Shown here piece after piece: positions 1 through 64,000 of a stretch of DNA of 64,000 bases. This DNA is from Woeseiaceae bacterium (lineage in GTDB: Bacteria; Pseudomonadota; Gammaproteobacteria; Steroidobacterales; Woeseiaceae). The stretch is from the NCBI GenBank assembly GCA_028822065.1, contig JAPKEL010000003.1, positions 1-64,000 of the forward strand, written 5' to 3'. The position numbers and the translations under genes were made by a program. How positions within the stretch are numbered: position 1 is the stretch's first letter; the number at the start of each line of letters is the position of its first letter. The notes beneath the pieces are model-generated. The model made no database searches. It was given only the letters and a program-made list of their open reading frames with translations, and was not told the DNA's origin.

Positions 1-2
1 TG

Positions 3-488
3 AATGAGGCGAACTTACAAGGACCAATTCAAAATAAAATGCAATACGATAAAGTGGTGGGCCTCTACGAAGACGCCAAAGAAAAGGGTGGTAAAGTACT
101 TTGTGGCGGCGATATCCCTGATGAACCCGGCTATTTTATGTCATACACTCTGATGACAAATGTTACTGATGGTATGCGGATTGTTGATGAAGAACAGTTT
201 GGCCCATTGTTGCCGATAATAAAATATTCAGATATTAATGAGGTTCTCGAAAAAGCGAATGGTCTAGAAACAGGACTTGGTGGATCAGTTTGGTCTTCAG
301 ACATTGAAAGAGCTGCAGAGATTGCTGCAAAGCTTGAATGTGGCACGGCATGGGTTAATCAGCATGGGCCTATCGCACCAAACGTTCCATTTGGTGGTGT
401 GAAGTGCTCTGGTATAGGGGTTGAATTCGCTGAAGAGGGACTGCATGAATACACTACCATTCAGGTAGTAAACGTCGCCAAGGCATAA
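3..488 (+). CDS. Aldehyde dehydrogenase, C-terminal part (5' end outside window)
   Basis: The reading frame is open from base 3, so the first in-frame ATG (39) is internal and the gene starts before the window. The visible ~161 residues are the C-terminal part of an NAD(P)-dependent aldehyde dehydrogenase: GPIQNKMQYDKV, the EEQFGP loop (coenzyme-site Glu) and VPFGGVKCSGIG are family hallmarks. The catalytic Cys and general-base Glu lie upstream and cannot be checked. Substrate is unknown. It is followed after 4 nt by an Nramp-like transporter and then a ThDP enzyme, so oxidation of an aldehyde made by that ThDP enzyme is a reasonable inference; aminobutyraldehyde is another option given the polyamine genes nearby. 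Confidence 0.93.
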   Translation, partial: NEANLQGPIQNKMQYDKVVGLYEDAKEKGGKVLCGGDIPDEPGYFMSYTLMTNVTDGMRIVDEEQFGPLLPIIKYSDINEVLEKANGLETGLGGSVWSSDIERAAEIAAKLECGTAWVNQHGPIAPNVPFGGVKCSGIGVEFAEEGLHEYTTIQVVNVAKA

Positions 489-492
489 TTCG

Positions 493-1740
493 ATGCCTAA
501 TATATTAGCTCGGTTAGGTCCGGGATTGATGCTGGCTGCGGTGGGCGTGGGTGTTTCTCATCTGGTTTTTTCGACACAAGCCGGAGCAAATTACGGACTA
601 TCCTTGTTGTGGTTTATTGTCGCGGTGACTTTAATTAAGTACCCTGCATTTCGTTTTGCTGTTGATTACGCCAATGCTACAGGGGAAAGTTTGGTTACAG
701 CTTATGGAGAAATCAGCAAGTTAGCTTTGGTTTGGTTGATGGCTGGTTTTATTGTTGATACATTTATTGCTACCAGTGCTGTTTCTATGGTCACAGCAGG
801 ATTATTTATCAGTATCTTCGATGTACCTTTTAGTGCCCCTCAAGTTGCTATTGCTATCACACTTGTATCAGCGTTGATATTGATGAATGGTCAATATGCA
901 AAAGCAGAAAGAATCGTTAAGGTCTTGGTGGTAGTTTTCTCGATATTGACATTGGTAGCACTGTTTTTTTCATTACCTCTTTTGGGGAGTAATGATCGAG
1001 CTGTATTTGCAGATTTAGATTTAACTTCTGATCTCCCTTTATTAATCTTTGTCATAGCAATTGCAGGCTGGATGCCAATGCCAACTAATGGGGCAATATT
1101 ATTTTCCAGTTGGGTTTCTGAAAAAAGAAAAATTAGCGGTGAGAAATTTAAAGATGAAGATGCCTTGAGAGATTTTAAGCTGGGTTATTTTTTATGTCTA
1201 TTTTTAGCGATTTGTTTTGTTGTTCTTGGCGCAGCCGTATTATTTCAAACCGGCAGGACGATCCCCTTGAAAGCGGCTGATTTTGCAGCAGAATTATTTA
1301 GTGTATTTACAGAAACCATTGGCGATTGGTCATATCCGATTATCGCTAGTGCTGGGTTGGCTGTTATGTGGTCCACACAAATTGCTCTGATGGATGTGAT
1401 GCCTCGACTTACTGACCGATTATCGGGGCTTATGATGGGTCGCCCTAAAGATTCACCTGATCGCTATAAGTTATTTTCAGCGATTCAAGTGCTGGGTATC
1501 ATAATAATCTTATTATTTTTTGTTGAATCTAATAGCTTTATAGGTTTTATTTTTTTTGCAACCAGCGTCGGATTGATTGCCGCCCCAACTATCGGTTATT
1601 ATAACTATTTAGCAATAACCTCAGATAAAATACCCGCTAAGTACCGACCAAAAACCTCAATGGTTATTTGGAATTGGGCGTGTATTTTTATTATGGCTGT
1701 ATTTGCGATTGGATTTGTTTATACAAGGATTGTGATGTGA
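493..1740 (+). CDS. Nramp-fold transporter lacking canonical metal-binding motifs
   Basis: A 415-aa inner-membrane protein with about 11 hydrophobic segments. The opening GPGLMLAAVGVG and the QAGANYGLSLLW stretch match the start of Nramp (SLC11) transporters. In true Nramps TM1 carries DPGN and TM6 carries MPH; here TM1 reads GVGVSHLV and TM6 reads GWMPMPTNGA, so the metal-coordinating Asp, Asn, Met and His pattern is not preserved. It probably belongs to an Nramp-related subgroup with another substrate. AAGG at 480-483 is a suitable ribosome site. It sits between the aldehyde dehydrogenase and the ThDP enzyme, whose GTG start overlaps its stop, which suggests import of that pathway's substrate (inference). 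Confidence 0.85.
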   Translation: MPNILARLGPGLMLAAVGVGVSHLVFSTQAGANYGLSLLWFIVAVTLIKYPAFRFAVDYANATGESLVTAYGEISKLALVWLMAGFIVDTFIATSAVSMVTAGLFISIFDVPFSAPQVAIAITLVSALILMNGQYAKAERIVKVLVVVFSILTLVALFFSLPLLGSNDRAVFADLDLTSDLPLLIFVIAIAGWMPMPTNGAILFSSWVSEKRKISGEKFKDEDALRDFKLGYFLCLFLAICFVVLGAAVLFQTGRTIPLKAADFAAELFSVFTETIGDWSYPIIASAGLAVMWSTQIALMDVMPRLTDRLSGLMMGRPKDSPDRYKLFSAIQVLGIIIILLFFVESNSFIGFIFFATSVGLIAAPTIGYYNYLAITSDKIPAKYRPKTSMVIWNWACIFIMAVFAIGFVYTRIVM

Positions 1741-3401
1741 CTAATTTAAAAAAGATGACAGGTGGAGCAGCAATGGTGGAAGCTGCAAAAGCCAATGGTA
1801 TTGATACTGTTTTTGGATTACCGGGCGCACAAACATACCCCATATTTGATGCCTTACATGGAACCCCTGAGATTAAAACAGTAATCACTCGACATGAGCA
1901 GGGTGCTGCTTACATGGCCTATGGTTATGCAAAAGCGACAGGAAAACCAGGTGCATTTTCAGTGGTACCAGGACCGGGGGTACTAAATGCTTCCGCCGCT
2001 TTATGTACTGCTGCTGGAGGTAATGTACCTCTATTGTGTATGACCGGCCAAGTTCCATCTCAATTTCTTGGTTCGGGAAGGGGTCACTTACATGAATTAT
2101 CCGATCAAGCAGGAACGCTTCGAACAATTATTAAATATGCCGATCGTATCGATAATCCAGTGAATTCATTTAAACAGATGAATGAGGCTTTCAGGGTAAT
2201 GCTGAGTGATCGCCCTGGACCTGTTTCGCTAGAAATGTGTTGGGATACGATGGGTCAAGAATGGGAAGTTGAGGTTGAAGCTGGAAATTCACAAATAGAC
2301 TTACCAGAGATTAATGAAGATAGCTTAGATGCTGCTGCTGATTTAATAGCCAATTCCAAAAATATTATGATTATGTCCGGGAGTGGAGCTCAGCATGCCA
2401 GTAAAGAGGTTAGAGAGTTATCATCCACGTTGGGCGCAACTGCGACTTCACTGAGAAGCGGTCGGGGCGTGGTAAGTGAAGACAGTGATTGGGGCGTATC
2501 TTCGGCTGCGGCGATGGAATTATGGGAAAGTACCGATCTATTAATTGGCATTGGTTCTCGACTCGAAATGCAATATATGCGTTGGCTATCGATGATGGAA
2601 TATTACGACAAACCACCTGAAAATGGACCTAAATTAATTAGGATAGATGTTGATCCAAAAGAAATGATTCGCTTAAAGCCTCATGTTGGCGTTGTGGCAG
2701 ATGCAAAGGAAGGTGTCAGCGCATTAATTGAGAAAGTTATCAAACGTGGCTTTAATAAGGGCGATCTTGACCGCGTTAAATCAGCAAAAGTAAAAGCACG
2801 CAATGATATTCAGGAAATACAACCACAGTTGGCTTATTTGGATGTGATTCGAGAAGTGTTACCTAGAGATGGGTTTTTTGTTGAAGAATTATGTCAAGCA
2901 GGTTTTACTTCCTATTATGGCTTTCCTATCTATGAGCCAAGAACATATGTTTCGTCTGGATTTCAAGGAACATTGGGATTTGGGTTTCCGACAGCACTTG
3001 GAGTCAAGGTTGCCATGCCTGATCGAGCTGTAGTATCGATCATCGGTGATGGTGGGTTCTTATTTGCAATGTCAGAGATGGCCTCTGCTGTTCAGCATAA
3101 TATTGGTTTAGTTACTATTGTTTTTAATAACTCGTCATTTGGTAATGTTAGACGAGATCAGCAAGAACGATTCAATTCAAATTTGATTGGTGCTGATTTA
3201 GTCAATCCAAATTTTTTGAAAATTAGTGAAGCGTTTGGGGTGGATGGTTACAGTATCTCTCAACCTACTGAGCTAAAACCGATCTTGAGTAAAGCAATAG
3301 AAAATAATCGTCCTGCTATTATTGAGGTTAAGATTGAAAGAGGCACGGAAGTTAGTCCTTGGAAATATATACATAAAGCCGTAGTTGCTCCAGATAGTTA
3401 A
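1737..3401 (+). CDS. Thiamine-diphosphate-dependent enzyme, acetolactate synthase/decarboxylase family
   Basis: A 554-aa protein with the three-domain layout of the ALS/benzoylformate decarboxylase family. The N-terminal PYR domain has the ThDP-activating Glu in ITRHEQGAAYMAYGYA (about residue 54); the C-terminal PP domain has GDGGFLFAMSE (about 437) and FNNSSFGN for Mg-diphosphate binding. I chose the GTG at 1737: it overlaps the upstream stop (GTGA) and has AAGGA at 1725-1729, whereas longer versions run into the transporter gene. A later ATG at 1755 is possible. The position beside an aldehyde dehydrogenase fits a 2-oxo-acid decarboxylase or C-C lyase, but the substrate is not readable from sequence; no small ALS subunit is present. 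Confidence 0.88.
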   Translation: MTNLKKMTGGAAMVEAAKANGIDTVFGLPGAQTYPIFDALHGTPEIKTVITRHEQGAAYMAYGYAKATGKPGAFSVVPGPGVLNASAALCTAAGGNVPLLCMTGQVPSQFLGSGRGHLHELSDQAGTLRTIIKYADRIDNPVNSFKQMNEAFRVMLSDRPGPVSLEMCWDTMGQEWEVEVEAGNSQIDLPEINEDSLDAAADLIANSKNIMIMSGSGAQHASKEVRELSSTLGATATSLRSGRGVVSEDSDWGVSSAAAMELWESTDLLIGIGSRLEMQYMRWLSMMEYYDKPPENGPKLIRIDVDPKEMIRLKPHVGVVADAKEGVSALIEKVIKRGFNKGDLDRVKSAKVKARNDIQEIQPQLAYLDVIREVLPRDGFFVEELCQAGFTSYYGFPIYEPRTYVSSGFQGTLGFGFPTALGVKVAMPDRAVVSIIGDGGFLFAMSEMASAVQHNIGLVTIVFNNSSFGNVRRDQQERFNSNLIGADLVNPNFLKISEAFGVDGYSISQPTELKPILSKAIENNRPAIIEVKIERGTEVSPWKYIHKAVVAPDS

Positions 3402-3427
3402 TGTTGGGTTTTTAGAGCGACATAATT

Positions 3428-3763
3428 ATGCGTAATAGGCATTTTATGTGGTTTTTCTTACTGATTTTGATTACTTTTTTGTTGTTTGATATCCGGTTAA
3501 ATTTCAATATGGTATTGCCTTCGACTATTGAAATTATAGATGAAAATCAAGAGTTACTTTATCAAGATTGCATCAAAAATGAAGACAGTATTATTCATCA
3601 AGAGACATTTTCATTAATCGATAATCCCGATGTTCAACGCGAAGTATTGATTACAAAAAAAGAGCGTGCAGCAAGAAATTGTCGAGCTAAATTTCCGTTA
3701 TTTTATAAATCTGAAGATCAAACTTTTCAATTTAATTTAATTGATTTTGAATATAAGTATTAA
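3428..3763 (+). CDS. Small membrane-anchored protein, function unknown
   Basis: An 111-aa protein I do not recognise. Residues 7-22 form one strongly hydrophobic segment after a basic start (MRNRH), predicting a signal anchor with a mostly acidic, two-cysteine domain of ~85 residues outside the cytoplasm (DCIKNE and RNCRAK could form a disulfide). It lies 26 nt after the ThDP enzyme and 39 nt before the SpdH-like gene on the same strand, so it may be cotranscribed with either. The ribosome site is weak. It could be a local accessory subunit or an orphan. Confidence 0.6.
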   Translation: MRNRHFMWFFLLILITFLLFDIRLNFNMVLPSTIEIIDENQELLYQDCIKNEDSIIHQETFSLIDNPDVQREVLITKKERAARNCRAKFPLFYKSEDQTFQFNLIDFEYKY

Positions 3764-3802
3764 TTCCTTGTAATATAAAGCTTGATGAAAAAAGGGGGGT
3801 GC

Positions 3803-5644
3803 ATGAAGGATAATATTTCAAGACGAGATTTTTTAAACGGTTCACAAATTGCAATTGGTGCGTCTTTAATATCGCCATGGTCCAATATATTGGGTTCTAC
3901 CAATCCATCATTTAAACTCGCGAGTGATTATTATCCCCCTAACTTGACTGGTTTAAGAGGAAGTCACAATGGCTCATGGGAGGTAATGCATTCACGAGTT
4001 TTAGGTAAAAAATGGCCTCAAACAGGTCATGAAGAAACGTATGATTTGGTAGTTGTAGGTGCTGGTATCAGTGGCCTATCAGCAGCATATTTTTATAAGA
4101 AAAATCATCCCAATGCAAAAATTTTGATTCTTGATAATCATGATGACTTTGGTGGGCATGCAAAGCGTAATGAATTCACTGTGAATGGTGAAATGAGAAT
4201 CGGTTACGGTGGCACAGAGACTATCGATACGCCTTCTTCATACAGTAACGAGGCAAAAGTGTTAATTCGTGAGATTGGAATAGAAGTAGATAAATTTTAT
4301 GAAGCTTTTGATCAATCCTTATATCCTTCAATGGGACTAGGCAAAGGCATTGTCTTTGATAACAAATCTTTTGATGAGCAAAAACTGGTGATTGGGTATA
4401 ACAAGATCCCATGGAAAGAATTTGCAGATAAAACCCCCATGAGTGATCAAGCAAAACAAGATTTAATTAGAGTTTGGACAGAGGAGAAGGATTATTTACC
4501 TGGGTTATCTAACGAGGAGAAATATAAATTACTTCAGAAGGTAAGTTATTATGATTTTCTAAAGGATTACGCAAAAGTTGATCAGCAGGTATTAGAGATT
4601 TTTAGACGCTGGGGTATGAGTTTTTGGTGTGTTGGCATAGATGAGATTCCCTCAACTTCAATACAAAGTTACGACGGTGGCATGCCAGGATTGAATCATA
4701 CACTAAAGAGAAGTGGCTATAGGGGAGATGAGCCCTATATATTTCACTTTCCAGACGGTAATGCTTCTGTTGCACGCTTATTAGTGAGGAAATTGATTCC
4801 TGAGGCAGTTCCAGGTTCGACCATGGAAGATGTGGTATTAGCAAAAGTGAATTATGATTTATTGGATGATATCACTGGCTCTTCAACTAAAATTCGACTT
4901 AACTCAACAGCGGTCAATGTGGCACATAAAAATAATTCTTCAGTTGTTGATGTGACCTATGTTCGTAATCATCAAACTCATACAATTAGAGCAGATAAAT
5001 GTATTCTGGCTTGTTATAACAGCGCCATTCCTTATTTATGTGATGAATTACCGAAAAAACAAATTGAGGGCCTTGAATATAACGTCAAAATACCTTTGAC
5101 TTATACTAAGGTTATGATTCCGAATTGGAGGGCATTTGCCGAACAAGGATTGGATTTTGTCTATTATACCAATGATTTCTTTAAGCAAGTAGAGCTCGAT
5201 TATCCAGTTTCACTGGGTGACTATAAATTCAATAGTTCACCTAATGATCCAATGGTTCTACATATGTGTCACTCTCATCATTCAGTTGATATTAAAGGGC
5301 CGGATCAATGGCGAGAAGGCAGAAGGCAATTACTTTCAACACCTTTCTCTGTTTTTGAGGGTCATGTTAAAAATCAATTGGATCAGGCGTTAGGTAATGC
5401 TGGGTTTGATGCGGACAGAGATATTAATGCAATTACTGTGAATCGATGGCCGCATGGTTATTCTTATTCAAATGATTTGATATGGGAGCCTCATTGGCCT
5501 AATGAAGAAAGTAAACCCTGGGTAAAAGGAAGGCAGCAATTTGGACGTATAGCCATAGCCAATTCAGATGCCGGCGCCTCTGCTGATACCAATGCGGCAA
5601 TAACTCATGGTATTCGTGCGGCTAATGAAGTTTTATCTCTATAG
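3803..5644 (+). CDS. SpdH-like (spermidine dehydrogenase family) Tat-exported flavoprotein
   Basis: A 613-aa protein. SRRDFLNGSQIAIG at the N-terminus is a twin-arginine signal. An FAD-binding Rossmann motif follows near residue 90 (VVVGAGISGLSAAYF) with FGGHAKRNEF shortly after. The YYPPNLTGLRGSHNGSWE segment is characteristic of bacterial SpdH proteins, which are about 620 aa and cleave spermidine to 1,3-diaminopropane and 4-aminobutanal. The start at 3803 is preferred because AAAGGGGGG (3791-3799) precedes it and it places the Tat motif near the N-terminus; an in-frame TTG at 3782 is also open. A partial paralogue lies at 62491. Activity on spermidine is inferred from family membership. 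Confidence 0.8.
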   Translation: MKDNISRRDFLNGSQIAIGASLISPWSNILGSTNPSFKLASDYYPPNLTGLRGSHNGSWEVMHSRVLGKKWPQTGHEETYDLVVVGAGISGLSAAYFYKKNHPNAKILILDNHDDFGGHAKRNEFTVNGEMRIGYGGTETIDTPSSYSNEAKVLIREIGIEVDKFYEAFDQSLYPSMGLGKGIVFDNKSFDEQKLVIGYNKIPWKEFADKTPMSDQAKQDLIRVWTEEKDYLPGLSNEEKYKLLQKVSYYDFLKDYAKVDQQVLEIFRRWGMSFWCVGIDEIPSTSIQSYDGGMPGLNHTLKRSGYRGDEPYIFHFPDGNASVARLLVRKLIPEAVPGSTMEDVVLAKVNYDLLDDITGSSTKIRLNSTAVNVAHKNNSSVVDVTYVRNHQTHTIRADKCILACYNSAIPYLCDELPKKQIEGLEYNVKIPLTYTKVMIPNWRAFAEQGLDFVYYTNDFFKQVELDYPVSLGDYKFNSSPNDPMVLHMCHSHHSVDIKGPDQWREGRRQLLSTPFSVFEGHVKNQLDQALGNAGFDADRDINAITVNRWPHGYSYSNDLIWEPHWPNEESKPWVKGRQQFGRIAIANSDAGASADTNAAITHGIRAANEVLSL

Positions 5645-5806
5645 AAAAAATTACAAATACAACAAATAGTTTATATTTTCTTACTTAATCTAAAACAGAA
5701 CTTTGATGCTGATTCTGTTAGTGGCAATATAGCCAAGAGAATGATGAAATAGCCAATCAATCAAGGTTTGAAAGCTCCACTCCTTAATAAAACAAGTGAT
5801 AAATAA

Positions 5807-6592
5807 ATGTCTTTTGCGAATAATCACCAAAACCTAATCAATGCTAAAGAGAGATTTGAAAATGACCTTCATGTTAGAAAAAATCTTTCTACGACCATGA
5901 ATTATTTAGAATCAGAGACTTTTTTTAGTTCACCGATCATTACCATTGATCAGGCGGCTATAGTGTTTGATCTGGGTAAGGGGGCGAATATAAATGGCAT
6001 ATCTATAAATGATTTAACAGTGGATGAATTCACCGCCTTGGTTGAGAGCGCTATGTTTTCTGCGAATACTAAATATGGCTTTGGAAAATGGGGTGAGATT
6101 AGAGAAATATATATAAATGAACTGTTTGATTCCATTGCAGAAGATTCGAATGAGAAGCGCAATATTCATATGGGCGTGGATGTTTTTTGTCAGAGCGGAG
6201 AAGATATCTTTACTCCTCTTGACGCTCGTATTCATATCAAATCAAACAATAAAAATGAACTGGATTACGGCCCTATGCTAATCCTTCAGCATAAAAATCA
6301 TGAAGGTGGGTTGTTTTATACCTTATATGGGCATTTATCTCTTCAGAGCATTGCAAATATAGAAGAGGGTCAAATTGTAAAAGCAGGCCAGAAAATCGCT
6401 AAGGTTGGGGCTCCGCCAGAAAATGGTAATTGGCCACCGCATTTGCATTTTCAGTTAATATTAGATTTATTTGATTTGGGCGCTGACTTCCCTGGAGTGG
6501 CTTTATCCAGTGAGAAAGAGATGTGGTTGACACTTTCACCGTGCCCAACTATGTTCTTTTCCAGTGCGAATCCATCCATCAATTGTGGATAA
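5807..6592 (+). CDS. Stand-alone M23-like (LytM) domain protein
   Basis: A 261-aa protein without a signal peptide. The C-terminal ~150 residues carry the M23 zinc signature: HMGVD (H121, D125), YGHLS (H176) and HLHF (H212, H214), so the metal site looks complete. The APPENGNWPPHLHFQ context and the closing WLTLSPCP resemble, from memory, the middle domain of large proteins that join an aminoglycoside-phosphotransferase-like kinase, an M23-like domain and a class III aminotransferase. Here it stands alone with an unrelated N-terminal ~110 residues. With no secretion signal a peptidoglycan substrate is doubtful. It precedes the symporter gene by 37 nt. Confidence 0.75.
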   Translation: MSFANNHQNLINAKERFENDLHVRKNLSTTMNYLESETFFSSPIITIDQAAIVFDLGKGANINGISINDLTVDEFTALVESAMFSANTKYGFGKWGEIREIYINELFDSIAEDSNEKRNIHMGVDVFCQSGEDIFTPLDARIHIKSNNKNELDYGPMLILQHKNHEGGLFYTLYGHLSLQSIANIEEGQIVKAGQKIAKVGAPPENGNWPPHLHFQLILDLFDLGADFPGVALSSEKEMWLTLSPCPTMFFSSANPSINCG

Positions 6593-6629
6593 GCAAATGA
6601 ATCTTAAAATTAAGATTAAGGGGATTTAA

Positions 6630-8078
6630 TTGGAGTCATTGCATTACCTCGATTACATAGCCATGACCATATATTTTATTGTGGTTTTATGGATTGGTAT
6701 CAGTGTGGCTCGGTCGAAGGGTCAAACAAGCGAATACGACTCATTTTTGGCTGCAGATCGAAATATGAATTTAGTGCAAACAACAAGTAGTGCTGCTGCC
6801 ACTGACATTGGTGGGGGCTTTAGTATTGCAATGGGAGGACTTGGCTTTACCTTGGGTATTTCGGGGTCTTGGTTTATTGCAGTATCAGGCTTAAGTATAG
6901 TCATGGTATCGTTTTTGATGGTTCCAAAAGTAAAGCGATGGTCCGATCGCGTGAATGGCTTAACCACAGGTGATTTATTTGCTGCTCGCTTTGATCGGCG
7001 TACTGGAACATTAGCAGCTATAGTGATTGGTATTGCCTGGTTTACTTTTGTGGGAGGACAAATAATTGCAGGAGGAAAATTACTGCAAGCCACATTGAAT
7101 ATGAACCTAACTTTTGCTGTTTTATTATCAGGGGCAATTATTCTAGCTTATACCACAATGGGCGGTCTCAAAGCTGTGATATATACGGATGTATTCCAAA
7201 TGTTTGTTTTAATGATAGGCATTGTTTTTATCGCGGTTCCAATCGGTTTGATCGAGGTTGGTGGATGGAGAGCCATGGTAGAAACTTTCAATTCATCTCC
7301 TGAAACTGCCAAGTTATTAGATTGGGGAAATGCCGGTTGGAAGACCATGCTGGGTTGGTTTTTTGCTGTTTTTCCGGTTTGGTTTATCTCTATAGCTGCA
7401 ATGCAGAGAATTGTGGCTGCTAAAGATGTCAAGACAGCGCAACGCGGATTCTTTCTTGCTGGTGTCCCTATTGAGTGGCCATTATTCGCTATTGGTAGCA
7501 CCATGATCGGCTTGTTTGCCAGGATACTCATTCCTGATTTAGCTGACCCAGAGTTGGCAGCACCCATGATTATCATGCATCTATTGCCGGCTGGAATTGC
7601 TGGAATTGTTATCGCTGCCTATATCGCTGCCATAATGTCATCTGCTGACTCTTGCTTAATGGGACCTGTAGCAATATTTACTAATGATATATATAGGAAA
7701 TATTTGCGACCTGAAACCAGCGAGCAAGATCTGGTGAAAGTCGCGAGATATACCACGGTTATTTTAGGTGTTTTTGCTATCCTAACTGCCTATCTTATAC
7801 CTGATGTATTAAAGCTAATAAATTTAGCTTATACATTTGGGTCTGCCGGCCTTTTTTTTCCGATGTTGGGACTTTTATTTTGGAAAAGAACGACTGCTAA
7901 GGGTGCTTATTGGAGTATGTTGCTAGGAGGCTCATCGGCTGTTATTTGGACTTTAGCAGGCAATCCCATGGGGTTTGCCTCGTCGTATTTGGGATGGGTA
8001 ATTGGATTACCAGTACTTATTATCGTTTCATTAATGACTGAGCACAGTATTGATGAAAATATTGATCTATTTGGTTGA
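6630..8078 (+). CDS. Sodium:solute symporter (SSS family)
   Basis: A 482-aa integral membrane protein with about 13 hydrophobic segments and the SSS pattern: a first TM, then SSAAATDIGGGFSIAMGG, a gating-region ARFDRRTGTLAA, and SSADSCLMGPVAIF in the TM8 region, which usually contributes to the sodium site. The start is TTG at 6630, supported by AAGGGGA six bases upstream; no earlier ATG fits. Import of an organic solute with sodium is secure; the substrate (amino acid, sugar, amine or acid) is not. It follows the M23-like and SpdH-like genes on the same strand. Confidence 0.88.
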   Translation: MESLHYLDYIAMTIYFIVVLWIGISVARSKGQTSEYDSFLAADRNMNLVQTTSSAAATDIGGGFSIAMGGLGFTLGISGSWFIAVSGLSIVMVSFLMVPKVKRWSDRVNGLTTGDLFAARFDRRTGTLAAIVIGIAWFTFVGGQIIAGGKLLQATLNMNLTFAVLLSGAIILAYTTMGGLKAVIYTDVFQMFVLMIGIVFIAVPIGLIEVGGWRAMVETFNSSPETAKLLDWGNAGWKTMLGWFFAVFPVWFISIAAMQRIVAAKDVKTAQRGFFLAGVPIEWPLFAIGSTMIGLFARILIPDLADPELAAPMIIMHLLPAGIAGIVIAAYIAAIMSSADSCLMGPVAIFTNDIYRKYLRPETSEQDLVKVARYTTVILGVFAILTAYLIPDVLKLINLAYTFGSAGLFFPMLGLLFWKRTTAKGAYWSMLLGGSSAVIWTLAGNPMGFASSYLGWVIGLPVLIIVSLMTEHSIDENIDLFG

Positions 8079-8184
8079 TTAATTTTCAAGACAGAGCTTA
8101 AAGCTACAACTCCTCCTTAACCAAACTTTTCTAATTTAAGTAAGTATAACGCTTACTAAACAGAGTTCTTTTCTTTCAATTAAC

Positions 8185-9591
8185 TTATAAAAACCAGCCA
8201 ATGGTCAGATAGATCAATATACTAATTAAACCAACCAATAAGGCATAAGGCATTTGAGTTTTAATATGATCAATATGATCCGAAGCCGCTCCGGTTGATG
8301 CCAATATAGAGGTATCGGATAAAGGCGAGCAGTGATCACCAAAAACGCCGCCGCCAGCGACGGCAGCAATAGTTGCATAAACAACTGTATCTAATTCATT
8401 GCCCGAGAAATTAAAGGCCAATGGAACCGCTATGGGTATCATGATGGCATAAGTTCCCCAAGAGGTACCGGTTGAAAATGCCACGATACCTGTAATTAAG
8501 AAAGCGAGCATAGGTAGAACTTTTGGAGTTAGCCAAGATTCCGTCGCAGATACAATAAAACCGGCAGTATTCAACATTGCAGAAAGATCATTGAGTGAAT
8601 ACGCCAAAGCTAAGATTATGATAGCAGGCATGATTCCTTTTATACCTAACATGGCTGTGTTGATGATTTCATTAAGAGGAACTCCCTGTATTCGCATGAT
8701 CGTACCGGCTATAAATGATGAGAGTAAAAATGCTTCCATCGGCTTTGCAGAGGCCGTGATGATAAAAGATCCTATAGCAAAACTAATTACCACTATCACA
8801 GGAAAAATAAAATTCCAAAACAAACTAGTTTTGATGTTCTCATAGGGTTTAATGTTAGTTAACTCAACGCCCATCAACGGATCAGCTCCATCCCGGAGCA
8901 CCTTATTTTCATGGATGGCACGGTGCTCTGCTTTTTTCATTGGGCCGAAATCGGGTATTACTTTCGTGGCGATTAAACCTACCATGGCAACAGCAAGGAT
9001 TGCATATATGTTAAATGGTATAGCAGTTATGAAAACTTGCATTGCTTGACCAACATTTTGAATTGGCCCCATGCCAATTAATAGACTTGCCACTAATACA
9101 GCCCAGCCTGTTATTGGTACAAGAATACTAACTGGAGCGGAAGTGGAGTCACATATATAAGCTAATTTTTCACGTGAAATTTGAAAACGATCTGAGAGGT
9201 TTCGCATTGTTGAGCCGACAAATAGCGGGCTAAAGTAGTCACTAAAATAAACAAACATCCCCATAAACCAAGCAATCAACTGAACCCTTACACGTGTCAT
9301 TTTTTTTTGTGCGATATAATGAGAGAAGTTCGCGATAGCGCCGGTCCTTTGAAAAAAAGCAATGGAGATACCGATGAAAAATTCAAGTAATAATACCCAA
9401 GAAAAATCCGTATTCCCAAGAGAGTTTTTGAGTAAATTAGGAAATCCCATTAAACCTTGACCCGAAACGAGCACCCCGATCAAACAGGCCATGACTAATG
9501 AGAAAACAGTATTTCTGGTAAGAAAAGCTAGAACTATAGCAACGCTCGCGGGGACGAGTGACAAGATTCCGTAATATTCGTTAGGATCCAT
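8185..9591 (-). CDS. NhaC-family transporter (annotated Na+/H+ antiporter)
   Basis: A 468-aa membrane protein of the NhaC/ion-transporter superfamily. Family features include YFSDYFSPLFVGSTMR, the FSTGTSWGTYAIM helix and GGGVFGDHCSPLSDTSIL. ATG at 9591 has AAGGAA about six bases upstream. It shares the SPLSDTS and HI.H..TQMPYALLVG pieces with the longer protein at 53816, so the two are paralogues. Members exchange protons or sodium, but some move organic substrates; its neighbour, 40 nt upstream on the same strand, is a PuuB-like amine oxidase, so amine or amino-acid transport is worth considering (inference). Confidence 0.85.
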   Translation of the reverse strand: MDPNEYYGILSLVPASVAIVLAFLTRNTVFSLVMACLIGVLVSGQGLMGFPNLLKNSLGNTDFSWVLLLEFFIGISIAFFQRTGAIANFSHYIAQKKMTRVRVQLIAWFMGMFVYFSDYFSPLFVGSTMRNLSDRFQISREKLAYICDSTSAPVSILVPITGWAVLVASLLIGMGPIQNVGQAMQVFITAIPFNIYAILAVAMVGLIATKVIPDFGPMKKAEHRAIHENKVLRDGADPLMGVELTNIKPYENIKTSLFWNFIFPVIVVISFAIGSFIITASAKPMEAFLLSSFIAGTIMRIQGVPLNEIINTAMLGIKGIMPAIIILALAYSLNDLSAMLNTAGFIVSATESWLTPKVLPMLAFLITGIVAFSTGTSWGTYAIMIPIAVPLAFNFSGNELDTVVYATIAAVAGGGVFGDHCSPLSDTSILASTGAASDHIDHIKTQMPYALLVGLISILIYLTIGWFL

Positions 9592-9631
9592 ATTTATTCC
9601 TTAAATAAAGCGACAAACCATGTGCGGTTAG

Positions 9632-10924
9632 TTATATTTCTGCTTTTCCTTTATTTCTTTCTATCATTGAAACTAATTTAAAGCCAATTTTTCTAAAGGG
9701 ATCTAGAGGCATCCAATTTGCTTGACCAAAAAGTTGCTGGATATTTGGGGTGGGTCGATTATTAGCTGAATCAGCCAATAATTCACCAAAAAGTGTGCCT
9801 TTTATAACACCACCACCATTACACCCAGCTGAAATAAATAAATTTTTATCGATCTCACCCCATAGCGGCCCACCATTTAATGTCAAACCGGTTGCACCTC
9901 CCCATACACTATGAAAATCTAATTCAGGTAGATTGGGATAACGCGATTTTAAATGATGTCTTAATTGCTTAGCGATTAAATCGGTATTCTCTTCTTTTTC
10001 ATAATGATAGAGTGAGCGAATCATTAACCTTCCATCAATAGTTCTTCTAAGGGTACTCCCGAGTCGATGAGTTGGTAGAACACCCCAATTATTGTCTGTT
10101 CCTAAAGAAGATAATGTTTGTTCATTTAATACCTCTGTCATTGCGGCATAAGTATATATAGTGGCAACACGATGTTTACCAATACCTAATTTTCCACAAA
10201 ATGCATTGTTGGCAACAATCACTTTTTTTGTTTTGATGATTGCTTTTGGAGTTTTAATAATCCAATGGGATTTTGATTTTAAGCACTCCAACGCCGGAGT
10301 GTTTTCATAATACTGGATTGCTGAGGGTAGTTGATCGGTTAAGTTTCGAATTAAAGCAGCAGGTTGAACTAGATAGCAGTGGGGATTATAGAGCCCTTTT
10401 CGATAATAAGTAGTGCCGATACGTTTATTGAGTTCTTTGGTATTTAGTACTTTAAATTCAAGGTTCGAAGCTTTTAAAAATTCTTGATATTTTTGTAAGG
10501 ATTTTAAACCGGCTTCACCTGCAGCGACCCTGTACACTCCAGTTCTATGCATCTGACTATCAAGAGCTGCATTTGAAATAGCTTCTTTGATTTTAATTAA
10601 AGTACTAGAGATCAGTTCATTGCATTCTGTTAGTTTTTTTAGAGAGGCTGATTTAATATCATTAGATAGAGCAATTTCTATTAAAAATCCTGAATTCCGA
10701 CCAGAACTGCCCTCGCTATTAGTGCTAGCATCAATCATTGTGATTGTGTCATCAGGAGCAATCTCAAACCAACGTTTTGCAGCGGCTAGGCCAGTATAAC
10801 CGCCACCGACAATTACCACATCCGAGTTTATATCTTCGGATAATTGAGGTTTCTCTTGATGCTCTGGGAGCAATGCATTCCAACCGCATTTAGTTTTATA
10901 ATTTGGATATACAGTTTTTTTCAT
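9632..10924 (-). CDS. FAD-dependent amine oxidoreductase (DAO/PuuB-like)
   Basis: A 430-aa flavoprotein of the DAO superfamily. After a WNALLP opening typical of PuuB-like oxidases comes the dinucleotide-binding VVIVGGGYTGLAAA (from about residue 35) and GSSGRNSGF, the FAD-contacting segment. The C-terminal GCNGGGVIKGTLFGE is the second FAD region. It likely oxidises a primary or secondary amine, as gamma-glutamylputrescine oxidase does, but the substrate is unknown. It is the first gene of a minus-strand pair with the NhaC-like transporter and is divergent from the reductase at 11049. Another PuuB-like gene lies at 61183. Confidence 0.82.
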   Translation of the reverse strand: MKKTVYPNYKTKCGWNALLPEHQEKPQLSEDINSDVVIVGGGYTGLAAAKRWFEIAPDDTITMIDASTNSEGSSGRNSGFLIEIALSNDIKSASLKKLTECNELISSTLIKIKEAISNAALDSQMHRTGVYRVAAGEAGLKSLQKYQEFLKASNLEFKVLNTKELNKRIGTTYYRKGLYNPHCYLVQPAALIRNLTDQLPSAIQYYENTPALECLKSKSHWIIKTPKAIIKTKKVIVANNAFCGKLGIGKHRVATIYTYAAMTEVLNEQTLSSLGTDNNWGVLPTHRLGSTLRRTIDGRLMIRSLYHYEKEENTDLIAKQLRHHLKSRYPNLPELDFHSVWGGATGLTLNGGPLWGEIDKNLFISAGCNGGGVIKGTLFGELLADSANNRPTPNIQQLFGQANWMPLDPFRKIGFKLVSMIERNKGKAEI

Positions 10925-10943
10925 TAAATTTTTGCCGTAAGTT

Positions 10944-10960
10944 AATTACAGAGTGTAATT
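10944..10960. promoter_or_regulatory. Dyad in divergent promoter region
   Basis: AATTACA-GAG-TGTAATT is a perfect 7-bp inverted repeat with a 3-nt centre, followed by a T run. It lies 20 bp from the start of the minus-strand oxidoreductase and inside the divergent gap to the reductase gene, so an operator is more likely than a terminator. No regulator can be assigned. Confidence 0.35.
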
Positions 10961-10976
10961 TTTTTCGTTTAATTTT

Positions 10977-11005
10977 GATAATTAAATTTGCAGATAATTA
11001 AATTT
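10977..11005. repeat. 13-bp direct repeat in divergent promoter region
   Basis: GATAATTAAATTT occurs at 10977-10989 and again at 10993-11005, a 16-bp period, in the gap upstream of the ferredoxin-NADP reductase gene. AT-rich chance repetition is possible in this genome; binding of a regulator is speculative. Confidence 0.4.
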
Positions 11006-11048
11006 ATAAGGACAATTAGCCCGTCAACAAAAAAGGAGCTTTCCTGGC

Positions 11049-12074
11049 GTGATAAAAACAGATGTAGTAATTATTGGTGCAGGCCCTTGCGGATTGTTTC
11101 AGGTGTTTGAATTAGGGCTATTAGGCCTTAAATGTGAAGTAATTGATTCGATTAGAAATCCTGGCGGGCAATGTGCGGAGTTGTATCCAGATAAACCTAT
11201 ATACGATATTCCTGCTATTCAAATATGCACAGGTCAAGAATTAACAGATGCACTTCTGCAGCAGATAGAGCCTTTTGAATATGGTATGACATTAAATGAT
11301 GAGGTGGTAATTATAGAGCGGCAATCTGCAAATAATTTCTTCTTAGAAACTAGTTCAGGTAAGAAGTTTCAATCAAAAGCCATTGTCATTGCAGGCGGTG
11401 TGGGGTCATTTCAACCACGTCAATTGAGAGTAAATAATGTTGAACAATTTTTAGATACATCACTGCATTATAGGGTACAGGATTCGAGTGTTTTTCGAGA
11501 TAAGCGTTTAGTTGTTTTAGGGGGCGGGGATTCTGCTTTAGATTGGGTACTTGATTTGGTCAAAATTACACGCGAAATGACGTTAATACATCGCAGAGAT
11601 GAATTTCGTGCCGTATCCGCATCAGTCTCAAAGGTGCGCAAATTACACGCGAAGGGAAAAATTAATTTAATTGAAAGCGCTAAAGTTTCTGAGTTGATTG
11701 GTAAAGGCGGTCAATTAAATTTCATAAAAGTGGTAACCAAAGATGGCTTAGAGAGCAAAATTGAAATTGATAATATGCTGATCTTTTTTGGTTTAGCTCC
11801 TAAATTGGGTCCGATTGCTGATTGGGGTTTGGATATCAACCGAAAAACAATTAATGTGGATACTGAAAAATTTCAAACTTCTGAAACGGGTATCTTTGCA
11901 GTTGGCGATATCAATTTTTATCCGGGTAAGAAAAAATTAATATTATCGGGTTTTCATGAGGCTGCATTGGCGGCTTTTGCGATCAAGCAACAATTAGAGC
12001 CAAACAAAAAAGTTCATTTGCAATACACCACTACAAGCTCGGTAATGCATGAGAGATTAGGTGTAAAAGATTAA
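11049..12074 (+). CDS. Ferredoxin/flavodoxin-NADP+ reductase, TrxR-like type
   Basis: A 341-aa flavoprotein with an FAD Rossmann motif at the N-terminus (VVIIGAGPCGLFQVFE), an NADPH motif in the middle (LGGGDSALDW, then HRRDEFRA) and the C-terminal FAD-contact FAVGDINFYPG. The redox CxxC of thioredoxin reductase is absent, which is the mark of the TrxR-like ferredoxin-NADP reductases (YumC type). GTG at 11049 is used because AAGGAG lies about ten bases upstream. It would supply or take electrons via ferredoxin or flavodoxin in the cytoplasm. It stands alone and is convergent with the next gene. Confidence 0.88.
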   Translation: MIKTDVVIIGAGPCGLFQVFELGLLGLKCEVIDSIRNPGGQCAELYPDKPIYDIPAIQICTGQELTDALLQQIEPFEYGMTLNDEVVIIERQSANNFFLETSSGKKFQSKAIVIAGGVGSFQPRQLRVNNVEQFLDTSLHYRVQDSSVFRDKRLVVLGGGDSALDWVLDLVKITREMTLIHRRDEFRAVSASVSKVRKLHAKGKINLIESAKVSELIGKGGQLNFIKVVTKDGLESKIEIDNMLIFFGLAPKLGPIADWGLDINRKTINVDTEKFQTSETGIFAVGDINFYPGKKKLILSGFHEAALAAFAIKQQLEPNKKVHLQYTTTSSVMHERLGVKD

Positions 12075-12088
12075 ATCTTCAGTCCGCT

Positions 12089-12610
12089 TTATTTTTTGCA
12101 TAGTTGAATGAATTCATTCAGTTTGCTTGGAAAATCTGCGAGATTGTATTCACTAAAAATGACCGGTTCAGAGTAAGGTTCAACTTCTACTCTTAATAAT
12201 GTTGCAGTTGATAACTTATTGATTATTTCTTGAGTGTCTTTTGTAGAGGCCAATCTGGTAATTTCATTTTTTTTGTCAATTTTGACTGATATCCATTCAG
12301 TTCTGGCATTATCTATCGTTATACCAATTTCGGTTTTATTGAACGAAGAGACAAATCGCTTCCAATCGATTTTAAAAAAAATTTCAGAGTTATTGTTCTG
12401 ACAATAGAACTCTATTGAAGGATATACATCTTTTGAATCTGACTCATTTCTTACTGAATTGGATGATATTTTGCTCAATGAGATAGACTTCCCATCATAT
12501 AAGTTACTTTCATTTATAGACATTGACCATGACTCTGTTAATCCTTGAGCCACGCCTGAGAAAGTAATTAGTAATCCTATTAGTAGGAATTTTTTATTTT
12601 GAGTAATCAT
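12089..12610 (-). CDS. Exported protein, function unknown
   Basis: A 173-aa protein with a Sec signal peptide (basic MITQNKK, hydrophobic core, then a likely AQG cleavage region near residue 23). The rest is soluble and Ser/Asn/Glu rich, with two cysteines (FYCQNN and IQLCKK at the C-terminus) that may pair in the periplasm. GGAG stands 6-9 bases upstream of the ATG. I do not recognise a family; it resembles the size of small periplasmic proteins of unknown function. Confidence 0.65.
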   Translation of the reverse strand: MITQNKKFLLIGLLITFSGVAQGLTESWSMSINESNLYDGKSISLSKISSNSVRNESDSKDVYPSIEFYCQNNNSEIFFKIDWKRFVSSFNKTEIGITIDNARTEWISVKIDKKNEITRLASTKDTQEIINKLSTATLLRVEVEPYSEPVIFSEYNLADFPSKLNEFIQLCKK

Positions 12611-12730
12611 TTTTTCTCCAAAAGAGTTATAGGAAGTATAAATCTAAAATGGTGTTCATCAATACATTTAAAATTATTTTTTGTTATTGTTATCTACAAT
12701 AAAAATTATTAGCCCAAGGGGTATTTGAAG

Positions 12731-14200
12731 ATGAAATTTATACATAAAATTACTACTCATAAAAAATATAGATTTATGTTTATTTCTGTAATTAGCCTAA
12801 TCGGACTTATATTAAGTGTAGAGACCTATGCAAGGTGGGATAACGATGAGAGTGTTTTGATTCAAGGGGGTTGGTTAATTGATGCGGTAAGTGATGAGCG
12901 TCGAAAAAATACTGGAATCATTATACAGAATGGCAAAATTATTGCCGTTGATGCCGATATGAAGGATTCTTCATTAACAGTATCTCGCACGATTGATTTG
13001 TCAGATACAGAAACTATACTCCCTGGAATGATTGATATGCATGCCCATTATAATTTTGATCTTGTTGATATTGGGCGTGTTGAGGAGGTGATATATAACG
13101 GAATAATTTTTTTAGCCAATGGAGTTACATCAACATGGTCTGCAGGTGAATACTACCCTGAACGTGTTATTCAGCAACGTGATCTAATAGATGCAGGGAA
13201 AATGATAGGGCCTAGATTATTTGCATCTGGCCCTTATTTCGGGGCATTTAGATGTGAATACACTATAAAAACGGCAAAAGATGATTGTATTGCTTGGCCG
13301 AACGATATTTCAGAGCAAGAGATAAGAAATGAGGTTAATAAATGGGCACAACAAGGTGTAATCAGTATCAAGATTAAACAAGCTTCCCCGGGTGAAGCAA
13401 AAATTCTTATTGAGCAAGCGCATAAAAATGGTATGACAACCACAGCACATCTGGCCAACTATCATGGTGAATATGATGTCCATCTCAGAGATGCTATTTT
13501 AATGGGACTAGATCGGGTTGAGCATCGAATTACTTTAGGGATTGGAGGTGAAAGAAGCGCTGATATGGATCAAATGATTGACTTAATGTTAAGCAATAAA
13601 GTTTATTATGATCCTAATATCCAGATGTATGGAGGTATTGATTTAAGGAAAGAGTTAGGCGTAGAAATGGTTTGGACAAATGAGGCACAGTACTTTACAC
13701 CATATACTCAAAATTTATTAAAAAAGCGTGGAGACCCACCCCCAGAATCAACGCCAGAAGCATTTAAACAACGTTTAGTTGAGTTAAGCGCTTTTTATAA
13801 AAAAGGCGGCGAAGATCTTTTACTAGTAGGTACAGATGAGCCGGTATACACTTCTTTATTGCCCGGTTTTGCATATCATCGAGAGTTATATGCAATGGTA
13901 TATGCTGGTATACCAAATATGTCAGTTATTCGAGCTGCCACAATAAATGGAGCAAAAGCACTGGGTGTCGATGATGAATTAGGCTCAATAGAGGTGGGTA
14001 AAAAAGCAGATATTATTATAATAAATGGCGATCCACTTGTTGATATTAAAAATACTCGTAACATAAAAACCATTATCAAAGATGGCGAGATTTATGATCC
14101 TACGATGTTACTAAATTCAGCTAAAGGTTCTATTGGCCCTCAGGATCCAGAGGATCATCAAGAGTGGGAACTTCAAATTAGACCTCTAAGACAAGAATAA
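12731..14200 (+). CDS. Exported metal-dependent amidohydrolase
   Basis: A 489-aa protein with an N-terminal signal/anchor segment (about residues 17-34) followed by an amidohydrolase TIM barrel. Metal-binding pieces appear in order: DMHAHYNF (HxH), a Lys in [24 protein letters not shown] and VGTDEP (Asp), then the C-terminal composite domain ([16 protein letters not shown]). The start at 12731 has AAGGGG nine bases upstream; a TTG two codons earlier is less likely. This imidazolonepropionase-like branch includes peptidases cleaving Xaa-Pro and similar amides; the substrate is not known. It opens a run of five genes for exported enzymes. Confidence 0.86.
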
Positions 14201-14232
14201 ATCTAAAAAATATTTATAGTGGGTTTTATCCT

Positions 14233-16419
14233 ATGAGACAGAGGTTTATGTTAAAAATATTTAACAAAAGCGTGATCATGTTTTTGTGTTTCATTTCATT
14301 TGACCTTATGGCACAAGGAGAGCAAATTTTTGGGACGCATTGCGCGCGCTGTCATTCGTCTCAAGAAATGACGGATATTATTCATGATAAATGGGTAGAT
14401 CGATCTACCCATGAATTTTTTTTAATTAATAAGAAGACCATGCCTGGAGAATCCCCCGGCTCATTAAGTGATTTAGATTATCAAAATGTTGTCGAGTTTA
14501 TCCTTAAACGGGCAGGGGCCGAGCCTAAGACTGAATCTTTCTTGGTCTCTGATTATAAAATTACCCTTAAAGAAGATCAGGAAATTCCATCAGATTTTGA
14601 GTGGCAGAATTTTGGTGGTCAGTTGAATGCCCAACGTTATGCTCCATTGACTGAAATTAATAAGGAGAATGTTTCTCAACTACAAATAGCGTGGCGATGG
14701 AAAGCCGAAAACTATGGACCGACACCAGAAATCCGGAATGTGTCGATGCCAATTATGAGGGACGGTAAAGTTTTTATCGGTGCCGGTGCCACACGTAATG
14801 TTGTAGCTATCAATGCTGAGACAGGACAAACCCTATGGATGTGGCGACCCAATGAAGGTGAACGTTTTAACAATGCTGCTAGGAAAGACTCTGGCAAAGG
14901 AGTTTCTTATTATAAACATAAGGATGGCAATAACTCAGTCATTGTAGTGACTCCCGGTTATTATCTTGTAAGTCTGGATGCAGAAACTGGGATGCCTAAC
15001 AAAGAATTTGGTAAGAGTGGCTGGGTGGATCTTACAAAAGGACTCAGAAGAGCAGCTAATAGAGAACTTGATATTGGTCTCACCTCACCTGTATTGGTTG
15101 TTGGCGATGTGATTGTTGTTGGGTCTGCGCACGATGTGAGCTTCCGTCCTCCATCAAAAGCAAATGTAAAGGGAGATGTAAGAGGTTTTGATGTTCGAAC
15201 AGGTGACTTATTGTGGACATTCCATACAATTCCTGAACCTGGTGAAAAAGGGTATGAGACTTGGTTCAATGATTCAGCACTCTATACTGGCAATGCTGGG
15301 GTATGGGCGCCGATGTCAGCTGATGAGGAATTGGGTTTGGTGTTCTTACCAGTTGAATCTGCTACTGGTGATCAATATGGTGGCGATCGGCATGGAGGTA
15401 ATTTATGTGCAAATTGTTTAATTGCCTTAGATATCGAAAGTGGAGAAATGCAATGGTTTTATCAATTAATTCATCATGATATATGGGACTGGGATAATCC
15501 TACAGCACCAATAGTGGCTGATTTACCAAATGGCAAAAAAATTGTTGCTCAAGTAACTAAGCAGGGCTTTGTCTATGTTTTTGATCGGCAAACTGGTGTG
15601 CCAATCTGGCCTATCCATGAAACAGATGTTCCGCAAACTGATGTGCCGGGAGAATGGACCTCAAAAACACAACCAATACCTTCATTACCATTACCGTTTG
15701 AAAGGCAGGGCGTCAGTATAGATGATTTGATAGATTATACTCCTGAGATTCGCGATGCGGTTCAAGAATTAATAAAAAATTACCGTTTAGGTCCATTATA
15801 TACGCCCCCATCAATCATGAATGCGCCTGATGGTACTGACGGAACATTGAGTTTACCCTTTGCAACGGGTGGGGCAAATTGGGAGGGCAGTGCGTTTGAT
15901 CCAGAAACTGGACTTCTCTTTGTGCCCTCACAGACTCGGGTTGGGTTAATGCAGTTAGTTAATGAGCCTGAATCATCTGATATTAAATATATTTCAGGCA
16001 CAACGCCCCCCCCAAATGTGTTTGATATACCTATAGCTAAGCCACCTTGGGGTCGAATTACTGCAATTGACTTAAATACCGGACAACACCAATGGGTAAT
16101 TGCTAATGGTGATACACCAAAAAATATTCGAGATAATCCGGCATTAAAAGGAATCGACTTGCCACGTACCGGAAAGCACACACGTTCAGGTATCGTGGTA
16201 ACAAAAACTTTATTATTCGCAGGTGAAGGTTTTGGTGGTGACCCAGTATTTCGAGCGCATAATAAATTAACTGGCGGGATCATTGCTGAAATCAATCTTC
16301 CAGCTTCACAAGCAAGTCCACCAAGCACGTATCGATATAGAGGAAAACAATACATAATAATGACTGTGGCCAATGGGAAATCACCAGCAGAATTGATTGC
16401 CTTGGCTTTATCTGATTAG
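14233..16419 (+). CDS. PQQ-dependent dehydrogenase with N-terminal cytochrome c domain
   Basis: A 728-aa periplasmic quinohaemoprotein. A signal peptide ends near AQG; a small cytochrome c domain follows with CARCH (residues 37-41). The remaining ~600 residues form an eight-bladed PQQ propeller (WRWKAENYGP, DIWDWDNPTAPI, WGRITAIDLNTGQHQW, and a CANC pair where alcohol-type enzymes have vicinal Cys). The cytochrome precedes the propeller, whereas quinohaemoprotein alcohol dehydrogenases usually carry it at the C-terminus. It should oxidise an alcohol or sugar and pass electrons to the respiratory chain. The gap to the amidohydrolase is 32 nt. Confidence 0.88.
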   Translation: MRQRFMLKIFNKSVIMFLCFISFDLMAQGEQIFGTHCARCHSSQEMTDIIHDKWVDRSTHEFFLINKKTMPGESPGSLSDLDYQNVVEFILKRAGAEPKTESFLVSDYKITLKEDQEIPSDFEWQNFGGQLNAQRYAPLTEINKENVSQLQIAWRWKAENYGPTPEIRNVSMPIMRDGKVFIGAGATRNVVAINAETGQTLWMWRPNEGERFNNAARKDSGKGVSYYKHKDGNNSVIVVTPGYYLVSLDAETGMPNKEFGKSGWVDLTKGLRRAANRELDIGLTSPVLVVGDVIVVGSAHDVSFRPPSKANVKGDVRGFDVRTGDLLWTFHTIPEPGEKGYETWFNDSALYTGNAGVWAPMSADEELGLVFLPVESATGDQYGGDRHGGNLCANCLIALDIESGEMQWFYQLIHHDIWDWDNPTAPIVADLPNGKKIVAQVTKQGFVYVFDRQTGVPIWPIHETDVPQTDVPGEWTSKTQPIPSLPLPFERQGVSIDDLIDYTPEIRDAVQELIKNYRLGPLYTPPSIMNAPDGTDGTLSLPFATGGANWEGSAFDPETGLLFVPSQTRVGLMQLVNEPESSDIKYISGTTPPPNVFDIPIAKPPWGRITAIDLNTGQHQWVIANGDTPKNIRDNPALKGIDLPRTGKHTRSGIVVTKTLLFAGEGFGGDPVFRAHNKLTGGIIAEINLPASQASPPSTYRYRGKQYIIMTVANGKSPAELIALALSD

Positions 16420-16493
16420 ATCTAATGAAGCGGTGACGAATTTCAATTTAATAGATGGTAGGATGCTAAATTAATTTAACTTAAAGGATCACT

Positions 16494-17831
16494 ATGCGAA
16501 TCATACTTCTTTTATTACTCAGTTCTTTATTTAATAGTTTGTTTGCAGATTCTTTAATCCTTCCTATGCGAGAACGAGCCGAGGCGATCGACCAGATTAT
16601 TGATGAAAGAATAGCTACGGTATTACCCGATCTTATGGAGCGAACTGATATCGATATATGGGTCATTATTTCTCGTGAATACAATGAAGACCCAATCATC
16701 AAAACATTTTTACCATCCACTTGGCAGACTGCTCGTCGCCGCACAATCTTATTGATTTCTAATCCAGGTGAAGGAAAATCATTGGAAACTCTAGCAGTGG
16801 CAAGATATGCAGTGGGTGACACTTTTATCAAGGCATGGGATAAAGAATTGCATGGTGATCAATGGCAGCGTTTAGCCCAACTTATTGAAGAGAGAAACCC
16901 AAAGAAAATTGGAGTCAATTATTCTGATACATTCGCGTTGGCTGATGGGATAACACGGACTGAATATGAACTATTTATGCAAGCACTTGCACCAAAATTT
17001 CGAGAAAGAGTGGTTTCAGCTGAGAATCTAGCAGTTGGCTGGCTAGAAACTCGATCTCAGCAAGAAATAACGATATATCAGCAAATTTGTCGTATTGCTC
17101 ATGAAATTTTAGCTGCAGGATTGACCAGTGAGGTCATTCAACCTGGCATTACAACAACGAATGATGTTGCATGGTGGTATCGAGATCGAATTAGAGAACT
17201 GAAACTTACCACTTGGTTTCACCCATCTGTTTCAATACAAAGGGCGAGTAGCCCAGCTATAGATGCAAAAGCGTCCATATTGGCCAGACATGATGACAAA
17301 ATTATTTTACCTGGAGATTTACTCCATGTTGATTTTGGGGTCACCTATCTCAGGCTAAATACAGATACACAACAACATGCTTATGTTCTAAAACCCAGTG
17401 AATCAAAAGTACCAGCAGAAATAGAGGCAGCTATGAAAAATGGCAATCGTCTGCAAGATATTCTGACAAACGAATTTGTAACCGGGAGAACGGGTAACGA
17501 GATCTTATCCACTGCATTGAATAAAGCGAAAAAAGAGGGTATTAAACCTTCTATTTATACTCACCCGATCGGTTTTCATGGACATGCAGCTGGCCCAACT
17601 ATTGGTATGTGGGATCAACAAGGAGGTGTTCCGGGCGGTGGTGATTATACGTTATTCCCAAATACAGCCTATTCTATTGAGCTTTATGCAGAAACCGATA
17701 TACCGAGTTGGGGTAAGCCGGTAAGGATTAAGCTTGAAGAAGATGCCATGTTTGACGGTGAGAATGTTTATTATATTGACGGTAGACAAAAGGAGATTTT
17801 TCTTATTCCTCGTCAAGTACCAACTCAGTAA
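16494..17831 (+). CDS. Exported M24-family metallopeptidase (Xaa-Pro aminopeptidase-like)
   Basis: A 445-aa protein with a clear signal peptide (MRIILLLLLSSLFNSLFA). The C-terminal pita-bread domain carries the five metal ligands of M24 enzymes: D280 and D291 (HVDFGVTYLRLNTD), a His in GFHGHAAG (362/364), E396 (YSIEL) and a Glu in KLEEDAM (about 415). It should hydrolyse Xaa-Pro or similar dipeptides outside the cytoplasm. AAAGGATC precedes the ATG. Its stop overlaps an in-frame ATG of the next gene by one base, indicating cotranscription with the aminotransferase. Confidence 0.9.
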   Translation: MRIILLLLLSSLFNSLFADSLILPMRERAEAIDQIIDERIATVLPDLMERTDIDIWVIISREYNEDPIIKTFLPSTWQTARRRTILLISNPGEGKSLETLAVARYAVGDTFIKAWDKELHGDQWQRLAQLIEERNPKKIGVNYSDTFALADGITRTEYELFMQALAPKFRERVVSAENLAVGWLETRSQQEITIYQQICRIAHEILAAGLTSEVIQPGITTTNDVAWWYRDRIRELKLTTWFHPSVSIQRASSPAIDAKASILARHDDKIILPGDLLHVDFGVTYLRLNTDTQQHAYVLKPSESKVPAEIEAAMKNGNRLQDILTNEFVTGRTGNEILSTALNKAKKEGIKPSIYTHPIGFHGHAAGPTIGMWDQQGGVPGGGDYTLFPNTAYSIELYAETDIPSWGKPVRIKLEEDAMFDGENVYYIDGRQKEIFLIPRQVPTQ

Positions 17832-17875
17832 TGATTTCAAAAATACTTACTGTTAATCACATTAAAGGAAATGCA

Positions 17876-19129
17876 ATGAAATTATCTAAGGATACACAGA
17901 AAACTCAAAAACCTTATAGTCGTCGTTCTTTTATAGCTGCAAGTGCAGGCATTGGATCGTTATCTTTATCGGCTAATTTAGGTCTTGCCGAAACCATAAC
18001 TTCTAGTATGAGACCTATAAGTGTTGAGGAATTGCACGGTTGGGGCGAAGTTCCTGGAGTCGCCGATATAGGCGATAATGAGAATCCCTTTGGACCCTCA
18101 CCAAGAGCGCTGCGAGCCATAAATGAGAGGATAATGGATGTAAATCGTTATGATTTTGGCTCGTATCGGAAATTAGAAACAGCAGTTGGTGAACATCTTA
18201 ATTTAGCTAAAGAAGAAGTTAACTTTCCCCCTGGAAGAGCTCGCTTTGCTGCTAGTGGTTATCCAGTTTATGTAGAAGGTGGGTCAAGTTTTATTTTAAG
18301 TCAAATTGCAATGATATATGGCGTTAAGAATGGCGCTGGTGAAATTATCGAGATAGATCCTGGTTATGCAGGAGTCAGTCGTGCCGCTATGAGTTTTCGT
18401 GCACGTTTTGGAACAGAAATAGAAATTAAGAATGTTCCTGCAACCACGGAATTAAAACATGATCTTGGCGCTATGCTTAAAGCCATTTCTGACAAAACAA
18501 CGTTAATTGTGATCACCAATCCCAACAACCCAACTGGAACAATCTTGCCATATGATGAAATTCGACGTTTTGTTGATGCTGTGCCTGAAAACATTATGGT
18601 ATTGATTGATGAGGCTTATATTCATTTTGTGAGAGAAGAAAATTATCAGACTGCTGTAAAACTTTCACAAGAATATAAAAATGTAATTGTTACTCGAACA
18701 TTCTCAAAGATGTATGGTATGGCTGGATTACGCGTTGGTTATGCAGTCGGGCATAAGTCAATTATGTCTGAATTACGTGCAGCTGGAAATAGCGGCGGTA
18801 TTGGCAGTATCAATTGTTATGCTGCTATCGCTGCATTGAAAGATACTGCATTTGTTCGCCATGTAAAAAGGCTGACTAATGCTTCTAAGGATTACTTTTA
18901 TCAAGAGCTTGAGAATCTTGGGTTAAGTTACGTTCCCAGTCATTCTAGTTTCGTGATGGTGAATGTTAATCAAAATGGACAAGCATTACGCCAGAAGTTA
19001 CTAGCAAGAAATATAAAGGTGAGGACCTATGGCAGTTCAATTATAAAGAATTATATCCGGTTCTCAATTGGTACACTAGATGAAATGCAGGCCACGGTTG
19101 GGGTGTTAACTGATGAAATAAAAGGGTAA
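17876..19129 (+). CDS. Tat-exported PLP aminotransferase, histidinol-phosphate aminotransferase family
   Basis: A 417-aa fold-type I aminotransferase preceded by a twin-arginine signal (YSRRSFIAASAGIGSLSL). Core motifs: NENPFGPSP, NPNNPTGT, LIDEAYIHF and the PLP-binding Lys in TRTFSKMYG (about residue 278), then GLRVGYA. I chose ATG 17876 because AAAGGA sits seven bases upstream and it keeps the Tat motif at the usual distance; the ATG at 17831 overlaps the previous stop and adds 15 residues. A Tat signal implies folding with PLP in the cytoplasm and work in the periplasm, which is unusual for this family. It is not expected to be the histidine-biosynthesis enzyme. Confidence 0.87.
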   Translation: MKLSKDTQKTQKPYSRRSFIAASAGIGSLSLSANLGLAETITSSMRPISVEELHGWGEVPGVADIGDNENPFGPSPRALRAINERIMDVNRYDFGSYRKLETAVGEHLNLAKEEVNFPPGRARFAASGYPVYVEGGSSFILSQIAMIYGVKNGAGEIIEIDPGYAGVSRAAMSFRARFGTEIEIKNVPATTELKHDLGAMLKAISDKTTLIVITNPNNPTGTILPYDEIRRFVDAVPENIMVLIDEAYIHFVREENYQTAVKLSQEYKNVIVTRTFSKMYGMAGLRVGYAVGHKSIMSELRAAGNSGGIGSINCYAAIAALKDTAFVRHVKRLTNASKDYFYQELENLGLSYVPSHSSFVMVNVNQNGQALRQKLLARNIKVRTYGSSIIKNYIRFSIGTLDEMQATVGVLTDEIKG

Positions 19130-19182
19130 TGTTAAGGTTGGATAATTATTGTAATTAACAGAATGTATGTGAGGTGATAGTT

Positions 19183-20223
19183 ATGTTTAATAATGTAATC
19201 AAAAAATTAATGTTTTCAGCGCTAGTCATAGCAGGGCTATTTTCAAATCTTTATGCTCAAGACCATCCTTGGCGGGCTGTTGAGGGTTGGGCAAAAATGA
19301 CAAATGAAAGAGAGTGGGGTGCGACGAGCGCAGTTTATCCTGGAAAGGATGGCACCATGTGGGTAGGTGAGCGTTGTGGAAAAAATAGTTGTGTTGGCTC
19401 AAACGATGATCCTGTTTTGCAATTCGATCGTGAGGGTAATCTAATTAATAGTTTTGGTGCGGGTCTTATTGATTGGCCGCATGGGATTCATGTGGATGCC
19501 GATAATAATATTTGGATCACAGATGCGGCAAGTCCAGGAAGCAGCAAAGCCGATCGCAATCAAGGGCAATTAGGTCATCAAATCATTAAGTTTAATGCCG
19601 ATGGTGAAGTCCTTATGACCTTAGGTAAACCAGGTGTTGCTGGTGATGGTGAATACGAATTTGATATGCCATCAGACGTTTTGGTTGCACCAAACGGTGA
19701 TATATTTGTTGCTGATGGGCACGGCAGTCAAGGTAATAATCGGATTGTTAAATATAATAAAGATGGAGAATTTATAAAAACTTGGGGCGTGACAGGAGCT
19801 GAGAAAGGTGAATTTCGAGATCCGCATGCATTAGCAATGGATTCAGAAGGTAAGCTTTATGTCGGTGACCGTGGAAATAGTCGCATCCAGATCTTTGATC
19901 AAGAAGGTGAATGGATTGCAACATGGACGCAATTTGGTCGACCAAGCGGTCTCTTTATAGATAAAAATGATATTCTTTATTCTGCTGATTCTGAATCTCA
20001 TGTCCCTTGGTCTGGTAATTGGGGCTGGAAAAGAGGTATTAGAATTGGAAGTACAGACGATGCATGGGTAGTCTTTTTTATTCCTGACCCAGGTCAACCA
20101 GATCTTAATGGTAGTACAACTGCAGCAGAAGGTGTTGCTGTTGATGATGAAGGCAATATTTATGGAGCTGAGGTAGGTCCTCAGCAACTTGTTAAATATG
20201 AGCACATTGGTTGGCGACCATAA
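19183..20223 (+). CDS. Exported NHL-repeat six-bladed beta-propeller protein
   Basis: A 346-aa protein with a signal peptide ending near LYAQ, then successive NHL-type blades (WPHGIHVDADNNIWITD, MPSDVLVAPNGDIFVADG, DPHALAMDSEGKLYVGDR, GVAVDDEGNIYGAE). This arrangement resembles peptidylglycine alpha-amidating lyase-like proteins, but lyase residues were not verified. GAGGTGA at 19171-19177 supports ATG 19183 over the GTG at 19174. The last of the run of exported enzymes; a bidirectional terminator follows. Confidence 0.83.
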   Translation: MFNNVIKKLMFSALVIAGLFSNLYAQDHPWRAVEGWAKMTNEREWGATSAVYPGKDGTMWVGERCGKNSCVGSNDDPVLQFDREGNLINSFGAGLIDWPHGIHVDADNNIWITDAASPGSSKADRNQGQLGHQIIKFNADGEVLMTLGKPGVAGDGEYEFDMPSDVLVAPNGDIFVADGHGSQGNNRIVKYNKDGEFIKTWGVTGAEKGEFRDPHALAMDSEGKLYVGDRGNSRIQIFDQEGEWIATWTQFGRPSGLFIDKNDILYSADSESHVPWSGNWGWKRGIRIGSTDDAWVVFFIPDPGQPDLNGSTTAAEGVAVDDEGNIYGAEVGPQQLVKYEHIGWRP

Positions 20224-20237
20224 GCATTATCGATTGC

Positions 20238-20270
20238 AAAAAAACCCGGTCCTTGTGACCGGTTTTTTTT
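20238..20270. terminator. Bidirectional rho-independent terminator
   Basis: CCGGTC (20246-20251) pairs with GACCGG (20257-20262) across a CTTGT loop; seven As precede and eight Ts follow. The symmetry serves both the NHL gene on the plus strand and the convergent TPR gene on the minus strand. Confidence 0.9.
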
Positions 20271-20292
20271 ATTTCAACTTTCTAATTGTTTA

Positions 20293-22017
20293 TTAGAATC
20301 GAGAAGAAGTAATAAATATATTTGAACGTGCCCAGCTGTCTTCGAAATCCGCATTAACTTTAGGGTCATTGATATTTTGTCCTGCTAATGCTTCTTTTAA
20401 ACCAAACAATGACCACCCATTATGCGGGTGCTTTATAAGCTCATTACGATAAACTGCTTCGGCTTGCGAATAATCCCCAGCTTCGATTAACGCGGCGCCT
20501 AACCAATGATGCGCTGAAAATGGCAGTGGTCCTGGCTCGCTAAAACCTAGTGTTTTTTCTGAGTTAACAGATGCATTAAATGAATCAATCGCCCCATTTA
20601 TGTCTCCTTCAATCATCTTGATTTCTCCTTGGAGAATAAAAGCAACAATTTCAATTAAAGTAGATTTATAGTCACCTCTGAAAGTTTTAGACTCAAATTC
20701 TCCCTTAGCCGCTTCGAATAAATATTTTTCGACACTTTTGGCATTAATAATATCACCAGTTTTTAATCCGGCATAACCATGCGCAAACTTAAATAATGCT
20801 AAAGAATACTTATCATTAGGTGTATTTTTATTTTGAAGCACTTCATCAAAGCGTCCAAATCTTATTTGCGTCAATGTTTCATATGGCGCCATATCGGTTA
20901 CTTTTCGGTAATCCCTACCCGCTTGAATTGCAACAGCACTTTGGCCATCCCAAGACGCTCCATAGAGAAGCATGTGCAAGTTATGTGATGTTCCATAAGA
21001 AAAACCTTTGTTTGATTTCGCCATAATGTCCGATTGTGTTGCTTTGATACTGGTCATTACATTCTTACCCCACATACCAGTTCTATTATAGGTATGAGCA
21101 GGCATATGCTGAATATGACTGGCAACTGGAATGGCGTCACTCAATTGATCCGCGCAATTACTGGCTCTTCCTGGTCGATCGGTTGATTCAGTAGCATGTA
21201 TGTATAAATGACAAGCACCAGGATGAGCGATATTTTCATCTAGAACACCTGTAAGAATACTGTGAAGATGAATCAGTTCAGGTGTATTTTTGCGATAACC
21301 TCTTCTTTCTTCTAACATAAATAATGATTGACCATAAACAGTAGCAATTTCATGGTTATCAGAATATTTACTGAACATCTCTGCCATGTTATCTGAAAAT
21401 GCTTGGTAAGTTGGAAGACGTTGCTCTTTATTATTGCCTATTTCAGTGGTCCAGTTTTCCGGGTATCGAGCTAAAGTTGCCATGATGAGATCTTTTTCCA
21501 TTTTAGTTGTATTACCTTCTGCTAATTCAACTGCTTTGAGAATAGCCTTTCTTCCTCTCATGCCTTTTTCAGTGGTCATGTGACCATTTAAGAAAGATCC
21601 CAATGCGAATGCCTCACCCCAATAGCACATGGCACAATTTGGGTCGATTCTTCTCGCTTCAGCCATAGACCTGGCCGCTTCATTTACATTGTAAGCCCAT
21701 CTTAATTGCATACCTTGTTTGAAATATTCCTGAGCTCTTGGTTCAGCGGTAGTTACTTTCCATTCATAGACGCCTAACGCTTCTGGAATATAATCAATGG
21801 GTTTGTCATAACTACTATCCATCATCATTGCGGCATGCTCGCCTATCGGTGCAGATAAAGGTGCTGTTTCAGGTGTTTTTGTTTCTTTATTTCGATTGGG
21901 GATGATTTTTGAAGCTCCAGAAATAACTGAACTACCAAAAGCTTGGAGCTTTTCTTGTGTTCCTGCACAACCCATTAAAACAAAAAACATCAGGGTTAAA
22001 GAGAGTGTATATTTCAT
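20293..22017 (-). CDS. TPR-repeat lipoprotein
   Basis: A 574-aa protein with a lipoprotein signal (LMGC, Cys 17), so it is anchored in a membrane facing the periplasm. TPR-like helical repeats fill the rest; a distinctive DPNCAMCYWGEAFALG segment and HLYIHATESTDRPGRA occur also in the paralogue at 45456. The start at 22017 has AGGTG eight bases upstream; a longer frame to 22059 lacks the signal at its N-terminus. I know such TPR lipoproteins only as uncharacterised proteins. The conserved CxxC and His-rich core (HPGACHLYIHATES) hint at metal binding (inference). Confidence 0.8.
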   Translation of the reverse strand: MKYTLSLTLMFFVLMGCAGTQEKLQAFGSSVISGASKIIPNRNKETKTPETAPLSAPIGEHAAMMMDSSYDKPIDYIPEALGVYEWKVTTAEPRAQEYFKQGMQLRWAYNVNEAARSMAEARRIDPNCAMCYWGEAFALGSFLNGHMTTEKGMRGRKAILKAVELAEGNTTKMEKDLIMATLARYPENWTTEIGNNKEQRLPTYQAFSDNMAEMFSKYSDNHEIATVYGQSLFMLEERRGYRKNTPELIHLHSILTGVLDENIAHPGACHLYIHATESTDRPGRASNCADQLSDAIPVASHIQHMPAHTYNRTGMWGKNVMTSIKATQSDIMAKSNKGFSYGTSHNLHMLLYGASWDGQSAVAIQAGRDYRKVTDMAPYETLTQIRFGRFDEVLQNKNTPNDKYSLALFKFAHGYAGLKTGDIINAKSVEKYLFEAAKGEFESKTFRGDYKSTLIEIVAFILQGEIKMIEGDINGAIDSFNASVNSEKTLGFSEPGPLPFSAHHWLGAALIEAGDYSQAEAVYRNELIKHPHNGWSLFGLKEALAGQNINDPKVNADFEDSWARSNIFITSSRF

Positions 22018-22195
22018 GATAATTGCACCTTTATTATGCTGATTGTTAATGACAATCATTTATTAAACTTTAATCATAAAGGTTAATATGCATTCTTCCT
22101 ACATTCAAGAATCTTTTCGGTTCTTAACAAATATTTTATTCTTATTAATGGTGGTAATATTCATTTAATAATAATCATAAATAACGGCAACCAAA

Positions 22196-22936
22196 GTGAA
22201 CAAGAAGAAAGATCAAAAACAATTGATTGGCGGCGTTATAGGTGGAATGGGCCCCTTAGCGACAGTGGATTTTATGTCAAGAGTGATCTTGCTGAATCCC
22301 ATTCAGACTGAAAAAGATCACGTCCATCTTATCGTGGATCAAAACCCACATGTGCCTAACAGACAGATTAAAACATCCATACAAAGAAATGAAATTGCCT
22401 TATTGTTGGCTGAAAGCGCCAAAAAACTTGAAACAGCTGGCGCAAATTTTATCGTAATGCCATGTAACACAGCGCATATGTTTACTGATGAGATAAAAAA
22501 AGTGATCGATATTCCTCTGCTACATATTGTCGAGGAAGCAGTCGCTGAGATATCAAAAAATCACTCTAATAAGATGACCGTTGGAATAATGGCGACATCT
22601 GCTTGTTTGGAATCTAAGATTTATCAGGAAGGTTTATCAAGCGCAAATAGAAATTTCATTGTTCCTGATGAGCATTTTCAAGACGAATGTATGGGTATTA
22701 TTTTTTCTATAAAAGATGGAAAAGAGATTAAACCCATGAAAAGTAGGATGGTAAAAGTGGCAGAACATTTGATTGCTAGGGGCGCTGAGATTATCATAGC
22801 AGGCTGTACAGAGATTCCGCTAATTATAAAAGATAATGATATTGAAGTTCCTTTAATATCATCGACTGAAATTCTTGCTCTCAGAACTATAGAGTTTGCT
22901 TCCGGCATGGAATTAGAAAGAAATATCATTGAATAA
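22196..22936 (+). CDS. Aspartate/glutamate racemase family protein
   Basis: A 246-aa cofactor-independent racemase of the Asp/Glu/hydantoin family. The N-terminal GGVIGGMGPLAT loop is diagnostic; the two catalytic cysteines sit in MPCNTAH and AGCTEIPLI, both present. GTG at 22196 is used because later ATGs would cut the first beta strand; the ribosome site is poor. It probably interconverts L- and D-aspartate or glutamate in the cytoplasm. It is 10 nt upstream of a D-cysteine-desulfhydrase-like gene, suggesting a small D-amino-acid unit. Confidence 0.88.
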   Translation: MNKKKDQKQLIGGVIGGMGPLATVDFMSRVILLNPIQTEKDHVHLIVDQNPHVPNRQIKTSIQRNEIALLLAESAKKLETAGANFIVMPCNTAHMFTDEIKKVIDIPLLHIVEEAVAEISKNHSNKMTVGIMATSACLESKIYQEGLSSANRNFIVPDEHFQDECMGIIFSIKDGKEIKPMKSRMVKVAEHLIARGAEIIIAGCTEIPLIIKDNDIEVPLISSTEILALRTIEFASGMELERNIIE

Positions 22937-22946
22937 GGATTAATTT

Positions 22947-23948
22947 ATGTTGTTATCCAGGTTTCCTAGAGTATCACTTGCCCATCTCCCCACTCCTTTG
23001 GAGCATTTACCTCGACTTTCAAAGCACTTGAATGGCCCTGAGATTTATGTGAAAAGGGATGATTGCACAGGACTTGGTACCGGCGGAAATAAAACTCGAA
23101 AATTAGAATTTCTGATTGCCGATGCACAGAAAAATAAAGCGGATGTCATCATCACGCAAGGTGCGGTGCAATCAAATCATGCTCGTCAGACCGCTGCTGC
23201 AGCTGCCAAATTAGGTTTTCAGTGTGAATTGGTGTTTGAAAAAAGAGTGACCGATGCCTCTTCAGCCTATATGGAATCAGGAAATGTATTTTTAGATCAG
23301 CTATTTGGGGCAAACATTCGTGAAGTGGCGAAAGGCTCCGATATGAATAATGAAATGGAGAAAGTTGCTAATGAGATAAGAAATAACGGTCAAATTCCAT
23401 ATATTATTCCTGGTGGAGGCTCTAATTCTATAGGAGCTTTGGGTTATGTTGATTGCGTGCTTGAATTAATTACTCAAGCTAATGAACAAAATTTAGTTAT
23501 TGACAGTATCGTGCATGCTACAGGCAGCGCAGGAACACAAGCAGGAATTGTGGTTGGCGCGAAAGCGATGAATTGCAATATCCCTATTTTGGGCATTGGT
23601 GTAAATGCTTCACAAGAACTACAGGAGGAAAAAGTATATCAACTAGCCTGTGAGACCAGTGATTATATGGGCCTTTCAGGATTAGTAAAAAGAGAGGATG
23701 TAGTGGCAAATTGTGATTATGTTGGTGATGGTTATGGAATTCCAACGAAAGGAATGAATGATGCGATTCTGTTACTTGCTAGACTGGAGGGTTTATTGTT
23801 TGATCCAGTATACAGTGGCAAGGGTCTTGCTGGAATGATTGATCTTATTGAGCAAGGTTACTTTAAAGAGCGACGTAATATTGTATTTATACATACTGGG
23901 GGAGCTGCTGGGTTATTTGCCTATCATGACATCCTGAGTACAAAATAA
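22947..23948 (+). CDS. D-cysteine desulfhydrase/ACC deaminase-family PLP enzyme
   Basis: A 333-aa fold-type II PLP enzyme. [37 protein letters not shown] (PLP Lys in GGNKTRK, split here as YVKRDDCTG and [12 protein letters not shown]) and [17 protein letters not shown] are typical of the DcyD family, which covers D-cysteine desulfhydrase, ACC deaminase and L-cysteate sulfo-lyase (CuyA). [11 protein letters not shown] closes the PLP phosphate site. Sequence alone does not separate these activities; a marine heterotroph could use either. It is cotranscribed with the racemase. Confidence 0.85.
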
Positions 23949-24121
23949 AATCGAAAAGTATTTCTGGCTATTATTAGTTCCATGAGAAAGGTTAAGTTTT
24001 GTCAAGACTTTCATCATTACTGGTAAAAATCATCGCCCCCATTTAAAATTCACCCTAATTTAAAACTAGCATAACAATGGGCTTGTTTAATTAATTAACT
24101 AATTAAAAAACGGAGTATATT

Positions 24122-26356
24122 TTGAATTATCAAGGACGTTCATTATTGTTAGGTTTGATTGCATGGTCATTAATATTGACTGGCTTACCATTATTCGCAC
24201 AATCCAATACTTTGCCTGAGCAATTGCCTCGTCCGGTATTAAATTCTAACCAACTTAGCTCTACACCCATCTTAGATGGCAATATTCTTAATGATGCAGC
24301 TTGGAGTGGTGCTGAAGCTGCGAGTAATTTTACTCAAATACAACCTAATGAAGGTAATCCAGCCACACAAAAAACCGAAGTCTATGTTGGTTATACTGAG
24401 TCAGCCATTTATATTGGTCTGGTTGCTTATGATGATAACCCAGCAGGGATTATTGTTGCTGATAGTCGGCGTGATTCCAAGCTAAGTGAGACAGACAGTT
24501 TCCAAGTAGTCATCGATGGTTTATTGGATCGCCAGAATGGATTTGTATTTGGAACAAATCCAGCTGGTATCGAATATGACGGTCAAGTTACAAAAGAGGG
24601 CGGCAGTGGTTCAGGTCAATTCAGTTCGGGCGGCGGCGCTTTCAATCTAGAATGGAATGGAAGCTGGAAAGTGGTTTCTAAAATTACTGATTTTGGTTGG
24701 ACTTCTGAGATGGAGATTCCTTTTTCTACGTTGCGTTATGGAAAAGGTCAAGACCAGGTTTGGGGTGTAAATTTCCAACGTAATATTCGACGTAATAATG
24801 AAATTGCTTTTTGGGCACCTTTGTCTCGCCAAAGAAAGATTCATCGTGTCTCAGCAGCTGGAACTGTCAAAGGTATCGTTGCCCCGTCGCAAAAAAATCT
24901 CCAAGTTACCCCTTATTTTCTAGGAACTTCATCAAGCGGTAGATCCCTTTCAAGTAGTGATAGCAATCAAGAAGTTGGTTTGGATCTAAAGTATTCTATA
25001 ACGCCAAGCCTAACATTGGATGCCACTCTAAATACAGATTTCGCTCAAGTTGAAGTTGATGAGCAAATGGTGAATCTAGATCGTTTTAGTATCTTTATGC
25101 CTGAAAAAAGACCGTTCTTCTTAGAAAATGCCGGTCAATTCTCAGTGGGTAATGCTCGCGAGGCGGAATTATTTTTCAGTCGTCGAATTGGTATGGCCAG
25201 TGGTAGTCAAGTACCCATCGATGGCGGTATCCGACTATCAGGGAAAGTACTGGATAAAACCAATATTGGCTTATTGCACATGAGTGTAGACGGAGTCAAT
25301 GGCATAGCACCTGGAAATAAATTTACTGTTGCCAGAGTTAATCAAGAGTTTGCTAATAGATCATCTTTTGGTGCCTTAATCGTTGATAGACAAGGCGATG
25401 GTGCTATTTCAGGATCGAGTTCTACCGATCAAAACCAAACTTATGCACTTGATGGCCAATGGGGTTACAGCGATGAACTGCTCTTTTCCGGTTGGGCGGC
25501 AAAAACAAGCACACCCGGCAAAGCAGGCAAAGAAGGTGCTTTTGCGATAAAAATGAATTATGACTCAGCCAATTGGAATTCGCGCATCAATTACACTGAA
25601 GTTGAGGAAAATTTTAACCCAGAAGTGGGCTTTCTGAGTCGTAAAAATTACAAAAAAACATTAGCTTATTTCATGCGTCGTATCAGACCGGCGGATCTTT
25701 ATGGATTACTTGAAGTGCGACCGCATTTCATGGTGACAAGCTACAAAGATTTTACTGGTTTTGAGGAGTCGGCATTTGGTCACTATGATATTCATTGGGA
25801 ATTTAAGAATGGATATCGAATCGATACCGGGATGAATACGACTACTGAAGGCGTGAAAGAGGCGTTTGACATTTCAAGTGGTGTCACGGTTCAGCCTGGA
25901 ACATATGACCATAAAGAAGCCATGCTTGTGTTTTACACTAATCAAGGTGCACCACTTAGTTTCTCTATCCGTAATATTGTTGGTGGCCGTTTCGGCGGAG
26001 ACAGAAAAAGTATTGAGCCCACGCTTAAATATCGAATTGGCGAGAAGTTTTCTGGCGAATTAGGTTTAAAACATAAAAATTATGAATTACCGGTTACTGG
26101 CGGTGATTTTATCGTTAATTTAACAAAATTGAGATTGTCTTATTCGTTTACCCCGAAGATGTTAGTTCAAGCACTCATTCAACATAACAGCAAAGACGAT
26201 ACCGTTACCACAAATCTCCGTTTCTCTTGGTTACAAACAGCGACATCAGGATTGTACGTTGTATACAACGAATTTGACGACAGTTCTATTGGTGCGTTAC
26301 CTAAAGGAAAAGAGTTTTCAATTAAATACAGTTATATGTTTGATGTCTTCAAATGA
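24122..26356 (+). CDS. Outer-membrane DUF5916 protein with CBM9-like N-terminal domain
   Basis: A 744-aa protein with a signal peptide (ending LPLFAQ), an N-terminal CBM9-like module (LDGNILNDAAWSGA to about residue 200) and a C-terminal beta-barrel region rich in alternating aromatic and polar strands. EKRPFFLENAGQF and LFFSRRIG are hallmark pieces of DUF5916 proteins. TTG at 24122 with CGGAG six bases upstream is the start. Function is unknown; the layout suggests an outer-membrane barrel with a periplasmic ligand-binding part. It lies between D-amino-acid and peptidase genes and is followed by the P1 peptidase after 17 nt. Confidence 0.82.
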   Translation: MNYQGRSLLLGLIAWSLILTGLPLFAQSNTLPEQLPRPVLNSNQLSSTPILDGNILNDAAWSGAEAASNFTQIQPNEGNPATQKTEVYVGYTESAIYIGLVAYDDNPAGIIVADSRRDSKLSETDSFQVVIDGLLDRQNGFVFGTNPAGIEYDGQVTKEGGSGSGQFSSGGGAFNLEWNGSWKVVSKITDFGWTSEMEIPFSTLRYGKGQDQVWGVNFQRNIRRNNEIAFWAPLSRQRKIHRVSAAGTVKGIVAPSQKNLQVTPYFLGTSSSGRSLSSSDSNQEVGLDLKYSITPSLTLDATLNTDFAQVEVDEQMVNLDRFSIFMPEKRPFFLENAGQFSVGNAREAELFFSRRIGMASGSQVPIDGGIRLSGKVLDKTNIGLLHMSVDGVNGIAPGNKFTVARVNQEFANRSSFGALIVDRQGDGAISGSSSTDQNQTYALDGQWGYSDELLFSGWAAKTSTPGKAGKEGAFAIKMNYDSANWNSRINYTEVEENFNPEVGFLSRKNYKKTLAYFMRRIRPADLYGLLEVRPHFMVTSYKDFTGFEESAFGHYDIHWEFKNGYRIDTGMNTTTEGVKEAFDISSGVTVQPGTYDHKEAMLVFYTNQGAPLSFSIRNIVGGRFGGDRKSIEPTLKYRIGEKFSGELGLKHKNYELPVTGGDFIVNLTKLRLSYSFTPKMLVQALIQHNSKDDTVTTNLRFSWLQTATSGLYVVYNEFDDSSIGALPKGKEFSIKYSYMFDVFK

Positions 26357-26373
26357 TTGCATAAAAGTTAAAA

Positions 26374-27567
26374 ATGGCTGAATATTATCGAATGCCAAAT
26401 TTTCTTTATTTTTTAACCGCGATTCTGATCCTTAGCTTTAGCTCAGTTTTTTCGGATATAAATGAGAGGCCAAGGGCACGTGATGCAGGGCTCATTGTAG
26501 GTATTTTTGAACCTGGAACTCATAATGCCATAACCGATGTTGAGGGCGTTAAAGTCGGGCACGTAACTAAGATTGTAGGCAATGATATCCGAACTGGTGT
26601 TACGGCTATTATCCCTGCCCCAGGAAATCTTTATACACATCCGATACCTGCCTGGATTCATATTGGTAATGGTTACGGGAAGATGATCGGAGAAACTCAG
26701 GTACGTGAGTTTGGTGAGATAGAGACACCCATCCTTCTGACTTGCACTTTATGTGTTTGGAGTGCTGCAAATGCACTTAAAGAATGGGTTTATGAGCAAC
26801 CAGGGATGGGTGAGCATACAGTCAATCCGATTGTTGGTGAAACTAACGACGGCAAAGTAAATAATATGTGGGCAGATCCGATTCAAAAAGAAGAGGTATT
26901 CACGGCACTAAAAAATGCTCGCAATGGGCCAATTGAGGAAGGCAGTATTGGAGCAGGAACAGGTACACAAGCATTTGGCTGGAAAGGCGGTATTGGGACA
27001 AGTTCAAGAGTATTACCTCATTCTTTGGGCGGTTACACTATTGGTGTCCTCGTGCAAACTAATTTTGGTGGTATTTTGACCATGAATGGTGCGCCAGTTG
27101 GAAGAGAGTTAAACCAATACTCTTATAAAGATAATTTGGTGGATACTGCCAATGAAGATAAAATTGATGGGTCAATTATGATTGTAGTGGCTACCGATGC
27201 ACCATTAAATTCAAGGAGTTTAGATCGTATGGCAATGCGAGCTATAATGGGTTTAGCGCGAACAGGATCTCATGCAAGTAATGGCTCTGGTGATTATGTG
27301 GTGGCTTTTTCAACACACCCTTCAGTGCGACGCCCACGTTTAAGCGAAGAAGCGGTATCGTCATTGTCTTTAGTTAATGCTTCTATGTCGCCTTTATTTG
27401 CAGCAACGGCTGAAGCCACAGAAGAAGCAATTTATAATGCTATTTTCAAAGCTACAACTATAAAAAGTGACAGAGGAGTTCGAGAGGCAATCCCAATAAA
27501 AGATCTTATGCGTATTTTAAAAAAATATAACGCTTTGAACTGGGATAAAAATATTTCAATTAATTGA
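26374..27567 (+). CDS. P1/S58-family aminopeptidase (DmpA-like), exported
   Basis: A 397-aa protein with a signal peptide (MPNFLYFLTAILILSFSSVFS; start could also be ATG 26392). It has the DmpA/P1 pattern: TDVEGVKVGH near the mature N-terminus, GAGTGTQAFGWKGGIGTSS in the middle, and DGSIMIVVATDAPL, where self-cleavage would put Ser at the N-terminus of the beta chain as nucleophile. Family members release N-terminal L- or D-amino acids from amides and esters and are made as an autoprocessed precursor. Here it probably acts in the periplasm. No good ribosome site is seen. Confidence 0.86.
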   Translation: MAEYYRMPNFLYFLTAILILSFSSVFSDINERPRARDAGLIVGIFEPGTHNAITDVEGVKVGHVTKIVGNDIRTGVTAIIPAPGNLYTHPIPAWIHIGNGYGKMIGETQVREFGEIETPILLTCTLCVWSAANALKEWVYEQPGMGEHTVNPIVGETNDGKVNNMWADPIQKEEVFTALKNARNGPIEEGSIGAGTGTQAFGWKGGIGTSSRVLPHSLGGYTIGVLVQTNFGGILTMNGAPVGRELNQYSYKDNLVDTANEDKIDGSIMIVVATDAPLNSRSLDRMAMRAIMGLARTGSHASNGSGDYVVAFSTHPSVRRPRLSEEAVSSLSLVNASMSPLFAATAEATEEAIYNAIFKATTIKSDRGVREAIPIKDLMRILKKYNALNWDKNISIN

Positions 27568-27674
27568 GCCCACTTGAAAAATTTACCTTGGTGTATTTTT
27601 CATGATATGGAATAACGACTTTATGATTTGATTATTAGCCCTTACACTTAATTTTCTGTTTTGTAATAAAGGTA

Positions 27675-29225
27675 ATGAATGTGCAGCATTTTGATACGAT
27701 CATTGTTGGCGGGGGTCATAATGGTCTGGTGTGCGCTAATTATCTTGGAAAAGCCGGTCAAAAAGTATTACTTCTAGAAGCGTCAGAACATCTAGGGGGC
27801 TTAGCGGCAACACGTGAATTTTATCCTGGTTTTAAAGCAAGCGTAGCTCATGCCATTAATCAGTTCCCAGAAAAAATTGTTTCAGATTTAAATTTAACTA
27901 AATTTGGTTATAAACAATGCACAGAGAGCATGAAAAATATTGCTCTTAATCTGAAGGGTGATCATGTAGTTGTTACACAAGACGGAATTTCAGGTGTACC
28001 TGATAAAGAAGTTGGGCAATATGATTTGTACATTGCTTCTTTAAAGCGATTTGCAAAAGCATTGCAGCCATTCTGGATGAAAACAATGCCTAGGATGGGC
28101 GGTAACACTCTTGCCGAAATACTGACTTTTGCTCAGATTGGTTTAAAACTTAAATTACTCGGTAAAAAAGACATGCGTGAATTACTTCGCGTGGTTTCTT
28201 TGCCTGCTAGAGATTTAATGGATGAAAATTTTGATTCGGAATTACTCAAAGCAACGCTAAGTTGGGATGCTTTGATTGGCTCGACACAAGCTCCTCGCTC
28301 ACCGAATAATTCAATATTGACGTTATTGTATCGGATGACTGGAATGCATCACGGTCAATACATGATTCCAGAAGGTGGAATTAAAACATTAATAGATGCA
28401 TTAACTAATGCTGCTATAGATGTTGGTGTCGACATTAGATGTGACTCAAAAGTAAATAAGATTTCTATTAAGGCTGATATGGATGGAGTCAGGGCTAAGG
28501 GTGTCGTGTTAAAAAACGGGGAAGAAGTTACGGGCGATCGTATTATTTCTGCATTGGACCCAAAGCAAACATTTTTTGATTTAGTGGGGGTCGAACATTT
28601 AGAAATTGAGTTTATGAATCGAATTAATCGTCTTCGGACAGATGGTTATGTAGCAAAGCTTCATCTCGCCTTATCTGATATCCCTAACTTTAATGGAATC
28701 GATATACCAAATAATCGATTTATCATCGCACCAAATATGGATGCTATAGAATTCGCTTGGGATGATGCTAAATACGGACAATGCCCAGAAAAACCAGTGA
28801 TGGAAGTGATTGTTCCAAGCCTTAATAATTCTGCCTTGGCCCCGCAAGGGCAGCATGTCCTCTCTGCAAATGTTATGTATGTACCATATCGAAAAAAAGG
28901 AGGGTGGTCTGAAGAAGCGAAGAGTATTTTTATAAAGAAATTATTGACCACCTTGGATCAATATGCCCCTGATTTATCAGAGAAAGTTATCCATGCAGAA
29001 CTTTTAACTCCAGCAGATCTTGAGAGAGATTGGCGAGTTACGGGAGGTCATTGGCATCATGCTGAGCTGGCATTGGATCAGATGTTAATGATGAGACCAA
29101 CTTATGAAGCCGCTCAATATCAAACACCAGTGGATGATCTTTATATTTGTGGTGCTGGTTGTCATCCAGGCGGAGGCCTTATGGGTGCGGCTGGCCATAA
29201 TGCAGCAAAAGTGATCTTAAAATGA
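27675..29225 (+). CDS. CrtI-like (phytoene dehydrogenase family) FAD oxidoreductase A
   Basis: A 516-aa flavoprotein with N-terminal IIVGGGHNGLVCANYLGKAG, the FAD motif of the phytoene desaturase/amine oxidase superfamily, and C-terminal DLYICGAGCHPGGGLMGAAG. No carotenoid gene is nearby. The ATG at 27675 lies only 2 nt after AAAGG; the GTG two codons later (27681) has better spacing and may be the real start. Its stop overlaps the next gene by ATGA. The operon goes on with a second CrtI-like protein, a GcvT-like protein, a membrane protein and a cupin, so an amine or methylated substrate is likelier than a carotene. Confidence 0.85.
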   Translation: MNVQHFDTIIVGGGHNGLVCANYLGKAGQKVLLLEASEHLGGLAATREFYPGFKASVAHAINQFPEKIVSDLNLTKFGYKQCTESMKNIALNLKGDHVVVTQDGISGVPDKEVGQYDLYIASLKRFAKALQPFWMKTMPRMGGNTLAEILTFAQIGLKLKLLGKKDMRELLRVVSLPARDLMDENFDSELLKATLSWDALIGSTQAPRSPNNSILTLLYRMTGMHHGQYMIPEGGIKTLIDALTNAAIDVGVDIRCDSKVNKISIKADMDGVRAKGVVLKNGEEVTGDRIISALDPKQTFFDLVGVEHLEIEFMNRINRLRTDGYVAKLHLALSDIPNFNGIDIPNNRFIIAPNMDAIEFAWDDAKYGQCPEKPVMEVIVPSLNNSALAPQGQHVLSANVMYVPYRKKGGWSEEAKSIFIKKLLTTLDQYAPDLSEKVIHAELLTPADLERDWRVTGGHWHHAELALDQMLMMRPTYEAAQYQTPVDDLYICGAGCHPGGGLMGAAGHNAAKVILK

Positions 29226-30841
29226 AGAATTATGACGCAATTATTATCGGAGCTGGTCATAACGGCTTGACCAATGCAGCATATTTAGCAAGAGCGGATC
29301 TGAACGTTCTGGTTGTAGAAAAAAATGATTACATCGGTGGCGCTGCTGTTACTAGAGAAATACATGATGGTTGGTTTTATTCGAGCTGCTCATATGTTTG
29401 TTCGATGATGCGTCAATCTATTCATCGTGATCTTGATTTAACACGTCATGGGTTAATTTTAGTTCCATATCTAGGAACCGTAAATTTTGGTGATAATGGA
29501 GAGACTCTCTCTGCTTATCATGCTGAGGGACCTTACTATAATGAATTGAGATCTCACTCACCACATGATGCTGATGCGATGTTTAGGTTGCAGGCAGATC
29601 TTAATCGTTACGCTCAATTAATCCGTAAAACTCTTATGAGAACGCCACCAGATCCAACTTCATTAAAACCAAGAGACATCAAAGAGATGTTATTTTTAGC
29701 GAAAGAATTTGGAAATCTTGGTGAGAAGGAATTCTATGAATATGTGCGCTTTTTTACCATGAGCGCGGCTGAGTTTCTGGATGATTATTTCGAGAATGAT
29801 CTCATTAAAGCGACCATAGCAGGTGCAGGAATCATTGGAACGGCTTTAGGAGTCTATTCACCCGGTTCAGCTTATATTTTATTGCATCACGTGATGGGTG
29901 ATGTTGATGGGAGTATTGGTGCATGGGGGCTAGCACGTGGGGGAATGGGTGCAATCTCAAAGGCGATTGCTGGCGCACTAAAAGAAGCTGGAGGTGAGAT
30001 CAGAGTCAACGCAGGAGTTCAACAAATTCTCGTAAAAAATGGCCGAGCAATCGGCGTTGTTTTAGAGAATGGCGAAGAAATAAACGCTTCAATCGTTGTG
30101 TCTAACCTTGATGCTAAACGTACTTTCACGAAGGTAATGGATAAAAAGGACTTGCCTGAAGGTATTTATGAAAAAGCTAAAAATTTCAAAATTAGAGGTT
30201 CGTCGGGCAAGGTTAATATTGCTTTATCTGCCTTGCCTAAATTTACTGGGCTGCCAGATAATAAATACATCAATAGGGGTGGGCAAGGTTTTTGTGGGTC
30301 GCTTGAAACAATGGAGCGGGCTTATGATTGCTGGAAGCGAGGTACATGGTCTGATGATCCCTTTATTGAATCAGTAATCCCTTCAGCATGGGATCCAACA
30401 GTGGCTCCACCTGGTAAGCATTGGATGTCTAATTTTATTCAGTATTGCCCGTCAGAGTTAGCGGATGGTCCATGGACACCGGAGAAACGCGATCAGTTTG
30501 GCCAAACCGTAGTCAATAAAATTGAGAGATACTCTCCGGGGTTTAAAGATTTAATTGTTCACATGGAGGTACGAACTCCATATGAAATTGAGAATGAGAT
30601 TGGACTTACTGAAGGAAATATTTTTCAAGGTGAGTTAACTATTGATCAATTGTTGTTTAACCGACCTTTTCCTGGCTATTCTCAATATCGCATGCCAATA
30701 AAAAATATGTATATGTGTGGTTCTTCGACCCATCCAGGTGGAGGCGTTTCTTCATGTTGTGGCGTAAATGCTGCTAGGGAAATTTTAATAGATCTGAAAA
30801 AGCCAAATACTGTCCCTGAGGACGATTGTTATGATGAGTAG
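29222..30841 (+). CDS. CrtI-like FAD oxidoreductase B
   Basis: A 539-aa paralogue of the preceding protein, translationally coupled to it by a 4-nt overlap. It has IIIGAGHNGLTNAAYLARA at the N-terminus and NMYMCGSSTHPGGGVSSCCG at the C-terminus. A Tyr/Cys-rich stretch (FYSSCSYVCSMMRQ) replaces the corresponding part of protein A, so the two are diverged and may form a heteromer or work in sequence. The family name comes from phytoene desaturases; the present context argues for a different oxidation. The next gene starts 3 nt after its stop. Confidence 0.85.
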   Translation: MKNYDAIIIGAGHNGLTNAAYLARADLNVLVVEKNDYIGGAAVTREIHDGWFYSSCSYVCSMMRQSIHRDLDLTRHGLILVPYLGTVNFGDNGETLSAYHAEGPYYNELRSHSPHDADAMFRLQADLNRYAQLIRKTLMRTPPDPTSLKPRDIKEMLFLAKEFGNLGEKEFYEYVRFFTMSAAEFLDDYFENDLIKATIAGAGIIGTALGVYSPGSAYILLHHVMGDVDGSIGAWGLARGGMGAISKAIAGALKEAGGEIRVNAGVQQILVKNGRAIGVVLENGEEINASIVVSNLDAKRTFTKVMDKKDLPEGIYEKAKNFKIRGSSGKVNIALSALPKFTGLPDNKYINRGGQGFCGSLETMERAYDCWKRGTWSDDPFIESVIPSAWDPTVAPPGKHWMSNFIQYCPSELADGPWTPEKRDQFGQTVVNKIERYSPGFKDLIVHMEVRTPYEIENEIGLTEGNIFQGELTIDQLLFNRPFPGYSQYRMPIKNMYMCGSSTHPGGGVSSCCGVNAAREILIDLKKPNTVPEDDCYDE

Positions 30842-30844
30842 AGT

Positions 30845-32041
30845 ATGACAACTGACCGTAAATTTGCCGATGAACGTCTTAAGTTATCTCCTTTTCATGA
30901 TAGGCAGGCGGCATTAAATCTCCGAGATTCATGGTCTGTATGGAATGGTTATAAGTTTGCTGAGTATTATTATGACGCTGAGTACGAATATTTTTGTGTT
31001 CGCAATACATGTGGTACTTATGATATCTGTCCTATGCAAAAGTACTTAATTCAAGGAGATAATGCTGAGGCTATGTTGAATAGGATGGTGACACGCGATA
31101 TCACTAAGCTGCAAGAAAATCGCGTCACTTATGTTTGTTGGTGTACCAATGAAGGACGTATGATTGATGATGGGACGATTTTTAAATTGGGTCCGAAGAA
31201 ATTTATGCTTACTTGCGGCTCACCAAGTTTAGCTTGGCTTAAAAAAGCCAGTTTTGGTTTTGACGCAGTCGAAATTGAGGACATTACTGACACATTGGCA
31301 GCATTATCATTTCAGGGACCCACTACATTTTCTGTATTAAAAGCAATGGGTTTGAAAGGCATAGAAGATTTAAAACCTTTTCAAATAGGATATTTTGATT
31401 TCGCAGAGAGTGGGCTGATGATTTCTCGGACTGGCTTTACTGGTGATCTAGGTTATGAGCTGTGGATTCAAAATAAAGATGCTCTCGAATTATGGGATAA
31501 GCTCTATTCGATAGGAGAAGATTACGGTATTCAACCTTATGGTGAGTCAGCCACAAATATGGCCCGTTTAGAAGCAGGATTCATAATGCCTTATATGGAA
31601 TTCAATGAGGCGCTTAAAACTGTTCATTATCAGCATGATCAGACACCTTTTGAACTTAATTTGGGTTGGTTGGTCGATTTTAATAAACCACTCTTCAATG
31701 GTCGTAAAGCATTGCTTTTGGATAAGAAAAATGGCCCTAAATACACACTCACAAAACTTGATATTGAAGGCAATAAACCCGCAGAAGGGTCTTATATTTA
31801 TGGGGATAAAAAGTGTTCCTTAGAAATTGGTTATGTCACTTCTGCTATGTGGTCGCCAGCTGTTAAAGCCAATATTGCAATGGCCATGATAGAAACCGAG
31901 CATCTACAAGGTGAAATTTGGGCTGAAATATATTACGAGAAGGAATTACGACAATACGATAAAGTAGCTCGTTGTTCGATAAAAGAGAAACCATTCTGGG
32001 CTCCAAGTCGGGCTCGAATGACTCCCCCAGAAAATTATTAG
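30845..32041 (+). CDS. GcvT-like aminomethyltransferase family protein
   Basis: A 398-aa protein of the glycine-cleavage T-protein/DmdA/dimethylglycine-dehydrogenase-domain family. Folate-site pieces visible are NEGRMIDDGTIF (with the catalytic-type Asp), RTGFTGDLGYEL and ARLEAGF. No GcvH, GcvP or GcvP-like gene is near, so it is not the glycine cleavage T protein in its usual setting. Relatives move a methyl or methylene group to tetrahydrofolate, for example DMSP demethylase. It lies 3 nt after two CrtI-like oxidoreductases, which suggests demethylation tied to oxidation of an amine (inference). Confidence 0.85.
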   Translation: MTTDRKFADERLKLSPFHDRQAALNLRDSWSVWNGYKFAEYYYDAEYEYFCVRNTCGTYDICPMQKYLIQGDNAEAMLNRMVTRDITKLQENRVTYVCWCTNEGRMIDDGTIFKLGPKKFMLTCGSPSLAWLKKASFGFDAVEIEDITDTLAALSFQGPTTFSVLKAMGLKGIEDLKPFQIGYFDFAESGLMISRTGFTGDLGYELWIQNKDALELWDKLYSIGEDYGIQPYGESATNMARLEAGFIMPYMEFNEALKTVHYQHDQTPFELNLGWLVDFNKPLFNGRKALLLDKKNGPKYTLTKLDIEGNKPAEGSYIYGDKKCSLEIGYVTSAMWSPAVKANIAMAMIETEHLQGEIWAEIYYEKELRQYDKVARCSIKEKPFWAPSRARMTPPENY

Positions 32042-32062
32042 TGGTCGCTTGCAAATAGATTA

Positions 32063-32887
32063 ATGACCACTAGATTAGAATTTCGGCAAGTCCTAAAGAT
32101 AGCTATTTATAGCTTATTGTTGGTTAATTTCATCCTTTATATAATCGATGATGTAAGGATTGCGTCATACACCATGAGAAATGGCGGCTCACTTCTTGAG
32201 TGGACGCGCGCGTTTGCTACTACCATAGATGTATCAGCGTGGCTTATTTTGCTTTTCCTCTTTGAGCTAGAAACATACTTGCTTTCAGATCAGACGTTGA
32301 GCCGACCTATGTTCATTAGGTTGATGTATGCAGTAAGGATATTCTGTTATGTATTTTTAGTTCATTCGGTGTATGCCTTTAGTGTGATCTATATTGATTT
32401 ACTACAGGTTAACTTAATTCCAGATATATCTAATCTGTGTGAATTGGTGCCGATGGATCTTTCGTTTGTAAGGAATTTAGCTTATACAGAAATTGATTTA
32501 GAAAATTGCCTAACACTTTCATCGGGTGAGATTTTTTACTTTACCGAGCCTGCTCTGGTTGTATCGGATATCAGTGGTTTAAGGTTGGAGAAAAATCTAG
32601 CATTGGTTGATATATTAGAAGTCCTGGTATGGCTGCTTATATTGATGACTATTGAGATTATGGTTTGGTTGCAAGATCAATCAATTACACGAGGATCTCT
32701 AGTGTCCTTCATCAAAGGGGCAAAATACATACTTTATGGATCATTATGGTCTATGGCAGCCTATTGGGCTTATCTTGGTCATTATTATTTTGCATGGGAT
32801 GAAGCTCTTTGGATTATAGGGTTTATATCAATAGAAATGAATGTGTCTGATTGGAAAAGAGAGATCGAAAAAAATACTAAATCTTAA
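32063..32887 (+). CDS. Integral membrane protein, function unknown
   Basis: A 274-aa protein with five or six hydrophobic segments (roughly residues 10-27, 50-75, 85-112, 185-208, 220-250) and a polar loop of about 65 residues between the third and fourth, containing two cysteines (NLCELV and ENCLTL). I do not recognise the family. It starts 21 nt after the GcvT-like gene and precedes the cupin by 45 nt, so it is likely part of this operon, perhaps as a membrane partner. Confidence 0.7.
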   Translation: MTTRLEFRQVLKIAIYSLLLVNFILYIIDDVRIASYTMRNGGSLLEWTRAFATTIDVSAWLILLFLFELETYLLSDQTLSRPMFIRLMYAVRIFCYVFLVHSVYAFSVIYIDLLQVNLIPDISNLCELVPMDLSFVRNLAYTEIDLENCLTLSSGEIFYFTEPALVVSDISGLRLEKNLALVDILEVLVWLLILMTIEIMVWLQDQSITRGSLVSFIKGAKYILYGSLWSMAAYWAYLGHYYFAWDEALWIIGFISIEMNVSDWKREIEKNTKS

Positions 32888-32932
32888 TAAAAATAAATAG
32901 CGTTTCAAATAATAAATTATAGGAGAATTTCA

Positions 32933-33277
32933 ATGCCAGAAATAAAAGTACAGCATCAATGCGCGTCTAAAGATGATTTGGTTTTAACAGAATCATTTGG
33001 AGAAGCTATTGGACCTTTACCAAAACAAACCGATAGTGGTTTTTTTGAGGAGGGTAATTTAATCTCAGGGACTTGGGAGTGCGAGCCAGGTAAATTAGAA
33101 TTGGCGCTTGAAGTGACTGAGTTTTGTCATATATTGGAAGGACATTGGGTGCTTACTTCGGAATCAGGTCAAGTTACCGAAGTTAAAGCAGGGGATAGTT
33201 TTGTTTTTCCGAATGGATGGAAGGGCGTTGCCGAAGTTAAACAAAAGTTGCGGAAAGTTTACATGATGATCCTTTAA
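32933..33277 (+). CDS. Cupin (DUF861/EutQ-like) protein
   Basis: A 114-aa single-domain cupin. GTWECEPGKLEL, EFCHILEGHWVLT and GDSFVFPNGWKG match the DUF861 (cupin_3) pattern, small cytoplasmic cupins often found with amine or ureide catabolism. Most of the usual metal His/Glu set is reduced to His in EFCHILEG and a Glu, so a metal is uncertain. AGGAG sits about eight bases before ATG 32933. Last gene of the CrtI-like/GcvT operon. Confidence 0.83.
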   Translation: MPEIKVQHQCASKDDLVLTESFGEAIGPLPKQTDSGFFEEGNLISGTWECEPGKLELALEVTEFCHILEGHWVLTSESGQVTEVKAGDSFVFPNGWKGVAEVKQKLRKVYMMIL

Positions 33278-33309
33278 CTAGGGCGTATTTTTTATGGCGC
33301 CTGATCTTG

Positions 33310-34596
33310 TTAATGATTCTGTTTATAAATACGACCATTCTTCATTACAAAATGGACTTGCTCCATAAGACGGATATTTTTTAGAGGGTTACCTGGAACA
33401 GCAATAATATCGGCGATTTTGTTTTTAGTAATGCTACCACGAGTTTCTGCTATACCAAGAAATTTGGCAGCAGTACTTGTTGCTGATTGAATTGCTTCCA
33501 TTTCTGGCATGCCTGCTTTCACCATAAGAGCAAATTCCTGAGCATTGTCTCCGTGAGCAGATACACCAGTATCCGTTCCAAAGACAATAGGTACACCATA
33601 TTTATAAGCCTCAGCAAATGTATTAATTGCTATAGGACCTATTTCTGCTGCTTTTGGGCGTACCAAATCTGGAAAAAAACCATCAATTTTAGCTTTCTCT
33701 ACAACCCAGCTTCCGGCGAGTAAAGTAGGTACAAAAACAGTACCACGCTGCTTCATGAGTCGCATAATATTTCGATCCATAAACGTACCATGCTCGATTG
33801 AAGTAACTCCAGCTATTACAGCACGCTTCATTCCTTCAGCTCCATGAGCATGCGCGGCCACTTTCATTCCATAGTCTTTCGCTGTATTCACAATTACAGT
33901 TAATTCTTCATCGGTAAATTGAGGATTCTGACCGCTTTTAGCTACACTTAATACACCACCTGTTGCTGTTATTTTAATCCAATCGGCACCTTCCTTATAA
34001 CGCTGTCTGACTGCTTTTCTGGCGTCATCTTCGCCATTAATAATGCCATTCTTTGGTCCATGATCCCCCATAATTATTTTAGCCCAGCCATTAGTCGAAT
34101 CTCCATGCCCTCCTGTTGAGCTCAATGTTTTTCCAGCAGTTAAGATTAAGGGGCCGGACACCACGTCATTATTAATGGCTTTTCTTAGAGCAATAGTGAC
34201 ATTGTAAGAATCTCCAAGATTTCTGACTACAGTGAATCCGGCTTCAAGTGTTTTCTTTGCATACATCGAGGCATTTAGAGCATAATCTGCCTCATTTAGA
34301 ATAAACCGTTGCAGTTGACTTTTTGCATTATATTCACCGGTCAAATGGACGTGGGTATCCATTAAACCTGGCATGACAGTGCTTCCTTTTAGATTAATGA
34401 CAGTATCATCATCAGTTGGAATTGAATATCCTGGCGCAATTTTGTTGATGATTTTTCCATTAATATGGATAGTCATATTGGATTGCATCTCATTAGATAT
34501 GCCGTTGATAATATTGCCTGCATAAATCAGAGTTTCTGCAGTAAGGGTATTATTAATAAAAACAATCCCAATGATGCATGTAATTATTTTTATCAT
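33310..34596 (-). CDS. Exported amidohydrolase (imidazolonepropionase/prolidase-like)
   Basis: A 428-aa secreted enzyme: signal peptide (MIKIITCIIGIVFINNTLTA) then an amidohydrolase barrel. Metal-site pieces: MDTHVHLTGEY (HxH), WIKITATGG (bridging Lys), AAHAHGAEG, TSIEHGTFM and FGTDTGVSAHG (Asp). This pattern with a HGD tail motif is that of the binuclear Xaa-Pro/Xaa-Arg dipeptidase-type amidohydrolases. AGGA is nine bases upstream of the ATG. It stands alone, convergent with the cupin operon and divergent from the SNF transporter. Confidence 0.87.
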   Translation of the reverse strand: MIKIITCIIGIVFINNTLTAETLIYAGNIINGISNEMQSNMTIHINGKIINKIAPGYSIPTDDDTVINLKGSTVMPGLMDTHVHLTGEYNAKSQLQRFILNEADYALNASMYAKKTLEAGFTVVRNLGDSYNVTIALRKAINNDVVSGPLILTAGKTLSSTGGHGDSTNGWAKIIMGDHGPKNGIINGEDDARKAVRQRYKEGADWIKITATGGVLSVAKSGQNPQFTDEELTVIVNTAKDYGMKVAAHAHGAEGMKRAVIAGVTSIEHGTFMDRNIMRLMKQRGTVFVPTLLAGSWVVEKAKIDGFFPDLVRPKAAEIGPIAINTFAEAYKYGVPIVFGTDTGVSAHGDNAQEFALMVKAGMPEMEAIQSATSTAAKFLGIAETRGSITKNKIADIIAVPGNPLKNIRLMEQVHFVMKNGRIYKQNH

Positions 34597-34698
34597 GGTG
34601 TAAATTCCTACATGGAGAATTAATTATTAGTAATATTTTTTAATTCTTATTAACCTAGCATGAGCCGCATAAAAAATCATAAAATAAAGGGGTAAGCA

Positions 34699-36078
34699 AT
34701 GTCATCAAGCTCTTCAGTATCTCAAGAACAATGGTCATCTCGTTATGGATTTTTATTGGCTTCGGTCGGATTTGCTGTTGGTCTAGGGAATATCTGGCGT
34801 TTCCCCTATGTGACTGGTCAAAATGGCGGTAGTGCTTTTTTATTCATTTATCTAGCAGCTGCGTTAATTATTGGATTGCCATTACTCATTACAGAATTAT
34901 CTATTGGTAGGCGAGGTAGGAGCAGCGCGCCTGGCAGTATCATAAATGTAGCTGAGACTAGTGGTGCATCGCGTTCTTGGGGGTTGGTTGGTAGTCTTGG
35001 GGTGTTTTGTGCATTTATCATCCTATCTTATTACAGCGTGATGTCAGGGTGGACTTTAGATTATTTTTTTCGTGCTGCTTCAGGTTCGCTTAATGGGATT
35101 ACAGCTGAAGAATCCATTGAGATGTTCAGTGCTTTAAACAATAACCCTTGGAAGTTACTTTTTTGGAATACTGTGATTTATTTATTGGTTATTTTTGTAG
35201 TTCGGCAGGGTGTACAAGCAGGGATTGAGAGAGCAGTTAAAGTCCTAATGCCAGCTTTATTTTTTATACTCATTGTGATGATGGTGTACAGTGCTATTGC
35301 GGGTGATTTGATCGCCGCTACGCGTTTTTTATTGGAGCCGGATTTTTCCAAAGTTACGTCTAGCATGATTCTGCAAGCCGTCGGTCAAGCTTTCTTCTCT
35401 ATTGGCATTGGTTGGGGCACATTAATTGTGTTTGGCTCATATTTACCCGATGATGTTTCTATTCCTAAGTCTGCAACGATTCTGATTTTTGCCGATACAA
35501 CGGTGGCATTATTAGCAGGCTTTGCAATATTTCCTTTGGTATTTGGTTATGGATTAACGCCAACAAGTGGCGCAGGATTAGCTTTTGAGACACTCCCACT
35601 GGCTTTTGGTCAAATGCCTGGCGGAGCATTTTTTGGTGCGCTATTCTTCTTATTACTTATAACAGCCTCTTTATCTTCATGTATTGGTATAGCTGAAAGT
35701 GTGGTGTCCTGGGTCAATGATAAATGGCAAATTCAACGCGGTAAGGGTATTTTATTAACCGCTTCAATGGCATGGATTTTAGGGATATTCACGATTTTAT
35801 CTTTTGGGGAATGGTCGGATTTTTATCCATTAGAGTTTATTCCATTGTTTGCTGGCAAGACGATTTTTTATTCATTGGATTTTTTAGCTGCCAATATTCT
35901 ATTGCTTATTGGCAGTATGCTATTGGCGGTATTTTTTGGTTGGTTTGCCTCTAAGCAACTCAAATTAGATGAGATTGGAGTTGAGATAAGCCGTTGGTTT
36001 GATTTCTGGCACTTTATGATTCGCTTTATTGTTCCAATGGTCTTATTTATAATCCTAGTAATGGCTTTTATGGAATAA
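34699..36078 (+). CDS. Sodium-dependent amino-acid transporter (SNF/NSS family)
   Basis: A 459-aa membrane protein with about 11-12 helices. TM1 carries GFAVGLGNIWRFPYVTGQNGG (given here in two parts: GFAVGLGNIWRF and PYVTGQNGG), the sodium/substrate signature of neurotransmitter:sodium symporters such as MhsT and Tyt1. Helix 6/8 motifs (FFSIGIGWGTL and ASLSSCIGIAE) also fit. AAAGGGG precedes the ATG. It is 6 nt upstream of a D-amino acid dehydrogenase gene, so its substrate may be an amino acid that this enzyme oxidises (inference). Confidence 0.9.
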   Translation: MSSSSSVSQEQWSSRYGFLLASVGFAVGLGNIWRFPYVTGQNGGSAFLFIYLAAALIIGLPLLITELSIGRRGRSSAPGSIINVAETSGASRSWGLVGSLGVFCAFIILSYYSVMSGWTLDYFFRAASGSLNGITAEESIEMFSALNNNPWKLLFWNTVIYLLVIFVVRQGVQAGIERAVKVLMPALFFILIVMMVYSAIAGDLIAATRFLLEPDFSKVTSSMILQAVGQAFFSIGIGWGTLIVFGSYLPDDVSIPKSATILIFADTTVALLAGFAIFPLVFGYGLTPTSGAGLAFETLPLAFGQMPGGAFFGALFFLLLITASLSSCIGIAESVVSWVNDKWQIQRGKGILLTASMAWILGIFTILSFGEWSDFYPLEFIPLFAGKTIFYSLDFLAANILLLIGSMLLAVFFGWFASKQLKLDEIGVEISRWFDFWHFMIRFIVPMVLFIILVMAFME

Positions 36079-36084
36079 GAGTGT

Positions 36085-37362
36085 ATGACAAATCTAGTTA
36101 TTGGCGCTGGCTTAATTGGCATTACCAGTGCTTATGAATTATTAAAAAGGGGGCAATCAGTAACTTTGCTGGAAGAATGTGAGGGGCCGGCTCTGGGTAC
36201 GAGTTTTGCAAATGCAGGCATGCTGACACCATCCATGTCTGACCCTTGGAATAGTCCTGGAGTTTACAAATATTTGGTCAAATCACTGTTTAATCCAAGC
36301 GCCTCAATGCGCCTTAGATTGCATGCAATACCGTCACTTATAGGATGGGGTTCGAAGTTCCTACGTTATTCGTCTAAGCATTATTTTCAGGCCGCACTTA
36401 AAGATAATTATAATCTTACCTGTTATTCACTGCGAAAAACTCAAGAAATTGCAGAGAAATATGACCTTCAATATTGTCGTGATACCAACGGTACCTTAAG
36501 TATATTTAATACCCATGAAGATTTCTCTGTTAAAGAGAGCCTTTATCAATCATTACAAAAATCGGGTTTAAAGTGCTCGATATTATCTCCAAGTGAAATT
36601 ATTTCTTTGGTACCCTCATTGGCACCAATTCATTCAAAATTGTATAAAGGTATTCATTATTATCAAGATGAATCTGGCGATGCTTATCTTTTTTGTAAAG
36701 AACTCTTAGCCAAATATCTTGCAGCGGGTGGTCAAATAAAATACGGAATATCTGTCAAATCTTTGGCGGTTTCTAGGAACAAAATTATTGGTGTCAATAC
36801 TCAGTCTGAATTTATACCGGCAACACAAGTGGTGGTAGCTTCAGGTGCAAATAGCCCAGCTATCCTTAAATCGGTAAATGTAAATTTAGATGTTAAGCCT
36901 GCCAAGGGATATTCGCTCACGCTAAATGTCGATGGGGTTTCGGGTTTACCATCATTGCCCGTATTGAATGATGCTATGAATGTTGTAATCACTCCGCTCG
37001 GAGATCGTTTGCGCATAGTCGGTACTGCAGAGTTTGCTGGATTTGATTTATCTATTGATAACGCAAGAATAATGCAACTTTATGAGATGTTTGAATTTAT
37101 GTACCCAGAGATTGCCTCTCAAGTCGACCGAGAATCTGCTTTACCTTGGGCTGGCTTAAGACCTATGAGTTGTGACGGCAAACCTTTTATTGGAGCTTGC
37201 AAAATAAAAGGTTTGTATATTAATAGCGGGCAGGGCCCACTTGGTTGGACATTAGCTATGGGTTCGGCAAATATACTTGCTGATATCATACTTGGATCTC
37301 CTACTGAGATTGATGCCAAACCATTTTCAATGCTGCGATCCGATAGGGATATATCCGTTTAG
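36085..37362 (+). CDS. dadA: D-amino acid dehydrogenase (DadA-like)
   Basis: A 425-aa flavoprotein of the DAO superfamily with LVIGAGLIGITSAYELLKRG at the N-terminus, GTSFANAGMLTPSM (a DadA signature), RDTNGTLSIF, and a C-terminal FIGACKIKGLYINSGQGPLGW. DadA oxidises D-amino acids to 2-oxo acids and feeds electrons to the quinone pool at the inner membrane. Length is close to the 432 aa of the E. coli enzyme. It is in a transporter-dehydrogenase pair; no alanine racemase (dadX) lies next to it. It abuts the convergent MFS gene with one base between stops. Confidence 0.87.
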   Translation: MTNLVIGAGLIGITSAYELLKRGQSVTLLEECEGPALGTSFANAGMLTPSMSDPWNSPGVYKYLVKSLFNPSASMRLRLHAIPSLIGWGSKFLRYSSKHYFQAALKDNYNLTCYSLRKTQEIAEKYDLQYCRDTNGTLSIFNTHEDFSVKESLYQSLQKSGLKCSILSPSEIISLVPSLAPIHSKLYKGIHYYQDESGDAYLFCKELLAKYLAAGGQIKYGISVKSLAVSRNKIIGVNTQSEFIPATQVVVASGANSPAILKSVNVNLDVKPAKGYSLTLNVDGVSGLPSLPVLNDAMNVVITPLGDRLRIVGTAEFAGFDLSIDNARIMQLYEMFEFMYPEIASQVDRESALPWAGLRPMSCDGKPFIGACKIKGLYINSGQGPLGWTLAMGSANILADIILGSPTEIDAKPFSMLRSDRDISV

Positions 37363-37363
37363 A

Positions 37364-38650
37364 TTATTTTGTTACTTTTGTGTTCCATAAAGATACGGCT
37401 AGTAAGAGTGAAATTACAGAAGAGCCAACCCAAAAAAGAATGACGTCATCGAAACTATAAATTCGCGTATCCTGAACCATCTGGATATTCTTGCTGATTA
37501 AGGTAGCGCTAATATTTTCTTGTATCGCCGCTCCCACATAACTAAATATCCCGACAAAACCCATAGCCGCCCCTGTGGCCCCTTTGGGCGCAATGTCAAC
37601 TGCAAACAGACCTCCTAGTGATGCCATTAAACCGCTGAGAGTGAAGCCATAACAGGTAAAAGCTAAAATTTGCACCAATTCATTAGTGGGGCCGTAGAAA
37701 ATTAATAGCAAGGCTCCTATCTCAATGATGGCAAAAATTAAATTTGCCGGTGGCCGTCTAGCATTAAAAAAATTGTCAGAGATAAAGCCATAAGCAATGG
37801 ACCCGAAAATTCCAGCAAAAGTATTAATACTGAGAAAAAAAGCAGCTTCGGTTAACGAATAACCTCGTGCTTCTTGAAGGTAGAGTATTCCCCAGCTATT
37901 GATGGCGTAGCGAGTGACATACATCATGGCACTGGCTAAGGCCACTATCCAAATAGCCTTGATGCCAAACATTATTTTTTGAGTTGCCCAAGTGGGGCGT
38001 TCATTTTTTATCTTTTCATTTGCTTCTTTTTTCCATGTATTGATTGATGGAAGACCTAGCGTTGAGGGCGCATCTCTGAGAAAAGAAAAAGCCCATGCTG
38101 CTACCCCAATACAAAGAATTCCGGGAGTGATAAAGCCCCATTGCCAGCCATAAGCCGCAACAATGGCCGCTATAATATAGAAAGTAATACCCTCACCTAT
38201 AGAATGGGAGGCATTCCATATCCCATAACAACGCCCTCGCTCTCGGTAACTAAACCAATTGGTAATAGATACGACTGATGCAGGAGCTGCCATCCCCTGG
38301 AAGAACCCATTCAACAACCAGAGTAGGATTGCTAACCATAAATAAGTTGAAACTCCCATAATAATATTGATTAAGGCGGCTATAAATATACTCAATGAAA
38401 AGAAAATTCTGGGAGAAACATAATCTGCAAGAAAGCCATTAATAAATTTACCGCAGGCATAACCATAAAATAAAGCGGCCCCAATCATACCTAACTCATC
38501 TATGGAGAATATACCGGCATCAATCAGCGGTTTCTTTACTATGGATAAACCGAGTCTACAGGTATAAATGAATCCATAACCGAGTGTAATTGCCAGCATC
38601 ACTCTGATTCGATGTTTACGATAAAGAAGATCAATGTCATTTATTGTCAT
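37364..38650 (-). CDS. MFS transporter, organophosphate:phosphate antiporter (OPA) type
   Basis: A 428-aa membrane protein with 12 predicted helices. The N-terminal YTCRLGLSIVKKPL and GYACGKFINGFLADYVSPR motifs, and GFFQGMAAPASVVSITNWF, are those of GlpT/UhpT/UhpC-type carriers. Members exchange phosphate esters for phosphate, but several OPA-like bacterial proteins move other solutes. It is divergent from fabA across a 250-bp gap with an inverted repeat near its start. No two-component partner lies beside it. Confidence 0.83.
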   Translation of the reverse strand: MTINDIDLLYRKHRIRVMLAITLGYGFIYTCRLGLSIVKKPLIDAGIFSIDELGMIGAALFYGYACGKFINGFLADYVSPRIFFSLSIFIAALINIIMGVSTYLWLAILLWLLNGFFQGMAAPASVVSITNWFSYRERGRCYGIWNASHSIGEGITFYIIAAIVAAYGWQWGFITPGILCIGVAAWAFSFLRDAPSTLGLPSINTWKKEANEKIKNERPTWATQKIMFGIKAIWIVALASAMMYVTRYAINSWGILYLQEARGYSLTEAAFFLSINTFAGIFGSIAYGFISDNFFNARRPPANLIFAIIEIGALLLIFYGPTNELVQILAFTCYGFTLSGLMASLGGLFAVDIAPKGATGAAMGFVGIFSYVGAAIQENISATLISKNIQMVQDTRIYSFDDVILFWVGSSVISLLLAVSLWNTKVTK

Positions 38651-38670
38651 GGCTGAATCTCTATAGGGAC

Positions 38671-38694
38671 TGCTATTCTGTTATTACAATAGCA
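38671..38694. promoter_or_regulatory. Inverted repeat upstream of MFS gene
   Basis: TGCTATT (38671-38677) and AATAGCA (38688-38694) form a 7-bp inverted repeat with a 10-nt spacer, 21 bp upstream of the MFS start. It could be an operator or a chance dyad. The rest of the 250-bp gap to fabA is AT-rich and holds no recognisable gene. Confidence 0.3.
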
Positions 38695-38900
38695 TCATAA
38701 AGGTTATCGTTAACATTGTATTTGTGCATCTTTTAGAAATACTATTTTACAGCTGATATAATAAGATACTCTGAATTTTTTAGGATATATTGATCAATCT
38801 CCGATAAAATAGATCAGTATTTATGTTTTTATTATAATGATATAAAGCAAAATAATATCAACCACTACCATCTTGATATAACTGATAAAATAGGAAATTA

Positions 38901-39428
38901 ATGCAATTACCGGCCGATAGAAAAAACGCATATAATTACGAGGAACTGCTCAGCTGTGCTAATGGAACGTTGTTTAGCCCTGACAGTGGCAGATTACCTC
39001 TACCGGATATGCTAATGACTGATAGGATTAATCTTATCTCAAATGAAGGCGGTAAATACGACAAAGGTGTTATTGAGGCAGAGTTAGATATAAATCCAGA
39101 TATGTGGTTTTTTCAATGTCATTTCGCTGGAGACCCGGTTATGCCAGGTTGTTTAGGCTTAGACGCATTATGGCAATTAGTAGGATTTCATTTAGTGTGG
39201 TTGGGTTATGAAGGTCGTGGGCGTGCTTTGGGAGTAAATAAAGTAAGGTTCACGGGTCAAGTATTACCGACTTCGAAATTGGTGACGTTTAGGCTGGATT
39301 TTAAACGCTTTATTACTCGCAAACTTATATTGGCTATTGCGGATGGCTCGGTCTTGGTGGACGGAAGGAAGATATATGAGGCTGAAGATTTGCGTGTGGG
39401 TTTATTTACTTCAACTGAGAATTTTTAA
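38901..39428 (+). CDS. fabA: 3-hydroxydecanoyl-ACP dehydratase/isomerase FabA
   Basis: A 175-aa hot-dog enzyme that dehydrates 3-hydroxyacyl-ACP and isomerises the C10 double bond, starting unsaturated fatty acid synthesis. [20 protein letters not shown] gives the active-site His (H74) and Asp (D88), matching E. coli spacing. It is 9 nt upstream of fabB, the usual partner. AGGA lies before the ATG. Confidence 0.95.
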
Positions 39429-39437
39429 GGATTAATT

Positions 39438-40652
39438 ATGAGGCGAGTGGTAATTTCTGGTCTTGGTATAGTGTCTTGTTTGGGAAACTCAAAAGCAGAA
39501 GTGCTTGATTCTCTCCGAGCTGGCCGTTCAGGTATTTCGTTTAATGAAGCTTATAAAGAGAGCGGCATGCGAAGTCATGTTTCTGGCGGTATTAATATAG
39601 ATATCAATGAAATGATTGATAGGAAAATACGTCGTTTTATGGGCGATGCTGCGGCTTACGCTTATTTAGCTATGCAGCAGGCTATTGATGATGCGGGATT
39701 AAAGGACGAAGAAGTATCTCATCCAATGACTGGATTAATAGCTTCTTCGGGTGGCGCTTCAAGTGCAAATATAGTTGCTAGCTCAGACATAATGAGAGCT
39801 AAAGGGGTGCGAAGAATAGGTCCTTATATGGTTCCTAGAACAATGGGCAGTACTGTTTCAGCATGTTTGGCAACACCTTATAAAATAAAAGGTTTGAATT
39901 ATTCAATAACATCAGCATGTGCCACCAGTGCGCATTGCATTGGTGCGGGGATGGAGCAAATTCAAATGGGCAAACAAGATATTATTTTTGCTGGAGGAGG
40001 CGAAGAAGAGGATTGGAGTTTGGCATGTATGTTTGATGCAATGGGCGCTCTCTCGACAAAATATAATGAAAACCCGGAAACAGCTTCTAGGGCTTATGAT
40101 GTTAATCGTGATGGTTTTGTTATCGCTGCGGGGGCTGGAATGCTGGTTCTTGAGGAACTTGAGCACGCAAAAGCACGCGGAGCGAATATCTATGCTGAAT
40201 TGGTTGGTTATGGTGCAACCTCTGATGGTTATGACATGGTAGCCCCTTCTGGTGAAGGAGCGATACGATGCATGCAAATTGCAAAAAGTACTGTGGATGG
40301 TCCGATTGATTACATCAATACTCATGGCACGAGTACTCCAGTCGGAGACACCACTGAATTAAAAGCTATGCGAGAGATATTTTCAGGCAAGGTGCCTTAT
40401 TTTTCTTCGAGTAAATCCATGTGCGGCCATTCACTGGGTGCAACGGGTGTCCAAGAAGCAATACATTGTCTCATGATGCTTGAAAATAACTTTATTGCAC
40501 CATCAATTAATGTGGTGGATTTTGATCCTGAGCTTGATGGCATGCCGCTCGTCACCGAACGCTTAGATAATGCTGGTATCAAAACAGCAATGAGCAATAG
40601 CTTTGGTTTTGGCGGAACAAACGCCACTTTAGTAATGCAGAAAATAACTTAA
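39438..40652 (+). CDS. fabB: 3-oxoacyl-ACP synthase I FabB
   Basis: A 404-aa condensing enzyme. The catalytic triad is complete: C161 in [12 protein letters not shown]295 in [11 protein letters not shown] and H330 in CGHSLGATG; the C-terminal [11 protein letters not shown] is also conserved. It extends the cis-3-decenoyl-ACP made by FabA. The fabA-fabB pair is characteristic of gammaproteobacteria and some alphaproteobacteria. Confidence 0.95.
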
Positions 40653-40665
40653 TTTCTTGAGATAA

Positions 40666-41523
40666 ATGATGTCAATTGAACGTATTAAGGATGACAAAGC
40701 CTTTGATGGCAGTGTCGAAGTTTACCGTCACTCATCAAAAGTAAATAATTGTAGTATGCAGTTCTCTGTATTTCGTCCACAGCAAGAGCAAAATACCAAT
40801 GTGCCTATGCTAACCTGGTTATCCGGTCTGACGTGCAACGAAGATACTTTCATGTTCAAAGCGGGTGCATTAAAGATGGCTTCAGAGTTAGGAATAATGA
40901 TTCTGGCGCCAGATACAAGTCCTCGTGGCGACAATGTACCTGATGATAATGACGGAGCTTATGATTTTGGTTTAGGAGCTGGTTTTTATGTCAATGCAAC
41001 AGAATTACCCTGGCAGGCTAATTATAATATGTATGATTATGTGACTGCAGAGTTACCGAGTATTGTTTCCTCAAATTTTAATGTAAATAAGAATCGTCAG
41101 GGGATTTTTGGTCATTCTATGGGAGGCCATGGCGCACTGACAATTGGCTTGAAAAATCCAGATTTATATAGATCTATCTCGGCATTCGCACCTATTTGTA
41201 ATCCAGTAAATTGTCCATGGGGTAAAAAGGCTTTTGGTAATTATTTAGGTAATGATCATTCTAAATGGAATGCACACGATGCCACTGAAATTGTTATAGC
41301 AGGTAATTACGATTTTCCACAGAATCCAATACTCATTGACCAGGGGCTTGATGATGAATTCTTTGAACGTGAATTAAGTACTGATAGATTTGAGCAAGTT
41401 TGTAAAGATAAGCAACTTGCCATTAATTTACGCCGGCACGCTGATCATGGGCATGGATATTATTTTATTTCTACTTTCATCGAAGATCACCTCAGACATC
41501 ATGCGAATTTTTTATGTAATTAA
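40666..41523 (+). CDS. S-formylglutathione hydrolase
   Basis: A 285-aa esterase D-family enzyme that hydrolyses S-formylglutathione to formate and glutathione in formaldehyde detoxification. WLSGLTCNED forms the oxyanion region, the nucleophile S151 is in FGHSMGGHGAL, and Asp (LIDQGLDDEF) and His (DHGHGYYF) follow. E. coli FrmB is 277 aa. The partner glutathione-dependent formaldehyde dehydrogenase is not in the window. Formaldehyde could come from the GcvT-like or amine-oxidase routes (inference). It lies 13 nt after fabB; a second ATG follows at once (40669). Confidence 0.92.
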   Translation: MMSIERIKDDKAFDGSVEVYRHSSKVNNCSMQFSVFRPQQEQNTNVPMLTWLSGLTCNEDTFMFKAGALKMASELGIMILAPDTSPRGDNVPDDNDGAYDFGLGAGFYVNATELPWQANYNMYDYVTAELPSIVSSNFNVNKNRQGIFGHSMGGHGALTIGLKNPDLYRSISAFAPICNPVNCPWGKKAFGNYLGNDHSKWNAHDATEIVIAGNYDFPQNPILIDQGLDDEFFERELSTDRFEQVCKDKQLAINLRRHADHGHGYYFISTFIEDHLRHHANFLCN

Positions 41524-41559
41524 AACTATATTTCGGCTATCCAGTCATTGGTTATAGAT

Positions 41560-42561
41560 ATGTCATTGCAGTTTATGCTTGTTTTCATTTCACTTTCATT
41601 GGTCGTTTTTTTTCTGTATTTATATATCAGTAGTAGCGTTTCATTTGACAGGCAAAAGAATCATACTCGAGCTGCATTAGCGCTTCCTAGTCATGATCAA
41701 ATAGAAAATTGCTTTTCTCTTTGTTCGATAACAACCAAGGAGTTATGTTTTAGGGCGCGAGTATACAACTTGCATGGTAAGGGCGATGCTATAATTTTAT
41801 TGCACGGTTTCCCTCAATCATCAATATCCTGGCAAGCTTTCTTCGATGCTGCAAAAAATCTGGATTATAAAATTATCGCTTTTGATCAAAGAGGTTATAG
41901 TCCTGGTGCAAGATTAAAGAACATTCATGATTATACTACCGCTAAATTGGTTGAAGATGTCTTTTCCATTGCTGATGCATTAAATATCCAGCGTTTTCAT
42001 CTTGCCGGTCATGATTGGGGTGCGGCAATTGGATGGGCGGCAGTAATGTCACAATCAAAAAGAATTTTATCTTGGACAGCTTTATCTATTCCCCATTCAC
42101 TGGCATTTTTTGAGGCGCTTCGTAATGACAAGGAACAAAAGAAGAAGAGCCGTTATATTATTTTATTTAGAATGCGATGGTTGCCTGAACTGCTATTAAC
42201 GGCCGGAAGATTATTCATCTTAAAATCATTGATGTTTCGTTGGATGCCGAAATTACACGGACAAGAATACTTAGCTATTCTCTCTGAACCGGGCGCCCTC
42301 AGTGCCGTTTTAAATTGGTATAGAGCGATGGGGGTGGGTGAAAAATTTTCCTATAACGCTGACATTAATGTACCGGTATTGTTTATCTGGGGAAATCGTG
42401 ATCCCGCCGTAAGTAGAAGATCTGTCTTTTTGCAAGACCAGTATATTAAAGGAATTTATAAGAAAATTGAATTAGATGCTGGTCATTGGTTGCTTGAGCG
42501 GAGAACAGATTTGGTGGTACAAGAGATGTTAAAGCACATTGGCGGCGCATCAAAAAATTAG
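41560..42561 (+). CDS. Membrane-anchored alpha/beta hydrolase, epoxide-hydrolase/dehalogenase-like
   Basis: A 333-aa protein with an N-terminal hydrophobic anchor (residues 4-27) and an alpha/beta-hydrolase domain. LLHGFPQSSISWQ is the oxyanion motif, GHDWGAAIGWA carries an Asp nucleophile as in epoxide hydrolases and haloalkane dehalogenases, and the catalytic His is in DAGHWLLE. The ATG at 41560 is preferred over a TTG four codons upstream. The substrate is unknown. Its stop codon overlaps that of the convergent DAAO-like gene. Confidence 0.82.
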   Translation: MSLQFMLVFISLSLVVFFLYLYISSSVSFDRQKNHTRAALALPSHDQIENCFSLCSITTKELCFRARVYNLHGKGDAIILLHGFPQSSISWQAFFDAAKNLDYKIIAFDQRGYSPGARLKNIHDYTTAKLVEDVFSIADALNIQRFHLAGHDWGAAIGWAAVMSQSKRILSWTALSIPHSLAFFEALRNDKEQKKKSRYIILFRMRWLPELLLTAGRLFILKSLMFRWMPKLHGQEYLAILSEPGALSAVLNWYRAMGVGEKFSYNADINVPVLFIWGNRDPAVSRRSVFLQDQYIKGIYKKIELDAGHWLLERRTDLVVQEMLKHIGGASKN

Positions 42562-43721
42562 ATACGCAGATTATCAAAAATATTTTTATTGTCCTCTATA
42601 ATTCGTTCGGTTACTTCGGCTTCAGGATTACGAGACCAATCATCTTTTTGGCCTGAGCCGCCGAGAAGTATTTCTCCTTTTCTGGGAAACATATAGGTGA
42701 CATCTGTGCCACCACCGACAGTCAGGTAGTCAATAGCTGGATCAGGTGGGATAAAAACTAACTGACCTTTTACGGGGGTTAATTCTTCATCCTCAAATAA
42801 TGCTTTAGATCCAAGGCCTGTGCAATTAAAAATGGTATGTTCTTTAAGCGAAAGAATGTCATCCAAATGGGTAAAATTTCGGATTTTAAAGTGACCGCCT
42901 GAGAGAAGAAAGTCATCGCGAACACGTCTTAAGAATGTTGCTGGCTCGATCATCATAGTAACTGTTCGCTTAACGAAAGGAACAGGGAACGGATGTTCAT
43001 GCGGTTTAAGGTTTGCAATTGAGGAGAATAGTTCGGGAAGCTCTCTAAGATAATACGGCTCTTCATTTTGATTGTTACTTAGATAGTAATTTTCAAGAAA
43101 ACGAATTCCATAATTAGCTCCACTTAAATTTTGATAAGCATGATGGGAGATTCGGGAAGCATATTTGTATTGTTCTTCAAAAGCTTTGGATGCAACTCCT
43201 TCTTCGAACACGCTAGTAGGCGCCCATTGACCGGCTCCCACATTGGACACTGAGTGCCGTGTAATGTCACGAGTATAGATGGTGACATCCCAACCAGCAT
43301 CTTGAAGTAACCTGGCAGTGGTAAGGCCCATTATTCCACTTCCTATCACAGCGGCTTGATTAATAGGAAGTCCTGCTGCTTGATGCACGGCCAATGCGGA
43401 TGAACCCCATGACAATGAAATACCACCTCCACCATGACCGTAATTATGGACGATATTTTTCTTATCGTACTCTTCTCGCTTTACTACAAAACCAGAGGGT
43501 CGATAGGGCCTTAAACCCACGATAACACGTACTATTTTATCGCGAGTTATGCGTGGTGCAAAAAATGGTGTTCTAGAATGAGGGCGCTCATAATTCTTGT
43601 TTAATATTGTAGATATTTTAGAACAAGCACTTAAGGATGAGAGTGCACCTACTGTGCCAAGTGTTTTAATTACTTGACGACGAGTAGGGTTATTTTTTGG
43701 CGTTTTATTAGTAATATCCAT
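42558..43721 (-). CDS. DAAO-like flavoprotein with Tat signal and lipobox-like Cys
   Basis: A 387-aa protein. The N-terminus has a twin-arginine motif (TRRQVIKTLG) followed by SLSAC (Cys 33), so it may be a Tat-exported lipoprotein. A DAO-type FAD motif lies near residue 123 (AAVIGSGIMGLTTARLL) with VGAGQWAPTS; NCTGLGSKALF and MFPRKGEILLGGSGQ match D-amino-acid/D-aspartate oxidases. Eukaryotic-type DAAOs are cytoplasmic or peroxisomal; a surface form would oxidise D-amino acids outside. The product would be an oxo acid, ammonia and possibly peroxide. No signal of truncation. Confidence 0.82.
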   Translation of the reverse strand: MDITNKTPKNNPTRRQVIKTLGTVGALSSLSACSKISTILNKNYERPHSRTPFFAPRITRDKIVRVIVGLRPYRPSGFVVKREEYDKKNIVHNYGHGGGGISLSWGSSALAVHQAAGLPINQAAVIGSGIMGLTTARLLQDAGWDVTIYTRDITRHSVSNVGAGQWAPTSVFEEGVASKAFEEQYKYASRISHHAYQNLSGANYGIRFLENYYLSNNQNEEPYYLRELPELFSSIANLKPHEHPFPVPFVKRTVTMMIEPATFLRRVRDDFLLSGGHFKIRNFTHLDDILSLKEHTIFNCTGLGSKALFEDEELTPVKGQLVFIPPDPAIDYLTVGGGTDVTYMFPRKGEILLGGSGQKDDWSRNPEAEVTERIIEDNKNIFDNLRI

Positions 43722-43806
43722 ATTTTCAGCGATCCTAGATTATTTGTTTATAAATTAATTTATATTGATTAAACTGCTTTATCAAATTAAATGATAATCT
43801 TACATT

Positions 43807-44628
43807 ATGTTCACATATATAGATCCTGAAGTCCGCGGCCGTTTATTGGAAAGAGGTAAACTGGTTACAATCAATTACGATGGCAATATTATTGACTCAA
43901 ATTCAAATTTTGAGAATGAAAGTCATGCAATCAGCATTCTTGGCCCAATTCCATTACCTATGTCAAATGTGGGAGTTGAGTATAATGTCGATTGGTACGC
44001 TTGTGTGCGTCATACTGAGCTCAACAAAGTCGAAGAGTTGGCTAATGAGTTACGCCACAGTGATGGAAAAAATTCATTTGCCATTTTAGCTTCTTCTATG
44101 GCGATAAACAGTGTTCTGATCATGGGGGATAGTTCAAAATGGCAGAATCCATTAATTCGAGTTCATTCTAGCTGCTTAACTGGAGATGTTTTTGGTTCCG
44201 GAAGATGTGAGTGCGGCCCACAACTTGATAAGTCCTTAGAGAAGATTAAAAATGATGAAGCGGGTGGTATGGTGATTTATATGTCGGGTCATGAAGGAAG
44301 AGGAATTGGCTTATGGGCAAAAGCAGCCACTTATTTATTACAAGATGATGGTGAAGACACTTATCAAGCAAATCGCTCACTAGGCTTGGAAGATGATTCT
44401 CGGGATTTTTCAGATGCAGCTATTTTAATAAAATATTTTCATGGCAAACAATCTTTTCGGTTAATGACCAATAACCCGAAAAAAATTGATGATTTAACTG
44501 CATTTGGTTTAAAAGATATTATTCCTGTCAAGCATCTTATTGGTGTCACAGATAAGAATAGAAATTATCTGTCAGCTAAACAAAATTGGGGTCATCGCTT
44601 GGATGATGATGATCTTAAGAATAAATAA
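43807..44628 (+). CDS. GTP cyclohydrolase II-family protein with N-terminal extension
   Basis: A 273-aa protein. The C-terminal ~170 residues are the GTP cyclohydrolase II fold: zinc Cys C123, C134, C136 (CLTGDVFGSGRCEC), SGHEGRGIGL, DTYQANRSLG and TNNPKKIDDL. RibA of E. coli is 196 aa, so about 70 residues are added at the N-terminus, and GLWAKAATY replaces the usual GLLNKIRAY stretch. It may serve riboflavin synthesis, or be a specialised paralogue such as those of the URC pyrimidine-degradation pathway. No other rib gene is near. It abuts queF with no base between stops. Confidence 0.82.
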   Translation: MFTYIDPEVRGRLLERGKLVTINYDGNIIDSNSNFENESHAISILGPIPLPMSNVGVEYNVDWYACVRHTELNKVEELANELRHSDGKNSFAILASSMAINSVLIMGDSSKWQNPLIRVHSSCLTGDVFGSGRCECGPQLDKSLEKIKNDEAGGMVIYMSGHEGRGIGLWAKAATYLLQDDGEDTYQANRSLGLEDDSRDFSDAAILIKYFHGKQSFRLMTNNPKKIDDLTAFGLKDIIPVKHLIGVTDKNRNYLSAKQNWGHRLDDDDLKNK

Positions 44629-45441
44629 TTATTGACGCCAAAGCCTATTATTTTCTGGATTATCTTCATAATCAGATCTGAACGGATTGATATCTATTCC
44701 ACCACGTCTATTATAACGAGCATAAACTGTTAATTGATCAGGTTGACAGTATTTTTTAATATCAAGGAAGATTTTCTCGACGCATGCTTCGTGAAAGTCG
44801 TTGTGCCCTCGATAAGAATTAATGTAACTTAATAATCCACCGCAATGAATTTTTCCCCCTTTATATTTTATAATGATGGTGCCGGTATCCGGTTGATTGG
44901 TTACAGGACAATTGGTTCTTAATATCTCTGAATAAAGCACTTCCTCTGTCTGTGTATTATTATCAGTTCTGAGTGCATCAACCATTATCTCTGAATGAGA
45001 AAAATCGGCATCCTCATGATCGATAGAATATCCTTCCACTGAGCTGATTTGATTTCTTCCATTGTTATCATTTGTATCAAATGAAGCTGTTATATCACAT
45101 TTAGTCAGTTGGGATAAATCTCTTTTAATAAGATCGATAACCTTAGATGTAGATTGGTATTGATCGTTAGAAAAGCTATTCAAATAGAGTTTCAACGATT
45201 TGGATTCAACAATTTTCTCTGAAGCAGAAGAAAAAGTAAGGGTGAGCTTTCCTATGACCGGCCTTCCTGAATTGTCCAACCAAGAAAATTCCCATGCATT
45301 CCAGATATCTATACCATGAAATACAGCAGTTTCATTAGCCATGTATTGATCACGACTGTCTTTTCTGTCTATCGCAAAAAGTAGATCGGGTGTATATATA
45401 TCTGGATAGCTTGTATCTTTTCCAAGAGGATTATCATTCAA
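44629..45441 (-). CDS. queF: NADPH-dependent 7-cyano-7-deazaguanine reductase QueF
   Basis: A 270-aa long-form (tandem T-fold) QueF that reduces preQ0 to preQ1 in queuosine synthesis. The catalytic Cys is in RTNCPVTNQPDTG; HNDFHEACVEKI and RYNRRGGIDINP complete the substrate site. The start is a TTG at 45441 with AAAAGGG nine bases upstream. It follows the TPR lipoprotein gene by 14 nt, so they may be cotranscribed by position rather than function. Confidence 0.93.
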   Translation of the reverse strand: MNDNPLGKDTSYPDIYTPDLLFAIDRKDSRDQYMANETAVFHGIDIWNAWEFSWLDNSGRPVIGKLTLTFSSASEKIVESKSLKLYLNSFSNDQYQSTSKVIDLIKRDLSQLTKCDITASFDTNDNNGRNQISSVEGYSIDHEDADFSHSEIMVDALRTDNNTQTEEVLYSEILRTNCPVTNQPDTGTIIIKYKGGKIHCGGLLSYINSYRGHNDFHEACVEKIFLDIKKYCQPDQLTVYARYNRRGGIDINPFRSDYEDNPENNRLWRQ

Positions 45442-45455
45442 TACAATATGCCCTT

Positions 45456-47117
45456 TTAAAAGCGCGGAGAAGTCAATGTAACATCAGCATTTGCCCAAAC
45501 AATGTCAAAGCGTTGTTGGATCTCGCTGGAATCTTTATTTTGTGCTTTTAATGCATCAATTAATCCATACATGGCCCAACCATTTCGCGGATATCTTGTG
45601 AGATTTTCTTTGAAGACTCTCTCGGCCTCACTCGCATTTCCCGATGCTAATAAAGCTTTACCAAGAGAGAGTCTAGTAGGGTAATACCAGAAAGGTGGTT
45701 CCGTGTATGGCAGTTCATCTTGAACTGTAACCGCTTTAGTGAATTGTTCAATGGCCTCAGTGGTGTTATCTTCAGCCATCGCTATCTCCCCCAATGCTAG
45801 TGAATCTGCAATATCTAAAAGCATTGAAGCAGGGTAATAGATGGAATCAAGATGCAGGACATCGTCTGTATTTTTATATGCACCAAGCATAGCTTGTTCT
45901 TTTTTTGCCATTGTTAATTCACCGGTATTAGCAAAAGCAATCGCTCGTGTGTAATGCCAAATCCCATTTGCATACTCCAGTCTTTCTGCTGGAGCTGGCT
46001 GTTGCAATACCTCATTCCAGCGACCAAATTGCACTAAAGATTGCATTGGAATAGTTTTAAAGAACTCTACTCCTGGAAATTGATCAATCATTTCTATTCG
46101 GACATTCTTGGCCACTTTTTCGCCGGCTTCAATAGCTACTTTACTTCTTCCTTCCATGCTTGATGAGGCCCATAAGAAGTGAATGTTATGAGGATAATAG
46201 GCGGCAGGATAGAAACCTTGGGCATTACAAGCAGCGATATACGCCTCATCAACTGCAGCGGCCATTTCATTAGATTTAGAGGCGTCAGCATACCGACCTA
46301 CGCGCCAATAGATGTGAGAAGGCATATGCACAAGATGTCCTGCACCTGGCACTAAATCGAGCAAGATATCGGCTGGTGCTTCAGCTCTTTCTGGCTTTGA
46401 AGATGATTCAACTGCATGAATATAAAGGTGAATCGCCATGGGGTGCGCTGGATTTCTGGCTAATACCTCTTCAAGTTTATCGATAGCTTCAACAGTGAGT
46501 GGTTTGGGGTTGTCTGCATCAATCCAATAGTTCCATGGCATGGTATTCATGAGTGATTCTGCAAATAGAGAAGCCGCATCATCATCATCCGGATATTTTT
46601 GTGATAAAGAGCGCATCGCGTTTGCATAAGCTTGATCAAGTGGAGCTCTCGCTGAGGAAAGGTCACCATTGTATCGCTTTGCTAACGCATCGATATAATC
46701 ACCTTCTTTTTGTGAGGCGCTATCTTTAAGTAACAGAGCTTTTTGTATGGCAGTAAAAGCGGCTTCACGCTCATGATCTGCCATAATGACCGCACCATTA
46801 CTGGTTACATTGATATTAGGCCCAAGTGCTAATGCCTCGCCCCAATAACACATAGCACAATCAGGGTCCAAAGTCTGAGCAGCTCTAAAAGAACGAGCTG
46901 ACTCAGCATGATTGAATGCGAAGTCAATTGTTAAGCCTTGATCAAAGTATCTCTGTACATAAGGATCTTCAGTGGTTATCGGGTGTGCGTGGTTACCCAT
47001 GTCTTCAAAAAGAGGTGCACCGGCACGTGTCACTAGATCATTTAAGCTTTCTTCGGAAGAGCAGCTTCCAATAAACACTGAGGTTAAGATTAATAATGTG
47101 GTTTTAAATTTATTCAT
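45456..47117 (-). CDS. TPR-repeat lipoprotein, paralogue of the 20293 protein
   Basis: A 553-aa protein with a lipoprotein signal (IGSC, Cys 19). It shares with the protein at 20293 the DPDCAMCYWGEALALG segment, HLYIHAVESSSKPERA, HMPSHIYWRVGRY and a TPR-rich C-terminus ending in RYPRNGWAMYGL. The conserved Cys, Trp and His suggest a common structural or metal site. Function unknown; these are not short adaptor TPRs but 550-590-residue proteins. GGAAATACT before ATG 47117 gives a good ribosome site. Confidence 0.8.
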   Translation of the reverse strand: MNKFKTTLLILTSVFIGSCSSEESLNDLVTRAGAPLFEDMGNHAHPITTEDPYVQRYFDQGLTIDFAFNHAESARSFRAAQTLDPDCAMCYWGEALALGPNINVTSNGAVIMADHEREAAFTAIQKALLLKDSASQKEGDYIDALAKRYNGDLSSARAPLDQAYANAMRSLSQKYPDDDDAASLFAESLMNTMPWNYWIDADNPKPLTVEAIDKLEEVLARNPAHPMAIHLYIHAVESSSKPERAEAPADILLDLVPGAGHLVHMPSHIYWRVGRYADASKSNEMAAAVDEAYIAACNAQGFYPAAYYPHNIHFLWASSSMEGRSKVAIEAGEKVAKNVRIEMIDQFPGVEFFKTIPMQSLVQFGRWNEVLQQPAPAERLEYANGIWHYTRAIAFANTGELTMAKKEQAMLGAYKNTDDVLHLDSIYYPASMLLDIADSLALGEIAMAEDNTTEAIEQFTKAVTVQDELPYTEPPFWYYPTRLSLGKALLASGNASEAERVFKENLTRYPRNGWAMYGLIDALKAQNKDSSEIQQRFDIVWANADVTLTSPRF

Positions 47118-47162
47118 AGTATTTCCATATAATCGAGGGATTCATTAAGGGCAATGCGTTTA

Positions 47163-47615
47163 TTATTCTAAGTCAAGTATTAGATCCCATTCTTTTTTTT
47201 CCACTGGAATGACAGACAATCGATTACCTCTTTGGTTTAATCGAAAATCTTGTAATTTTTCGTGTTCTTTTAATTCTTTTAGAGAAATTTCGCGTTTTAG
47301 TTTTCGTTTATATTTTACATCAACAAGCAACCAACGCGGATTAGCGGGGTCACTTTTGCTATCATAGTATTTCGATTTAGGATCAAATTGAGTTACATCG
47401 GGGTAAGCTTCACTCGCTATAGTCATTAATCCAGTGATTGCAGGTATTTTGCAGTTAGAGTGATAAAAAAAAGCAATGTCACCTATTTGCATTTGGTCAC
47501 GAAACATATTCCTAACTTGATAGTTTCGAATACCATCCCACGGTTCTTGCTTGTCTCTTTTCAGATCATCGATACCATAGACATCGGGTTCTGATTTCAT
47601 TAACCAATAAGCCAT
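47163..47615 (-). CDS. EVE-domain protein
   Basis: A 150-aa single-domain protein. The opening WLMKSEPDVYGIDDL, WDGIRNYQVRN and GDIAFFYHSN are the conserved EVE fold of THYN1-like proteins, which bind modified nucleobases in DNA or RNA. Complete length for the family. It stands alone between the TPR lipoprotein and the porin operon; no restriction genes are near, so a general role in recognising modified bases is likely, but its ligand is unknown. Confidence 0.92.
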   Translation of the reverse strand: MAYWLMKSEPDVYGIDDLKRDKQEPWDGIRNYQVRNMFRDQMQIGDIAFFYHSNCKIPAITGLMTIASEAYPDVTQFDPKSKYYDSKSDPANPRWLLVDVKYKRKLKREISLKELKEHEKLQDFRLNQRGNRLSVIPVEKKEWDLILDLE

Positions 47616-47731
47616 TTCTTACCTATAAAGATTTAACAATTAATTATGTCGCATTTCTTAATACATACGTCTTTATAAGCAATATACAATCAAGGAGTTT
47701 TTTTTTAAAGTTTTAAGTGGTTTTCGCTTAT

Positions 47732-48817
47732 TTAGAATTTAAACTCTAAATCTATTTGTACACGATTATAATCAATTCGCTCTGTTTTTGATGGCTTGTA
47801 ATTTGATACAATAAACGCTCCACTAAGAGTCATATTATCCTTCAATGTGTATCTGGTTCTAATGAAATGTCCTTTTGAATCGGTATGTCCTCCTGCAAAA
47901 TCTGAATCTGAAAAAGATCCTAATACTGCATTTTTTTCAGTGTTTTGATAAGTATAACTAAATTGTTTATCACCGCGTTTCTTGGATGAGCCGACTTTGA
48001 TCCCCCATGAATGAGCTTTGTTTTCATCGGTAACAGCGGAATTATTTATTACTTCAAGATGCAAGATAACAGGTAGTTGAGCTAATTCAGTCTTAATTTC
48101 AGAAAAAAATTCATATAATTTATAATCAAAAAGGTAATTCCCATCTAAGTCTAAACTATTTCCTTTTGCCTTATAAAAAGGCAAACTACCATAGGCTTTT
48201 TTATAGCCATGGTATCCAATGCCAGCAATCATTGAGGTTGTATTGTTGAGTCTAAAATCTTTACCCGCTTGAAAAGACTGCAGAATTGTATCGTTTCTCT
48301 CTAGGTCCTGGTCGATTATGATATAAGCGCCATTAAAAAATGTACTATCAACCTCATAATTGACAAATATTCCTTCTGGATTTAGATCGTTATCCCATAA
48401 AAGATTATTTTCACCTGCAGTAAACCATGGCATTTTCATTTTACCACCCATGATTTGTAATTTTTCATTAACCTTCCAGTTAACATAAGCTCTTCCAATA
48501 CCTATCTCTTTTCCTGAGGTGCTTTCACCAAAAGTTTGGTTAGATGAAACAGGGTCATCAATACCAGTTTCAAATCTAAGAAATAATTCAATATTTTCAG
48601 AAATGGTTGTGGATAGACTTAGTCTTGCTCTATATCTTTCACGTTCATTATTATTACCAGGGTTTTTATAGATGCCGTCCCAACGAAGACGGGCATCTCC
48701 TTTGAGTGAAATATTGTCATACCATTTTGGTGTAACTGTATCAGCAAATAAAAGATATGGATTGAATAAACAAGTTGTAAGCACCGCAATTAATGCAAAC
48801 AACTTAAACTTTTTCAT
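47732..48817 (-). CDS. Outer-membrane porin next to PiT transporter
   Basis: A 361-aa protein with a signal peptide (ending about LLFADT) and beta-strand pattern throughout, including GDARLRWDG and ERYRARLSLS at the start and a C-terminal aromatic residue (VQIDLEFKF) typical of barrel sorting. Family is the putative-porin (OprO/OprP-like or porin_5) type. Its ATG shares one base with the stop of PiT, so it is translated from the same message; phosphate or another anion is the likely solute (inference). Confidence 0.8.
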   Translation of the reverse strand: MKKFKLFALIAVLTTCLFNPYLLFADTVTPKWYDNISLKGDARLRWDGIYKNPGNNNERERYRARLSLSTTISENIELFLRFETGIDDPVSSNQTFGESTSGKEIGIGRAYVNWKVNEKLQIMGGKMKMPWFTAGENNLLWDNDLNPEGIFVNYEVDSTFFNGAYIIIDQDLERNDTILQSFQAGKDFRLNNTTSMIAGIGYHGYKKAYGSLPFYKAKGNSLDLDGNYLFDYKLYEFFSEIKTELAQLPVILHLEVINNSAVTDENKAHSWGIKVGSSKKRGDKQFSYTYQNTEKNAVLGSFSDSDFAGGHTDSKGHFIRTRYTLKDNMTLSGAFIVSNYKPSKTERIDYNRVQIDLEFKF

Positions 48818-50082
48818 TAGCTAAAAATTCCCTTCATTGTAAAGAAGAAAATAATGGATAACCCCGCACCAACTGGCAAAGTAACAATCCAGGATATAAT
48901 TATTCTTCCAACGACATTCAGATCGATAGCCGAAAGTCCTCTAGCAAGACCCACGCCAAGAACAGCACCTACCAGTGTATGTGTGGTTGAGATAGGAAGA
49001 CCAGTTCCAGACGCCAGGACAACGGTTGTTGCAGCTGCGAGCTCTGCTGCAAAGCCACGACTGGGCGTGAGTTCGGTAATATTTTTGCCAATTGTTTCAA
49101 TGACCTTGTAACCAAGCATTGCTAAACCGGCGATGATGCCTATACCGCCAACTAGAAGTATCCACCAAGGCATAACCGATTTAGATGCAATTTCTCCTCC
49201 AGATTGAACAACACTGACTATTGCTGCAAGAGGACCCACAGCATTTGCAACATCATTCGAGCCATGAGCAAAAGCCATCGCACAAGCGGTAAATACCATC
49301 AATACGGCAAATACACGCTCAACCCCATCAAAGGTAATACCTCCTCTTTGCTCTTCAGTATTTTGTACTCTTCTGAGAAAAACAGAGCCCAAAAGGGAAA
49401 TAGCGATACCAATCATAGTTGAGTATTGTAAACTCTGGATGAAATTAAGATCTAATCCTACGTGTTTCAAACCTTTCAATAAGGTAACCATAGAGATGAC
49501 AAAACCGACTAAAAACATATACCCAGGCACATATTTTTTAGCATTTTGAAAGGGATTATCAGTATTTAAAATAAGATGTTGAACAGTTCTGAAAATTAAG
49601 AAAGACAGTGTTCCTGCCATTAAGGGTGAAACGATCCAACTTGATACTATTGATGTTACTTTTCCCCAGCTTACCGCGTCAACACTAATACCTACAGCGG
49701 CAAAACCAACAATTGCACCAACAATAGAGTGTGTCGTAGAGACAGGCCAACCGTTATAGGAGGCAATAAGTAGCCATGATCCAGCCGCTAGTAAGGAGGC
49801 AAGCATTCCAAATACTAGTAATTCTGGCGTGTTTGCTAGTAAAGATGGATCAATAATTCCTTTTCTGATGGTTGAGGTGACTTCACCGCCAGCCAAATAA
49901 GCGCCAGCAAATTCAAATATACAAGCTACTAGGATGGCTTGAGAAAGTGTCAGCGCTTTTGCACCGACAGAGGTACCCATGGCATTCGCAACATCATTAG
50001 CTCCAATACCCCATGCCATAAAAAAACCAAATACGCAGCCACTAATAAGGAGATAGGGCCCATAATTAATAATAATATCCAT
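48817..50082 (-). CDS. Inorganic phosphate transporter, PiT family
   Basis: A 421-aa membrane protein with the inverted duplicated PiT signatures: GANDVANAMGTSVG and HGSNDVANAVGPLAA, STTHSIVGAIVG and STTHTLVGAVLG. It carries phosphate, as a metal-phosphate complex with H+ or Na+, across the inner membrane. Sixteen nt separate it from the DUF47 gene, the usual partner, and a porin follows with overlap. Confidence 0.93.
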   Translation of the reverse strand: MDIIINYGPYLLISGCVFGFFMAWGIGANDVANAMGTSVGAKALTLSQAILVACIFEFAGAYLAGGEVTSTIRKGIIDPSLLANTPELLVFGMLASLLAAGSWLLIASYNGWPVSTTHSIVGAIVGFAAVGISVDAVSWGKVTSIVSSWIVSPLMAGTLSFLIFRTVQHLILNTDNPFQNAKKYVPGYMFLVGFVISMVTLLKGLKHVGLDLNFIQSLQYSTMIGIAISLLGSVFLRRVQNTEEQRGGITFDGVERVFAVLMVFTACAMAFAHGSNDVANAVGPLAAIVSVVQSGGEIASKSVMPWWILLVGGIGIIAGLAMLGYKVIETIGKNITELTPSRGFAAELAAATTVVLASGTGLPISTTHTLVGAVLGVGLARGLSAIDLNVVGRIIISWIVTLPVGAGLSIIFFFTMKGIFS

Positions 50083-50098
50083 TTACATTTTTCCTTTT

Positions 50099-50770
50099 TT
50101 AGCGTGATGCAATAAGGGAGATTCGATGGCCAACTTGCTCTGCTATATCGGCAAGCTCTCCGATCTTGTTAATGACACTGTATAAAAACATCACATCAAT
50201 TGGTGGAAGGTTTTTTTCGATGACAAATAATTGCGATCTGAGCATAATTTCAGTTTCATCGCAGTGATCTTCTAGGGTATCTAATTGATGAATTAACTTT
50301 TGCATCTCATCAGCTGCATTTCCACCGAAAGCGAATTGAAATAATTCATTGATATGATTGGTAGCATTAGAGGCAACTTTGCATATTTCAGCCGCTTCAG
50401 TGGCAAATTGCATGAAGGTTGCAGCTATTTCAGTAGGGATTTCCATTTTTCTACCAATCATCAGTCCCGAGATGCCCTTGACTGTGTTCGGGATTTCGTC
50501 AGCACGTTTTACCAGCTCCAAAACATCCTCTCTTGGGACGGATAAAAATATACTTTTGGGGACAAGACCTCTAGTCTCGGCCTTCAGGGCGTCAGCATCA
50601 TGCTCAAGATCAACTATTTTCTTTCGTGATTGAATTGCTTTTTTCCAATCCAAATCTATTACAGATCCGAGAAAAAGTAAGAGCTCATCTGCACTCGCTT
50701 TAGCTTTTTCCATATGTTTTTGGATAGGGCCAAAAGGAGACTTTTTGATTAAATCAGAAATTCTGTCCAT
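50099..50770 (-). CDS. DUF47/TIGR00153 PhoU-like regulator of PiT
   Basis: A 223-aa all-helical protein of the DUF47 family, homologous to PhoU. DLEHDADALK and GELADIAEQVGHRI carry the acidic metal-binding pattern of PhoU-like proteins. Such proteins accompany PiT transporters and probably modulate their activity. Its ATG lies inside the end of a truncated PhoB-like reading frame, and the ribosome site AAGGAT is provided by that remnant. Confidence 0.92.
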   Translation of the reverse strand: MDRISDLIKKSPFGPIQKHMEKAKASADELLLFLGSVIDLDWKKAIQSRKKIVDLEHDADALKAETRGLVPKSIFLSVPREDVLELVKRADEIPNTVKGISGLMIGRKMEIPTEIAATFMQFATEAAEICKVASNATNHINELFQFAFGGNAADEMQKLIHQLDTLEDHCDETEIMLRSQLFVIEKNLPPIDVMFLYSVINKIGELADIAEQVGHRISLIASR

Positions 50771-50909
50771 ATTTATTATCCTTGATATTTTTGATGGCTT
50801 CTTTATCCGATGAAGTCATGGTTACGCGATAGTCTTCGTTTGTAAAATTATATTGAAGTGTTGAGAGTAGATCAGCTTCATCTACAACAATTAGAATATG
50901 AGGTTTCAT
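50754..50909 (-). pseudogene. Truncated PhoB-like response-regulator remnant
   Basis: A 51-residue frame begins MKPHILIVVDEADLL and continues LQYNFTNEDYRVTMTSS, the first beta-alpha-beta part of an OmpR/PhoB-type receiver domain. It stops at GQNF before the phosphorylatable Asp (about residue 53) and lacks the rest of the receiver and the whole DNA-binding domain. One of the two acidic residues is already altered (VVDE instead of VEDE). The last 17 nt overlap the DUF47 gene start. It is probably a deletion scar of a phosphate-regulon phoB, retained because it carries the ribosome site; coupled translation is possible (inference). Confidence 0.7.
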
Positions 50910-51077
50910 AGGTTATTTTGGACTTGCATGAAAGTTAGTTTTAAGTTCAAAGTAATTAATATATATAGCATCATAACCGTTTAATTTTATGGCATAAACC
51001 AATATTTTGTGTAAGCATATAAACATAATAGCGATTAATAAAATAAAATAATAACAAATAAAAAAATGTAATTTGAG
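50910..51077. other. AT-rich divergent intergenic region
   Basis: About 168 bp between the phoB remnant and the SCP-2 gene. It is very AT-rich and must hold the promoters of both directions, but I see no convincing Pho box, hairpin or clear -10/-35 pair. Confidence 0.4.
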
Positions 51078-51374
51078 ATGTTAGAAGAGCTGACTAAAAA
51101 GATTCAGGTAGCTGTTAGTAAAAAAGCGGCTTTTGGTTTTAATGTGCGTTTTGATTTGGATGAAGGTGAGAGCATTTATGTTCTTGCTCAATCTGAACCT
51201 GTACAGGTTAGCAGTGCGAAGGATCCTGCTGATACTGTTTTTAAAGTAAGTAATGCTAATTTAGATGCTATGCTCGATGGAAAACTGTCACCCATGAGTG
51301 CTTATATTACTGGCAAGATGAAAATTGAGGGCGATATGGGCAAAGCAATGCAATTAAGCTCAATGTTTGGTTAG
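51078..51374 (+). CDS. SCP-2 sterol-binding domain protein
   Basis: A 98-aa single-domain protein of the SCP-2 family: a helix-sheet fold with DPADTVFKVSNANLDAMLDGKLSPMSAYITGKMKIEGD (in parts: VFKVSNANLDAML, GKLSPMSAYITGKM, IEGDMGKAMQL). It binds lipids or acyl chains; bacterial members are small cytoplasmic proteins of unclear role. GAG just before the ATG is a weak ribosome site. Monocistronic, convergent with the glutamine-synthetase-like gene. Confidence 0.88.
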   Translation: MLEELTKKIQVAVSKKAAFGFNVRFDLDEGESIYVLAQSEPVQVSSAKDPADTVFKVSNANLDAMLDGKLSPMSAYITGKMKIEGDMGKAMQLSSMFG

Positions 51375-51446
51375 CCGTAATAACTGGTTTATATTTAAAT
51401 TTTCACGACTCTTTCCGATATTATTGCATCGATGTACTCTCTTCTT

Positions 51447-52838
51447 TCACACTGAGCGCAAATACCAACTGTAATCTATATCGCTGATATTATTATTAAA
51501 TTCCGATTCCTCGAAGCGCCTGTTAGCAATAAAAGTCTTGCAGAACTCTCCACCCAGGTAGTTTGGTAGTATTTTGCTGTCTTCAAATTCATCGATTGCT
51601 TTGTTCCAACGATTAGGGATTTCTTGGTTGAGTGATATTACCTCAAATTCTTGGATCATTTTTCCAGGATTGCATTGATGCGTTATCCCATAGTGAACTC
51701 CAGAAAGTATCGCAGCCGCTACAAGATATGGATTCGCATCTGCACCAGAAACTCGATGCTCAAACCTTAGATTTTTGGCATCTGAAATTGGAATTCGAAG
51801 TGATACATTCCGATGATTAGCGCCCCAATTTGGCTCAACAGGTGCAAACATTTCTGGCCTTAGTCTTCTGTATGAATTGGCATTGGGAGCAAAAATTGCA
51901 GTTGCTGCACCCATCGTTTCCTTGAGTCCGCCGATGGCATACCTTAGATTGTCAGAATAAGGTGGTTGGGCCCGTTCTTTTTTATTTTGTGAGAAATAAT
52001 TGTTACCATCCACATCAATAAAGCTCATGTGCATATGCAATCCAGAACCAGATTCTTCTGCAAAAGGCTTGGCCATGAAGCAAGCTACAAAATCATGTTG
52101 ACGAGCTATAGCTTTGATAGCTCTTTTTAAAAGCATGGCATGATCACAAGCAAGTAAAGGATCGTCAATATGGTGAAGATTGATTTCAAATTGACCTGGT
52201 GCGTATTCTGAAATGGCAGTTCCAGCCGGAATATTTTGTTTTTCACAGGCCGCATAGAGATCGTTTAAAAAGCCTTCAATATCCCATAGATCGTCAGGAT
52301 GATAGCATTGAGGCCCGGGTTGCGGTCTGCCAATACCTGGAATTAAAGAGGTTTTTGGAGTAGGTCTGTCGCTATTAGCATCTAGCAGATAAAATTCCAG
52401 TTCTGCTGCCATGACAACTGTTGGTACTAATTCTTCAAGCTTTGATAAGGTTTTTTGTAATACGGCTCTGGGTTCAGCAAAAAATGGTTCATTAGCGTCA
52501 TTGACAAAGGAGAAAAGTGCTTGTGCTGAAGGTTTTTTTGCCCATGGAATAGTCGCTAAACTACCAGCAATTATATGTGCACCTGTATCCGGGTCACCGT
52601 CCTCTGCAGACCATTTTATATCTGGGATGGTTTGCCCTAGTATATCTAGGAAAACTGTACTGCCAGGCATAGAGAAGCCATTATTGAAAATACTTTCAAA
52701 TTCATTAGAGCGGATACGCTTTCCACGAATGACACCATTTATGTCACCCATTATGATTTCCATTTCCTGTGTATCAGGAAATTTTTTCATAAATTTATGT
52801 AATTCATCTAAATTAGATTTTTTTGATATCTTAGACAT
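51447..52838 (-). CDS. Glutamine-synthetase-like gamma-glutamylpolyamine synthetase (PuuA-type)
   Basis: A 463-aa protein of the GlnA superfamily, PuuA/PauA branch. Nucleotide and glutamate site pieces: AAELEFYLLD, QFEINLHHID, GSGLHMHMSF, NSYRRLRPEMF, NWGANHRNVSLRIP and RFEHRVSGADANPY. It lacks the adenylylation region of true GlnA. It would link glutamate to an amine (putrescine, a polyamine or ethanolamine) with ATP. It is divergent from the IclR gene, with the double-palindrome site between. The second paralogue at 57353 differs, suggesting different amines (inference). Confidence 0.87.
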   Translation of the reverse strand: MSKISKKSNLDELHKFMKKFPDTQEMEIIMGDINGVIRGKRIRSNEFESIFNNGFSMPGSTVFLDILGQTIPDIKWSAEDGDPDTGAHIIAGSLATIPWAKKPSAQALFSFVNDANEPFFAEPRAVLQKTLSKLEELVPTVVMAAELEFYLLDANSDRPTPKTSLIPGIGRPQPGPQCYHPDDLWDIEGFLNDLYAACEKQNIPAGTAISEYAPGQFEINLHHIDDPLLACDHAMLLKRAIKAIARQHDFVACFMAKPFAEESGSGLHMHMSFIDVDGNNYFSQNKKERAQPPYSDNLRYAIGGLKETMGAATAIFAPNANSYRRLRPEMFAPVEPNWGANHRNVSLRIPISDAKNLRFEHRVSGADANPYLVAAAILSGVHYGITHQCNPGKMIQEFEVISLNQEIPNRWNKAIDEFEDSKILPNYLGGEFCKTFIANRRFEESEFNNNISDIDYSWYLRSV

Positions 52839-52916
52839 ATGAAGCTCAAGTAATTAATTAATGATTTAATTGTAACAGAATATAATATTGGATCAGGTCA
52901 GTTATAGTGTGTATTA

Positions 52917-52947
52917 TCATAATATGAAATCCATAATCATATTATGA
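52917..52947. promoter_or_regulatory. Two-palindrome operator, copy 1 (between PuuA-like and IclR genes)
   Basis: TCATAATATGA (52917-52927) and its reverse complement TCATATTATGA (52937-52947) are separated by 9 nt, 20 bp from start to start. Each half is itself nearly palindromic. The site is 7 bp before the IclR start and 79 bp before the divergent synthetase start. The same arrangement recurs at 58685. Likely target of the IclR-family regulator (inference). Confidence 0.75.
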
Positions 52948-52954
52948 GCTAAAA

Positions 52955-53710
52955 ATGAGAGAAAAAACTGCCCCAAAAGGAGCTCAGGCTGCTCTTCGTG
53001 CTATTCGTTTGCTTAAGTTATTTACCATTGAGAAATCTGAGCTATCTTTAACTCAAGTGAGTGTTGGTGCAAACCTCAATAAAACCACGGTTCATCGTTT
53101 ATTACGTGCACTCGAGAGCGAGAGTTTAGTTCAACGAAACTCAATTACTGGGCGATACAGTCTTGGAGCGGGACTTATGGCCTTGGGTGTGCAAGCATTA
53201 TCAAGCAGTGATCTGAGAAGAAGAGCGCGACCTATTCTAAAGTTATTAGCCAGAGATACGGGAGAAACTGCACAGTTGGAGGTGCCTGTTCATGATGGAA
53301 TGTTGATTTTAGATGAGGTCACGGGTCGGCATGTGGTGACAGCAACTGGTAACATTGGCACTCATTGGCCCATGCATGCAACTTCGAGTGGTAAAGCCTA
53401 TATGGCTTTTGATACAAGCATGCATGATCAACTTCCAGAGACGTTTCCCAGTCTTACAAAAAATACCATAACAAATAAAGTTTTGATGAAAGCTGAAATT
53501 AGCCGAATTTTAAAACGAGGTTTTTCTGAAAGTGTTGATGAACTAGAGCCAGGATATAGTTGTGTTGGTATTGCTGTATTCGATGCTCTCGGCAATATTC
53601 AGGGCGCCCTATCTATAGGAGGCCCATCTCATCGCATGACAAAGGAACGGAGAATGGAGATAGGAACAGCATTGAAAAAAGCTGCAGGCCGTCTCAGTCC
53701 AGAGTATTAA
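52955..53710 (+). CDS. IclR-family transcriptional regulator
   Basis: A 251-aa regulator. The N-terminal winged helix (about residues 9-75: GAQAALRAIRLLKLF, TTVHRLLRALES, GRYSLGAGLMALG) precedes an IclR effector domain (EVTGRHVVTATG, HATSSGKAYMAF, YSCVGIAVFDALG, GGPSHRM). IclR proteins bind as tetramers to paired palindromes, which fits the 11-9-11 operator directly upstream, so it probably controls itself, the divergent synthetase and the operon at 58801. The effector is likely an amine or its breakdown product. Confidence 0.92.
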   Translation: MREKTAPKGAQAALRAIRLLKLFTIEKSELSLTQVSVGANLNKTTVHRLLRALESESLVQRNSITGRYSLGAGLMALGVQALSSSDLRRRARPILKLLARDTGETAQLEVPVHDGMLILDEVTGRHVVTATGNIGTHWPMHATSSGKAYMAFDTSMHDQLPETFPSLTKNTITNKVLMKAEISRILKRGFSESVDELEPGYSCVGIAVFDALGNIQGALSIGGPSHRMTKERRMEIGTALKKAAGRLSPEY

Positions 53711-53815
53711 CTTTTTAGCTTTGCGTGCTAGTATCTAATTTGATTGAGTCAGTTTGATTCTTTTAATTATTGAGAATCCAAAATAACGGGGATTAACATC
53801 AAAAGATATTTATTT

Positions 53816-55645
53816 TTGCTGATTGCTTTAATGGCGCCGGCTTCTTCATATGCACTTGACGTTAAATTATCTCAGGTTGCTTTAACCCATGTTGATACAG
53901 AGGTAAATATATCTAATGCTGGCGCTTTTCAAAGAATAGATGTTTATTTTGGTACACAAAGAATAAGCGGGACAACGGATGATCTTGGTTATATAGATTT
54001 CAATTTAAAGTTTGATCGACCTGGAAAAAAGAATCTCCACATTGTGCAATCTGGAGCAGAATCTACTGATTATAATCTACGAGTTATTCCGGGTTGGATT
54101 TCAATTGCACCTCCACTACTGGCCATTTTTATTGCGTTAATATTGCGCAATGTTATTCCTGCATTAATTGCGGGTATCTGGTTAGGTGCCACGGCACTTA
54201 GGTCTTTTACACCGATGGGTATTTTTCAAGGGCTCTTGGATGGATTTCAGATTTATGTTGTAAAAGCCCTCTCCAATGAGGATCATGCGGCGATTATATT
54301 ATTTTCAATGATGATTGGTGGCATGGTCGGGATAATAACAAGAAATGGCGGTATGAACAGTATTGTCATGCTCCTGGTCAGTAGGGCAAAAACAGCAATT
54401 GGTGGGCAAGTATCAGTGTGGCTAATGGGCTTGATGATATTTTTTGATGATTATAGCAATACCTTAGTTGTTGGTAATACGGCCAGACCACTTACAGATC
54501 ACCTTAAGATATCTCGAGAAAAATTAGCCTATATAGTTGATTCAACTGCTGCACCTGTCGTTTGTATCGCACTGATTACGACATGGATTGGCTATGAAGT
54601 GGGCTTGATTGATCAAGCGCTTAAGGGTATTCCTGAATTAACTGAACCAGCGTATACGGTTTTCTTGCATTCCATACCTTATAGTTTTTATCCTATATTA
54701 GCGATTATCTTTGTTTTCACTGTAGCGAGAACTGGAAAAGATATGGGTCCCATGTACCACGCTGAAGTCAGAGCTCGACAAGGGCAAGTCTCACCAGTCA
54801 ATACATTAGATACACCAGCAATACAAGGTGATAATTTAGAAATGAAAGTTGGTGTAAAAATGCGTGCAATGAATGCATTTATTCCAATATTGGTGCTAAT
54901 TTTCTCTTTATTAGCTGGCCTTTATGTCACAGGTGAGGGCGATTCAATGACAGATATAATTGGATCTGCTGATTCCTATACTGCCATGCTTTGGGCTTCA
55001 TTATTAGGTGCTATGACAGCAGCTATAATGACCATTTCGCAAAAAATATTAACAACTCATGAAACTGTGGACGCATGGTTTGGCGGAGTGCGAGCCATGC
55101 TATTTGCCATGATTATATTGATTTTAGCTTGGGCACTTTCAGACATAAGTATGGCACTTAACACGGCTGATTATTTGGTATCTATTTTGGCTGATTCTTT
55201 GCCTGCTGAAATGGTGCCAGTCACAGTTTTTGTGCTTTCGGCTATTACCGCATTTACGACCGGAACCAGTTGGGGGACTTTAGGTATATTGATGCCGCTT
55301 GTGGTTCCTCTTTGTTGGGCGGTTATGCAAGTTAATGGCATAGCTGATGCCGCTCATATGCATATATTATATTCGGCCATTGCATGTAATCTTGCTGGCG
55401 CGGTTTGGGGGGATCATTGTTCTCCTATCTCTGATACTACGGTGTTGTCTTCAATGGCCAGTGGCTGTGATCATATAGAACATGTAAGAACTCAAATGCC
55501 GTATGCATTATTAGTGGGCTCGGTAGCGATAGCGGTTGGTACCATTCCAGGTGCTTACGGGGTACCACCTATTGTTTCAATTATTGCAGGAGCTCTTATT
55601 TTAGCTGCAGTTTTGGGGTATTTTGGGCGTAAAGCCGACCAGTAA
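53816..55645 (+). CDS. NhaC-family transporter with exported N-terminal domain
   Basis: A ~609-aa protein: signal peptide, an ~80-residue extracytoplasmic beta-rich domain (LSQVALTHVDTEVN to about residue 95), then an NhaC-family membrane domain (FFDDYSNTLVVGNTARP, FTTGTSWGTLGIL, WGDHCSPISDTTVLS). Shares HIEHVRTQMPYALLVG with the paralogue at 8185. The TTG at 53816 is the first usual start, but it leaves a signal peptide without basic residues and has no ribosome site; an in-frame ATC at 53798, six bases after CGGGG, would give MKRYLFLLIALMAP. It is in the polyamine cluster; amine transport is a possibility. Confidence 0.85.
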   Translation: MLIALMAPASSYALDVKLSQVALTHVDTEVNISNAGAFQRIDVYFGTQRISGTTDDLGYIDFNLKFDRPGKKNLHIVQSGAESTDYNLRVIPGWISIAPPLLAIFIALILRNVIPALIAGIWLGATALRSFTPMGIFQGLLDGFQIYVVKALSNEDHAAIILFSMMIGGMVGIITRNGGMNSIVMLLVSRAKTAIGGQVSVWLMGLMIFFDDYSNTLVVGNTARPLTDHLKISREKLAYIVDSTAAPVVCIALITTWIGYEVGLIDQALKGIPELTEPAYTVFLHSIPYSFYPILAIIFVFTVARTGKDMGPMYHAEVRARQGQVSPVNTLDTPAIQGDNLEMKVGVKMRAMNAFIPILVLIFSLLAGLYVTGEGDSMTDIIGSADSYTAMLWASLLGAMTAAIMTISQKILTTHETVDAWFGGVRAMLFAMIILILAWALSDISMALNTADYLVSILADSLPAEMVPVTVFVLSAITAFTTGTSWGTLGILMPLVVPLCWAVMQVNGIADAAHMHILYSAIACNLAGAVWGDHCSPISDTTVLSSMASGCDHIEHVRTQMPYALLVGSVAIAVGTIPGAYGVPPIVSIIAGALILAAVLGYFGRKADQ

Positions 55646-55667
55646 AATAAGTTCGTTTTTTCATGAT

Positions 55668-55679
55668 GTGATATATCAC
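55668..55679. promoter_or_regulatory. 12-bp perfect palindrome upstream of the methyltransferase gene
   Basis: GTGATATATCAC reads the same on both strands, about 68 bp upstream of the gene at 55747. It is not the 52917/58685 motif. A short AT-rich palindrome may be by chance. Confidence 0.25.
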
Positions 55680-55746
55680 TGAAGATTGTATTTTCTTGAG
55701 GTAGAATTGTCATTAATAGTAATTATTTAATTATAGGAGAGTTTGG

Positions 55747-56493
55747 ATGTTTCGACTAAGTTTGGTTATTCTTGGAATTTTAATAAGCAATGTCTCGTTT
55801 GCACAAAGTAATGCAATTGATGACAAGATCAATGCAGCACTTGCATCAGAAATAAGAACCGCAGCTGAAAAAGCAAGAGATCGTAATAGAAAACCACTTG
55901 AAACATTGAATTTCTTTCAGCTTAAAGATGATATGCGTGTGCTTGAATTGGTTCCTAGCGGAGGCTGGTACACAAAATTATTGGCACCGACCCTTAAAGA
56001 TAACGGCGAATATTATGTAGCAATCTGGACGGATCGATTAAAAGTTGGTTTATTGTCAGAAGATGGTTTTGGGCATGTAAATGTTGTGGATGGTATCAAT
56101 CCATCGAGCAGCGGTGTAGGCCGATTAAATACAATTAAATCTTTTTCATTAGGCTTAAGTAATTTGGATTTAGTGGTTACCTTCAGAAATATGCATAATT
56201 TTGATGTAGCTGGCCGTAATGCGATTAATCAGGCGACTTTTGATGCATTAAAATCAGGGGGCCTTTATGGGGTTATCGATCATACGCGACGACACATGCA
56301 GCCAATGACTAATGAAGTATGGCGAAGAGCAGACCCGATTCAAATAACAAAAGAATTACTGGATATTGGCTTTGAACTTGAAGCTTATAACGACCTTCAT
56401 TATAGACCTGATGATGAGTTGCGTTATGAGGTAGGAAGGAAGTCGGTGACTGGTAATACCGATCGATTTACGATGCTCTTTAAGAAACCATAA
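55747..56493 (+). CDS. Exported SAM-methyltransferase-like protein (COG4798 type)
   Basis: A 248-aa protein with a signal peptide (MFRLSLVILGILISNVSFAQ) and a Rossmann methyltransferase-like domain: VLELVPSGGWYTKLLAP corresponds to the SAM-binding motif I, followed by VVTFRNMHNF and GLYGVIDHTRR. Related exported predicted methyltransferases are common in proteobacteria, with unknown targets. SAM is not known to be abundant in the periplasm, so the role may be altered. GGAG precedes the ATG at good distance. It lies between an NhaC-like and puuD gene. Confidence 0.8.
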   Translation: MFRLSLVILGILISNVSFAQSNAIDDKINAALASEIRTAAEKARDRNRKPLETLNFFQLKDDMRVLELVPSGGWYTKLLAPTLKDNGEYYVAIWTDRLKVGLLSEDGFGHVNVVDGINPSSSGVGRLNTIKSFSLGLSNLDLVVTFRNMHNFDVAGRNAINQATFDALKSGGLYGVIDHTRRHMQPMTNEVWRRADPIQITKELLDIGFELEAYNDLHYRPDDELRYEVGRKSVTGNTDRFTMLFKKP

Positions 56494-56558
56494 AAAATAA
56501 GAATTGATTGTCAAGCAACGAGGCCTTAGTGACTTATAAAGTACAGCTAAGATAAAGC

Positions 56559-57311
56559 ATGAGCGAAAAACCAGTTATTGCAGTACCTGCAGATAGAAGA
56601 CTTATCGGCATTCATCCATTTCATATGGTTGGCGAGAAATACATAACTGCCCTCAAAGATGCTGCCGAAGGGCTGCCATGGATGATTCCAGCTACTGGAG
56701 ATGACGGCATGCTTGATGATATTTTTAATAAGGTTGATGGTCTATTTTTAACCGGAAGTATCTCGGATATTGAACCTCATCATTATCAAGGAAATCCAAG
56801 CCGACCAGGAACATTGCATGATCCTGAGAGAGATGCCACGGTATTTCCACTGGCGCGTAAGGCATTGGATATAGGGATGCCTATTTTTGCTGTATGTCGA
56901 GGTTTTCAGGAATTAAATGTCTTGCTGGGTGGTACTTTGCATCAGCAAATACATGAGGTTGAAGAGTGCTTAGATCACCGTGAAGATAAGAATGATCTTA
57001 TTGAGAAAGGGTATGGTCCGGCACATACAATATCTATAAAGAAGGACAGTATGTTAAGTAGTTTTACTGATCAAGACATCGTGAGTGTCAATTCATTGCA
57101 TGGTCAGGGGGTTGATCGAATTGCTGCAGGCGTCAATATAGAAGCGGTAGCCGAAGATGGTGTTATTGAGGCCTTTAAAGTTACTGAAACGAGTGGCTTC
57201 GCCTATGCTGTACAATGGCATCCTGAATGGAAAGTTCTGGAAAACCCTCTATCACTTTCAATATTTAGGGCATTCGGCGATGCTTGTCGTGAGTATGCGC
57301 AAAAAAAATGA
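56559..57311 (+). CDS. puuD: Gamma-glutamyl-gamma-aminobutyrate hydrolase PuuD
   Basis: A 250-aa class I amidotransferase-like hydrolase of peptidase family C26. The nucleophile C113 is in FAVCRGFQELNVLLGGTLHQ (as AVCRGFQEL) and the His-Glu pair in QWHPEW; VNSLHGQGVD is characteristic of PuuD. It splits gamma-glutamyl-GABA to glutamate and GABA, the last step of the Puu route. E. coli PuuD is 254 aa. It is followed 41 nt on by a PuuA-like synthetase, which is the first step of the same route. Confidence 0.93.
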   Translation: MSEKPVIAVPADRRLIGIHPFHMVGEKYITALKDAAEGLPWMIPATGDDGMLDDIFNKVDGLFLTGSISDIEPHHYQGNPSRPGTLHDPERDATVFPLARKALDIGMPIFAVCRGFQELNVLLGGTLHQQIHEVEECLDHREDKNDLIEKGYGPAHTISIKKDSMLSSFTDQDIVSVNSLHGQGVDRIAAGVNIEAVAEDGVIEAFKVTETSGFAYAVQWHPEWKVLENPLSLSIFRAFGDACREYAQKK

Positions 57312-57352
57312 TAATAATTTTAATTAACGTGCTTTAGCACATTGGGTCAATA

Positions 57353-58684
57353 GTGAGTAAAAAAGATATTTTTAATAATTGGTTTAAGGAACATAAAATT
57401 GAAGATGTTGAGGTTTTGTTGCCAGACATGGCAGGCGCCGCGCGTGGCAAAATAATTCCTGCGACAAGTTTCGGTGAAGGTGAAATGAAAATGCCAGAAG
57501 CCATATTCGGTCAAACAATTTCCGGTGATTATTTTGAGAGCGATGACAATGTCGAAGATCGAGATATGTTTTTGGTTCCTGATCCAGATACTCTTTGTTC
57601 AGTCCCATGGATGGAGCTTCCTACAGCATCGGTTATATTTGATGGCTTTACAAAAGATGGGAATGAGGTTTTAACTTCGCCAAGGAGGGTGTTGCAGAAT
57701 GTATTAGCACTTTATAGTGAGCAAGAATGGAGCCCAGTGGTTGCTCCAGAAGCGGAATTCTATTTACTTAATCCATCCACTGATATAAATGTAGAAATAG
57801 AGCCGCCTGAGGGACGGTTAGGCCGTACGGATACATCAAAGCAGCCTTATAGTTTGGATGCTATGAATAATTTTGATCCCTTCATTAATCAAGTTTATGA
57901 ATTTAGTGAGGCACAAGGTATTCGTATAGATAATCTCTCACAGGAAATGGGTCCCGCTCAACTAGAGATTAATTTTGTTCACGGTGATGCGTTATCACTG
58001 GCTGATCAGGTCTTTCGCTTTAAGCGGACTGTTCGCGAAGTTGCAATTATGCATGGAATGCATGCTACTTTCATGGCCAGACCTATAACCGGTGAGGCTG
58101 GCAGTGCCTTACATATTCATCAAAGTATCCTTAATATGAATGGGGATAATATTTTTTCGAATAAGGATGGCACGCAAACCGACTTATTTACGCATTATAT
58201 CGGCGGTTTGCAAAAATACATGCCAGAAGCACTTCTTATCTTTGCACCTTATGCAAATTCATACCGACGTTTCTTAAGTTATTGGTCTTCTCCGGTTAAT
58301 CTAGAGTGGGCTGTGGATAATCGAAGCGTAGGTTTGAGAGTGCCAGATTGTGACCCACAGAATCGTCGTGTTGAAAATCGCTTGGCTGGGTCGGACGTTA
58401 ATCCTTATTTAGTTTTGGCAGCAACTTTGGCTTGCGGTTATATGGGTATGGCTGAAAAAATAATGCCTCGAGACTCTATTGAAGGGAGTGCATATGACCT
58501 CCCATTTGATTTATATCGCAATATGTATGCATCTATTGATGCTTTTTCATCAAGTAAAGCTATGCGTACAATGCTAGGCGACTCATTTGTTGATATGTAT
58601 TCAGGTATTAAGCAAAAAGAACACGAGCAATTTCAAGAAATCATCACTCCTTGGGAAAGAGAAGTACTGATGTTGAACGTTTAA
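57353..58684 (+). CDS. puuA: Gamma-glutamylputrescine synthetase-like (second PuuA paralogue)
   Basis: A 443-aa glutamine-synthetase-like enzyme that glutamylates putrescine (or similar amine) with ATP. Motifs: LLPDMAGAARGKIIP, APEAEFYLL, EMGPAQLEINF, GSALHIHQSI, NSYRRFLSYWSS, VDNRSVGLRVP and NRLAGSDVNPYL. GTG at 57353 is the start; the ribosome site is weak (TTGGGT). It is 41 nt after puuD. It is clearly diverged from the synthetase at 51447 (for instance WSSPVNLEW against MFAPVEPNW), so the two may act on different amines. Confidence 0.88.
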   Translation: MSKKDIFNNWFKEHKIEDVEVLLPDMAGAARGKIIPATSFGEGEMKMPEAIFGQTISGDYFESDDNVEDRDMFLVPDPDTLCSVPWMELPTASVIFDGFTKDGNEVLTSPRRVLQNVLALYSEQEWSPVVAPEAEFYLLNPSTDINVEIEPPEGRLGRTDTSKQPYSLDAMNNFDPFINQVYEFSEAQGIRIDNLSQEMGPAQLEINFVHGDALSLADQVFRFKRTVREVAIMHGMHATFMARPITGEAGSALHIHQSILNMNGDNIFSNKDGTQTDLFTHYIGGLQKYMPEALLIFAPYANSYRRFLSYWSSPVNLEWAVDNRSVGLRVPDCDPQNRRVENRLAGSDVNPYLVLAATLACGYMGMAEKIMPRDSIEGSAYDLPFDLYRNMYASIDAFSSSKAMRTMLGDSFVDMYSGIKQKEHEQFQEIITPWEREVLMLNV

Positions 58685-58715
58685 TCATAATATGATATTA
58701 AATTTCATATTATGA
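58685..58715. promoter_or_regulatory. Two-palindrome operator, copy 2 (upstream of aminotransferase operon)
   Basis: TCATAATATGA (58685-58695) and TCATATTATGA (58705-58715) with a 9-nt spacer, identical in both halves and in spacing to the site at 52917. It begins on the base after the puuA stop and is 85 bp upstream of the aminotransferase ATG, so it likely governs the operon to the right. Confidence 0.75.
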
Positions 58716-58719
58716 AATA

Positions 58720-58734
58720 TTACATGACATGTAA
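58720..58734. promoter_or_regulatory. 15-bp palindrome beside operator copy 2
   Basis: TTACATG-A-CATGTAA is a perfect inverted repeat with one central base, four bases after the copy-2 site. It is absent from the 52839-52954 region, so it may be a binding site for a second regulator of the aminotransferase operon. Confidence 0.45.
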
Positions 58735-58800
58735 GATTAATATTGTCTAATATAAGACTTTAGATTTGTCGTTAAAAAGAAATTCATTAAGGAGTGGGGT

Positions 58801-60174
58801 ATGTCTCTTTTAGAGCAGCGCACCAAAGCAGATTGGCAGGCTTTGGATAGTGACCATTATATGCATCCTTTTACGAATCATAAAGATTTAAGTGAAAGAA
58901 AAAGTCGCATTATTGCTAGAGCTAAAGGCGTATATATTTATGATGCAGATGACAATGAGATTCTAGATGCGATGTCTGGTCTTTGGTGTGTAAATGCCGG
59001 GTATGGCAGAACAGAACTGGCTGATGCTGCTGCCGATCAGCTTAAAGAATTACCCTATTACAATAGTTTTTTTCAATGTGCTAATCCGCCTTCTATTGAG
59101 TTGGCACAGATGCTCAAAGAGGTTACACAAGGACATTTAAATCGTGTTTTTTATACCGGTTCAGGCTCTGAATCTATCGATACTATGATTCGTATTGTAA
59201 GACGATACTGGGAAGTGATGGGGCAACCTAAACGCACCACGATCATAGCAAGAAAAAATGCCTATCATGGGTCTACAATTGCAGGAGTAAGTCTTGGCGG
59301 AATGAATCCTATGCATTCTCAAGGTGGACCTTTATTGCCTGGTATTGAGCATATTGAACAACCTTATTGGTTTGAATCAGATCGCAGTCTTTCTCAAGCA
59401 GATTTCGGATTAAAAATGGCCAGTTTACTGGAAGAAAAAATTCTTAAACTTGGAGCTGAGAAGGTTGCAGCATTTGTTGGCGAACCTATCCAAGGTGCTG
59501 GCGGTGTCATTATACCTCCAGATACTTATTGGCCAGAAATTGAGCGTATTTGTAAACATTATGGAGTGCTGTTAGTTAATGATGAGGTGATTTGTGGATT
59601 TGGGCGATTAGGGGAATGGTTTGGCTCGGATCATTTTAAAGTCAAGCCCGATTTAATCACTTTTGCCAAGGGTGTGACTTCAGGTTACTTACCGTTGGGT
59701 GGTGTAATGGTGGGTGATAAAGTGGCTGATGTTCTTATAGAAAAGGGCGGCGAGTTTAATCATGGGTTTACTTATTCAGGGCACCCTGCATCCTGCGCAG
59801 TAGCGATTAAAAATATACAAATATTACAAAATGAAAAACTGATTGAGCGTGTTAAAAATGATATCGGTCCCTACATGCAAAAAAAATGGCATGCTCTAGC
59901 GGAACATCCGATAGTGGGTGAAACCAGAATGGTTGGATTGATGGGAGCGATGGAATTAGTCTCAAGTAAAACGTCATGCGAAAGGTTTGATGATAAAGGC
60001 ACTGCAGGCACGGTTTTCCGAGATTTTGCCGTGAACAATGGGCTGGTAATGCGGGCGGTTGGCGATACAATCGTAACTTCACCACCACTAATTATCAGTC
60101 ACAACGAGGTGGATGAATTGATTGAGAAAGCTTGGAAATGTCTTGATCATACTCAAAAAATAATGACTTTTTAA
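58801..60174 (+). CDS. Class III aminotransferase, polyamine/omega-amino acid:pyruvate type (SpuC-like)
   Basis: A 457-aa PLP enzyme. The PLP Lys is K290 in TFAKGVTSGYLPLGG, with the PLP-contact Asp at D261 (VNDEVICGFGR) and GSGSESIDTMIR for the phosphate. This branch includes putrescine:pyruvate (SpuC) and beta-alanine:pyruvate aminotransferases. It would turn putrescine to 4-aminobutanal, or GABA to succinic semialdehyde. AAGGAG six bases before the ATG is the strongest ribosome site in this cluster. First gene of the operon controlled by the double palindrome. Confidence 0.9.
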   Translation: MSLLEQRTKADWQALDSDHYMHPFTNHKDLSERKSRIIARAKGVYIYDADDNEILDAMSGLWCVNAGYGRTELADAAADQLKELPYYNSFFQCANPPSIELAQMLKEVTQGHLNRVFYTGSGSESIDTMIRIVRRYWEVMGQPKRTTIIARKNAYHGSTIAGVSLGGMNPMHSQGGPLLPGIEHIEQPYWFESDRSLSQADFGLKMASLLEEKILKLGAEKVAAFVGEPIQGAGGVIIPPDTYWPEIERICKHYGVLLVNDEVICGFGRLGEWFGSDHFKVKPDLITFAKGVTSGYLPLGGVMVGDKVADVLIEKGGEFNHGFTYSGHPASCAVAIKNIQILQNEKLIERVKNDIGPYMQKKWHALAEHPIVGETRMVGLMGAMELVSSKTSCERFDDKGTAGTVFRDFAVNNGLVMRAVGDTIVTSPPLIISHNEVDELIEKAWKCLDHTQKIMTF

Positions 60175-60195
60175 TTTAACGATATAGAAAATAAT

Positions 60196-61170
60196 ATGAA
60201 TAAAAAAAACAGTAAAAATATGGATCGACCAGAATTGTATGGCATGGTTTACGAACCCACTTATTCTGGTGCGACTACATTTCTTCGTCGCACAGCATCT
60301 CGAGATTTGAATGGGGTAGATCTTGTGATCACTGGTATTCCTTTGGATACAGCAACGACGAATCGGCCCGGAGCAAGATTTGGACCGCGCGCTGTCCGCC
60401 TAGCTTCCACGATTATGGCTTGGGAAAAACCTTATGGCCTTGATTTTAATCCGGTTGATCGCTTAGCGATGGTTGATTATGGCGATTGTCATTTTGATTT
60501 TGGAAAGCCAGAAGCCGCAGTAAATGAGATGATAGATCATATTTCCTCAATCATTGATCAGGGTCCAGGTGTCTTAACGATTGGTGGTGATCATTTTGTC
60601 TCATACCCTGTGCTTAAAGCCTATGCAAAAAAATACAAAGAACCGATTTCATTGATTCATTTTGACGCTCATACCGATACTTGGGAGGCTGGTGAAGGTC
60701 AAGATCCTGAAGAAGAGAATGGCAGAATAGATCATGGCACTATGTTTTATCATGCAGTTAAAGAGGGTATTGTTGACCCCAAGAATTCAGTACAAATAGG
60801 AATTCGAACTGAAAATCCAGACACTATGGGTTTTAATATCTTAGACGCACCTTGGGTGCACAAGAATGGGATTGAGCAGGTCATTCAAAAGACGCTTGAG
60901 ATAGTTGGCAATAAGCCGGTTTATATGACTTTTGATATTGATTGCCTTGACCCAAGTTTTGCACCAGGGACAGGTACTCCAGTATGTGGAGGTTTAACTT
61001 CTCATCAGGCAATGAGTATTATCAGAGGGCTCAGCGGAATAAATTTAATTGGAATGGATGTGGTAGAAGTAGCTCCTGCTTATGATGTAGGTGAGATTAC
61101 CGCTCTTGCAGCGGCTCATATCGCCATGGAGATGGTGTCTATCTATGCTTCTAAACCTGAATTTAAATAA
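60196..61170 (+). CDS. Ureohydrolase: agmatinase/guanidinobutyrase family
   Basis: A 324-aa binuclear-manganese enzyme of the arginase family. Metal ligands: H133 in GGDHFVSYP, D157, H159, D161 in HFDAHTDTWE, and D247, D249 in TFDIDCLDPSFAPGTG. SpeB agmatinase is 306 aa. It would release urea from agmatine to give putrescine, or from 4-guanidinobutyrate to give GABA; the sequence does not decide. Its position between an aminotransferase and PuuB points to a role in supplying the Puu route. Ribosome site is weak. Confidence 0.9.
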   Translation: MNKKNSKNMDRPELYGMVYEPTYSGATTFLRRTASRDLNGVDLVITGIPLDTATTNRPGARFGPRAVRLASTIMAWEKPYGLDFNPVDRLAMVDYGDCHFDFGKPEAAVNEMIDHISSIIDQGPGVLTIGGDHFVSYPVLKAYAKKYKEPISLIHFDAHTDTWEAGEGQDPEEENGRIDHGTMFYHAVKEGIVDPKNSVQIGIRTENPDTMGFNILDAPWVHKNGIEQVIQKTLEIVGNKPVYMTFDIDCLDPSFAPGTGTPVCGGLTSHQAMSIIRGLSGINLIGMDVVEVAPAYDVGEITALAAAHIAMEMVSIYASKPEFK

Positions 61171-61182
61171 TGGATTTTTAAA

Positions 61183-62469
61183 ATGATAGAAACATCAGAA
61201 CATGCAGCTTCTTATTATGCTGCTTCCAGCAATTGGCAAACCAATTACCCTAAGCTTCAAGGTGAAATTACCGTTGATGTGGCCGTAGTGGGCGGAGGAT
61301 TTACTGGAATCTCTACAGCGCTTAGATTGGTTGAGAATGGATACAAAGTGGCCATTGTCGAAGCCAATAGAATCAGTTGGGGCGCCTCTGGCAGGAATGG
61401 CGGGCAACTCATTGATGGGTTTGTAATGGATTTAGATAAATTTGAAAAAAAAGTGGGTAAGGCAGGTGCTGACATTGCTTATCAGATGGGTATTGAATGT
61501 CGAGATGTAGTTTTAGAGAGAATAGAGAAATATTCGATTGATTGTGATTTGCGTTTTGGTTTTCTGGATGTCGCAATGAATCAAGGTGATATTGAAGAAT
61601 TTCATGAGTGGATCGAATATAAAGAGAAAAAGAATTACCCTCATAAAATGGAATTTATACCTAAAGAAAAATTGCATGAGCATGTTGGTTCAGAGCGATA
61701 TATTGCTGGTGTTGTTAATTATGGTAACGGTCATCTGCATCCTTTAAATTTATGTATTGGTGAGGCACGCGCCATAACAGAGCAAGGTGGTTTAATTTTC
61801 GAACAATCCAAGGTAATCAAAGTTAAGCATGGTGCAAAACCACAAGTTATTACCGAAGAAGGCGTTATTAACGCAAAAAAAGTAGTGCTCGCAGGCAATG
61901 CTTATTTAGGTAAAACCGAACCTAAACTTGAAGGTTCTGTTATTCCAGCTGGGAGCTATATTATTGCTACAGAGCCTCTCTCGGAAGATCTTGCCAATGA
62001 GTTATTACCCTCAAATATGGCGGTATGTGACCAGCGAGTAGGCTTGGATTATTTTAGATTATCGGCTGACAGGCGAATGTTATTTGGTGGATTATGTAAT
62101 TATTCTGGAAGACATCCTAGAAGTATAACTGGAGTACTTAAACCTAAAATGGAACGTGCCTTTCCCCAGTTAAAGAAAGCGAAAATTGATTACGAATGGG
62201 GTGGCTATATAGGGATTAGTATGAATCGAATCCCACAGATGGGACGAATTGAAAATAACACTTACTATATACAAGGTTATTCTGGCCATGGTATAGCGCC
62301 AACACATATTGCAGGTAATGTTATTGCAGATGCGATTATGGGCGATACCGAGAAATTTGATGTATTTGACAAGGTATGGCATTTGAGACTTCCTGGTGGA
62401 TTATGGTTTGCTAATCCTACATTGGCGTTAGGTATGATGTACCATCGAATTCGAGAGTTACTAGCCTAA
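61183..62469 (+). CDS. puuB: Gamma-glutamylputrescine oxidase PuuB
   Basis: A 428-aa flavoprotein of the DAO family. VAVVGGGFTGISTALRLVENG is the FAD motif, then SWGASGRNGGQLIDG, and VCDQRVGLDYFRL and QGYSGHGIAPTHIAG in the substrate/FAD region; SYYAASSNW at the N-terminus is typical of PuuB. It oxidises gamma-glutamylputrescine to the aldehyde with ammonia and peroxide. E. coli PuuB is 426 aa. The gap to the ureohydrolase gene is 12 nt. Confidence 0.9.
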   Translation: MIETSEHAASYYAASSNWQTNYPKLQGEITVDVAVVGGGFTGISTALRLVENGYKVAIVEANRISWGASGRNGGQLIDGFVMDLDKFEKKVGKAGADIAYQMGIECRDVVLERIEKYSIDCDLRFGFLDVAMNQGDIEEFHEWIEYKEKKNYPHKMEFIPKEKLHEHVGSERYIAGVVNYGNGHLHPLNLCIGEARAITEQGGLIFEQSKVIKVKHGAKPQVITEEGVINAKKVVLAGNAYLGKTEPKLEGSVIPAGSYIIATEPLSEDLANELLPSNMAVCDQRVGLDYFRLSADRRMLFGGLCNYSGRHPRSITGVLKPKMERAFPQLKKAKIDYEWGGYIGISMNRIPQMGRIENNTYYIQGYSGHGIAPTHIAGNVIADAIMGDTEKFDVFDKVWHLRLPGGLWFANPTLALGMMYHRIRELLA

Positions 62470-62490
62470 GCCTAGTAGCGTTATATTTAA

Positions 62491-64000
62491 GTGAAAAAAA
62501 AACTCAATATAAGCCGGCGTGATTTTGTAAATGGTTTTGCTCTCAGCCTGACAGCAGGCACAACATTAGCACCATTTGAGTTGCTCGCTAATGATAATTT
62601 AGCTTCATCGAGTGCTTATTATCCACCCGCAATGAGTGGAATGAGGGGAAGTCATAAAGGGTCTTTTGAGATAGCTCATGCCTTAGCATGGGCCGGTACG
62701 AAATTTGACGAACCTAAACACCAAACTGATACCGATTATGATTTAATTGTGGTTGGTGGAGGTCTTTCTGGTCTATCAGCGGCTTACTTTTATCGCCAGC
62801 GTTATGGTAAAGATGCAAAAATTCTTGTTATAGACAACCACGATGATTTTGGCGGTCATGCAAAAAGAAATGAATTTATGGTCGATGGTAAAAAATTAAT
62901 CGGTTATGGTGGCAGTCAATCTATCGATACACCCAGTTCATATTCGGCTCCTGCTAAAAAATTATTGAAAGATATCGGCGTTATCACTGAACGTTTCTAT
63001 GATTATTATGATCAAGAGTATTTTGAAAATCGAAAATTAAAACGAGGTCTTTATTTCAGTAATGAGTTGTATGGTAAAGATGTAGTTTTTGAGAATTTAT
63101 TGAGAACTAATATAAATAAAGATGATAATGATTCGATTGATATTTTAAATACATTTCCACTTGCTAAAGAATCTAAAAAAGCACTAATTAATTTATTAAA
63201 ATCAAAGAAAAATTATCTACAAAATGAGCCTTCATTAACAAAAAGAATCGCATTGATGCGCAGTACAAGTTACAGCGACTTCTTGAGAAAATTTGCGAAA
63301 GTTCCAGAAGAAGTGGTGCTTTTATACAGAGATAGTCCTCGTGGGTTATGGGGTGTAGGTTGGGATGCACTTTCAACTCTCGAAGCTTATAAGGCGGACA
63401 TGCCTGGAACTTGGTATTTAGATTTAGAGGTGGAATCCGTTAATCCTAAAAATATATATGAAAGAGAAGACCCGTATATTTTCCATTTTCCAGATGGCAA
63501 TGCTGGCGTTGCCAGAGCATTAGTCAGTAAGCTTGTCCCAGACTCAATAACTGCTGAGACTATGGAAGCTCAAGTCAAAGCAAAAGTTGATTATGATGCT
63601 TTGGATTTAAAATCCTCAAAAGTGCGTATTCGACTTAACTCTTCTGTGGTTAAAGTGGAGCATACACCTAACCAGGAATCGGTTAATGTAACTTATATCC
63701 ATAATGGCGAGTCCTATAGGGTTAAGGGCAAGCATGTGGTAATGGCGTGTTACAACAATATGTTGCCTCATTTATGTCCAGAACTGCCATTAGCCCAAAA
63801 AGAAGCCCTTGATTACGCAACAAAAATCCCATTGGTCTATATCAGTATCGCGGTAAGGAATTGGCGAGCATTAAACAACCTTGGTTTTCGCAGTATCACT
63901 ATTCCACAACCTAAGTTAATGCACTCATTTGGATTGGATTTTCCAGTGAGTATGGGCGGCTATGATTTTACTCAAAATCCAAATCAGCCGACGATTCTGC
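62491..64000 (+). CDS. SpdH-like Tat-exported flavoprotein (3' end outside window)
   Basis: The frame is open from the GTG at 62491 to the window end (503 codons seen), so the gene continues outside. The N-terminus has a twin-arginine signal (ISRRDFVNGFALSL). AYYPPAMSGMRGSHKGSFE and VVGGGLSGLSAAYFY with FGGHAKRNEF match the SpdH-like protein at 3803 closely, giving a second spermidine-dehydrogenase-type enzyme. It directly follows puuB (21 nt), which supports a polyamine role. It would oxidise spermidine or another polyamine outside the cytoplasm (inference). Confidence 0.83.
   Translation, partial: MKKKLNISRRDFVNGFALSLTAGTTLAPFELLANDNLASSSAYYPPAMSGMRGSHKGSFEIAHALAWAGTKFDEPKHQTDTDYDLIVVGGGLSGLSAAYFYRQRYGKDAKILVIDNHDDFGGHAKRNEFMVDGKKLIGYGGSQSIDTPSSYSAPAKKLLKDIGVITERFYDYYDQEYFENRKLKRGLYFSNELYGKDVVFENLLRTNINKDDNDSIDILNTFPLAKESKKALINLLKSKKNYLQNEPSLTKRIALMRSTSYSDFLRKFAKVPEEVVLLYRDSPRGLWGVGWDALSTLEAYKADMPGTWYLDLEVESVNPKNIYEREDPYIFHFPDGNAGVARALVSKLVPDSITAETMEAQVKAKVDYDALDLKSSKVRIRLNSSVVKVEHTPNQESVNVTYIHNGESYRVKGKHVVMACYNNMLPHLCPELPLAQKEALDYATKIPLVYISIAVRNWRALNNLGFRSITIPQPKLMHSFGLDFPVSMGGYDFTQNPNQPTIL

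Follow-up and report, generated by a model that had tools for sequence, protein, structure and literature searches.

Nramp-related proteins with altered motifs

Diverse, paraphyletic Nramp-related proteins without both the DPGN and the MPH motif have already been described (available sections of PMC12873925), so the lack of these motifs is not unusual in itself. According to the accessible parts of the work on Slc11 outgroups, Nramp-related and orphan proteins diverge at the metal site and are without most proton-pathway residues (PMC9606685, PMC10606218). The NRMT proteins carry the motif DxxG-TxxA/T, in which the Asp is kept, and with their altered sites still carry Mg2+ and Mn2+ (PMC8806188, portion available). 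Two further relatives are encoded in catabolic operons. In C. glutamicum, deletion of pxpT, which encodes an NRAMP-family protein, abolishes growth on 5-oxoproline, and the genetic evidence for organic-acid uptake in this group is that for PxpT (PMC13274462, accessible text). In B. subtilis, the NRAMP-family protein YcsG is encoded in a 5-oxoprolinase operon, and Mn import by it has been claimed on genetic and cell-Mn evidence (PMC10448178, available part). One family has thus been given opposite readings and the function of YcsG is disputed; Mn import by a protein from a catabolic operon also means that catabolic synteny can mislead.

The locus described here encodes another PF01566-type protein in a catabolic operon. 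A literature search that covered the operon and the transport of organic acids by PF01566 proteins found no paper on the operon or on the subfamily named GxSH below, which is no proof of absence. The new element is a defined GxSH subfamily tied by repeated synteny to 2-oxo- and 2-hydroxy-acid enzymes.

A Woeseiaceae gene for a carrier of predicted Nramp fold

We analyzed a window of 64,000 nucleotides from a Woeseiaceae bacterium (GCA_028822065.1, contig JAPKEL010000003.1, forward strand). The window starts at the first base of its contig, and the genome is 1.96 Mb in size and 93.65% complete. The carrier gene is located at 493..1740 on the + strand, has an ATG start, and encodes 415 aa. It is kept in 9 out of 9 genomes of the genus, with 74-100% identity and no internal stop, so the open reading frame is not a chance one. 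The protein matched PF01566 with 56.4 bits, above the Pfam gathering cut-off of 29.8, and NF037982 with 58.3 bits (cut-off 50), where the best stretch covers residues 9-196 only. It fell far under the cut-offs of the MntH models (38.6 of 430 bits and 23.8 of 272.5 bits). A phage-family origin was rejected, as there was no PHROG match.

A phmmer search of the single carrier protein against PDB sequences found nothing at E<=1, while the profile of the GxSH clade had one match, the weak one to EleNRMT (7qia, E 0.025). We modeled the carrier with ColabFold, using 13 window and locus proteins as input; the model is of modest quality (pLDDT 58.5, pTM 0.59), with pLDDT <50 at TM1 and TM6. Foldseek placed this model closest to DraNramp 6d91 (E 1.5e-7, TM 0.64/0.66), followed by EleNRMT 7qia (E 1.7e-7). 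In the VIA comparison, Nramps were at the top (9f6p, Z 30.0, rmsd 3.5, 365 aligned residues), and amino-acid carriers, which belong to the same superfamily, followed at a short distance (8wnt, Z 25.9, rmsd 3.7, 360 aligned). The predicted fold is that of LeuT/APC proteins of the Nramp type; because phmmer found no PDB relative, this assignment rests on the weak clade-profile match and on the model.

Loss of metal-ligand and proton-pathway residues

To compare the ligand positions, we used an alignment of 16 sequences and one of 98 distinct sequences, comprising DPGN-type MntH, two PxpA-adjacent carriers, and other Nramp-related groups. Counts for the GxSH clade refer to 72 aligned sequences, of which 27 are close and 45 distant members. 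The TM1 segment in the place of DPGN is located at 547..570 (+ strand, codons 19-26, VGVSHLVF). In the alignment of 98 sequences, its residues G20-V21-S22-H23 align onto D56-P57-G58-N59, which we take to be the DPGN motif in DraNramp numbering. G20, S22, and H23 are each constant in 72 out of 72 clade sequences, and the Asp and Asn ligands are absent from all 72. The TM6 segment in the place of MPH is located at 1066..1095 (+ strand, codons 192-201, GWMPMPTNGA). G192, which alone is invariant across the 16 aligned sequences, anchors a gapless register that sets W193/M194/P195/M196/P197/T198 against A/T/V/M/P/H, so that M196-P197 falls on the Met-Pro of MPH and T198 takes the position of the His. 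This His is replaced in 72 out of 72 sequences. At the soft-ligand position of M196, 25 out of 27 close members have Met, but all 45 distant ones have Thr, Ser, Ala, Ile, or Asn. In TM3, the window sequence VDTFIATSAVSMV aligned with LAIIACDLAEVIG of MntH, giving T94 in place of Asp and V97 in place of Glu, with no acids at the proton-pathway columns.

An earlier note on this DNA, made from the sequence alone, had placed GVGVSHLV in TM1 and MPMPTNGA in TM6 at the metal-ligand positions and described the protein as having neither DPGN nor MPH. The sequence reads as given there, and the loss of DPGN holds throughout the clade. The loss of MPH holds for the His, but the Met-Pro pair can still be aligned, so that calling the motif wholly gone is too strong. 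The ligand loss was seen against MntH sequences, and the fold of the model matches 6d91 and 9f6p.

Four other positions set the clade apart: H23, K49, D301, and R305 are constant in all 72 sequences, where the three MntH sequences have N/A/L/I, and K49 and R305 sit in predicted helices. We infer that the invariant H23, K49, and R305 could serve an anionic substrate. The carrier thus resembles canonical Slc11/MntH in fold, in PF01566 membership, and, among close members, in the TM6 Met-Pro, but differs in being without the DPGN Asp and Asn, the TM6 His, and the TM3 acids. Like the NRMT Mg2+ transporters (EleNRMT, 7qia), it is Nramp-related and has no proton pathway. However, the position of the NRMT Asp is Gly in 72 out of 72 sequences, and an assignment of the clade to NRMT was rejected because this Asp of the DxxG-TxxA/T motif is absent.

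The GxSH clade and its distribution

We constructed a phylogenetic tree with FastTree, rooted by choice on MntH sequences. By sequence, the carrier belongs to a GxSH clade that is distinct from MntH, from PxpA-adjacent carriers, and from the other Nramp-related groups. The tree recovered 71 GxSH tips in one clade with a support of 0.88; this clade also takes in L080, with a GGAN motif, and L030. Three members, L030, L060, and the truncated L044, have an adjoining gene for a thiamine diphosphate (ThDP) enzyme, and in L030 and L060 the leader reads IGPGT. Adjacency to a ThDP gene is recurrent among the Woeseiaceae members.

With the carrier as query, matches at E<=1e-3 were found in 47 out of 107 genomes of the family, part of them from other Nramp groups; the remaining 60 had no match at all. 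A clear second set of relatives (27-37% identity, E<1e-35) was found in 17 of the 368 other Gammaproteobacterial genomes drawn, with one more broken copy in G309, and the other Nramp-type proteins of these genomes reached E>1e-12 only. Full-length matches with 28-33% identity were also found in plasmid-collection records from Pseudoalteromonas, Photobacterium, and Neisseria. Many plasmid-collection records of such PF01566 proteins are labelled 'Nramp family divalent metal transporter'.

PxpT and YcsG differ from the carrier in that their genes lie beside pxpABC, whereas this genome has 0 matches to PF03746 (pxpA). An identification of the carrier as PxpT was rejected, as the genome is without pxpA. 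The PxpA-adjacent carriers L169 and L166 (Klebsiella and Lactiplantibacillus), which were chosen by adjacency to pxpA as candidate PxpT orthologues, have 14% identity and GPGF/VGGY at the ligand sites. An ORF scan of nine Gammaproteobacterial PxpA loci found none with a recognisable PF01566 gene. Plasmid pxpA loci (L169, L166, L170, L165, and L168) vary in their transporter, which is an NRAMP-family, MFS, or TRAP protein depending on the locus.

A well-supported operon with a ThDP enzyme and an aldehyde dehydrogenase

The contig begins within a gene for an aldehyde dehydrogenase (ALDH; 3..488, + strand), of which the C-terminal 161 aa are present (PF00171, 160.8 bits). The full-length copy in the related locus L012 has 471 aa with GQTC and LELGG stretches, and its best NCBIfam match is PRK13473, with 407 bits under a cut-off of 615. 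The ALDH stop codon (486-488) lies 4 nt ahead of the carrier ATG. Downstream of the carrier is a gene for a ThDP enzyme of the PRK08266 subfamily (1737..3401, + strand; NF006122, 717.5 bits against a cut-off of 571) with TPP_enzyme N, M, and C domains. Its frame is open from 1668, and the likelier start is the GTG at 1737, which overlaps the TGA of the carrier gene; in L020 and L062, from other genera, the ThDP frame starts at the third position of the codon that precedes the carrier stop. The arrangement agrees with the earlier description of a carrier gene that follows an ALDH gene and overlaps a ThDP gene.

The relatives of the ThDP enzyme in the PDB are of the AHAS type, and the description of the NF006122 (PRK08266) model is just 'hypothetical protein'. 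The enzyme is likely a 2-oxo acid decarboxylase. Its second-best NCBIfam match is PRK07524, for which AruI is presumably the gene name. At 351 bits this match is below the cut-off of 500, and the enzyme was therefore rejected as the 2-ketoarginine decarboxylase AruI.

An orthologue of the ThDP enzyme with at least 63% identity was found in 20 of the 107 Woeseiaceae genomes, in all 20 within 60 bp of a carrier gene. Conversely, carriers with at least 55% identity were found in 22 genomes, with the ThDP gene adjoining in 20. The ALDH gene is directly upstream in 14 of the 20 genomes with the carrier-ThDP pair. That the carrier, ThDP enzyme, and ALDH form a conserved operon is well supported; the 20 genomes share this synteny by descent, so the independent events are few.

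Two genes that follow are of uncertain membership in the unit. A small ORF of 111 aa (3428..3763, + strand) has no family match and has homologues in L018 and L021. The next gene encodes an SpdH-like flavoprotein (3782..5644, + strand), whose 87% identical homologue in L012 matched SpdH in the PDB (7d9i, 479.6 bits); spermidine dehydrogenase is the sole PDB relative found for that homologue. The SpdH-like gene follows in several relatives, but it was not found in L019 and L023, where 6-8 kb of downstream sequence were read, and because it is missing in some loci, we dropped it as a fixed part of the unit.

Elsewhere in the window, a cysteate degradation pair is encoded by adjoining genes at 22196-23945, with CuyB as the cysteate racemase (238 bits, cut-off 190) and CuyA as the D-cysteate sulfo-lyase (529 bits, cut-off 450). 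A polyamine catabolism block at 51450-63999 contains two glutamine-synthetase-like (PuuA-type) genes and genes for a PuuD-like hydrolase, a PRK07480 aminotransferase, an agmatinase, and an AmaA-like oxidase, as well as a second gene with an SpdH-like N-terminus.

Recurrent acid-enzyme neighbours in Woeseiaceae

We examined the neighbours of 37 out of 38 Woeseiaceae clade loci with E<1e-30 (G102 was left out). In 29 of the 37, a gene for a ThDP enzyme, an FAA hydrolase, or an FMN/FAD 2-hydroxyacid dehydrogenase is adjacent or in the same run, a tally in which the enzyme classes were picked after the genes had been seen and the loci are non-independent, sharing synteny by descent. The ThDP enzyme accounts for 21 adjacent cases and G019, the FAA hydrolase for 4, all beside tier-2 Woeseiaceae carriers, and the FMN/FAD 2-hydroxyacid dehydrogenase for G061, G048, and a second G019 locus. 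Among the remaining eight loci, the neighbour is a PLP decarboxylase in G014, a TonB receptor in G016 and G017, and TauE in G044 and G096, while in G040, G105, and G088 no telling neighbour was recognised. TauE/SafE genes lie directly upstream of carriers in L036, L037, L040, and L041 (51-54% identity), some with sulfotransferase genes downstream.

Three distant carriers suggest a more specific chemistry. In G019, a carrier with 31% identity is part of a same-strand run of sulfatase, carrier, carboxymuconolactone-decarboxylase family (CMD), SDR, ALDH, and ThDP genes, and the PDB matches of this ThDP enzyme are benzoylformate decarboxylases in all 48 rows. In G061, the carrier gene starts 10 bp after a gene of the FMN 2-hydroxyacid oxidase family and overlaps a GlcD-type gene; among the PDB rows of the FMN enzyme, mandelate dehydrogenase and the oxidases for lactate, 4-hydroxymandelate, and hydroxyacids come first. 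In G033, a carrier with 38% identity follows a PRK08266 ThDP gene, with the gene order reversed. The enzyme classes of mandelate-type pathways (2-hydroxyacid dehydrogenase, benzoylformate decarboxylase, and ALDH) therefore recur beside GxSH carriers. The operon in the window differs in that its ThDP enzyme is of PRK08266 and not a benzoylformate decarboxylase, and no hydroxyacid dehydrogenase adjoins.

Elsewhere, PRK08266-like genes at ~41-57% identity were found with aminotransferase and ALDH genes (L174), with an aminotransferase gene (L194 and L195), with genes for an FAA hydrolase, a glyoxalase-fold protein, and an ALDH (L192), and with genes for a sulfatase and a DUF819 membrane protein unrelated to the carrier (L175 and L177). 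The DUF819 gene (L175:8473-9618; also in L176 and L177) adjoins the PRK08266-like ThDP gene, where it apparently occupies the position of the Nramp-like carrier. Its place beside the ThDP and sulfatase genes suggests the replacement of one transporter by another, and the DUF819 protein is a possible transporter for the same substrate. A divergent sulfatase was present in 12 of the 17 genomes read over a longer stretch (L012:4758-6422 and homologues). Its N-terminus resembles a signal peptide, and the three copies compared have the motif CGPTR, not CSPSR.

Among loci of other groups, a ThDP or ALDH neighbour was found in 0 out of 14 GAGD, 0 out of 3 MntH, and 0 out of 7 true GPGT loci, where the counts are of loci and some are two copies of one genome. 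Outside Woeseiaceae, none of the 8 neighbours of distant carriers that were tested was an acid-catabolic enzyme, and neither were two neighbours of Woeseiaceae carriers (L054 and L055). Among these 10, the matches were to accA, Omp85, an alginate-export porin, an ABC transporter, an outer-membrane barrel, an AraC regulator, TelA, and GNAT, with two having no match. The link with acid catabolism thus fades outside Woeseiaceae, where there are no consistent acid-catabolic neighbours.

Proposed function and competing explanations

Judged by its residues and neighbours, a small organic acid is a more likely substrate of this carrier than a metal. On balance, we favour a secondary transporter in which the metal site is replaced and which probably takes up a small organic acid, with a 2-oxo acid, or a 2-hydroxy or amino precursor, as the likeliest substrate. 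The co-translated ThDP enzyme, acting as a decarboxylase rather than a carboligase, would convert the 2-oxo acid to an aldehyde, which the ALDH would oxidise to a carboxylate. In many relatives, the divergent and presumably secreted sulfatase may first free the substrate outside the cytoplasmic membrane. The earlier note had suggested a 2-oxo-acid import route. The conserved unit and the independent 2-oxo- and 2-hydroxy-acid neighbourhoods speak for that suggestion, while the inward direction, the substrate, and the decarboxylase activity are what we infer.

The carrier might alternatively move another organic solute, such as an amino acid, a polyamine breakdown product, or a sulfonate, or export the pathway product, with the ThDP enzyme and ALDH acting later or elsewhere. 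Several neighbours are consistent with this: the SpdH-like gene downstream and the polyamine block at 51-64 kb, the cysteate genes CuyA/CuyB in the window, the TauE-family gene directly upstream in 4 tier-2 genomes together with the frequent sulfatases, and the PLP decarboxylase adjoining the G014 carrier. APC amino-acid carriers also come near Nramps in the fold comparison (Z 25.9 vs 30.0). However, the ThDP gene is a more constant neighbour than any of these, and the SpdH-like gene is absent downstream in L019 and L023, which leaves this explanation rather unlikely.

We consider it unlikely that the protein is a divalent metal importer (Mn, Mg, or other) with an altered site. In that case, the ion would be bound by H23, M196, and backbone carbonyls, and the adjoining enzymes would depend on the metal or be regulated together with the carrier. 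The genome, searched at 93.65% completeness, has no other match to PF01566, ZIP, or ZnuA families, so the carrier could be its only Mn importer; the Met is kept in most close members and His23 could bind a metal. The altered sites of NRMT still pass Mg2+ and Mn2+ (PMC8806188, portion available), and YcsG is a reported Mn importer in a catabolic operon (PMC10448178, available part). Against this, the Asp and Asn ligands are gone from all 72 sequences and the proton columns of TM3 are without acids, the Met is not conserved across the wider clade, and the invariant K49 and R305 are positive. In addition, the fixed neighbours are organic-acid enzymes, no metal-responsive regulator was matched in the subset of neighbour proteins scanned, and 60 out of 107 genomes of the family do without any match to the carrier.

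If the carrier imported thiamine or one of its precursors for use by the ThDP enzyme, the fixed adjacency of the two genes would be accounted for, but this is highly improbable, as thiamine serves many enzymes, thiamine transporters are as a rule not linked to a single catabolic enzyme, and distant carriers adjoin FMN/FAD enzymes instead.

Implications for the Nramp-related proteins

Beyond organic-acid import by this carrier, we tentatively raise a broader idea, which is possible but doubtful: that the members of the GxSH clade form a separate family of Nramp-fold carriers for 2-hydroxy and 2-oxo acids, in which the TM1 His and a buried Lys and Arg replace the metal ligands. For PF01566 proteins without the Slc11 motifs, of which there are many, the neighbouring enzymes here point to a testable substrate class. 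Organic-acid transport by this clade would correct a common mis-annotation, that of 'Nramp family divalent metal transporter'. A candidate substrate class also opens to direct test which substrates Nramp-related proteins move, and how metal transport came about within a fold that is also that of organic-solute carriers. If true, together with PxpT, organic acids rather than metals would be a common substrate class among 'Nramp-related' proteins, which would suggest that Slc11 metal transport arose inside a group of organic-solute carriers.
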